Positions 1 through 35,218 of a stretch of 35,218 nt of DNA are shown here, piece by piece. The DNA lies in the NCBI GenBank assembly GCA_035573895.1, contig DATLZR010000080.1:1-35218 (forward strand), read 5' to 3'. Origin of the DNA: Blastocatellia bacterium. Its GTDB lineage: Bacteria > Acidobacteriota > Blastocatellia > HR10. The notes below the pieces were generated by a model, which saw nothing but the letters and a program-made list of their open reading frames with translations, had not been told where the DNA came from and did no database searches. The first letter of the stretch is position 1. Each line of letters starts with the position of its first letter. The position numbers and the translations under genes are program-made.

Positions 1-52
1 GTTGACCAATCCGCCTCGTTGACCCACGCGATTGGCGTCTCCGTCTTCGTCC

Positions 53-140
53 GGGCGTCGGCAGACGCCCCCAAGAGGGTAGCCAGACGTGCAACGTCTG
101 GATGCACGCGAAATAAAACGATGCGCCTTGAAGAGGCGCA
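53..140. repeat. Three short perfect hairpins (mosaic units)
   Basis: Three inverted repeats follow one another. GGGCGTC/GACGCCC spans 53-70 with a 4-nt loop. CCAGACGT/ACGTCTGG spans 83-101 with loop GCA. TGCGCCT/AGGCGCA spans 122-140 with loop TTGAA in the region 129-133. The second is the same stem found twice more downstream with loop TTC. The units have different stems but the same architecture (5-8 bp stem, 3-6 nt loop), like mosaic REP/BIME elements. Confidence 0.75.
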
Positions 141-210
141 ACAGCGATGGTTCATCTCATTCGATCCCTCGCCGCGATTGTTCGGAGGCCGGGAGCCCGC
201 GTGCGGTGGT

Positions 211-304
211 CTGGCGCGTCTTCAACGCGCGGTGGATTTAATTCGCGTCCCGTTTTCCAGACGTTTCACGTCTGGCTACCTTCGCGTGGGCCGCTTCCGC
301 GGCC
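211..304. repeat. 94-bp hairpin module, copy A
   Basis: This module contains three hairpins in fixed order: GCGCGT/ACGCGC (214-230, loop CTTCA), CCAGACGT/ACGTCTGG (257-275, loop TTC) and GGGCCGC/GCGGCCC (288-305, loop TTCC). The whole block recurs at 390-483 with three mismatches by my count. All three loops contain TTC. No reading frame makes sense of it. Confidence 0.85.
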
Positions 305-333
305 CATTGCCCCTTGAACAATTGCACCTGGCG

Positions 334-384
334 GCGCGTGTTGCAACGCGCGGTTCGTCTTCTGGGAGCGTCCGCATCGTGCGG
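334..384. repeat. Two spacer hairpins between the module copies
   Basis: GCGCGT/ACGCGC at 334-351 has loop GTTGCA and is a variant of the first hairpin of the 94-bp module. CCGCA/TGCGG at 372-384 has loop TCG. They continue the same hairpin-dense pattern between the two copies of the module. Confidence 0.65.
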
Positions 385-389
385 GCCCA

Positions 390-483
390 CTGGCGCGTCT
401 TCAACGCGCCGTGGATTTAATTCACGTCCCGTTTTCCAGACGTTTCACGTCTGGCTACCTTCGGGTGGGCCGCTTCCGCGGCC
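390..483. repeat. 94-bp hairpin module, copy B
   Basis: Direct repeat of 211-304, offset by 179 bp. Hairpins lie at 392-410 (7-bp stem), 436-454 (8-bp stem) and 468-483 (6-bp stem). A further degenerate copy of the middle hairpin follows at about 488-512, where several bases no longer pair, so decayed copies also exist. Confidence 0.85.
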
Positions 484-596
484 ATTCTTCCCAAACGTTT
501 CATGTCTGGTTCCTTTCTGCCATGACCTGGGGTCTGGCGTGTCTCCGCCGCGCCATTCATTGTTCCTGTTGGGATCGAAGGGAAGGAATAAAATCC

Positions 597-679
597 TGGC
601 TCATGTCTAAAACGAGTGCGCGATAGGGAGGAATCGGGCACCCTTCGGTCGTTGCTGCACCAGTTCCAGACATGAGCCA
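597..679. repeat. 12-bp perfect inverted repeat with 59-bp spacer
   Basis: TGGCTCATGTCT at 597-608 is matched by AGACATGAGCCA at 668-679. The arms flank a short segment without a gene. This could be the two ends of a small non-autonomous element or a long-range hairpin. No target duplication is obvious. Confidence 0.5.
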
Positions 680-972
680 AAATCTTTCACTCCCCGTTCC
701 CTGGGGGACGCTTTGTCAATGGCCGTGTTTCCTTCAACGGCATCCGAGGGTTCTGATCCTGCGCCAGGCAACGTTTGTTCGAGTTTCCCTGCAGGTGGCA
801 AATTTCATCTTCATAAGTTTCCGTTCCAGCCGCTTCTGCTTCGATCAGGCGCTCTATCAAGCACAGGGGGAAATGGAGCCAAGTGACAGATCATGATGAC
901 TTTCATCCTCGCCGGGGGAAACCCTCCTTCTTCAAACGGTCAAGTGGAAACGATTACGGCTCCTGCGACTGC

Positions 973-1001
973 TTGCAAAAGCTCCGGCTCTGTTTTAGCA
1001 T
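973..1001 (+). promoter_or_regulatory. Possible sigma-70 promoter for the phosphate module
   Basis: TTGCAA (973-978), a 17-bp spacer and TAGCAT (996-1001) match the -35/-10 consensus at 4 of 6 bases each. A start near 1008 would leave a leader of about 95 nt before the gene at 1102. I see no convincing PHO box, so phosphate control by PhoB is not supported by the sequence. Confidence 0.25.
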
Positions 1002-1101
1002 TCACGCCTCACATCACGGAGGTAGGAATTATCCGGACCAACAATCAGAAGCCAGACACGGGCGTAAGGAACCGTGGGCGCAACCACCGTGAGGAGAGGC
1101 G

Positions 1102-1722
1102 ATGTTTAAGTTGAAACTGATCCCGCAAGAGGAAAAGTATTTCGATTTCTTCAATCAGATGGCCCATCACATTCACGCGTCGGCCCAACTGCTGGCCGAG
1201 ATGTTCGTTCACTTCGAGCGGGCCGAAGAGTACGTTCGCCAGATCAAGAACCTCGAGCACCAATGCGACGAGTTGACCCATACCATCGTGATGAAGCTCA
1301 ACCAAACCTTCATCACTCCGATTGACCGGGAGGATATTTACGCCCTGGCGGGCAAGCTCGACGACGTTATTGATCTCATTGACAGCGCCGCCAGCCATAC
1401 GGTCATGTACAAGGTGACGGAAGTCACCGAGACCGCCCGCAAGCAAGCCGATGTCATCGTGCGGGCGACGGCCGAGATCGTCCAGGCCGTCGCCAAGATC
1501 AAGAGGAACTCCGGCCTTCAGCAGCACTTCATCGAAATCCATCGGCTGGAAAATGAAGGCGATGTTCTCTACCGCGAGGCCGTAGCCCAGCTCTTTGACG
1601 ACCATGAAGACCCGCTGGAAGTCATCAAGTGGAAAGACCTCTACGAGACGCTCGAACGCGGGATTGATAAGTGCGAAGATGTGGCGAATGTTCTGGAAGC
1701 CATCATGCTCAAGAACGCTTGA
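1102..1722 (+). CDS. DUF47 / PhoU-like phosphate transport accessory protein
   Basis: A 206-residue all-helical protein of the DUF47 (PhoU-related) family, which normally partners PiT phosphate transporters and is thought to modulate transport on the cytoplasmic face. The sequence has the family's charged amphipathic helices, an early F-D-F-F-x-Q-M segment near residue 14, and clusters of Glu/Asp (E-C-D-E-L-style around residues 50-57; E-N-E-G-D near 153) that bind metals in PhoU relatives. There is no signal peptide or membrane segment, and the length is typical. The start is set by GAGGAG eight bases upstream of ATG. It lies 160 bp ahead of the PiT gene on the same strand, a very common pairing, so co-transcription is likely. 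Confidence 0.9.
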   Translation: MFKLKLIPQEEKYFDFFNQMAHHIHASAQLLAEMFVHFERAEEYVRQIKNLEHQCDELTHTIVMKLNQTFITPIDREDIYALAGKLDDVIDLIDSAASHTVMYKVTEVTETARKQADVIVRATAEIVQAVAKIKRNSGLQQHFIEIHRLENEGDVLYREAVAQLFDDHEDPLEVIKWKDLYETLERGIDKCEDVANVLEAIMLKNA

Positions 1723-1882
1723 GGAGGTCTTCTGCTGGTTGTGAGCGTTGTTCTTACCAGCGGCATGGTCAGATGCATCCTCGCGCAGCGGCCTTTGCGG
1801 TCTTCCTCTCGTCCGGGGGCTCTCTTCCGGGAGAGGCTATTGTCGGCGGTTCCCCTGATCCTGATGTCGCCGAGATTATCCC

Positions 1883-2881
1883 ATGCCTGATCACATCCCG
1901 TTGTCGCTTCTCCCCTGGCTGTTGTTAATTCTGGCAGCCGAGTTCGTCAATGGATGGACCGATGCTCCCAATGCCATTGCGACGGTCGTTTCCACGCGCG
2001 TCCTCACGCCGACACAAGCGGTCATCATGGCGACGATCCTCAACGTCCTGGGGGCCATGTCGGGGACGGCCGTTGCGGCGACCATTGGCCAGGGCATCAT
2101 CAAAGCGGAAGTCATTGACGTCCACACCATTGGAGCCGCAATGGTAGGAATCGTTATCTGGAGCACCGTCGCCTGGTATTACGGGCTTCCGACGAGCGAA
2201 AGTCATGCGCTGATCGCCGGATTGGCCGGAGCGGGTCTTGCGACGGCAGGCCCCTCGGTCCTCCTCTGGGTCGGCTGGAAGAAGGTTCTCATCGGGTTGA
2301 TCTTCTCCACCTTCATCGGATTTAGCGGTGGGCTCTTCATTATGACCGCCATCTATCGCATCTTTCAGCAGAGCCGACCGGGAACCGTGAAAAAGGTTTT
2401 TGGCCGTCTCCAGATTTTGTCCGCTGCCCTGATGGCTTTCAGTCACGGTAGCAACGATGGGCAAAAATTTATCGGGACCTTCACTCTGGCCCTTGTCCTG
2501 GGAGGCGTTCTGCCTCAGTTCGCCGTCCCTTTCTGGGTGATTCTCATCTGTGCGATGACTATGGGGCTCGGCACAGCCATCGGGGGCTGGAGGATCATTA
2601 AAACGATGGGACTGCGACTGACCAAGTTGGAGCCGGTTCACGGGTTTGCTGCCGAAGCCTCAGCGGGTTTAGCCATTGAGGTCGCGTCCCGATTTGGCAT
2701 CCCACTCAGTACGACGCATACGATCAACACCTCCATTATGGGTGTGGGAGCGACCCGTCGGTTCTCGGCCGTTCGCTGGGGAGTCGCCCGGGATATTATT
2801 CTCGCCTGGATCTTGACCTTTCCCATCAGCGCCGGCATCGGCTGGCTCATGGCTTCGCTGTTCCAGCTCGTGGGACTGTGA
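1883..2881 (+). CDS. pit: PiT-family inorganic phosphate transporter
   Basis: A 332-residue integral membrane protein of the PiT family, which imports phosphate with H+ or Na+ (the coupling ion cannot be told from sequence alone). The two signature repeats are present: an N-terminal F-V-N-G-W-T-D-A-P-N-A segment near residues 21-31 (the GxxDxxNA family signature) and an internal S-H-G-S-N-D-G-Q-K segment near residue 188. Further family landmarks are the T-S-E-S-H-A segment and the late S-T-T-H-T motif. About ten hydrophobic helices are apparent, and the length is normal for bacterial PiT. The ribosome-binding site is weak (GAG with AT-rich spacing). It follows the DUF47 gene and probably forms an operon with it. 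Confidence 0.93.
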   Translation: MPDHIPLSLLPWLLLILAAEFVNGWTDAPNAIATVVSTRVLTPTQAVIMATILNVLGAMSGTAVAATIGQGIIKAEVIDVHTIGAAMVGIVIWSTVAWYYGLPTSESHALIAGLAGAGLATAGPSVLLWVGWKKVLIGLIFSTFIGFSGGLFIMTAIYRIFQQSRPGTVKKVFGRLQILSAALMAFSHGSNDGQKFIGTFTLALVLGGVLPQFAVPFWVILICAMTMGLGTAIGGWRIIKTMGLRLTKLEPVHGFAAEASAGLAIEVASRFGIPLSTTHTINTSIMGVGATRRFSAVRWGVARDIILAWILTFPISAGIGWLMASLFQLVGL

Positions 2882-2981
2882 CCGAGAGCAATAAAAAGCC
2901 CGCCAAACATACGGAATGAAACGGGAGAGTGTCCTTGTGCCGGCGCCTTCCAAAGCAGATTTCCAGTTTTTCGGATGCGCT

Positions 2982-2997
2982 TTCCAAAATTTTGGAA
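2982..2997. promoter_or_regulatory. 16-bp perfect palindrome, possible activator site
   Basis: TTCCAAAATTTTGGAA is a perfect 16-bp palindrome in the gap upstream of the PII-type gene. It lies about 115 bp upstream of the start predicted from the sigma-54-like promoter at 3085-3100, where enhancer sites for sigma-54 activators usually sit. It does not match the NtrC consensus, so the binding protein is unknown. A half-site-like TTCCAAA occurs near 2948. Confidence 0.45.
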
Positions 2998-3084
2998 TGA
3001 ATGTCCGGAGTCAACTCCTCTGTGAAGCGGGTGAGAGCCACCAACTCTTTATCTCTCAAGGCAGGGGCTCCATCGGTCTGAGTG

Positions 3085-3100
3085 CGGCACATAAGTTGCC
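3085..3100 (+). promoter_or_regulatory. Sigma-54-like (-24/-12) promoter
   Basis: CGGCAC-N5-TTGC places GG at 3086-3087 and GC at 3098-3099, separated by exactly 10 bases, as required for sigma-54 promoters (consensus TGGCAC-N5-TTGC). The predicted start near 3110 is about 35 bases before the PII-type gene. PII genes are often sigma-54 controlled, so the context fits. Confidence 0.5.
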
Positions 3101-3144
3101 TGGAAGTGAGAGCAAGGAGAATCCTGACGGATTGCGCATGAACT

Positions 3145-3486
3145 ATGAAACAGGTCACCGCCTACATCTCACCTGATCTTCTGGACAAAGTCCTGACCAG
3201 CCTCGATGAACTTCCGGTGCGGGGAATGTCCATCACCGAAGTGCGCGGCTTCGGGCGCGGACGGGCCGAGTTGTTGCGCGAGAACCCCTCCTATCAGGCG
3301 CGCCAGTTTGGAAAGAAGCTGAAGCTGGAGATCGTCTGCCCGGACGATCAAGCCGAACGCATTGCGCGAACCATCCAGCAGGCGGCCCATCGCGGGCGAC
3401 CGGGCGACGGAAAGATCTTCATCTGGTCGGTCGAACGCGCCATCAGCATTGTCACCGGTGAGGAAGATGACGCTGCCATCTCCTGA
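3145..3486 (+). CDS. PII-type signal transduction protein with altered ligand residues
   Basis: A 113-residue PII-family protein. The G-F-G-R segment at 35-38, the B-loop G-D-G-K-I-F at 87-92 and the tail T-G-E-E-D-D-A-A-I match E. coli GlnB almost exactly, and the two proteins align without gaps. Yet several functional positions differ: Gln39 (2-oxoglutarate) is Gly, Tyr51 (uridylylation) is Gln with a Tyr at 50, and Arg101 and Arg103 (ATP phosphates) are Ser and Val. Lys58 and Lys90 are kept. A PII-like role in sensing is likely, but ligand and partner are open. No amtB or glnA is nearby; the neighbour is a phosphate transporter. An in-frame stop just upstream fixes the start at 3145; the best Shine-Dalgarno (AAGGAG) is 25 bases away, so initiation is probably weak. 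Confidence 0.85.
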   Translation: MKQVTAYISPDLLDKVLTSLDELPVRGMSITEVRGFGRGRAELLRENPSYQARQFGKKLKLEIVCPDDQAERIARTIQQAAHRGRPGDGKIFIWSVERAISIVTGEEDDAAIS

Positions 3487-3494
3487 GCCGTGCC

Positions 3495-3513
3495 GGTCAG
3501 CCCCGAGGTGACC
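3495..3513. terminator. Weak hairpin between convergent genes
   Basis: GGTCA/TGACC with a 9-nt loop lies in the 30-bp gap between the PII-type gene and the convergent enoyl-CoA hydratase. It lacks a T-tract, so it is at best a weak bidirectional terminator. Confidence 0.2.
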
Positions 3514-3516
3514 CCG

Positions 3517-4299
3517 TCACTTCCCCTGGAAGCGGGCCGGTCGCTTCTCCAGGAAGGCGCGAGTCCCTTCGCGCATGTCCTCGGTGGTAGCCGAGAGCCC
3601 GAAAAGCGTCGCCTCCATCTGTAGGGCCTCATCCAGAGGCATCTCCAGTCCCGCCGTCACCGCTTCCAGACAGAACTGCACCGCCAGCGGCGCATTGGCC
3701 AGAATCTGCCGGGCAATTTTCTCGGCGGTGGGCATCAAATCCTCCCGGCGCGTGACGTGATTGACGAGGCCGATTCGATGCGCTTCCTCGGCGGAGATCA
3801 TCTCACCCGTGAGCAGGAGTTCGAGAGCAATCCCCTTGCCCACCAGTCGGGGAAGCCGTTGCGTTCCTCCGTAGCCGGGAATGATCCCCAGCTTCACTTC
3901 CGGCTGTCCGAGCCGGGCGTTCTCCGAAGCGATGCGAAGGGTGCAGGCCATGGCCAGCTCGCAGCCGCCTCCCAATGCGTAGCCGTTGATCGCCGCGATG
4001 ACGGGCTTGCCCAGATTCTCGATCAGGCGAAGAACGTTTTGCCCGTACTCCGACATGCGTTTCCCCTCGATGGGCCCCTGCACGGCCAGCTCGTTAATAT
4101 CCGCCCCCGCGACGAAGGCTTTCTCGCCCCCGCCGGTGAGAATGACCACGCCGACCTCATCATCCCCGGCGATGGACGTGAAAACATCGTGCAGCTCCTT
4201 CATCGTCGCGGCATTGAGCGCGTTCAGCTTGTCCGGCCGGTTGATCGTGACATAGGCGATACGGTCGCGCTTTTCATAGAGCAGATTCTGGTAAGCCAT
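3517..4299 (-). CDS. Enoyl-CoA hydratase (crotonase family)
   Basis: A 260-residue soluble crotonase-fold enzyme expected to hydrate 2-enoyl-CoA to 3-hydroxyacyl-CoA in beta-oxidation or butyrate-type metabolism. Both catalytic glutamates of true hydratases are present: Glu114 in G-G-G-C-E-L-A and Glu134 in G-Q-P-E-V-K-L-G. The oxyanion-hole segments A-F-V-A-G-A-D-I (61-68) and the glycines at 110-112 are intact, as is P-G-Y-G-G-T-Q-R-L after the second glutamate. The length is normal. GGAGG lies four bases before ATG. It sits 99 bp downstream of the 3-hydroxyacyl-CoA dehydrogenase gene on the same strand and would perform the step next to it; co-transcription is likely. The closest functional label is short-chain enoyl-CoA hydratase (crotonase), but chain length cannot be read from the sequence. 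Confidence 0.92.
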   Translation of the reverse strand: MAYQNLLYEKRDRIAYVTINRPDKLNALNAATMKELHDVFTSIAGDDEVGVVILTGGGEKAFVAGADINELAVQGPIEGKRMSEYGQNVLRLIENLGKPVIAAINGYALGGGCELAMACTLRIASENARLGQPEVKLGIIPGYGGTQRLPRLVGKGIALELLLTGEMISAEEAHRIGLVNHVTRREDLMPTAEKIARQILANAPLAVQFCLEAVTAGLEMPLDEALQMEATLFGLSATTEDMREGTRAFLEKRPARFQGK

Positions 4300-4398
4300 A
4301 GGTCCTCCGTGTTGACAGTTCTCCGGATCGAAGAACCGATCAAGAGGGGCATTTCCACCCCGCTTCTTCTGAGTGATTCGTCGGGCCGATGCGCCGCT

Positions 4399-5289
4399 CT
4401 AGCTGAGTTTCATGGGACGGGGATTTTTCGGATCGCTGTAATCATAGAAGCCCCGACCCGTCTTCCGCCCGTGATAGCCGGCCGTGACCATCTGTTTGAG
4501 CAGCGGCGGAGCGGCGAAGTGGCTGCTCTTGTACTCGTCGTACATGATCTGGGCGATATAGTAGGTCGTATCAATCCCGACAAAATCCAGAAGCGTGAGC
4601 GGTCCCATGGGATGATTGCAGCCAAGCTTCATCGCCAGATCAATATCTTCAATCGAGCCCACGCCTTCCTCCACCGCCCGGACGGCATCGAGCAAATAGG
4701 GTACGAGCAGCCGATTGACGATGAATCCCACGCGATCCTTCGCCTGAACGACCGTCTTGCCCAGGCTCTGGCAGAATGCCCGCGCCTCGGCGACCACCGC
4801 CTCATCGGTCACCAGCGAAGGGATCAGCTCCACCAGCTTCATGATCGGAACCGGATTGAAGAAATGAATGCCGAGAAATCGCCGCCGTCGTTCGGGAGTC
4901 AAGGCGGTAGCCATTTCGATGATCGAGATGGACGAGGTATTGGAAGCGAGAATCGTCTCCGGCGGACAGAGCCCATCGAGTCGGGCGAAAAGTTCCTTCT
5001 TGGCGGTGACATTCTCGATGATGGCTTCGATGATGAGGTCTCGGTCGGCGAACTCCTGGAGCGCGAGCGTTCCTCTCAATCGGTTCTGCGTCTGCTGCTT
5101 TTGCTCCAGGGTGAGCGTCCCCTTCTCGACGAACTTCGAGAGCGAGTCATCAATGCGACCGAATCCCTTTTGCAGAATCTCCTCCGAGACATCGGTGACG
5201 AGGGTATCATAACCGCTCATGGCAGCCACTTGAGCAATTCCTGATCCCATCAAGCCACATCCGACAACTCCCACTTTTTTGATTGCCAT
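4399..5289 (-). CDS. 3-hydroxyacyl-CoA (3-hydroxybutyryl-CoA) dehydrogenase
   Basis: A 296-residue NAD(P)-dependent dehydrogenase that interconverts 3-hydroxyacyl-CoA and 3-ketoacyl-CoA. The N-terminal Rossmann motif G-C-G-L-M-G-S-G-I-A-Q is at about residues 10-20. The active-site landmarks of the family follow: S-N-T-S-S near 117-121, G-I-H-F-F-N-P-V-P with the catalytic His near 139, and D-R-V-G-F-I-V-N-R near 185-193. The length fits stand-alone Hbd-type enzymes rather than FadB fusions. I start at ATG 5289 because GGAGG lies five bases upstream; the GTG at 5295 overlaps that site and is unlikely. It is first of a two-gene unit with enoyl-CoA hydratase; an acyl-CoA dehydrogenase at 15972-17156 could supply the preceding step. 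Confidence 0.92.
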   Translation of the reverse strand: MAIKKVGVVGCGLMGSGIAQVAAMSGYDTLVTDVSEEILQKGFGRIDDSLSKFVEKGTLTLEQKQQTQNRLRGTLALQEFADRDLIIEAIIENVTAKKELFARLDGLCPPETILASNTSSISIIEMATALTPERRRRFLGIHFFNPVPIMKLVELIPSLVTDEAVVAEARAFCQSLGKTVVQAKDRVGFIVNRLLVPYLLDAVRAVEEGVGSIEDIDLAMKLGCNHPMGPLTLLDFVGIDTTYYIAQIMYDEYKSSHFAAPPLLKQMVTAGYHGRKTGRGFYDYSDPKNPRPMKLS

Positions 5290-5343
5290 AGACACCTCCT
5301 CAATACCGGATGAATCCAGCCCATTTAAGCATCGCGCGCGAGT

Positions 5344-5373
5344 AAGCTAACAAGCGCCATCACAGATTGTCAA
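5344..5373 (-). promoter_or_regulatory. Sigma-70 promoter for the dehydrogenase-hydratase pair
   Basis: On the minus strand a perfect TTGACA (5368-5373), an 18-bp spacer and TAGCTT (5344-5349) form a candidate promoter with an extended -10 TG (TGT at 5350-5352). The start would be near 5337, giving a leader of about 48 nt before ATG at 5289. Confidence 0.45.
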
Positions 5374-5555
5374 ATGCGAAATCCCCAATGGGTTTCACCG
5401 CGTCGGTGAAGGGCGACCAAAATTCCTGTAACCATCGGCGCGCTGCCATCCGCATTAACACATCGGGACCGACGCAAAGAAGCAGGTGGCTGGCCAGCCC
5501 GGTGAGCCGGTACCACTGCCGATCCCGGGCCGGCCAGGGATGAGGGTGAGCCTAT

Positions 5556-5588
5556 TATAGCGAATTCGCCACGTGGCCAGCTATAGCT
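5556..5588. promoter_or_regulatory. Cluster of three consecutive 10-bp palindromes
   Basis: GCGAATTCGC (5560-5569), GCCACGTGGC (5568-5577) and AGCTATAGCT (5579-5588) are each perfect palindromes, nearly end to end. A TATAGC at 5556-5561 and GCTATA at 5580-5585 also flank the middle as an inverted repeat. The block ends about 50 bases before the sulfotransferase start, so it could hold operators. Confidence 0.4.
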
Positions 5589-5639
5589 CACCGACTTTTT
5601 TCCTGCCGCAGCCGTCTTTGTCTACGGAGGTGGCACCGG

Positions 5640-6578
5640 GTGGGACTCGATGTTCGCCGACAGCCGATCATCCTCATGGGGATGCACCGGTCCGGCACGA
5701 CGATGCTGGCACGGCTGCTGGATCAGCTCGGACTCTTCCTCGGTCACGAGGTCGAGGAGAATCACGAAGCCGTCTTCTTCCTCCGCCTGAATGATCTTTT
5801 GCTCAGCCGCGCCAAAGCCACGTGGGATCATCCCGCGCCCTTTCGGGATTTCCTCAAAAATCCCGAATTGGTCGAGATGACCGTTCGCTGCCTGCGAGCT
5901 GATCTTCTCTCGGTGAAAGTGCGTCGCTATCTCGGCTGGTGGGGCTATCTGAGATACGGCTCGGTGACTCGGCTGGACCGACCCTGGGGCTGGAAAGACC
6001 CGCGCAATGTCTTCACCCTGCCGCTCTGGCTCCGGCTTTTTCCCCGCGCCCGCATCCTCTACATCTATCGCAACGGGGTTGATGTCGCCCACAGCCTCCA
6101 GGTACGCGAGCGCGCCTATTTCGCCTGGCAAAAGCAACGACTTCGGAACAAGCTCAATCGCTGGAGCCCCAAGACGCGGCTGGAGCGTGTGGGATTTCGC
6201 GGCTCTTTTCGTTGCCTTTCTCTGGAAGGGTGTTTTTCCCTCTGGGAGGAATATGTCGCTCAGGCGGAAGAAGTACTGGCTTCGCTCGTGCCCGAGCACC
6301 GGGTGATCAAGTACGAAGAGTTTCTCGCCCACCCCCTCGACCATCTCCGGGAGATCGCCGACTTCTGTGAGATTCCGGGCGTCTCCGAGCGCGCTCTTCG
6401 AGAGACGGCAGCCCTCGTTCGTCCTGACCGAGGACACGCCTTTGCCGCGACTCCTTCACTGAGGGTGTTCTACCATCAGGTGAAGAGGACCCCCTGGATG
6501 ATTCGCTATGGCTATGGTGAAGGTCCCACCACATCGGATCATCGCGGGGTTTCTCCCCGGCGCGTCAGCGCCGGCTGA
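5640..6578 (+). CDS. Sulfotransferase family protein (PAPS-dependent type)
   Basis: A 312-residue cytosolic sulfotransferase-fold protein, expected to transfer sulfate from PAPS to a hydroxyl or amino group on an unknown acceptor. The 5'-phosphosulfate loop G-M-H-R-S-G-T-T is at 14-21 and the 3'-phosphate-binding strand Y-R-N-G-V-D-V-A-H-S, with Arg144 and Ser152, at 143-152. The W-G-W-K-D-P-R segment near 116-122 is typical of the bacterial Sulfotransfer_3 type. There is no signal peptide. The start is GTG, chosen because GGAGG lies nine bases upstream. The gene stands alone: no PAPS synthesis, glycosyltransferase or polysaccharide genes flank it, so the acceptor cannot be guessed. The last ~20 residues are low in structure and may be extension. 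Confidence 0.85.
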   Translation: MGLDVRRQPIILMGMHRSGTTMLARLLDQLGLFLGHEVEENHEAVFFLRLNDLLLSRAKATWDHPAPFRDFLKNPELVEMTVRCLRADLLSVKVRRYLGWWGYLRYGSVTRLDRPWGWKDPRNVFTLPLWLRLFPRARILYIYRNGVDVAHSLQVRERAYFAWQKQRLRNKLNRWSPKTRLERVGFRGSFRCLSLEGCFSLWEEYVAQAEEVLASLVPEHRVIKYEEFLAHPLDHLREIADFCEIPGVSERALRETAALVRPDRGHAFAATPSLRVFYHQVKRTPWMIRYGYGEGPTTSDHRGVSPRRVSAG

Positions 6579-6592
6579 GTCATCGGGCAAAC

Positions 6593-6616
6593 GCTCGCGG
6601 CCGACAGAGCGCGAGC
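6593..6616. terminator. Hairpin between convergent sulfotransferase and LysR genes
   Basis: GCTCGCG (6593-6599) pairs with CGCGAGC (6610-6616) over a 10-nt loop, 15 bases after the sulfotransferase stop. The following T-tract is poor (TTCCC), so termination strength is uncertain, but position and stem suit a terminator between convergent genes. Confidence 0.35.
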
Positions 6617-6702
6617 TTCCCGCCGGTGGATCCAATAAGTACCCCGAACTGCCCCGGAGTTGCCTTATGAGACTCCCTTCCTCCCGGATTCCGCTCCCTC
6701 TC

Positions 6703-7611
6703 TCACCGGGAAGAAGCCGAACGGTTTGACTGAGCGACGGCGCGAAGAACGTCGAGGAATTTCGCCGCCGCATGCGAATGAACTTTGTCCCGGAGGTAAA
6801 TCACCCGCAGCGTGCGGCGGCAGGTGAATCCCTGGAGCGGTACGCACACGAGCGTTCCTTGCCGCAACTCCTGCTCGATGCAGAGCCGGGGAACGAAGGC
6901 GATGCCCAGATTCATCTGGACGAACTGCTTGATCGTTTCGATGGACGACAGCTCAATGCTGATATTGAGCGGCGTATGATTCCGTTTGAATGCTTCGATG
7001 ACGCGCGTGCGCGAGGGCGACTTCACATTGTGAGCAATGAAGGTCTCACGCCCCAGGTCCTTGATGGTCACTTTTTTCTTCCGCGCCAGAGGGTGATCGG
7101 GACGAACGATGAGGGCCAGTTCGTCGTCGAGAAGGGGGAAGGACTCCAGCTCGCTATCGTTGGGCTCAAACGAGATGATGCCGAAATCGAGATTGCGCTC
7201 CCTCACCTCCTGGGGCAGTCGTTCGGAAACCGAGCGATAGACCTCGACCTTGATCCTGGGATATTGCTGGCGAAAGGCCAGAATGATCCTGGGCAGGACG
7301 TAGAGACTGGTGCTTTCGTTGGCTCCAATGGTGACTTTCCCCGTGTGTAGTTGGCGCAGTTCCTCGATGGCCGCGGTGGCCTCGCTGCGAAGGTTGAGGA
7401 TTTTCTGAGCATAGCCCAGGAGAACCTCCCCGGCATCGGTGAGCGTGACCTCGCGACGAGATCGGTCAAAGAGTTGCGCTCCGATCTCCTCCTCGAGTTT
7501 CTTGATGGCGATGCTGATGGCCGGTTGCGTGCGGGCCAACTGTTCCCCGGCCCGCGAGAAACTTCGCGACCGCGCAATGGCAACGAGCGCTTCCAGCTGC
7601 GAAAATTCCAT
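6703..7611 (-). CDS. LysR-family transcriptional regulator
   Basis: A 302-residue LysR-type regulator. The N-terminal winged helix-turn-helix (residues 1-60) shows the family pattern F-S-R-A-G-E-Q-L-x-x-T-Q-P-A-I-S and L-F-D-R-S-R-R, followed by a linker helix to about 90 and a two-lobed effector-binding domain (about 92-295). It is transcribed divergently from the leu genes, with a shared control region at 7768-7840. That arrangement is typical of LysR regulators acting on the neighbouring operon while limiting their own expression. The effector is unknown; a leucine-pathway intermediate would be a natural guess. Start ATG 7611 has TTTCGGAGG six bases upstream. Length and domain order are normal. 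Confidence 0.92.
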   Translation of the reverse strand: MEFSQLEALVAIARSRSFSRAGEQLARTQPAISIAIKKLEEEIGAQLFDRSRREVTLTDAGEVLLGYAQKILNLRSEATAAIEELRQLHTGKVTIGANESTSLYVLPRIILAFRQQYPRIKVEVYRSVSERLPQEVRERNLDFGIISFEPNDSELESFPLLDDELALIVRPDHPLARKKKVTIKDLGRETFIAHNVKSPSRTRVIEAFKRNHTPLNISIELSSIETIKQFVQMNLGIAFVPRLCIEQELRQGTLVCVPLQGFTCRRTLRVIYLRDKVHSHAAAKFLDVLRAVAQSNRSASSR

Positions 7612-7767
7612 ACTCCCCCTCCGAAACCGTGGGGCGCAGGCTCTCGACCCCGCGCCCAGCCTGTGGACGGGAATGTCGCGCCCCCGACTGTCCCCTTCCT
7701 GACGGCAACGCGGCTAGCTTATTTCGATGGAGCCGCTTCCGGCATCTTTCCCAGGAAGGGAGCGGCC

Positions 7768-7796
7768 ATTTTAACATAAGACGTGCTAATTGTCAT
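7768..7796 (-). promoter_or_regulatory. Sigma-70 promoter of the LysR gene
   Basis: On the minus strand ATGACA (7791-7796), a 17-bp spacer and TAAAAT (7768-7773) match consensus at 5 of 6 bases each, with an extended -10 TG. The start would be near 7761. The -35 lies inside the LysR-type box at 7789-7807, so binding there should repress this promoter. Confidence 0.55.
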
Positions 7797-7807
7797 CGAA
7801 AAACAAT
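7789..7807. promoter_or_regulatory. LysR-type operator between lysR and leuA
   Basis: ATTGT (7789-7793) and ACAAT (7803-7807) form an interrupted palindrome with a 9-bp spacer, resembling LysR boxes. It overlaps the -35 of the LysR promoter and lies about 40-58 bp upstream of the predicted leuA start, which suits autorepression together with activation of leuA. Confidence 0.5.
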
Positions 7808-7811
7808 AAAT

Positions 7812-7840
7812 TTTACAAACGGCGCTCTCACTGCTAGAGT
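7812..7840 (+). promoter_or_regulatory. Sigma-70 promoter of the leu cluster
   Basis: TTTACA (7812-7817), a 17-bp spacer and TAGAGT (7835-7840) with an extended -10 TG at 7832-7833. The predicted start near 7847 leaves a leader of about 72 nt before leuA. Confidence 0.5.
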
Positions 7841-7865
7841 AGTCGGCTGCGACAGTGGGAGCGAG

Positions 7866-7901
7866 GGGCAGGCACCAACATTACAGGGCGTGGACCTGCC
7901 C
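7866..7901 (+). promoter_or_regulatory. Leader hairpin ahead of leuA
   Basis: GGGCAGG (7866-7872) pairs with CCTGCCC (7895-7901) around a 22-nt loop in the predicted leuA leader, ending seven bases before the GGGAGGG ribosome-binding site. No leucine-rich leader peptide and no T-tract are visible, so classic attenuation is not supported. It could affect translation or be incidental. Confidence 0.3.
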
Positions 7902-7918
7902 GTATATGGGAGGGACGC

Positions 7919-9484
7919 ATGAGCGAGCGAATCATCATTTTTGACACGACGCTTCGCGATGGCGAGCAATCACCCGGCTGTAGCATGAATGTCGAAGAGA
8001 AACTCAAGATGGCTCGCCAACTGGATGCTCTCGGCGTGGACGTCATCGAGGCCGGATTCCCGATCTCCTCGGACGAAGATTTCGAGGCCGTGGCCGCCAT
8101 TGCCCGGGAGATTCGCCGTCCGATCATTGCCGGACTGGCGCGGGCCGTTCCCCAGGATATTGAGCGGGCCTGGGAAGCTCTCTGCCATGCGGCGCGCCCG
8201 AGAATCCATACCTTCATTGCGACATCTGACATCCACCTCCACTATAAGCTGAAGAAGACCCGCGAGGAGGTGCTGGAGGACGCGCGCCGGGCTGTGCGCC
8301 TGGCCAAGAGTTTGTGCGATGACGTGGAGTTCTCGGCCGAAGATGCCACGCGAACCGATCTTGATTATCTCTGCGAGGTCGTGGCGGCGGTGATCGAGGA
8401 AGGGGCGACGACGGTCAACATCCCGGATACGGTCGGCTATACGATCCCCCAGGAGTTCGCCCGGATCATCCAGACGCTGCGGCAACGGGTGCCGATGATT
8501 GATCACATCACGTTGAGCGTTCATTGTCACAATGATCTCGGTCTGGCCGTCGCCAACTCGCTGGCCGCCATTCAGGCCGGAGCGCGTCAGGTCGAGTGCA
8601 CCATCAACGGAATCGGCGAGCGCGCCGGCAATGCTTCCCTCGAAGAAATCGTCATGGCGTTGCGCGTCCGCCACGACCTGTTGCCCTATGAGACGGGAAT
8701 TCACACCGAGCAGATTTACAAGACGAGCCAACTGCTCAGTAACATCACCGGCGTCTTCGTCCAGCCCAACAAGGCCATCGTGGGCAAGAACGCCTTCGCT
8801 CACGAAGCCGGAATTCACCAGGACGGTATCCTCAAACACAAACTGACCTATGAGATTATGACCCCCGAATCGGTGGGGATGACGCAGAGCACGCTCGTGC
8901 TGGGCAAACATTCGGGCCGTCACGCGCTGCAAAAGAAGTTCCAGGACATGGGATACAACCTGAGTCGGCAGGAATTGGACAAGGCGTACAAGCTTTTCAT
9001 CAAGCTCGCCGACCGCAAGAAGGAGGTCTTTGAGGAAGACCTGCTGGCCATTTTGCACGATGGTCTTCGGGAGATTCCCGAAACGTATACCCTTCGGCTG
9101 GTCCAATCGTTGGCGGGCAATCCGCGCGCGGCGACGGCGACGGTGGTTCTCGAACGCGCGGGACAGGTCTTCGTTCAGTCCGCCACGGGTGACGGTCCGG
9201 TGGCGGCCGCGTATCGAGCGATTGATCAGATCACCGGACTCACGGGGAGTCTCGTGGACTATACGATTCGCTCCATCGGTCGGGGGGCTGACGCGGTGGG
9301 CGAGGTCTTCGTTCACGTGGACTTCGAAGGCAAGACGTTCACCGGCCGAGCGGCCAGCACCGATATTGTGGACGCCAGTGCGCGTGCGTATCTTCATGCG
9401 GTGAACAAGGCCCTTCACGCCAGGGAACGTCAGGCCGCCCTCGCTCATCAGCGAGAAGAAGCCGGCCGCGTCGGGGAAGCGTAA
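7919..9484 (+). CDS. leuA: 2-isopropylmalate synthase
   Basis: A 521-residue enzyme that condenses acetyl-CoA with 2-oxoisovalerate, the first committed step of leucine synthesis. The HMGL-like barrel starts with [10 protein letters not shown], giving metal ligand Asp14. The H-C-H-N-D motif supplies His202 and His204, and G-E-R-A-G-N-A the Asn near 238; these positions coincide with E. coli LeuA. The C-terminal LeuA allosteric domain (about 390-505) is present, so leucine feedback is expected, and it separates the protein from homocitrate synthases. Citramalate synthase is less likely given leuCDB downstream. ATG follows GGGAGGG. First gene of leuACDB, probably under the divergent LysR regulator. 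Confidence 0.96.
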
Positions 9485-9518
9485 GGGATCCTGCCTGACG
9501 TCAAAAAATTTTTCTCCC

Positions 9519-9551
9519 TGACTCCACCCGGCGAGCGGAGTCAACTATAAT
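9519..9551 (+). promoter_or_regulatory. Hairpin and TATAAT box between leuA and leuC
   Basis: TGACTCC (9519-9525) and GGAGTCA (9537-9543) form a 7-bp stem, immediately followed by a perfect TATAAT (9546-9551) 20 bases before leuC. There is no matching -35. It may be an internal promoter or only an intercistronic hairpin in the leu transcript. Confidence 0.25.
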
Positions 9552-9571
9552 GACCTGCTTTGTGAGGGGCT

Positions 9572-10972
9572 GTGGCGCGGACGCTGTTCGATAAAATCTG
9601 GCAGAGTCACATCGTTCACGAGGAACCTGGCGCACCGGCGCTCCTTTACATTGATTGCCACCTCATTCACGAGGTGACGTCGCCGCAGGCCTTCGAGGGG
9701 CTGCGGCTGGCCAATCGGCGCGTGCGTCGCCCGGATCTGACCTTTGCCACGGCCGATCATAATGTCCCCACGTGGAGCCGATCGCTTCCCATCACCGATC
9801 CGATCGCCAAACGACAAATCGAGACGCTCGAGGAGAACTGCCGGGAGTTCGGCATCCGGCTCTATGGACTGGACAGTCCCTACCAGGGCATCGTTCACGT
9901 CATCGGACCGGAACTGGGTCTGACGCAACCGGGCATGACCATTGTCTGTGGGGACAGTCACACGTCCACTCACGGGGCCTTCGGGGCTCTTGCCTTCGGC
10001 ATCGGGACGAGCGAAGTCGAGCACGTCCTGGCCACCCAGTGTCTGCGTCAGACCAGGCCCCGAACGTTTCGCATCACTTTTCGAGGGACGCTGCCGCGCG
10101 GCGTCACGGCCAAGGATGTCATCCTCTATCTCATTCGCACCATCGGGACGGATGGAGCGACCGGCTACGTCATCGAGTATGCCGGCGAAACGATCCGCCG
10201 ATTCACGATGGAAGAGCGGATGACCGTGTGCAATATGTCCATCGAAGCCGGGGCGCGAGCGGGTCTCATCGCACCGGATGAGACGACCTTCGCCTACCTG
10301 GAAGGTCGCCCGTTTGTCCCCAAAGGGAAAGCCTTCCTCGAGGCGGTGGACTATTGGAAAACGCTGCCGAGTGATCCCGGAGCCACGTTTGATCGTGAGC
10401 TTGAACTGGATGTTTCCACGCTCGCTCCTCAGGTTAGTTGGGGAACGAGTCCAGGCATGGTCACCGACGTGACGGGAACGGTTCCCGATCCCGAGTCCTT
10501 TGCCGATGAGAACATGCGCAAAGCGGCCCGTCGCGCGCTGGAGTACATGGGCCTTCGGCCGGGCACGCCGATTCAGGAGATCCGGATTGATCGCGTCTTT
10601 ATCGGATCGTGCACGAACTCGCGGATTGAGGATTTACGGGCAGCAGCCGCCATGGTGGTGGGCAAGAAGGTGGCTCCTCACGTCTCGGCGATGGTCGTTC
10701 CCGGCTCGCAGCAGGTGAAACGTCAGGCCGAAGCCGAAGGGCTCGACCGCATTTTCCTCGCTGCCGGATTCGAGTGGCGCGAGTCGGGATGCAGCCTCTG
10801 TCTGGGCATGAATCCGGACATCCTCAAGCCGGGCGAGCGGTGCGCCTCCACCTCCAATCGAAACTTTGAAGGGCGTCAGGGGCGAGGGGGGCGCACGCAC
10901 CTGGTCAGTCCGCCGATGGCCGCAGCCGCAGCCATTGCCGGCCATTTCGTGGATATTCGTCACTGGTCGTGA
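9572..10972 (+). CDS. leuC: 3-isopropylmalate dehydratase large subunit
   Basis: A 466-residue aconitase-superfamily protein, the large subunit that carries the 4Fe-4S cluster and isomerises 2- to 3-isopropylmalate together with LeuD. The cluster ligands are Cys347 (G-S-C-T-N-S-R) and Cys407 and Cys410 (G-C-S-L-C-L-G-M-N), identical in number to E. coli Leu[12 protein letters not shown] near 126-136 is also canonical. The start is GTG at 9572: an in-frame TGA three codons upstream excludes earlier starts, and GAGGGG precedes it closely. It is 87 bp after leuA and 56 bp before leuD. The length matches the bacterial LeuC type rather than the archaeal-type homoaconitase. Confidence 0.96.
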
Positions 10973-11028
10973 CGTCTTGCGAGAAGGACCATCGCCGACG
11001 ACGCGCCGGATAGAGAGAGGCGGAAGAG

Positions 11029-11646
11029 ATGCAACCCTTCACCGTTCATCGAGGTCTGGTCGCCACGCTCGATCGGGTCAATGTGGATACCGATCAAATC
11101 ATCCCCAAGCAATTCCTCAAACGGATCGAGCGCACCGGCTACGGCCAATTCCTCTTCTACGACTGGCGGTTTCGTGACGATGGATCGCTCAATCCGGATT
11201 TCGAATTGAATCAGCCGCGGTTTCAGGGGGCGACGATTCTCCTGACGCGCGCCAATTTCGGCTGCGGGTCGTCGCGGGAGCACGCGCCCTGGGCGCTTCG
11301 GGACTACGGTTTTCGCGTCCTCCTCGCCCCTTCGTTCGCCGACATCTTTTACAACAACTGCTTCCAGAACGGCCTCCTGCCGGTGATTCTCCCGGAAAGA
11401 GACATCGAGGAACTGTTTGAGCGAACGCGCGCTCACCCGGGATATGAGCTGACCGTTGATCTGGTCCATCAAACGATCTGCGATGACTTCGGACTCCAGC
11501 TCCATTTTGCGATTGATCCGTTTCGCCGCGAGTGCCTGCTGCAGGGACTGGATGACATCGGCCTGACCCTTCGCCACGAAGACAAGATTCGTGACTACGA
11601 AGCCCGGCGGCGGACGTTTATCGTCGCCCCGGAAAAATTCCCCTGA
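11029..11646 (+). CDS. leuD: 3-isopropylmalate dehydratase small subunit
   Basis: A 205-residue small subunit that supplies the swivelling substrate-binding domain of isopropylmalate isomerase. The diagnostic [15 protein letters not shown] segment is at about residues 76-90, and the N-terminal [11 protein letters not shown] motif at about 17-27. The length equals the bacterial LeuD form (about 200 residues). GGAAGAG precedes ATG. It lies 56 bp after leuC on the same strand and its product should pair with LeuC. An AT-rich 6-bp hairpin (AAATTG/CAATTT, 11647-11665) directly follows the stop. Confidence 0.96.
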
Positions 11647-11778
11647 AAATTGAGCGAGACAATTTCCTTGCACCTGATGGCCACTTAGTGGAAAAATATC
11701 CCCTTGTGCATCAACCTCTGTGCGCTGTCGAGGCAGTTAGTGTAGCTGCGAGCGCGACAAGGGCAAGGAGAGGAGCGG

Positions 11779-12948
11779 ATGGCATCGCTGGAGATCCCCA
11801 CTCACGTCGAATCTCTGGAGGTCGAAGCGCTCGAACAACCTTCCTGGTCGGTGCGAGCCGAGCGGCGAGAGTATCGGATCGCCGTCCTGCCCGGAGATGG
11901 CATCGGCCCCGAGGTGATCGCTCAAGGGGTGCGCGTTCTTGAGGCAATCGGTGAGAAGTTCGGGCACCGTTTCACCCTGGCTCATTTCCCCATCGGGGGA
12001 GCGGCGCTTCGGCTGACGGGCGTTCCGTTGCCGCCGGAGACGCTTCAGGGGTGTTTGGAGAGCGATGCCGTTTTGCTCGGGGCCGTCGGTGCGCCGGAGT
12101 TCGACGGCAATCCCCCAGCTCTCAAACCGGAGACGGCTCTGTTGCACCTGCGCCGTCATCTCGATGCCTTCGCCAATCTGCGTCCGGCGGTGATGTATGA
12201 ACCGCTCATTGAGGCCTCACCGCTCAAACGAGAGGTCGTTGAAGCCACCGATTTGCTCATCGTCCGCGAGCTGACCGGAGGATTGTATTTTGCCGAGCCC
12301 CGGGGATTCGAGGAAGTGGCCCCGGGACTGGAAGCGGCCTTCAATACCCTGCGTTACCGCGCCGATGAGATCGAGCGCATTGCCCGCGTGGCCTTTCAAG
12401 CCGCTCAACGGCGACGACAAAAAGTCACCTCGGTGGATAAGGCCAATGTTCTGGAAACCTCTCAACTGTGGCGAAAGGTCGTCAGCCGGGTCGCCGCGGA
12501 TTATCCCGATGTCCATCTGGAGCATATCTACGTGGACACCTGTGCCATGCAGCTGATCGCTCATCCCCGACGCTTCGATGTCATTGTGACCGAGAACCTC
12601 TTTGGCGACATCTTGAGCGATGAAGCCGCCATGCTCACGGGGTCCATCGGCATGCTTCCGTCAGCCTCCATTGGCGGGCGCGTGGGACTTTACGAACCGG
12701 TTCATGGGTCTGCTCCGGATATTGCCGGCAAGGGCATCGCCAATCCCCTGGCGACGATTGCCTCGGTCGCCCTGATGCTCCGCTATTCGTTCGATCTCGA
12801 AGAGGAAGCCAGCGCCATCGAACGCGCCATTGATCTCGCTTTGCGTCTGGGGTATCGCACGGCGGATATTTATCGCGGCGAGGGGCTGCTGGTGAGCACC
12901 GAAGAGATGGGGAATCAGATTCTCGCCCTGCTCCGCTCCGACGGCTGA
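11779..12948 (+). CDS. leuB: 3-isopropylmalate dehydrogenase with N-terminal extension
   Basis: A 389-residue member of the isocitrate/isopropylmalate dehydrogenase family that oxidises and decarboxylates 3-isopropylmalate to 2-oxoisocaproate. The catalytic core starts only at about residue 32 ([13 protein letters not shown]); the preceding ~30 residues (acidic, no signal features) are an extension beyond the usual ~360. Family landmarks follow: L-R-P-A substrate arginines near 133-136, R-E-L-T-G-G-L-Y-F near 157-165, the Asp-rich [10 protein letters not shown] near 273-282, and the NAD-type [10 protein letters not shown] near 310-320. AAGGAGAGGAG upstream of ATG supports this start. It is the fourth and last leu gene, 132 bp after leuD. 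Confidence 0.95.
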
Positions 12949-13075
12949 CCGGCACGAGAATCTCTGTCGCCGATCCCCGGCCCCGCGAATGATTCGTGGC
13001 GAGGGAGTCGGTACGACGTCCACTCCGAAGAGGGACCGAGAGTCCGCCTCGATCCAGGTCACGAACTGGCAAGTT

Positions 13076-13105
13076 TTGGCCAAACTGCCGCCCACGTGAT
13101 AAAAT
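13076..13105 (+). promoter_or_regulatory. Sigma-70 promoter of the membrane pyrophosphatase gene
   Basis: TTGGCC (13076-13081), an 18-bp spacer and TAAAAT (13100-13105) with an extended -10 TG at 13097-13098. The predicted start near 13112 leaves a leader of ~40 nt with GAGGAGACGGAG before ATG. The -35 lies in an imperfect palindrome (AGTTTTGGCCAAACT), a possible operator. Confidence 0.5.
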
Positions 13106-13150
13106 CTCTTGCCTTTTGAGCCAGCTCACGCATGAGGAGACGGAGACAAT

Positions 13151-15517
13151 ATGATGCGACGGAAAAAAGTTTTCTCTCCGCTGCTGGTTGCGGCCATCTT
13201 CGGATGGGTCTCGCCTGCGCTCGCGCAGTCTGAGAGCGAGATCGTTCTTCCGAAGCTCGGCGAGCAAGAATGGTTGATCCTGTGGGCCGTCCTGGCTTCG
13301 GCCGTGATCGCGCTCATCTACGGCTATGCGCTGGTGCGGAGAGTCATGCGCCAGGACCCCGGACCGAAAGAGATGGTCGAAGTCTCACGGGCCATTGAGG
13401 AGGGCGCAATGGCCTATCTCGGACGGCAATTTCGCACCATGATCTGGTTCGTCGGCGCTCTGACGATTGTCCTTTTTGTCGTTTATCAGAATGTCTATCC
13501 CGACTGGGCGATTCCGGCGGGCATCGCTGCTGCTTTCCTGATGGGAGTGATGGCCTCCTATGGAGCGGGGTATGTCGGGATGTGGCTGGCCGTCAAAGGA
13601 AATGTGCGAACGGCCAACATGGCTCGAACGAGCTTTCCTCGGGCGTTTGAGCTGGCGTTCCGCGCCGGAGCCGTCTCCGGAATGTTCACGGTGGGGTTCG
13701 GCTTGCTGGGAGCGACGATCATCTTCCTGCTGTTTCAGGAGAATGCCATGAAGGTGCTCGTGGGGTTCGGTTTTGGCGGGAGTCTGGCGGCTCTCTTCAT
13801 GCGCATCGGCGGTGGAATCTACACCAAGGCCGCGGATGTCGGAGCCGACCTCATCGGCAAGGTGGAGAAAGGGATCCCCGAGGATGATCCCCGCAACGCC
13901 GCCGTCATCGCCGATAATGTCGGCGACAATGTGGGAGATTGCGCCGGGATGGCCGCCGACGTCTTTGAAAGTTATGAGGTCACACTGGTGGCGGCGATTA
14001 TTCTGGCGGCGGCTGCACTGCTGGATCCCTCGTTCCACGCCTATTACAAAGGGAGTGCGTCGGCCTTTGCCCTGAAGTTGATCCTCTTCCCCTTGCTGGT
14101 GCGTGCGCTGGGAGTCTTCTCCTCGATCATCGGCATCTGGAGCGTGCGCATGAAGGAAGCGGCGGTCAAAGATCCGATGCGTCCGATCAGCAGGGGCTAC
14201 TGGATTGCGGGACTGGCCTCCGTCGTGGGATTTGCGGTGATCAACTATTTCTATCTGACCGACCCGATGACGGGGCAGCCCGATTTTCGCTTCTTCCTGG
14301 CCACCAGCATGGGGATCGTGCTGGCGCTGGTGACGCTCTGGATCACCAACACGTTCACCCATCCCGATAAACCTTCGGCCACGGAGACGGCCGTCTCGAC
14401 GCGAACCGGTCCGGCGACGATGTTGCTCACGGGCATGGGCGTGGGATTGGAGAGCACGGTGTGGGCGATCGTAGCGATTGCCGGAACGATTGTGGCCTCG
14501 CTCGTCATCTTTGCCGGAAGTCCGGCGCTGGCTGCTTATGGCGTGGCGCTGACGGGCCTGGGCCTGTTGACGACGACCGGTTTCGTCCTGGCCATGGACA
14601 CCTTCGGGCCGATCACCGATAACGCCCAGGGCGTCTTCGAGATGTCCGGCTACAAGGCCGAATCACAGGATGTGGCCCGCAATCTCGCCTGGCTCGATGC
14701 CATCGGCAACACGACCAAAGCCCTGACCAAAGGGCTGGCCATCGCCACGGCGGTCATCGCCGCCGTGTCGTTGTTCAAATCCTTCATTGACGAAGCGCGT
14801 CTGTTCACCACCGGCATTCAGGTGAACCTACCGGAAGTTTTCGTCGGCCTGCTCATCGGTGGAGCCGTGCCATTTCTCTTCTCTTCCTTTGCCCTGAAGG
14901 CGGTGGGACGAGCGGCCCATCAAGTTGTTGAAGAAGTCCGCCGCCAGTTTCGTGAGAAGCCGGGCATCATGCAGTGGAAGGAGAAGCCCGATTACGGTCG
15001 CTGCGTCGAGATCGTGACGGCGACGGCGCAGAAGGAGCTGATCGGGCCGGGCATTCTGGGGATCTTCACGCCCATTCTCATCGCCTTTGCTCTCGGCGCG
15101 GGCGCTCTCGGAGGGTTCCTGGCGGGAGCGATTCTCACCGGTCAATTGCTGGCCGTCTTCATGGCCAACACCGGAGCCACCTGGGATAACGCCAAGAAGA
15201 AAATCGAAGATGGATTTTTGGGCGGCAAAGGCACGGAGGCTCATAAAGCTGCGGTCATCGGCGATACGGTCGGTGATCCGTTCAAGGATACCGCCGGACC
15301 CTCGCTCAACCCCCTCATCAAGGTCATGAACCTGGTGAGCATTCTGGTCGCGCCGTTTGCCATCCGCGAGTTTCCCTGGAGCGTGCGCGGGGTCGTCATC
15401 GTCACCTGCCTGGTTCTGCTCGGAATCGCCGTCGCCTTCAGCAAGCGGGGGTCTCTGGCCGAACAAGCGGTCGAGCAGCCGGAACTCTTGACCGGGAGCG
15501 TGGGGCAAAAACTGTAG
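13151..15517 (+). CDS. hppA: Membrane-bound pyrophosphatase, predicted K+-independent H+ pump
   Basis: A 788-residue polytopic membrane pyrophosphatase that couples PPi hydrolysis to ion export. Pyrophosphate/Mg sites are intact: D-V-G-A-D-L-I-G-K-V-E beginning at Asp229, then D-D-P-R-N and D-N-V-G-D-N-V-G-D, the D-T-F-G-P-I-T-D-N-A segment, and the late G-D-T-V-G-D-P-F-K-D-T. At the K+-dependence position the motif is G-N-T-T-K-A, with Lys523. Mutational work on bacterial enzymes ties this Lys to K+-independence, and all known K+-independent forms pump H+. The N-terminus has a signal-like stretch (two Lys/Arg clusters, a hydrophobic run, A-L-A-Q near 24-27), suggesting a cleaved extra segment. 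Two adjacent ATGs follow the ribosome-binding site. Confidence 0.95.
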   Translation: MMRRKKVFSPLLVAAIFGWVSPALAQSESEIVLPKLGEQEWLILWAVLASAVIALIYGYALVRRVMRQDPGPKEMVEVSRAIEEGAMAYLGRQFRTMIWFVGALTIVLFVVYQNVYPDWAIPAGIAAAFLMGVMASYGAGYVGMWLAVKGNVRTANMARTSFPRAFELAFRAGAVSGMFTVGFGLLGATIIFLLFQENAMKVLVGFGFGGSLAALFMRIGGGIYTKAADVGADLIGKVEKGIPEDDPRNAAVIADNVGDNVGDCAGMAADVFESYEVTLVAAIILAAAALLDPSFHAYYKGSASAFALKLILFPLLVRALGVFSSIIGIWSVRMKEAAVKDPMRPISRGYWIAGLASVVGFAVINYFYLTDPMTGQPDFRFFLATSMGIVLALVTLWITNTFTHPDKPSATETAVSTRTGPATMLLTGMGVGLESTVWAIVAIAGTIVASLVIFAGSPALAAYGVALTGLGLLTTTGFVLAMDTFGPITDNAQGVFEMSGYKAESQDVARNLAWLDAIGNTTKALTKGLAIATAVIAAVSLFKSFIDEARLFTTGIQVNLPEVFVGLLIGGAVPFLFSSFALKAVGRAAHQVVEEVRRQFREKPGIMQWKEKPDYGRCVEIVTATAQKELIGPGILGIFTPILIAFALGAGALGGFLAGAILTGQLLAVFMANTGATWDNAKKKIEDGFLGGKGTEAHKAAVIGDTVGDPFKDTAGPSLNPLIKVMNLVSILVAPFAIREFPWSVRGVVIVTCLVLLGIAVAFSKRGSLAEQAVEQPELLTGSVGQKL

Positions 15518-15531
15518 TGGGGTGATAACCG

Positions 15532-15543
15532 CCTGACGTCAGG
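15532..15543. promoter_or_regulatory. 12-bp palindrome after the pyrophosphatase gene
   Basis: CCTGACGTCAGG is a perfect palindrome 15 bp after the pyrophosphatase stop and 89 bp before the CDGSH gene. It has no T-tract, so it is not a standard terminator. It could be a protein-binding site for the next gene. Confidence 0.25.
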
Positions 15544-15631
15544 GTGATCTACTCGTCCAGTAAAGTATCGGTTCCTTCCGGCCTGCCCTGAAGGACGAGA
15601 GGACGACGCCCGGGCTTTGGAGGAGGTTGGT

Positions 15632-15877
15632 ATGAGCAATCGCATCGAAATCATTTGCGTCAACGACGGTCCGCTACGGGTCATCGGCGATGACATCATT
15701 CTCAAGGATGCGGCGGGCAATGTCTTTGGTCTGGGTGGACGCACGACTATTTCGCTCTGTCGTTGCGGTCAGTCCAATAACAAACCGTTCTGCGACGGGA
15801 GCCACAAGCGCGTCGGCTTTCAATCAACGGTCGAAGCGCGAGACCTCCCTCCGCCTGCGGCCCCGCCCTCGTCCTGA
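15632..15877 (+). CDS. CDGSH-type iron-sulfur domain protein
   Basis: An 81-residue small cytosolic protein with one CDGSH domain. The 2Fe-2S ligands are the Cys-x-Cys pair in L-C-R-C-G, then C-D-G-S-H with the third Cys and the His, at about residues 48-63 (three Cys plus one His, as in mitoNEET-like proteins). Such domains take part in electron transfer or cluster handling; the specific partner is unknown. The last ~10 residues are Pro/Ala-rich. ATG at 15632 is chosen because GGAGGAGG lies just upstream; the TTG at 15617 overlaps that site. It is on the same strand as the pyrophosphatase, 114 bp away, and convergent with the acyl-CoA dehydrogenase. Confidence 0.9.
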   Translation: MSNRIEIICVNDGPLRVIGDDIILKDAAGNVFGLGGRTTISLCRCGQSNNKPFCDGSHKRVGFQSTVEARDLPPPAAPPSS

Positions 15878-15919
15878 GGCGTCACCCCACCGTTTTAGGG
15901 GGGATGGCGCGGACTGGAG

Positions 15920-15955
15920 GGGACGGCTGTCTCCGACCGCCCGCCGTCCAGAGGC
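15920..15955. terminator. Hairpin in the gap between CDGSH and acyl-CoA dehydrogenase genes
   Basis: GGACGGC and GCCGTCC form a 7-bp stem with a ~15-nt loop in the 94-bp gap between two convergent genes. A CCCC/GGGG pairing around GTTTTA (about 15886-15902) also occurs. Neither has a clear T-tract. Confidence 0.25.
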
Positions 15956-15971
15956 ATCCGGCTCGCCTGCC

Positions 15972-17156
15972 TCACCTCTCGGCCAGAAGGATCTTGGCGA
16001 TAGTTTGAAGCTGCATGTTGGAGGTTCCTTCGTAAATCTGGCCGATCTTGGAGTCGCGGAAATACTTCTCCGGGGGATAATCTTTGGTGTAACCGTAGCC
16101 CCCGTAGATTTCGATGACCTTCGAGCTGACTTTCTCCGCCACCAGTGAGGAGAAATATTTGGCCATGGCTGCCTCGGCGACGAAGGGACGCCCGGCATCT
16201 TTGAGCCGAGCCGCATTGTAGACCATCAGGCGAGCGGCTTCGATTTGCGTGGCGAGATCGGCGATGAGGAACTGGATCGCCTGAAACTCGGCGATGGGCC
16301 GACCGAATTGCTTCCGCTCCTTGGCATAGCGGATACCGCATTCGAGCGCCCCGCGCGCCAGGCCCACCATTTGAGCGCCGATGCCGATGCGCCCTTCGTT
16401 GAGCGTTTCGATAGCTACCTTGTACCCTTTGCCGACCTCGCCGAGGACGTTCTCTTTAGGAACCTTCACCTCGTCCAGGATCAGCTCGCAGGTGCTGGAC
16501 GCGCGGATGCCCAGTTTGTCTTCTTTCTTCCCCACGGTGAAGCCGGGAAAATCGCGTTCGACGAGGAAGGCCGTGATGCCCCGGTAGCCCAGCTCGGGAT
16601 TGACCGTGGCGAAGACGATGAAGATGCCCGCCTCGCGAGCGTTGGTGATCCAGAGCTTTCGCCCGGTGAGAACGAAGTGGTCCCCTCGATCAACGGCGCG
16701 GCATTGCAGGGCGAACGCATCGCTTCCCGCTCCCGGCTCCGAGAGCGCATACGCGCCCACCGTGTCGCTGACCAATCGGGGGAAATACTTTTGCTTCTGC
16801 TCTTCCGTTCCCCAGCGGGCCAGAGCATTGTTGACGAGCGTATTCTGAACGTCCACGACGACGCCGGCGGACGGATCAACGCGCGAGAGTTCCTCAACGG
16901 CCAGCACCGCCATGAAGAAGCTGCTCCCCGCCCCTCCGTACTGCTCGGGAACATTGATCCCCATCAATCCGAGGCGGAAAAAATCCTGAATGAGTCCGGC
17001 ATCAAAGACTCCCTCTTCGTCCATCTGACGCACGAGCGGACGGATGCGCTCGGCGGCGAAGTCGGCGACCGTCTGGCGAAAGAGTTGCTCGTCTTCGGAA
17101 AGGACGGTCAGAGGAAGCGCAGATGTGATCGGTGATGTGCTGAGATGATCGGTCAT
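15972..17156 (-). CDS. Acyl-CoA dehydrogenase (short-chain type)
   Basis: A 394-residue FAD-dependent acyl-CoA dehydrogenase that introduces the 2,3-double bond into acyl-CoA and passes electrons to ETF. The catalytic base is Glu376 in Y-E-G-T-S-N-M-Q near the C-terminus, the position used by short- and medium-chain enzymes, unlike long-chain and isovaleryl types. FAD/substrate signatures A-L-S-E-P-G-A-G-S-D (about 138-147) and L-W-I-T-N-A are intact, as is Y-G-G-Y-G-Y. I start at ATG 17156, preceded by GGGAGAG; the frame stays open farther upstream but without a start signal. No ETF genes are adjacent. It could supply substrate for the hydratase/dehydrogenase pair at 3.5-5.3 kb. Confidence 0.93.
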   Translation of the reverse strand: MTDHLSTSPITSALPLTVLSEDEQLFRQTVADFAAERIRPLVRQMDEEGVFDAGLIQDFFRLGLMGINVPEQYGGAGSSFFMAVLAVEELSRVDPSAGVVVDVQNTLVNNALARWGTEEQKQKYFPRLVSDTVGAYALSEPGAGSDAFALQCRAVDRGDHFVLTGRKLWITNAREAGIFIVFATVNPELGYRGITAFLVERDFPGFTVGKKEDKLGIRASSTCELILDEVKVPKENVLGEVGKGYKVAIETLNEGRIGIGAQMVGLARGALECGIRYAKERKQFGRPIAEFQAIQFLIADLATQIEAARLMVYNAARLKDAGRPFVAEAAMAKYFSSLVAEKVSSKVIEIYGGYGYTKDYPPEKYFRDSKIGQIYEGTSNMQLQTIAKILLAER

Positions 17157-17375
17157 CGTCGTCTCTCCCTTCTCAATGAGAGTGTGGTGACAAAGCTGCT
17201 GCGCCACGACCGCTCTTGGCGCGACGGAGAAAACGCACGAGCGCTTTTCTCCCGGTTCCCACCAACGGCCTTGTAGTATCACACAGAGGCACCGGCGACA
17301 GCAATGAGGACGAGGGGGCACACGCGCCACCGCTTCGGGTCTGATGGTCGCTCAACGTGAGGAAACTTCGCTCGG

Positions 17376-18506
17376 TCAGACGCTCTGGAGCACAAACAGG
17401 GCGACCAGAGCAGCAATCCCCAGAAACAACCCGAAGGGCATTTTGGGATTCCGCTCCCGGCGGACGATCATGAGGCTCACACCGTAGATCGAGCCGAGGA
17501 TGGAGCCGAGCAAAATCGTCATGAACGCTCCCTGCCAGCCGAGATAGGCTCCGACCACAAGCATCATCTTGACGTCTCCGAAGCCGACACCTTCCAGCCG
17601 CCGCACGGCAAAATACGCCAGGCGCGAGAACCAGAGGAATCCCCCTCCGACGGCTGCGCCAAAGAGGGAGCGACCGAGCGACTCGATGCCGGCCTGGGCC
17701 AGCTCCGGCTGCTGCCGCGTGAGGACGTAGAAGAGAGCGCCAAGAGCCAGTGCTAATCCAATTACGCTCCACTCCAGCCAACTGCGCCGATCCTCGCTCC
17801 GAGATTCTTCAGCAGCCGTCTCGCCCGGAAGAGACTGACCTCCGTCATCTGCCGGATACGCAGCAGAATCAGGAGGGGATATCGCTTCTGCGTCATCGAG
17901 CTTCCGGCCGAGAACCAGATAATCGAGCCACTCGATGAGAAGAATAAAGAACCCCGTCAGGGCAATCATCACGGCACCGAGAGCGGCCTGGTGATCCCCC
18001 TCGGCTTCTGACTCAAAAGGAAGGTAAATCGCCGATAGAATGTCGGGCTTCAACTGGGCCGAGGGAATCATCGCCCGCAGCCCCACAGCCAGGACGAATC
18101 CGGGATAGGTGAGGGCATCGGGCAGAATTCGATGCTCGGCATCAATCACGGCCAGGGCGATGAGCGCAGCAATGAAACCGCAATTGAGGATGAACAATCC
18201 GCTGAATCCGGTCTGGCGAAAGGCGACGACAAAGAGAATCGCCGTCGTCAACTCGATCACCGGATAGAGCGGGGAGATCCGTTGGCCACAGGCACGGCAG
18301 CGCCCGCGAAGCAGAAGATAACCAATCACCGGAATGTTATCACGCGGGCGAATGGGAGCCTGACAGCGAGGACAGTGCGAACCGGGTCGGACAATGGACC
18401 GTCCGCGTGGCACACGATGGACCACGACGGTGAGGAAACTGCCGATGATCAGGCCCCAGAGAAAGGCAATCAACATCCCGAACGTGCCATTGATGACCTC
18501 GTACAT
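17376..18506 (-). CDS. Prepilin peptidase (PilD/GspO type), enlarged
   Basis: A 376-residue membrane aspartyl peptidase that removes the leader from type IV prepilins or pseudopilins; the N-terminal domain usually also N-methylates. It has the paired zinc cysteines C-P-R-C (45, 48) and C-R-A-C (70, 73), and catalytic Asp122 (D-A-E-H-R-I-L-P-D) and Asp311 (G-F-G-D-V-K). Usual enzymes are 250-290 residues. Here about 100 extra residues lie between the two aspartates: a hydrophobic helix (175-198), a charged Pro/Ser/Glu-rich linker (203-242) and another helix (245-264). No pilus or secretion gene is nearby. The start is uncertain: no Shine-Dalgarno precedes ATG 18506, Met11 is possible, and the frame stays open another ~100 codons upstream. 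Confidence 0.88.
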   Translation of the reverse strand: MYEVINGTFGMLIAFLWGLIIGSFLTVVVHRVPRGRSIVRPGSHCPRCQAPIRPRDNIPVIGYLLLRGRCRACGQRISPLYPVIELTTAILFVVAFRQTGFSGLFILNCGFIAALIALAVIDAEHRILPDALTYPGFVLAVGLRAMIPSAQLKPDILSAIYLPFESEAEGDHQAALGAVMIALTGFFILLIEWLDYLVLGRKLDDAEAISPPDSAAYPADDGGQSLPGETAAEESRSEDRRSWLEWSVIGLALALGALFYVLTRQQPELAQAGIESLGRSLFGAAVGGGFLWFSRLAYFAVRRLEGVGFGDVKMMLVVGAYLGWQGAFMTILLGSILGSIYGVSLMIVRRERNPKMPFGLFLGIAALVALFVLQSV

Positions 18507-19173
18507 CGGGCAAGTAGCATCTTGTAAGCGAGCCGCCTTGTCAAGGGATGGTGTGCAGCGAGACTGTTGCCCAAGTCGGCCCGGAGGACGAAGGATCACG
18601 TCCAATGCACCTCGTGGAGAGGCAGCAAAGCGCCGCTGCGGCTCCGGCACATTCGCCATCCCGCGTCGGCGTAGCAGGCCCGCCACCAGATTGGTGACGA
18701 TCGCTACCGCCTGCGGAGGCTGCCCCGGAGGTGCAGCGATCTTCTTTGTCCCATCGCACCGGCAGTACAAGTCCTTTTCGATCTTCCGGTGCTTATACGA
18801 GCGCGTCATGTTTGTAAGCGCCTCCAGCCACCATGTAGAGGCAATCAGGGGGATCAATTTGCCCCCAGACTGGGCATCTCGCGGGACTGAAATTGCCGGG
18901 AATGTGGTGGCCCGAAAGAGGACGAATGGCCGTCTTGCGAGTGGACCTGTTCCATGGACACCGACAGCCCACCGCACTCACCAGCGGCTGAAGGTTGCCT
19001 GAGTTTCCCACCTTACGGAACCACCCCCCGATTTTCCTCGTCCTCCCGATGTGGCCGCTGCCCGATGAGCTGAATGACGAAAATCCGTTGGGTATCTGCG
19101 AATGGTGGATCGGCGGTGGACGCGCGAGCCGCTGCGCTCAATAAGCGGATGAGTGAGGAGCGCGCTCTCGTCG
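18507..19173. other. Gap with a possible 5' extension of the prepilin peptidase frame
   Basis: This 667-bp stretch between the prepilin peptidase start and the GH31 stop has no gene I recognise. On the minus strand a perfect TTGACA lies at 18539-18544, but only a poor -10 follows and the start would fall almost at the prepilin peptidase ATG. An upstream in-frame ATG at 18809, with GGAGG eleven bases before it, would add 101 residues (with a C-R-C-D-G segment) of no known family. A 6-bp hairpin (19163-19181) overlaps the GH31 stop codon. Confidence 0.4.
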
Positions 19174-21411
19174 TCAGAGCGAGACTTCCACAGGTTCTCC
19201 GGTGAAGACGACCGTGCGCACCTCCTTTTGCGAGGCGATCCGGAGATGAAATCGCCGGGGCGACGGCGGCAGCATCCGCGTGCCCTCGACGAGCCGAAGC
19301 CCGAGTCGTCGCGCGCGATCGTTCCATACGGCTTCGATCTTCATCTGCTCCCCCCGGCGGTAATCGAGCGTCACGCCATCGTCTTCGTAGAGGACGAATC
19401 GCCCGTTCGCTCCCGGATAGATCGTCAGCGTGATCGGCTCCTCGCTCGGTTGCATCGTGTACTGTTTCACCGGCCCCAGGGGAAGAATCGTTCCTGCCCG
19501 CACATAGAGCGGCATCGTCGCCAGATCCACCGTGCGTTCTACTTCTCGTCCCCCGTCCACGCGCTCTTCCGTCCAGAAGTCGTACCACAGGTCTGACGGC
19601 AGATAGAGCCGCCGCACGGTCGCTCCCTTCTCCGTCACCGGCGCGACCAGAATGTCGCGCCCCCACAGGTACTGATCGCCGCGCCCGACGGCCGCGGAAT
19701 CGCGAGGATAATGCAGCCACAAAGCCCGGATGATCGGCAGTCCGGTCTCACATCCCTCGCGCACGACGCTGTAGAGATACGGCAGGAGCCGATAGCGCCA
19801 TTCCAGATACGTGCGGCAAATCGGCTCGACGTGTGGATTGCGCAGTTCGCTCGGATCGGGATTGGCAGCATCGCTATAGGAGCGAATCTCATCCGGTCCC
19901 AACTGTCCCGTATTCCATCCCCAGGGCAGGCGCAGATGCCAGGTCCGCCCATGCGAGCGAAAGAGCGGACAGAAGGCGCTGAATTGAAACCATCGCACGT
20001 AGAGTTCTCCCGTCAGCTCCTTCGTCGGAACGAATCCTCCCGTATCCGTCCCCCAGTAAGGGATGCCGCTCAAACCGGTGTTGACGGCCACCGGAACATG
20101 CGTGCGCAGCGTCTCCCAGGTCGAGTAGACATCGCCCGACCAGAGAAACGCAGCATACCGCTGCATGCCGGCGTGCCCGTTGCGATGCAGGGCGTATGGA
20201 CGCTCGTTGGGACGATCTATCTGCGGGGCTTCCCAGTACAAGCGATTGCGCACAAGGCGCGACGCGCGATCGAGCGGATCGCCTTCATCCACCCACCACC
20301 CGTCCACGCCCATGGCGAACACGCGCCGGTGCAGATTCCAGTAGCATCCCGCTTCTTCCTCGTCGAATCGCGCCAGCTCGCACCCGTCCCGTGCCGTTCC
20401 CCGCAACGCGCGCGAGAGGATGACGACATGCAAGACGATGCGAAAGTTCATCTCGTGTAGTTCGCGGATCATGCGTTCGGGATCGGGGAACACCGACCGA
20501 TTGAACGAGAAGGATCCGTTGGCCGTGTTCCAGCCCGACGGCGTGAATCCAGTTCCCAGGTAAATGAGCACATCGCAGGGCAACTTCTTCTCCCGGAAGG
20601 TCCGGGCGACGGAGAGGACTTCGTCTCGGCCGGCGAGCGTGCGGTGCGATTGTTGATACCCCAGGGCCCAAATCGGGGGCATTTCGGGCAGTCCCGTGAG
20701 ACGCGCGTATTCGGCCATGATCTCCCTCGGCTCCGGCGTCCCGATGACGAAGACATCGAGCGGAAGCGCCTCCTCCGGACGACGCGGCTCGAACCGGCCT
20801 TCGACCCCCGTGAGATCGAAGATCCCCTCCGGCTGATGCACGAACATCGCCCATCCCGATGTCCCGATGAGCCAGGGAATCGGCACGCGCCCGCCGTGCG
20901 TGCGCAAGCGATACCCTCCCTGGCCGCTGCGCATGAGATCGCGCGATCCCCGACGGTCGAATTGCGGTCCTCCCTGTCCGAGACCGAGAACAGGCCCATC
21001 CCCCGGGAGAAAACTCATCGCGCCGGTGCGCGGATCAAGCTGGAGTCGCTGGACGAGACGTCCCTCGCGCGTCTCGATGTGAATGGTCAGCGGCTCCGGA
21101 GAGAACCAGACGACGAGATCTCCCGACGGCACGCGCTGCGAGCTACGAAGAGATCGCAGTCGCACAGCCGGTGCTCCCCACGTCTCTCGAACGAGCGAAC
21201 CGTCCTGCGGGATCGGCGCCGGACGACCGGCTTCAAGCGGCACCACGCTGAGGCGCACCGCGCGAGCGCTCACGGGAGAAACCACGATCTCAACGGGTCG
21301 CCCCAGAATCCGAAGCTCCTCTTGAGCGCGACTCCCGCGAGCGCCGAAAAACACCCCGGCCGCCGTCGCGCTCATCCCCTTCAACACCTCGCGTCGAGTG
21401 ACCTCCACCAT
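19174..21411 (-). CDS. Exported glycoside hydrolase family 31 enzyme
   Basis: A 745-residue GH31-type retaining glycosidase (alpha-glucosidase, alpha-xylosidase and related activities). It has a Tat-like signal (T-R-R-E-V-L-K-G-M, hydrophobic stretch to G-S-R-A-Q near 30), an N-terminal beta-sandwich (about 35-235), the barrel and C-terminal beta domains. The predicted nucleophile is Asp375 in G-W-W-V-D-E-G-D-P, where most relatives have Glu before the Pro. The predicted acid/base is Asp427 in L-W-S-G-D-V. Substrate cannot be fixed from sequence. ATG 21411 is supported by GGAG six bases upstream; the frame is open farther but overlaps the preceding gene. It is the last gene of a three-gene exported carbohydrate cassette, 56 bp after the DUF5695-like gene. 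Confidence 0.9.
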   Translation of the reverse strand: MVEVTRREVLKGMSATAAGVFFGARGSRAQEELRILGRPVEIVVSPVSARAVRLSVVPLEAGRPAPIPQDGSLVRETWGAPAVRLRSLRSSQRVPSGDLVVWFSPEPLTIHIETREGRLVQRLQLDPRTGAMSFLPGDGPVLGLGQGGPQFDRRGSRDLMRSGQGGYRLRTHGGRVPIPWLIGTSGWAMFVHQPEGIFDLTGVEGRFEPRRPEEALPLDVFVIGTPEPREIMAEYARLTGLPEMPPIWALGYQQSHRTLAGRDEVLSVARTFREKKLPCDVLIYLGTGFTPSGWNTANGSFSFNRSVFPDPERMIRELHEMNFRIVLHVVILSRALRGTARDGCELARFDEEEAGCYWNLHRRVFAMGVDGWWVDEGDPLDRASRLVRNRLYWEAPQIDRPNERPYALHRNGHAGMQRYAAFLWSGDVYSTWETLRTHVPVAVNTGLSGIPYWGTDTGGFVPTKELTGELYVRWFQFSAFCPLFRSHGRTWHLRLPWGWNTGQLGPDEIRSYSDAANPDPSELRNPHVEPICRTYLEWRYRLLPYLYSVVREGCETGLPIIRALWLHYPRDSAAVGRGDQYLWGRDILVAPVTEKGATVRRLYLPSDLWYDFWTEERVDGGREVERTVDLATMPLYVRAGTILPLGPVKQYTMQPSEEPITLTIYPGANGRFVLYEDDGVTLDYRRGEQMKIEAVWNDRARRLGLRLVEGTRMLPPSPRRFHLRIASQKEVRTVVFTGEPVEVSL

Positions 21412-21467
21412 ATTCCACTCCTGGCTCGGACACGTCTTCCGGAACACGCGTGAAGGAACCCGTTTGC

Positions 21468-24320
21468 TCAGTTCCTCCGGCCTCCCTCGCGCTCTCGAAC
21501 AAGCTCGACGACCGTCGCGTCTCCGGAGATGTTCAATGTGATCTCGGACTCCTCTCCAAGTCGAACAACTCCCACGCGTCGTCCATCCTGAACGATGGCA
21601 TAAGCCATGCGCTCCGTCTCCTCGGGAGACTTCTCTCCCGGCGCAGCGTCTCGGAGCGAGACCTTGAGCAGCGTCACGTGCGCATCGGCCGTTCGATTCT
21701 CGATCACCATCCGAATGCGCCCGACGTCCCTTGCGACGAAAATCGGCCGTTCGGCGGCCAGTCCGTCCCGGTCCAGTTCGATCGCCATTCGGAAATCGGC
21801 AAGCACGATGTGGAATCGTTTCCGCAGCCCATCGCGCGGGATGACCGAGAACCCGTCTTCCGACGCGGTGAGAGCGCCGCCGTAGGCGAACCAATCGAAG
21901 AGCGGATCGCGCGTCAGGATCGTGGCCGCTGCCCGAAGGGCGCCGCCGAAGCCGAGATCAATCTCGCCATCGTAATGCCAGGCTCCCCGCGGCATATCCT
22001 TCCGAATCCACGCGCGCCCGAACTTGGCCGTCATGAACTGCCATCCCGCGGCTCCGTCATTCTCTTTGCCGGGGAACCAGAATCCGTAATTCGTCTCCGG
22101 TCGCCCCGTGTTCATCAGCGACCAGGAACTCAGAATTGAGGCATAGCCGAGTTGAAGCCAGTCGGCGGGATCGGCTGCAAAATGGATGGCGTAGTCGAGG
22201 ATCGCCCATCCTCCCATCGCGGCCATGTAGCTCATCGCGCCCACATCGGAGGAGCCGGTGAAATCCGCTCCGAGCAGGTAATAGGCCGCCTCCAACCATC
22301 CGCGAACGGCCAGATTCGCCCGCAACTGCCGCTCCATGAATGCCCGCGCATCTTCCTTTCGCACGACCGGATGCGAGTACCACTTCCGCAGTCGCTTGTC
22401 GAACCAGAGATTCTGGTCCGGTTTCATCTCGTGCGTGGCTCCGTACTTGGCCACGGCGTAGGTCGTCTCGAATGCCGTTCGGTCGAACGGATATTCCGAG
22501 CGATAGGGATAAGGGTCGTCGTAGATGAAGTATTTGACTTTCTTCTCCCACTCGCTGCGAAGCCACGCCGCTTTCTCCGGAAATCCCTCTCGCTCCAGCG
22601 CAGCGATGAGCGATAAGATCACCACTTCGTTGTAGCAGCCGATCTTGTACGTCTCGTACTCCTCCGGCAAGATCTCGTAGGGATAGAGGAAGTAGGCCCG
22701 CGCCGTCTGGTAAGCGCGTTCGAGATACCCCTGCGCATCGAGATAGCGTACGAGGTGCGGATATTTCCTGGCGATCTCGTACATGTGGAAGTAGAGCATG
22801 ATGACGTGAGGATAATCGAACGAGCGCCAGATGGGCATCTTGTCGAGATGGCGATTCCGAATCCCGGCGCGCGCTCTTGGATCGGGATCGCGATTCACCT
22901 TCCAGTTGGGCACGCCGTAAATGCCGTAGGGATACGGATGCTCCCGATCCGTGCGTTGCAACCCTCCCCACACGAAGTGCTCGATATAGTACTCGACCGA
23001 CGCGATCTCCTGCGGATCGGGAAAGTGCACGTTTTTCGCCGCGACGAACGGAGCTTTGCCGAGGGCGGGATCATCGGAGGCCAGCACATATCCCCACCAA
23101 TAGTCGAATCCATCGGTGTCATCCGGGCTTCGCAAGACGTTGTTCTTCATGTCGTAGACCGAGTAGAGCCCGTTGTACCACTTGGACGGATCTCGATGTT
23201 GCTGCCGCTGGGTGATGAACCGGCTTCGCTTTTTGATCAGAGTCTCAAGCGGCTCCGTCACGAAGAACTCCAGATATGTTCGTCGCCCACCGTCGTGTCG
23301 AATCGTCAGCACATTCTCGCCGAGCCGCGAGAAGGCGATGCGATAGAGGTGATGATGGGGATGCCGCTCGCCGAGATACGTGATGCGCGTGTGCTCCGGG
23401 AACTCCGGCTCCAGCGCTTCGATGCGGGCCTTCGTGTGAAGGGCGAGTGTGGCCGTCAGGTCTTCGGGGACGGTCATCCCGGGGACGACGCGAATATCGA
23501 AGAGTCCCTCCCGATAGAGAATCTCGCGCATCTCCGCATACGACCGCGCCCACTGAAATCGAACCCCATAGCGAATTTTGCTTCCCGAAGCGCCCGCCGG
23601 CTGTAGCTCTAAAAACGTATGCGGCTGCCGCCAGCTTCCCCGCGTCTCGCGTCCACCGGAGAGCCCCGAATGGATATAGGCGCGATAATTCCGCCGCCCC
23701 TCGGACGTGTAGTACTCGAACTTCGTTCCCGGATGGACGGTGATGACGAGATAGGGAGGCTCTCCATTGGGTCGCACAAAATACAGGAACGATCCATGCC
23801 CGCTGATGAAATGATGCTTGGTCCAGCTTCGCTCGAAAATCGTTCGCGTCTCTCCCGCGGGGAAGCGCCAGGGGATCGGCAATGCGAGGTCTCCGATCTG
23901 CACGGGGAAGTTCATCGTCGTCTCGATCTCGATCGTCCAGTCGAGAACCGCACCCTCGATTTTGAACTGCTGGAGCATCTTGAGCGGTGATCCGGGATCG
24001 AAATCCGTGTAAGTGAGCGCGCCTTTGTCCGGCTCCGCTTGGAGCGTTCGAGTTCCGGTGTAAATCGGCAGCCAATCGCCTCCTTCGACCCGGTAGGTCA
24101 CGACCGGTTCCCCCAGACGACCCTCGCCGCTCAACAGATCGGCCTGAACGGGATCATGAGGATTCCACAACCGGGTGATTCCCCGACGATCATAGACGAG
24201 CGTGAAATTCTCGGTGCGAATTGTCCCCGAAAGGTTTTGTCCCGATACCGGTCCGAATCGAAAGGGAAAAGCTGCGACCAGGCTCAGGATGATGAGCGAT
24301 CGTGCTGCGTTCGGTTTCAT
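21468..24320 (-). CDS. Secreted DUF5695-like (six-hairpin-type) carbohydrate-active protein
   Basis: A 950-residue protein with an N-terminal Sec-type signal (K-P-N-A-A-R-S, hydrophobic run, ending near V-S-G-Q at residues 25-28). The first ~350 residues look like beta-sandwich repeats. From about 370 the chain is rich in aromatic/acidic helix motifs such as K-W-Y-N-G-L-Y, D-T-D-G-F-D-Y-W-W-G-Y, C-Y-N-E-V and N-Y-G-F-W-F-P-G-K-E-N-D-G, recalling alpha-toroid (six-hairpin) glycosidases. I recall DUF5695 as the closest family; this is from memory. Polysaccharide hydrolysis or lyase activity is a guess. I choose ATG 24320 (AAAGGG eight bases upstream) over the GTG at 24329. It lies between the GH31 gene and the TIM-barrel gene on one strand. 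Confidence 0.7.
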   Translation of the reverse strand: MKPNAARSLIILSLVAAFPFRFGPVSGQNLSGTIRTENFTLVYDRRGITRLWNPHDPVQADLLSGEGRLGEPVVTYRVEGGDWLPIYTGTRTLQAEPDKGALTYTDFDPGSPLKMLQQFKIEGAVLDWTIEIETTMNFPVQIGDLALPIPWRFPAGETRTIFERSWTKHHFISGHGSFLYFVRPNGEPPYLVITVHPGTKFEYYTSEGRRNYRAYIHSGLSGGRETRGSWRQPHTFLELQPAGASGSKIRYGVRFQWARSYAEMREILYREGLFDIRVVPGMTVPEDLTATLALHTKARIEALEPEFPEHTRITYLGERHPHHHLYRIAFSRLGENVLTIRHDGGRRTYLEFFVTEPLETLIKKRSRFITQRQQHRDPSKWYNGLYSVYDMKNNVLRSPDDTDGFDYWWGYVLASDDPALGKAPFVAAKNVHFPDPQEIASVEYYIEHFVWGGLQRTDREHPYPYGIYGVPNWKVNRDPDPRARAGIRNRHLDKMPIWRSFDYPHVIMLYFHMYEIARKYPHLVRYLDAQGYLERAYQTARAYFLYPYEILPEEYETYKIGCYNEVVILSLIAALEREGFPEKAAWLRSEWEKKVKYFIYDDPYPYRSEYPFDRTAFETTYAVAKYGATHEMKPDQNLWFDKRLRKWYSHPVVRKEDARAFMERQLRANLAVRGWLEAAYYLLGADFTGSSDVGAMSYMAAMGGWAILDYAIHFAADPADWLQLGYASILSSWSLMNTGRPETNYGFWFPGKENDGAAGWQFMTAKFGRAWIRKDMPRGAWHYDGEIDLGFGGALRAAATILTRDPLFDWFAYGGALTASEDGFSVIPRDGLRKRFHIVLADFRMAIELDRDGLAAERPIFVARDVGRIRMVIENRTADAHVTLLKVSLRDAAPGEKSPEETERMAYAIVQDGRRVGVVRLGEESEITLNISGDATVVELVREREGGRRN

Positions 24321-24476
24321 CCGAAGCACCCTTTCAAAGAGCGGCGCCGGCGTTCCTGCCTGCGGCCGGGGGCAGACTCGGAAGCTGGCGCCACTTTAGG
24401 GATTTTCAATTGCCCGTACTCTGGGAGCGCCCACATCTTGCGGACAACAGGCAGGCGAGAAGCGTGCGCTCTCCGG

Positions 24477-24490
24477 GTAAACTCATTTAC
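24477..24490 (-). other. Small AT-rich hairpin after the TIM-barrel gene
   Basis: GTAAA/TTTAC with a 4-nt loop begins six bases after the TIM-barrel stop codon, in the 175-bp gap before the DUF5695-like gene. There is no T-tract in the direction of transcription, so this is probably not a terminator; it may delimit the mRNA. Confidence 0.25.
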
Positions 24491-24495
24491 ATGCC

Positions 24496-26295
24496 CTAGA
24501 TTCCCGCGCGCTGGCGGGCGCGACGGATCACCGCTTCCATCTGATCACGATAGGTCGTGAAGGTATCGTCCACGACGCTGAGCGTGGGTATCTGCTCATC
24601 CCGAAGCAAAAGCGTCGCCGGATTCCAGCGACCGAAGCCGGCTTCGTGCACGCCGGTGCTGCCCCGTCCCGGAGCCGGATGGCTGAGGTGCTGGAAAAAG
24701 CGCGCGTATTTCTGCACGGCTGCCGGATAGGCGAACTGCGAGAACACATGATAAAGCGGGATGAACTCCAGCAGCGCGTCGTAATGCATCTCGCCGCAAG
24801 CCAGCACGTGCGGATATTTCGCCCGCAGGTCGAGGACGAGCCGTCGAGTCCCTTCGTGCATATCGGCCTTGGGATTGTTCACCCATCCGCCGACGATGTC
24901 GAGGAAGTAGGCATCCACGCCGTACCGTTCGATGACCTCCGAGATGCGTTCGAACAAATGCTCGCGCCAGGAGGCGACGCCGAGATTCATATACGAGAGC
25001 CAGCCGTCCTGATGGCGATCGTTGTCCCAATCCACCCAGTTGAGATCGAAGCGATCGCCGTCAATCTTCGCCGTGGCCGCATCGGCCAGACGGGCGAAGA
25101 CGGGCTGCTGGCGATTGGCCGCATTCGCTCCGAACATCGGCATCATGCGGAAGCCCAGCCGCTGGGCTTCTCGAATGAGCCGACGAAAGCCGTCCTCGCC
25201 GCCCATGCGCGGAGCGGGCCGATAGAGGGGATAGTCCCAGTAGTATCGGCCATCCCAGGCTGAGAGGAAGACGAGCACGCGATCAGCCGGGATGCGCTCG
25301 GCCATCCAGCGAAGGATCTCCCCCATGCGGGCGTAGTCGTTGAAGATGTAGCCCGTGTAGTGCATGCCGTGCAGCGTCACCACCAGCGCGATCCGCCGCA
25401 GCCATTCGGGAACGTCCTCGCGCGTCTCCCACGGTCGCAGGCGATAAACCCGTTCCAGGTGTTCATAGTGCCCGCGCGCGATCGCCTCCACCGTCGGCGC
25501 TCGCCCAATGCGCCAGCGAGGAAACGTCACCGTCGTCGGGCGCGTCCAGCCTTCCAGCTCGCATACGGCTTCCAGGCGATAGCCTCTCTCGCCCGGCTGG
25601 AAGTAGTAGCGTTTAGTCCGCACGCGATCATCGAGCGACGAGATGAAGAAGAAATCCCGCTCTCCCGCCTGCACGATGGCCAGCGGTGTTTCCATGCCGC
25701 GCGCCGATCCCGGACCGAACAGGTCTCCGCCGGAGAAGGGATAGCCCAGAAGCACTTCGTCCTCTCGCGGATCGAAAAAGCCCTGCAATGCACTGGAGAT
25801 GCGACCGCGCGGCACGCCCCGGATGATCGTCGTGGCGGCTTTCAGGGGACGGTCCATGCGCACCGTCACCTCCCACTCGATGAACGCGCCACGTTTCTCC
25901 AGGCGCGCCCGTAACTGTCCCGGAGCCTTCTCCTGTCCTCCCGCCCACACGAACCGATCGCACCGAAGTTCCAGCGCCTCTCCGCGCGCGTCCACCGTCA
26001 TTCGCTCTCGGTCCAGACTGTAGACGTTCTCGTGGGTGAAGATGAGGAATCCGAATTGATACCCCTCGAATTCGACCGACGGCTCCGGGAAATCGAAACT
26101 GAACTTCATGTACGACCGCCCGCGCGGCGGGACATGAACGCCGGTCGTCGAAGTGAACGGATGAATGGTCCCGTTGGGCACTTGAGGAAGAATGCGAGGG
26201 GGACTGGAGCGCGAGGAAGCCGGAGTAATGATCGCTCCGGCTCCCACAAGCCCCAGACCCTGAAGCAAGGCGCGACGAGAGAGGCGCTGGTTCAT
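24496..26295 (-). CDS. Exported two-domain TIM-barrel glycosidase-like protein, family unassigned
   Basis: A 599-residue protein with a clear Tat signal (S-R-R-A-L-L-Q-G-L, hydrophobic stretch to about 28). An N-terminal beta-sandwich (about 35-265) precedes a barrel (about 290-599). The barrel shows features of retaining alpha-glycosidases: V-D-A-Y-F-L-D-I-V-G-G-W at about 458-469, with a strand-end Asp as candidate nucleophile, and A-C-G-E-M-H-Y-D near 498-505, with a Glu as candidate acid/base. Motifs such as L-S-A-W-D-G-R-Y-Y-W-D-Y and N-W-V-D-W-D-N-D line the likely pocket. I cannot place it in a numbered GH family; GH36/GH-D-like or DUF6259-like barrels are possible relatives. GGAGGG precedes ATG. 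First gene of the three-gene cassette, 40 bp after the DUF885 gene, so coupled transcription is likely. Confidence 0.65.
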   Translation of the reverse strand: MNQRLSRRALLQGLGLVGAGAIITPASSRSSPPRILPQVPNGTIHPFTSTTGVHVPPRGRSYMKFSFDFPEPSVEFEGYQFGFLIFTHENVYSLDRERMTVDARGEALELRCDRFVWAGGQEKAPGQLRARLEKRGAFIEWEVTVRMDRPLKAATTIIRGVPRGRISSALQGFFDPREDEVLLGYPFSGGDLFGPGSARGMETPLAIVQAGERDFFFISSLDDRVRTKRYYFQPGERGYRLEAVCELEGWTRPTTVTFPRWRIGRAPTVEAIARGHYEHLERVYRLRPWETREDVPEWLRRIALVVTLHGMHYTGYIFNDYARMGEILRWMAERIPADRVLVFLSAWDGRYYWDYPLYRPAPRMGGEDGFRRLIREAQRLGFRMMPMFGANAANRQQPVFARLADAATAKIDGDRFDLNWVDWDNDRHQDGWLSYMNLGVASWREHLFERISEVIERYGVDAYFLDIVGGWVNNPKADMHEGTRRLVLDLRAKYPHVLACGEMHYDALLEFIPLYHVFSQFAYPAAVQKYARFFQHLSHPAPGRGSTGVHEAGFGRWNPATLLLRDEQIPTLSVVDDTFTTYRDQMEAVIRRARQRAGI

Positions 26296-26335
26296 CGTCG
26301 TTTCCCTCCATCAGCAGAAATCGCCGCTCACATCA

Positions 26336-28294
<1,959 letters not shown>

Positions 28295-28586
28295 CTTCTC
28301 TCCCCTCCTCCGAAAAATAGCCTGCGAGACATACGGAATGACGCGAAAAATCTCCGCCCACGGATGATAGGGTTCTCACGGATCACTCATCCGTCTTTTT
28401 CCTCCGCGGGTGACTCTCATTAACCATAGTTTTTCGGCCGAAGTCCTTCGGAAAATCCCTGGCAGTGCAAGTTGCTTGCCTGCCTGGTTCGACCTTTTGC
28501 GCGGCCGGCCGTTTGCCGGGGTGCTCCCGGGTTGTGCAGCGCAGGCTTTTCCCGCTCGCCGTTCATCGCGGGCGGGAAGGTTTGCG
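28295..28586. other. 292-bp gap with several hairpins
   Basis: This gap lies between the APC permease and DUF885 genes. Besides the alternative hairpins at 28361-28400 it contains CCGAA/TTCGG (about 28430-28443, loop GTCC) and TTCCCGC/GCGGGAA (about 28549-28578), the latter just after the permease stop. No gene is supported. I see no strong minus-strand promoter for DUF885, although one would be expected here if the operon is split. Confidence 0.5.
28361..28400 (+). terminator. Plus-strand terminator-like hairpin with alternative pairing
   Basis: ACGGAT (28378-28383) pairs with ATCCGT (28389-28394) over loop CACTC and is followed by CTTTTT, an intrinsic-terminator pattern on the plus strand. 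CGGATGA at 28361-28367 can instead pair with TCATCCG at 28387-28393, excluding the terminator stem. No plus-strand gene is nearby; it may limit antisense transcription. Confidence 0.4.
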
Positions 28587-30095
28587 CTACGTTTTGATTG
28601 CTCGCCAGCGACGGAACAGCTCATAAACGGGGAATCCCGTAAGCACAATGACCAGCCCCGGCCAGGTGGTTGCCGGTCGGTAGATGAAGAGGACGATCAC
28701 AATCGTCGCGGCTCCCGCAATGTAAAGAAGCGGCACAAAGGGATAGCCCCAGACGCGATAGGGGCGTTCCAGATCGGGTCGCCGGGAGCGCAAGCGAAAG
28801 ATGCCGACGATCGTGGCGATGTAAAAAAGAAGCGCCGCCGAGATGACATAATCGAGGAGATTGCTGTAGAGGTTTCCGTACCGGCCGGTCGCTTCATTGT
28901 AGGTTCGGGGGAGGACCAGTGCCGCTGCCCACAGACCTTGCAGCAGAAGCGCCCAGCCGGGCACGCGCGCTGAGTTCAGGTGACCCGCGAAGTTAAAGAA
29001 GAGGCCGTCCCGGGCCATGGCATAGTAGGCGCGGGCACCGGCCAGTATCAACCCGTTGATCGTCCCGAACGTCGAAATCATGATGGCTCCCGCCATGAGC
29101 ATCGTCCCCGTGCCGGGGAAAATCCGTTCGAGCATCGCCGTCGCCACTCGATCCGAAGGAGCCTGTTGAATCCCCGACAGCGGCAGGGTCACGAGATACG
29201 CGGTATTGGCCAGCAGATAAAGGGTGATGACGATGCCCGTGCCGAGGGCCATGGACAGGGGAATCGTGCGTTTGGGATTTTTCACCTCTCCGGCGGTGAA
29301 GGTGATGTTGTGCCAAGCATCGGCGGAAAAGAGCGATCCCGTCTGTGCGACGCAGAGGGCGACCAACAGCCCAAAGAACGTCGTCGCATCCAGTCCGGGA
29401 ACAATGGCCACCTGGCCGCGCGCCGTCCAGAGGTCGCCGAAATTCATCTCCACCGCCTGCGCGTTCCAGCCCACCAGCAGCCCCAGCACGATCAGAGCGA
29501 TGAGCGCGCCGGTCTTGGCCGTGGTGAAAAGGTTCTGCACGATCTTACCGTATCTCAAGCCGCGGCTGTTGATCCACGTCAACAGTCCGATGACCGATAC
29601 CGCCACCACTTGATTGGTGGACAGCGACAGCGCATAGCCTGACGACAGATGCACCGGTCCGATCAGGTAGCGCTCCTCCGAGATCGTCGGCCACAGTACG
29701 CCGAAAAAGCGAGCGAAAGCGACCGCCACGGCGGCAATCGTGCCGGTTTGAATGACGAGAAAGAGCGTCCAGCCGTAAAGGAAGCCCCACAGCGGCGAGA
29801 ACGCCTCGCGAAGGTAAACATACTGGCCTCCGGCGCGCGGCATCATCGCGGCCAGCTCGCCGTAAGAGAGGGCTCCCGCGATCGTCAACACACCGGTGAT
29901 GACCCACGCCAGGAGCAATCCGCCGGGACTGCCGATCTGCCGGGCCATGTCCGCTGAGACAATGAAGATGCCCGATCCGATCATGATTCCCACGACAATC
30001 ATGGTGGAATCGAACAGTCCCAGCGCTCGAGTAAACTCCCCGGGCGCTTCGTGAGGAACATCCTTTGCGGTGGCCTGAAAGGGTTTCACCCTCAT
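28587..30095 (-). CDS. APC-family amino acid permease
   Basis: A 502-residue integral membrane protein of the APC superfamily, probably importing or exchanging amino acids. The N-terminal G-I-M-I-G-S-G-I-F motif (about 36-44) forms the substrate-binding unwound helix of the family. About 12 hydrophobic helices are visible, in line with LAT-type bacterial transporters. The annotated ATG at 30095 overlaps the M24 stop (ATGA). GGAGG, however, abuts that ATG, whereas the GTG two codons later (30089) has ideal 6-base spacing and may be the true start. Its place between an M24 peptidase and a DUF885 protein suggests uptake of amino acids released from peptides. The exact substrate is unknown. Confidence 0.9.
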   Translation of the reverse strand: MRVKPFQATAKDVPHEAPGEFTRALGLFDSTMIVVGIMIGSGIFIVSADMARQIGSPGGLLLAWVITGVLTIAGALSYGELAAMMPRAGGQYVYLREAFSPLWGFLYGWTLFLVIQTGTIAAVAVAFARFFGVLWPTISEERYLIGPVHLSSGYALSLSTNQVVAVSVIGLLTWINSRGLRYGKIVQNLFTTAKTGALIALIVLGLLVGWNAQAVEMNFGDLWTARGQVAIVPGLDATTFFGLLVALCVAQTGSLFSADAWHNITFTAGEVKNPKRTIPLSMALGTGIVITLYLLANTAYLVTLPLSGIQQAPSDRVATAMLERIFPGTGTMLMAGAIMISTFGTINGLILAGARAYYAMARDGLFFNFAGHLNSARVPGWALLLQGLWAAALVLPRTYNEATGRYGNLYSNLLDYVISAALLFYIATIVGIFRLRSRRPDLERPYRVWGYPFVPLLYIAGAATIVIVLFIYRPATTWPGLVIVLTGFPVYELFRRWRAIKT

Positions 30096-31774
30096 CCTCC
30101 CTTGTGAAAAATGATCTCCCAGCGGGTGAAAGGTTCCGGCGGATCACGCCTCAGGTGGGCGGTTTCATCCGTTGGCGAACGCATTTTCATCGTGGGGTGC
30201 GTGAGCGCATGGGCGATTCCCGCGGAAATGGGGCACAGACTTTCGCGTCTGCGCACCGTCGGGGAAATCCGGGCTCCGTCGGGCCGGTCACTCCGTTCAG
30301 TGGTGCCCTGTTTTCTCTGCGGCTTCAGCTCGCTTTCGGGAACCGGAGGAAAGGCCTGGAGCATCCCCCCTCGTCCGACGAGTTTCTCGATATCGTCTAA
30401 TTCCGAGGGCAAGAAATCGGTGAAATTCTCCACGCCCGTCTCCGTCACGACCACCACGTCTTCATACCGGAGGTAGAGATTCTCTTCGGGCACGCGCAAC
30501 TGCGGATCAATCGAGAAGACCTGTCCGGGTTTGAGCACATCGCGCGTATAGGTGCCCACATCATGAACGGCCATTCCCACGGGATGAGAGAAGACGCCTC
30601 CTCCCGTTTCCACCAGCCGACGGGCGGCCCGTTCGTAAATCGGCTTGGAGAACGTCGTCCGGCGAAAGACGTCCTCCATCGCCGCTCGGGCTTCACTGAG
30701 GATCGTTTGCACGGTCACGCCGGGACGAATGCGGGCGAGGACGGCGTTTCGGTACTCCAGCACGAACTGGAGCAACTCCCGCTGCCAGGGGCTGAAGCGA
30801 CCGCTCACCGGCCACATGCGGGCGACATCGCTGGTGTAATAGCCGTAGTCGGGAGCATAGTCCATCAGGACGAGATCGCCTTCCTTCAACTGATCGAGAT
30901 TGCGGTAGTAGTGGATATTCCAGATGTTGGCCGTGCCGGAGGCGACAATCGAGCGATATCCTTCCAATCGGGCTCCGTTGACGAGGAAGACGTAGCGGGC
31001 GACGGCATCGAGCTGATACTCATAGACGCCGGGTCGCGTGGCTTTCATCGCTTCGATCAAACCGAGTCCCGCCAGTTGAGACGCCCGGCGAATGAGGGCG
31101 ATCTCGCGGGGACTTTTCACGCTCCGCAGCTCATCGAGGATGGGCGAGAGGTCCCGTACTTCCACCTGAGGAAAGCGCGTGCGAAGGAGTCCGACAAAAT
31201 GCGCCTCCCGTGAAGGACGCCCGTCCCAGTAATCCAGCGCGATGCTGGATTGCGCAGCCAGGAGTTCGCCGCGACTCTGGGCAGCGCCTTCGGCCGGGGC
31301 CATCGGCGTGTAAATCACCGGAGCGGGCCGTCCGAGAAACTGGCGCATCCAGTCGGCCGTCATCGCCGATGTGCTCAACACCTCATCCACACCGGTGAGC
31401 TGTTTCACCAGTTCGGCATCCTCGGCCGAGAGGACGCGCCCTTCAGCGCTCTCCAGCCGCGGATTCCGGGGCGGCAGCACCAGCGTCACCCGACGCGTTC
31501 GTCCATCCAGGATAATGTAGGAGTGAGGCGTCTCCACCCCGCAGAGGTAATAGAACTCGTTGGTCTGACGGGGATAAATGAACCCTCCGACCTGCGGCGC
31601 TCCTTGAACAAGGGCAACGGCCCGATCCCCGATTCGATCAAAGATCTTGTTCCAGCGGGCCTTGAATTCGTCCGGCGGGAAGTGCGATTGGTAATACGGT
31701 CGGCTCTGGCCGCAAGGTCTCAGCGGCACAAGAAGGATCATCCCCAGGGTACACCACCATCGCATCCTCAGCAT
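30092..31774 (-). CDS. M24-family aminopeptidase (Xaa-Pro type) with C-terminal tail
   Basis: A 560-residue exported pita-bread peptidase of the M24B (Xaa-Pro aminopeptidase) type, expected to cleave residues before proline. The signal spans about 1-22 (M-I-L-L-V-P-L). Metal ligands can be read as Asp305, Asp316, His397 (S-H-P-V-G-M), then Asp423 in F-S-I-D-P-Q, where Glu is usual, and Glu438. The N-terminal creatinase-like domain (about 30-200) is present. Normal family length ends near residue 485; the last ~75 residues are basic, unstructured and partly encoded by a repeat-like hairpin at 30236-30251. ATG 31774 follows TTTCGGAGG seven bases upstream. Its stop overlaps the permease start, so the genes are probably translationally coupled. 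Confidence 0.9.
   Translation of the reverse strand: MLRMRWWCTLGMILLVPLRPCGQSRPYYQSHFPPDEFKARWNKIFDRIGDRAVALVQGAPQVGGFIYPRQTNEFYYLCGVETPHSYIILDGRTRRVTLVLPPRNPRLESAEGRVLSAEDAELVKQLTGVDEVLSTSAMTADWMRQFLGRPAPVIYTPMAPAEGAAQSRGELLAAQSSIALDYWDGRPSREAHFVGLLRTRFPQVEVRDLSPILDELRSVKSPREIALIRRASQLAGLGLIEAMKATRPGVYEYQLDAVARYVFLVNGARLEGYRSIVASGTANIWNIHYYRNLDQLKEGDLVLMDYAPDYGYYTSDVARMWPVSGRFSPWQRELLQFVLEYRNAVLARIRPGVTVQTILSEARAAMEDVFRRTTFSKPIYERAARRLVETGGGVFSHPVGMAVHDVGTYTRDVLKPGQVFSIDPQLRVPEENLYLRYEDVVVVTETGVENFTDFLPSELDDIEKLVGRGGMLQAFPPVPESELKPQRKQGTTERSDRPDGARISPTVRRRESLCPISAGIAHALTHPTMKMRSPTDETAHLRRDPPEPFTRWEIIFHKGG
30236..30251. repeat. Hairpin repeat inside the M24 3' end
   Basis: CAGAC/GTCTG with loop TTTCGC lies within the coding tail of the M24 gene. 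Its stem resembles the CCAGACGT/ACGTCTGG units at the left end of the window, and like them it has a TTC-containing loop. It suggests insertion or spread of hairpin units into a gene end. Confidence 0.4.
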
Positions 31775-31813
31775 GATGACGCCTCCGAAAAATGCCGCGC
31801 GGGTTCGTCCGGC

Positions 31814-31853
31814 CGGTGCACCGCCGCACGCTGAGAAGGTGGGCGGTGCACCG
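31814..31853. promoter_or_regulatory. Twin 10-bp palindromes forming a 12-bp stem
   Basis: CGGTGCACCG occurs at 31814-31823 and again at 31844-31853; each is a perfect palindrome, spaced 30 bp centre to centre. Together the arms (31814-31825 and 31842-31853) also form a 12-bp perfect stem with a 16-nt loop. It sits between the amidohydrolase and M24 genes; it could be a pair of operators or an intercistronic RNA hairpin. Confidence 0.5.
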
Positions 31854-31860
31854 AGCGCGG

Positions 31861-33516
31861 TTACTTTTTCGCGTTGGTCGTACTGTCGGCGGCGACTTTG
31901 AGCCGCTCTTGTTTTTGCTTTTCGACCATGCGGGCGACGTCGGCCAGGAGCTTTTTGGCATCGTAGACGATACCGTCTTTGATCGTCCACTTGATGCCGC
32001 CCACGCGCTCGACCTTACCGGTCTTATCGTTGAGCTTGATGGCGCCCGTCCCGTAGAGAACCTTCAGATTCTCCAGCGGATTCTGATCCACGATCACCAG
32101 ATCGGCCAGCATTCCCTCGCGCACGATGCCGAACTCCAGCGGTTTCCCCTTGGGTTCGTGAAGGGTGAGCGCCCCGTTCAGAGTCGCTGCCTGAATGACT
32201 TCCAGGGGATGAAACCCGGCCTCCTGAAGCAGCTCCATCTCCTGAATGAACCCGAACCCGTAGGTGTTGTAGATGAAGCCGGAGTCCGACCCCACCGTCA
32301 CGCGTCCACCGATCTTTTTGTAATCGTTGAGCAGCCGGAACCAGACCTGATAGAAATTCTTCCAGGCGACTTCGTCCCATGTCGTCCAGTAGTACCAGTA
32401 GGAACCGTGATTGGCCCGGTTGGCTTCATAGAAGTCCATGAGCGAGGGGAGCGTGTATTTCTCGTGCCAGTCGGCATTGCGCATGCGCATCTGGTCGCGG
32501 CTGGCCAGATAGGCGACCATCGTGGGATCGAAGGTCGTCCCCAGTTTCTTGTGTTCTTTGAGATAGTCGTTCCACTCGGGACTGCCCGGCGGATGAATCT
32601 TGTCCCAGAGCCGGGCGACCTGACCGAAGCGATCCTGTTCGTTGTAGTAGTTGTAGTCAACGGGCCAGGGCTGCACGACGTAGTCTTTGAGCAACGCTTC
32701 AAAGTGGCCGTAGAAATGGGTGACGGTTCCCAGTCCCAGGCGGGCGGCTTCCAGAGCATCCATGCGGGCGACGCCGAGTTGCGAGAGGTGAGCCGTTGAT
32801 CCCAGTCCGTGCTTTTTGGCTTCATCCAGCAGCGCCGCCATGATCTCCGGAGGATAGGCGTCGAGCTTCAACCCATCCACGCCGTTTTGCGCCGCCCAGC
32901 GCACCCACTCGCGGGCCTCTTCGGGCGTTCTCACCGGGCCGCGCCCCCAGCCGGTGCCCGGGCGCTGGTAGTTGAAGATGCGCGGAGCCACGATCTCATT
33001 GCGGGCGCTACGCTCCTTCTCTTTCACGGCGATCTCGTTGGGAGCGAGGGGAACGCCGCGCACGGTGGTGACCCCATGCGCCATCCAGAGTTTATAGGCG
33101 TACTCGGCTTCGGGGTTTTTGGGCGGTCCGCCGGCGTGAACATGCATGTCCACAAAACCCGGCAGGACGTACATCCCGGTGGCATCAATCTCATAGTCGG
33201 GGTTCTCCGGCGGGCGATTGGGCCGCAGGGGAAGACCCGGCGTGCCCGCCACCCGAATTTCCTTAATCCGGTTGTTTTCGATGACAATGTCCACGGGGCC
33301 CCGCGGCGGCGCACCGGTACCATCAATGAGGATGGCTCCGCGAATCACCAGAGTTCGGAACGGGCCGACTCCCTCATCGGATCGTCGCGGGGGAGCGGGA
33401 ATCAACTGGGCGTCCGGCTGTCGTTGCTGACTCAGTACCGGCAAGGATAGTCCACTGCTGGCAATGACGAGGAAAAGAAGCAGACCACTCACCACCGTTT
33501 TTGACTTTCGATTCAT
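31861..33516 (-). CDS. Secreted metal-dependent amidohydrolase
   Basis: A 551-residue amidohydrolase-superfamily protein with a Sec-type signal (N-terminal Arg/Lys, hydrophobic 8-26, cleavage near L-S-Q). The barrel starts with D-M-H-V-H (His125, His127). Other likely metal ligands are Lys217 in G-L-K-L-D-A, His243 in T-A-H-L, His267 and/or His271, and Asp411 in V-G-S-D-S-G. This pattern fits the imidazolonepropionase/prolidase-like branch, which often acts on Xaa-Pro dipeptides, but the substrate is not fixed. The C-terminal segment adds a Lys-rich tail. ATG 33516 follows TTTCGGAGG. It is 86 bp upstream of the M24 gene on the same strand, so a joint role in proline-containing peptide breakdown is plausible. 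Confidence 0.88.
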   Translation of the reverse strand: MNRKSKTVVSGLLLFLVIASSGLSLPVLSQQRQPDAQLIPAPPRRSDEGVGPFRTLVIRGAILIDGTGAPPRGPVDIVIENNRIKEIRVAGTPGLPLRPNRPPENPDYEIDATGMYVLPGFVDMHVHAGGPPKNPEAEYAYKLWMAHGVTTVRGVPLAPNEIAVKEKERSARNEIVAPRIFNYQRPGTGWGRGPVRTPEEAREWVRWAAQNGVDGLKLDAYPPEIMAALLDEAKKHGLGSTAHLSQLGVARMDALEAARLGLGTVTHFYGHFEALLKDYVVQPWPVDYNYYNEQDRFGQVARLWDKIHPPGSPEWNDYLKEHKKLGTTFDPTMVAYLASRDQMRMRNADWHEKYTLPSLMDFYEANRANHGSYWYYWTTWDEVAWKNFYQVWFRLLNDYKKIGGRVTVGSDSGFIYNTYGFGFIQEMELLQEAGFHPLEVIQAATLNGALTLHEPKGKPLEFGIVREGMLADLVIVDQNPLENLKVLYGTGAIKLNDKTGKVERVGGIKWTIKDGIVYDAKKLLADVARMVEKQKQERLKVAADSTTNAKK

Positions 33517-33540
33517 AAGCCTCCCTCCGAAAGCGTGGTC

Positions 33541-33561
33541 GTGCCGGCTGGAGGCCGGCAC
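33541..33561. repeat. 8-bp perfect hairpin near the amidohydrolase start
   Basis: GTGCCGGC (33541-33548) and GCCGGCAC (33554-33561) form a perfect hairpin with loop TGGAG. It is in the leader of the amidohydrolase and resembles the stem-loop style of the left-end mosaic. It may be a dispersed palindromic unit or a leader structure. Confidence 0.45.
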
Positions 33562-33694
33562 GGATTCTCATCGGGGAAGAATCCCTCCTGACCGATCACG
33601 CTCTCCCCGATTGATCATCGTCGCTGCCCCATTCAGTCAGGCGTACCTCCAAGGCTGTTGAGATAGCGCTCCGTCCTGATGCGGGCGAGCGCAT

Positions 33695-33723
33695 ATTCTA
33701 TCACGACCGCTGCCCGTGGACGA
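33695..33723 (-). promoter_or_regulatory. Extended -10 promoter for the amidohydrolase-led group
   Basis: On the minus strand TAGAAT (33695-33700) with an upstream TG and a poor -35, TCGTCC (33718-33723), at 17 bp. The start would be near 33688, leaving a leader of about 170 nt that contains the hairpin at 33541-33561 and an ATCGGGGA/TCCCCGAT inverted repeat (33570-33611). Confidence 0.35.
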
Positions 33724-33807
33724 CACGGGGCCGCCGATCTTTTTACTGCTCCTCGCGCTCCGATGGCGGATGACGAGCCTGGCCAGTTCCTGCCTCGCGC
33801 GTCGCCC

Positions 33808-35218
33808 TTAAAATGCCAGGCGAATTCGGAACTGGACCTGACGGGGCAGCGTCATCGTCGTCGTCGTGCGACCGAAGGCCGTCGAAGTGATGCTGATCGG
33901 AACGACGCTGAACGTTCCCCCCGTCGGAACTTCAAAGATCGGATGGTTGAAGGCATTGACGAACTCGGTGCGAAATTCCATGCGCAGTTTCTCTCCCACC
34001 AACGGCAGGGCCTTGGCCACCGAGAGATCGGCGGTCACAAAGTTCGGACCGTAGAGATAGACGAAACTGCCGAACTGCCCCGGCGTGGTCGGCGGCAGGA
34101 GGAAGGCGGGATTGGCTCTGCCATCGCTCCCCACCACTTTCGGATCGAGGAAGAAGACGTCGGGCCGACCCGACGGCTTAAAAACGCCAACCATCTTCTG
34201 GAGATCGGAGGAGGTCACGCCGTTGAGGACCACGCCGGCGTCTTCCTGGTTGACCGTGTTCCGACCGCTGCTGAGTTTGAAGGGAAGGCCCGTCTGCCAG
34301 CGAACGATCCAGCCGACCACCCAGTTGCTGATCACTTTGTTGGCGACGGAACTGGTGGAGGCAAATCGCCGTCCCGGTCCGAAGGGAAGCTCATAGGTGC
34401 CGAACGCCTGGAAGACATGCCGGATGTCGAACGGCGACGGTCCCCGATCCAATCGCCGATTTCGCAGCGTTGCGAAATTGCTCGCATTGTCCACATTCTT
34501 GTTATACCGATCCGTGAGCGCATGACCCCAGGAGTAATTGAGATTGAAGGTCAATCCCCGCGAGAATCGGTGCCGCAACTCGACCTGAAGTCCGTTGTAG
34601 CTGGAGAAGGAGTTGTCGCTGAGCAGTCGCGCCGTCCCGACAAAGGGATTGAGTCGGAAAAAGTTGACCGGAAATTGTCCTGCTGAGGTGAAACCGAGAC
34701 GGGCGCAGGGTTCAAATGCGCTCCCGACGAGACGACAGAAATAGGTCGAGTTAGACGAAAGAATGTTGGCCAGTGCTCCCGCCTGTCCCGTTTGCAGCAA
34801 CGTGATGAAATTGCTGTTGCTGAATCCCTGACTCGGGGGCAGGCCGGCAAAGGCGGCTTCAAAGATGCGGAGCGGGACCTGGCCGGGAAGCCCGACATTG
34901 GCGAAGCTGTTCTGTCCGTTGGCCCGGCTGATGGCGAGATTATTCTGCGCCGCCAGGAATTCGCGGAGGAAGCCGTTTTCGTAGATATTCACCTCGTTGA
35001 TGTTGAACGTGTGCCAGAGGCGAACGCCCCGATTCCCGACATAACGAATCTCCAGCACCGTCCCCGACATCAGCTCGCGTTGCAGGCTCACCGTCCAGGA
35101 CTGAACGTAGGGCGCACGGATGTTCGGATCAATCGTCGAGATCGTCGTGTTGGTGAAGGCGAAGCTGGCCAGCGGCAGCGGAAAACTGAAGCTGGCGGGG
35201 AAAAACCGAAACGGCGGT
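33808..35218 (-). CDS. Oar-like TonB-dependent outer-membrane protein, C-terminal part
   Basis: The visible 470 residues are the C-terminal part of a large outer-membrane beta-barrel; the frame stays open to the window edge, so the 5' end is missing. The segment D-P-N-I-R-A-P-Y-V-Q-S-W followed by Q-R-E-L and Y-V-G-N-R-G is the hallmark of the Oar/CarA-type receptors that abound in Acidobacteriota. Further barrel strands follow (N-L-N-Y-S-W-G-H-A, W-V-V-G-W), and the protein ends in an aromatic residue, Q-F-R-I-R-L-A-F, as outer-membrane barrels usually do. Its ligand is unknown; uptake of peptides or oligosaccharides would fit the downstream genes, but this is inference. It is 291 bp upstream of the amidohydrolase on the same strand. 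Confidence 0.85.
   Translation of the reverse strand, partial: PPFRFFPASFSFPLPLASFAFTNTTISTIDPNIRAPYVQSWTVSLQRELMSGTVLEIRYVGNRGVRLWHTFNINEVNIYENGFLREFLAAQNNLAISRANGQNSFANVGLPGQVPLRIFEAAFAGLPPSQGFSNSNFITLLQTGQAGALANILSSNSTYFCRLVGSAFEPCARLGFTSAGQFPVNFFRLNPFVGTARLLSDNSFSSYNGLQVELRHRFSRGLTFNLNYSWGHALTDRYNKNVDNASNFATLRNRRLDRGPSPFDIRHVFQAFGTYELPFGPGRRFASTSSVANKVISNWVVGWIVRWQTGLPFKLSSGRNTVNQEDAGVVLNGVTSSDLQKMVGVFKPSGRPDVFFLDPKVVGSDGRANPAFLLPPTTPGQFGSFVYLYGPNFVTADLSVAKALPLVGEKLRMEFRTEFVNAFNHPIFEVPTGGTFSVVPISITSTAFGRTTTTMTLPRQVQFRIRLAF

Follow-up and report, generated by a model that had tools for sequence, protein, structure and literature searches.

Do three adjoining genes for exported proteins, two of them without a functional assignment, form a glycan-degrading set, and on which glycan would such a set act? 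The genes lie in a window of 35,218 nucleotides (the whole stretch of Blastocatellia DNA analyzed here) and encode, in this order, a TIM-barrel protein (henceforth TIM), a DUF5695 protein and a GH31 enzyme. An initial sequence-only reading had described an exported trio on one strand with short gaps, and the ORFs, recovered at the same coordinates, agree with it in strand, signals and spacing (175 bp between TIM and DUF5695, 56 bp between DUF5695 and GH31). Twin-arginine motifs in TIM (SRRALLQG) and GH31 (TRREVLKG) are retained among their homologues, and the Pfam TAT_signal profile matches 7 of 30 TIM homologues. The mechanically called GH31 ORF begins farther upstream, at 21894. The cassette genes are under purifying selection (between-genera dN/dS 0.08–0.13), and the same-strand block exceeds these three genes, continuing upstream of TIM.

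Table. Features of the window discussed in the text.
Feature	Coordinates	Strand	Remarks
GH31 enzyme	19174..21411	-	745 aa; Tat signal; likely start ATG 21411
DUF5695 (PF18951) protein	21468..24320	-	950 aa; Sec signal; likely start ATG 24320
TIM-barrel protein	24496..26295	-	599 aa; Tat signal; likely start ATG 26295
DUF885 protein, peptidase-like	26336..28294	-	HELIPGHH motif; ends 40 bp upstream of TIM
Amino-acid permease	28587..30095	-	possible partner
M24 aminopeptidase-P-like peptidase	30092..31990	-	possible partner
Amidohydrolase, weakly Xaa-Pro-dipeptidase-like	31861..33561	-	58.6 bits vs cut-off 500; possible partner
Oar-like outer-membrane barrel (PF25183)	33808..35217	-	N-terminal part past contig end
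Low-divergence island vs G001 (another genus)	20094..26990		upper end approximate, 500-bp bins

Single-sequence searches of the PDB were too weak for both unassigned proteins (no usable match for TIM, a best E-value of only 0.002 for DUF5695), and profiles were therefore needed. For TIM, the profile retrieved only amylases at chance level from the PDB sequences, so that its placement rests on the fold. The best match of the predicted structure was 5opq (E 1.1e-21, TM about 0.6), followed by GH36, GH129 and GH31 structures, and the model combines an N-terminal beta-sandwich with a TIM barrel, as do GH129 and GH129-like enzymes. By sequence, GH129 was recovered neither through Pfam, for TIM or its 30 homologues, nor among the PDB sequences. 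The Pfam matches to DUF6259, GHL6 and GH66 fell below their cut-offs and were not used to file the protein; DUF6259 had no mention in the literature searched. TIM is thus predicted to have a GH129/GH36/GH31-type fold while standing outside every sequence family tested. D466, which ends predicted strand 4, and E502, which ends predicted strand 5, are invariant across 30 sequences and form a candidate catalytic pair. D466 may correspond to the catalytic Asp common to NagBb (Asp435) and DagB (Asp486).

The DUF5695 protein, on the other hand, is a remote homologue of the PL27 L-rhamnose-alpha-1,4-D-glucuronate lyases. Its profile matches the PL27 enzyme 5no8 over two stretches (E 3.8e-20). The same structure leads the Foldseek matches of its predicted fold by a wide margin (E 6.9e-24; TM, normalized to the target length, 0.65); the model itself is only moderately confident (pLDDT 67.6). 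R499 and Y503, invariant among relatives, align with an R and a Y of 5no8. The PL27 fold comprises a beta-sandwich and an (alpha/alpha)6 barrel (PMC8377490), which fits the six-hairpin-like character that the earlier reading had given this protein. The same reading had held that only the GH31 enzyme has a clear family. This stands for TIM, which is named by none of the protein libraries searched and appears as 'hypothetical protein' in three annotated records, but not for DUF5695, which has its own Pfam name and is related to PL27; of the two, only TIM is truly without a family. NCBIfam offers no name for either, and the literature searched mentions DUF5695 only in an unrelated context. The folds of the two unknowns, GH129/GH36-like and PL27-like, are both carbohydrate-active, in keeping with the proposal of a glycan-active set, and structure prediction placed neither in an unrelated non-carbohydrate family.

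The third protein carries both GH31 domains (PF01055, 4.6e-60; PF21365, 4.7e-27). Its D375 and D427 are invariant in seven homologues and line up with two motifs of 7kmp, WWMD and WSGD; in GH31 enzymes these positions are the nucleophile and the acid/base, respectively. The closest solved relatives are 7kmp, an alpha-xylosidase, and another GH31 enzyme, 6jr6, the homologues in the searched set being uncharacterized. GH31 may be dispensable, because its copy is incomplete in G001, a genome of another genus.

The neighbourhoods of the three genes point to a probable kind of substrate. Thirty-four GH127-type genes were found in 32 of 66 TIM loci, against 0.7–0.8 genes expected. Outside the window's family, GH127 lies near DUF5695 in 12 of 20 loci (0.2 expected) and near GH31 in 7 of 9 (0.1 expected); the loci share descent, so these counts are not independent. 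The G001 cassette is itself flanked by two GH127 genes. Other genes around TIM relatives include GH51, GH27, AraB, AraD, GalK, GalT, YtfQ and sugar transporters. Given that the common partner is GH127, accompanied by GH51, GH27, AraB and AraD, an arabinose-rich substrate is likelier than alpha-glucans or xyloglucan, which the earlier reading had listed among the substrates to test.

Relatives of TIM are spread over at least six phyla. The linked trio is restricted to one Acidobacteriota family, and only pairs are linked elsewhere, in seven loci of unrelated genomes. Co-occurrence of the trio, which the earlier reading had proposed as a check, therefore holds within that family but not beyond it. 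Of 40 genomes with TIM that were sampled beyond the family, 5 carry DUF5695; three of the five are Nitrospirillum, and two Nitrospirillum DUF5695 loci that were read had no recognized glycan genes alongside. On these grounds we reject the idea of a widespread fixed unit. One genome sampled outside the family has all three genes, with TIM apart. Between the window and G001, dS is 0.20–0.25 for TIM and DUF5695 and 1.5 for the core H+-pyrophosphatase. Most of the block has moved between genera, and in one relative (G003) the whole block, 11.9 kb, has been lost. With transfer between genera on one side and loss of the block on the other, the cassette behaves as a unit.

DUF885 adjoins DUF5695 in another family and, in two Sphingomonas loci, lies two genes from GH127 within the DUF5695 neighbourhood; DUF885 and S9 peptidase genes are repeatedly found beside DUF5695, Sphingomonas included. 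S9 peptidases are probably frequent in genomes of this kind and were for that reason left out of the statistics. The permease and the M24 peptidase are mere fragments in G001. Oar-like barrels appear again beside homologous sets at three loci, in agreement with the earlier suggestion that the upstream barrel is a possible importer.

We propose, with a probability of roughly one half, that the three genes form a transferable module of exported exo-enzymes that uncap L-arabinose-rich glycans of the rhamnogalacturonan or arabinogalactan/hydroxyproline-rich-glycoprotein type. The PL27-like DUF5695 protein would take terminal L-rhamnose off a uronic acid. TIM may remove an alpha-D-galactose-configured cap, either alpha-D-galactose or its pentose analogue beta-L-arabinopyranose, by means of D466 and E502, and GH31 would cleave an alpha-linked sugar through D375 and D427. 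GH51 and GH127, both encoded in the same genome, could next remove alpha- and beta-L-arabinofuranose. When the substrate is a glycoprotein, DUF885, the M24 peptidase, the amidohydrolase and the permease would serve to harvest the peptide, and the Oar-like barrel would possibly import or bind fragments.

Pectin alone might be the target, namely RG-I or RG-II side chains with rhamnose, uronic acids and arabinofuranose, and the peptidases would then be unrelated neighbours of a system without a glycoprotein substrate. A second DUF5695 subfamily does sit with a rhamnogalacturonan lyase, an RG acetylesterase, GH28-type genes and an L-rhamnose mutarotase. No pectin gene of this kind is found in the window, and none was recognized in the neighbourhoods searched for the window-type subfamily, where DUF885 occurs in their place; we consider this alternative unlikely. 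The fold of TIM raises another, that the substrate is a galactan bearing 3,6-anhydro-galactose or an exopolysaccharide of microbial mats. In the carrageenan locus of Zobellia, where the DagB gene is accompanied by three GH127 genes, GH127 and a GH129-like enzyme together free 3,6-anhydro-D-galactose; activity on 3,6-anhydro-galactose thus also occurs within GH127 (PMC5698469). DagB, the GH129-like enzyme of that locus, is the best fold match of TIM, but at a sequence identity of about 11%; AraB, AraD, GalK, GalT, GH51 and GH27 around the TIM relatives serve L-arabinose and galactose, and the sources of these relatives are, by their record titles, mostly soils. Such a target is, in our judgement, improbable.

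Chance adjacency, with the three genes acting on different glycans, would account for a linked trio confined to one family, for the scarcity of DUF5695 among the sampled TIM genomes and for the Nitrospirillum loci. It would not be expected to place GH127 independently beside each of the three genes, to link pairs of them in unrelated genomes, or to leave a block that was in large part transferred and elsewhere lost as a unit, and we regard it as very improbable. Least probable of all is a GH31-led degradation of alpha-glucans or xyloglucan. The solved relatives 7kmp and 6jr6 speak for it, but specificity varies widely within GH31, TIM and DUF5695 are unlike glucan enzymes, and the constant partner is GH127.

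Beyond the module itself, we tentatively entertain a broader possibility, doubtful as it stands: TIM, present in at least six phyla, would represent a new family of glycoside hydrolases that act on glycans capped with L-arabinose or galactose, and would be functionally tied to GH127; GH127, DUF5695, DUF885 and an S9 prolyl peptidase would form a conserved module that takes from plant or algal glycoproteins the sugars as well as the Pro/Hyp-rich peptide. Few enzymes are known that uncap arabinogalactan-proteins and the side chains of pectin. For two protein families without an assigned function, the present results offer a biochemical place that can be tested. TIM now has a candidate catalytic pair, a fold prediction and an L-arabinose context recurring across several phyla; DUF5695 is related to PL27 and usually has GH127 nearby.

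In the host genome, contig C179 carries the gene row Oar-Oar-GH51-GH127-VPS10, so that a GH127-type beta-L-arabinofuranosidase, as in systems for arabinogalactan-proteins and Hyp-rich glycoproteins, is found in the same genome as well as near homologous cassettes. No AraA (PF02610) or GH88/GH105 (PF07470) domain was found in this 97%-complete genome. It therefore shows neither the isomerase route for complete use of L-arabinose nor the step that commonly follows a uronate lyase, and no whole pathway was recovered for arabinose or for the lyase, which counts against the proposed module.

To call the system undescribed, as the earlier reading had suggested, is too strong, since its parts resemble a variant of known degradation of arabinose-rich pectin or arabinogalactan. 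The DUF5695 protein recalls, in sequence profile and predicted fold, the PL27 lyases of gum arabic degradation (BACCELL_00875, PDB 5no8), but the two share only about 15% of residues when their folds are aligned, the window protein is longer by about 250 residues, and its genome has no GH88/105 partner. TIM shares its N-terminal beta-sandwich and barrel with the GH129 and GH129-like enzymes and, like the Zobellia locus (PMC5698469), has GH127 genes nearby, but it shows about 11–14% identity to them and no Pfam match to the family, and lies among L-arabinose and galactose genes rather than carrageenan genes. With the beta-L-arabinooligosaccharide system of Bifidobacterium longum (GH127, GH121) the common element is GH127 and, possibly, a Hyp-rich glycoprotein substrate (PMC7263609, PMC10850190); the window differs in having no GH121, other enzymes, an Oar-like barrel in place of an ABC importer, and peptidase genes alongside. 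Finally, in the SusC/D-type loci of Bacteroidota, the TIM relatives of Hymenobacter adjoin SusC/SusD-type genes, several of them with GH127 as well, whereas the scanned genes of the window include none of the SusC/SusD type, as the sequence-only reading had also noted; here the Oar-like barrel may take their place.

The three genes of the cassette lie on the minus strand, as the sequence-only reading had them on one strand, separated by 175 bp (TIM/DUF5695) and 56 bp (DUF5695/GH31). The TIM and GH31 proteins open with twin-arginine motifs that are retained in homologues, and the cassette genes are under purifying selection (dN/dS 0.08–0.13 in a between-genus comparison). The exported glycan cassette proposed in the sequence-only reading is real. 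A DUF885 gene lies 40 bp upstream of TIM on the same strand, and beyond it are an amino-acid permease, an M24 aminopeptidase-P-like peptidase, an amidohydrolase and an Oar-like barrel gene, the last left incomplete by the contig end.

Coordinates of the cassette genes and of related features in other loci (L numbers: gene loci read in the genomes compared, which carry G numbers; C179: another contig of the window's own genome)
Feature	Location	Strand	Remark
TIM protein	24496-26295	minus	599 aa
DUF5695 protein	21468-24320	minus	950 aa counted from ATG
GH31	19174-21411	minus	745 aa counted from ATG
VPS10/BNR-repeat protein gene between TIM and DUF5695	L047 7549-10320; L048 3172-5943		
~11.9-kb gap site in G003	L137 10793-13184		short remnants of TIM and epimerase left
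VPS10/BNR-repeat protein next to GH51-GH127	L136 (C179) 6880-14159		

In Pfam the TIM protein had no hit above cut-off, and NCBIfam returned none; we call its family unassigned in the sense that it is absent as a sequence family from the copies of Pfam, NCBIfam and PDB used, CAZy being outside the comparison. Its model (pLDDT 83.5) combines a beta-sandwich with a TIM barrel, and Foldseek placed first the GH129-like 3,6-anhydro-D-galactosidase DagB (5opq, E 1.1e-21, TM ~0.6), followed by GH36, GH129 and GH31 enzymes. D466 and E502, which terminate predicted strands 4 and 5 respectively, are kept in all 30 aligned members, and we propose them as a candidate catalytic pair. By position only, D466 would be the counterpart of the catalytic Asp common to NagBb and DagB (PMC5698469). 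Residues 420–431, in a low-confidence region of the model that links predicted strands 3 and 4, contain an invariant W-V-D-W-D-N-D-R stretch, possibly a metal site by analogy with the Ca2+ bound by the GH129 enzyme NagBb (PMC8106489).

The DUF5695 protein is named by Pfam (PF18951, E 2.2e-50) and, by profile and predicted fold, is a remote relative of the PL27 lyases, which free L-rhamnose from gum arabic via beta-elimination at glucuronic acid (PMC8377490). A profile built from 18 relatives aligned with the PL27 lyase BACCELL_00875 over two stretches (E 3.8e-20), and the same enzyme was the top fold match of the model (E 6.9e-24, the next different fold at ~2e-7), itself of moderate confidence only (pLDDT 67.6). 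The GH31 enzyme retains both nucleophile D375 and acid/base D427; its closest solved relatives are the alpha-xylosidase 7kmp and the GH31 6jr6.

Scanning 84,980 species genomes yielded 66 loci with close TIM relatives, in Acidobacteriota, Gemmatimonadota, Hymenobacter (Bacteroidota), Nitrospirillum, Azospirillum and Caulobacter (Pseudomonadota), along with a few other groups. Further relatives came from plasmid records, of Deinococcus (37% identity) and Cnuibacter (Actinomycetota, 33%). These loci (1.01 Mb in total) hold 34 GH127-type genes, in 32 of the 66, where 0.7–0.8 would be expected from a background of 51 PF07944 matches in ~68 Mb of 14 genomes hand-picked by us. The loci are related by descent and not independent, but the association turns up again in five phyla, in differing gene orders and orientations. 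Other partners, counted like all neighbours by single-sequence similarity searches apart from examples checked with Pfam, were GH51 (15 loci), GH27 (14), AraB (12), AraD (9), aldose epimerase (8), a YtfQ-type binding protein (7), GalT (5) and GalK (4), together with ABC sugar transporter genes. FG-GAP/ASPIC-UnbV-type repeat proteins also occur near TIM homologues in eight loci (L020, L031, L038, L042, L051, L054, L060, L074).

The other two genes keep similar company. A PF07944-type gene, mostly adjacent, was found in 12 of 20 DUF5695 loci outside the window's family (0.2 expected), and a GH127-type gene in 7 of 9 loci of the GH31 subgroup (0.1 expected), four of those seven having no TIM gene nearby.

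The sequence-only reading had proposed a search for the trio in other genomes; linkage of all three genes held within one family, in the window genome and relatives of one other genus, but outside it only pairs are linked: TIM-GH31 in four loci (L020, L021, L031, L060), TIM-DUF5695 in L042, and GH31-DUF5695 in G022 and G604, the latter with TIM at a separate site. G001, from the other genus, has the order DUF885-TIM-DUF5695-GH31 with a truncated GH31; in G004 and G005 a VPS10/BNR gene separates TIM from DUF5695 and the contig end cuts GH31, and the G002 contig stops within TIM. Between the window and G001, dS is 0.25 for TIM and 0.20 for DUF5695, 0.85 for DUF885 and 1.5 for the H+-pyrophosphatase encoded on the same window contig. 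This low-divergence stretch, from 20094 (inside GH31) to ~26990 (inside DUF885), points to exchange of the segment between genera by transfer or recombination. Missing from G003 is a stretch of ~11.9 kb that in G001 separates DUF885 from the aldose epimerase, and this absence and the low-divergence island together support a cassette behaving as a unit. Similarity to G001 ends at 20094, where its truncated GH31 is followed by an Oar-like fragment. The contigs of G004 and G005 break off at this point too (20095), as would happen if a repeat or rearrangement lay at 20094–20095.

A second locus of the window's own genome, on contig C179, encodes GH51 and GH127 together with two Oar-like barrels and a VPS10/BNR protein of the same kind as the one lying between TIM and DUF5695 in G004 and G005. 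Most simply, the trio would provide a GH51/GH127 system for L-arabinose-rich side chains with enzymes that take off caps. A PL27-type activity of DUF5695 would take rhamnose off uronic acid, and TIM, as a GH129/GH36-type enzyme, would take off alpha-D-galactose or beta-L-arabinopyranose, two sugars of the same configuration.

Three gene arrangements around DUF5695 suggest, as a lead and no proof, that the polymer may also include a peptide portion in the manner of arabinogalactan-proteins or extensins. In another family the window-type gene adjoins DUF885 (GH127-Oar-DUF885-DUF5695 in G023), Sphingomonas has DUF885-Ldh-GH127-DPP IV-DUF5695-TonB and a second, shorter version, and in locus L100 an S9 gene stops a few bases ahead of DUF5695. 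On Sphingomonas plasmids (L142, L143), DUF885, an Ldh-family oxidoreductase and GH127 lie in one run next to DUF5695; some enzymes of the Ldh family take part in proline and hydroxyproline metabolism, so this neighbour would fit a hydroxyproline-rich glycoprotein. Pectin side chains remain the main rival target, because the other DUF5695 subfamily sits with a rhamnogalacturonan lyase and related pectin genes. Domain searches of the genome found neither an L-arabinose isomerase domain nor a GH88/105 hydrolase, and the organism may therefore deglycosylate its substrate without using every sugar, or have other routes. The cassette is best filed as arabinose-rich glycan degradation of a known kind, with one unassigned family and one remote PL27 relative.
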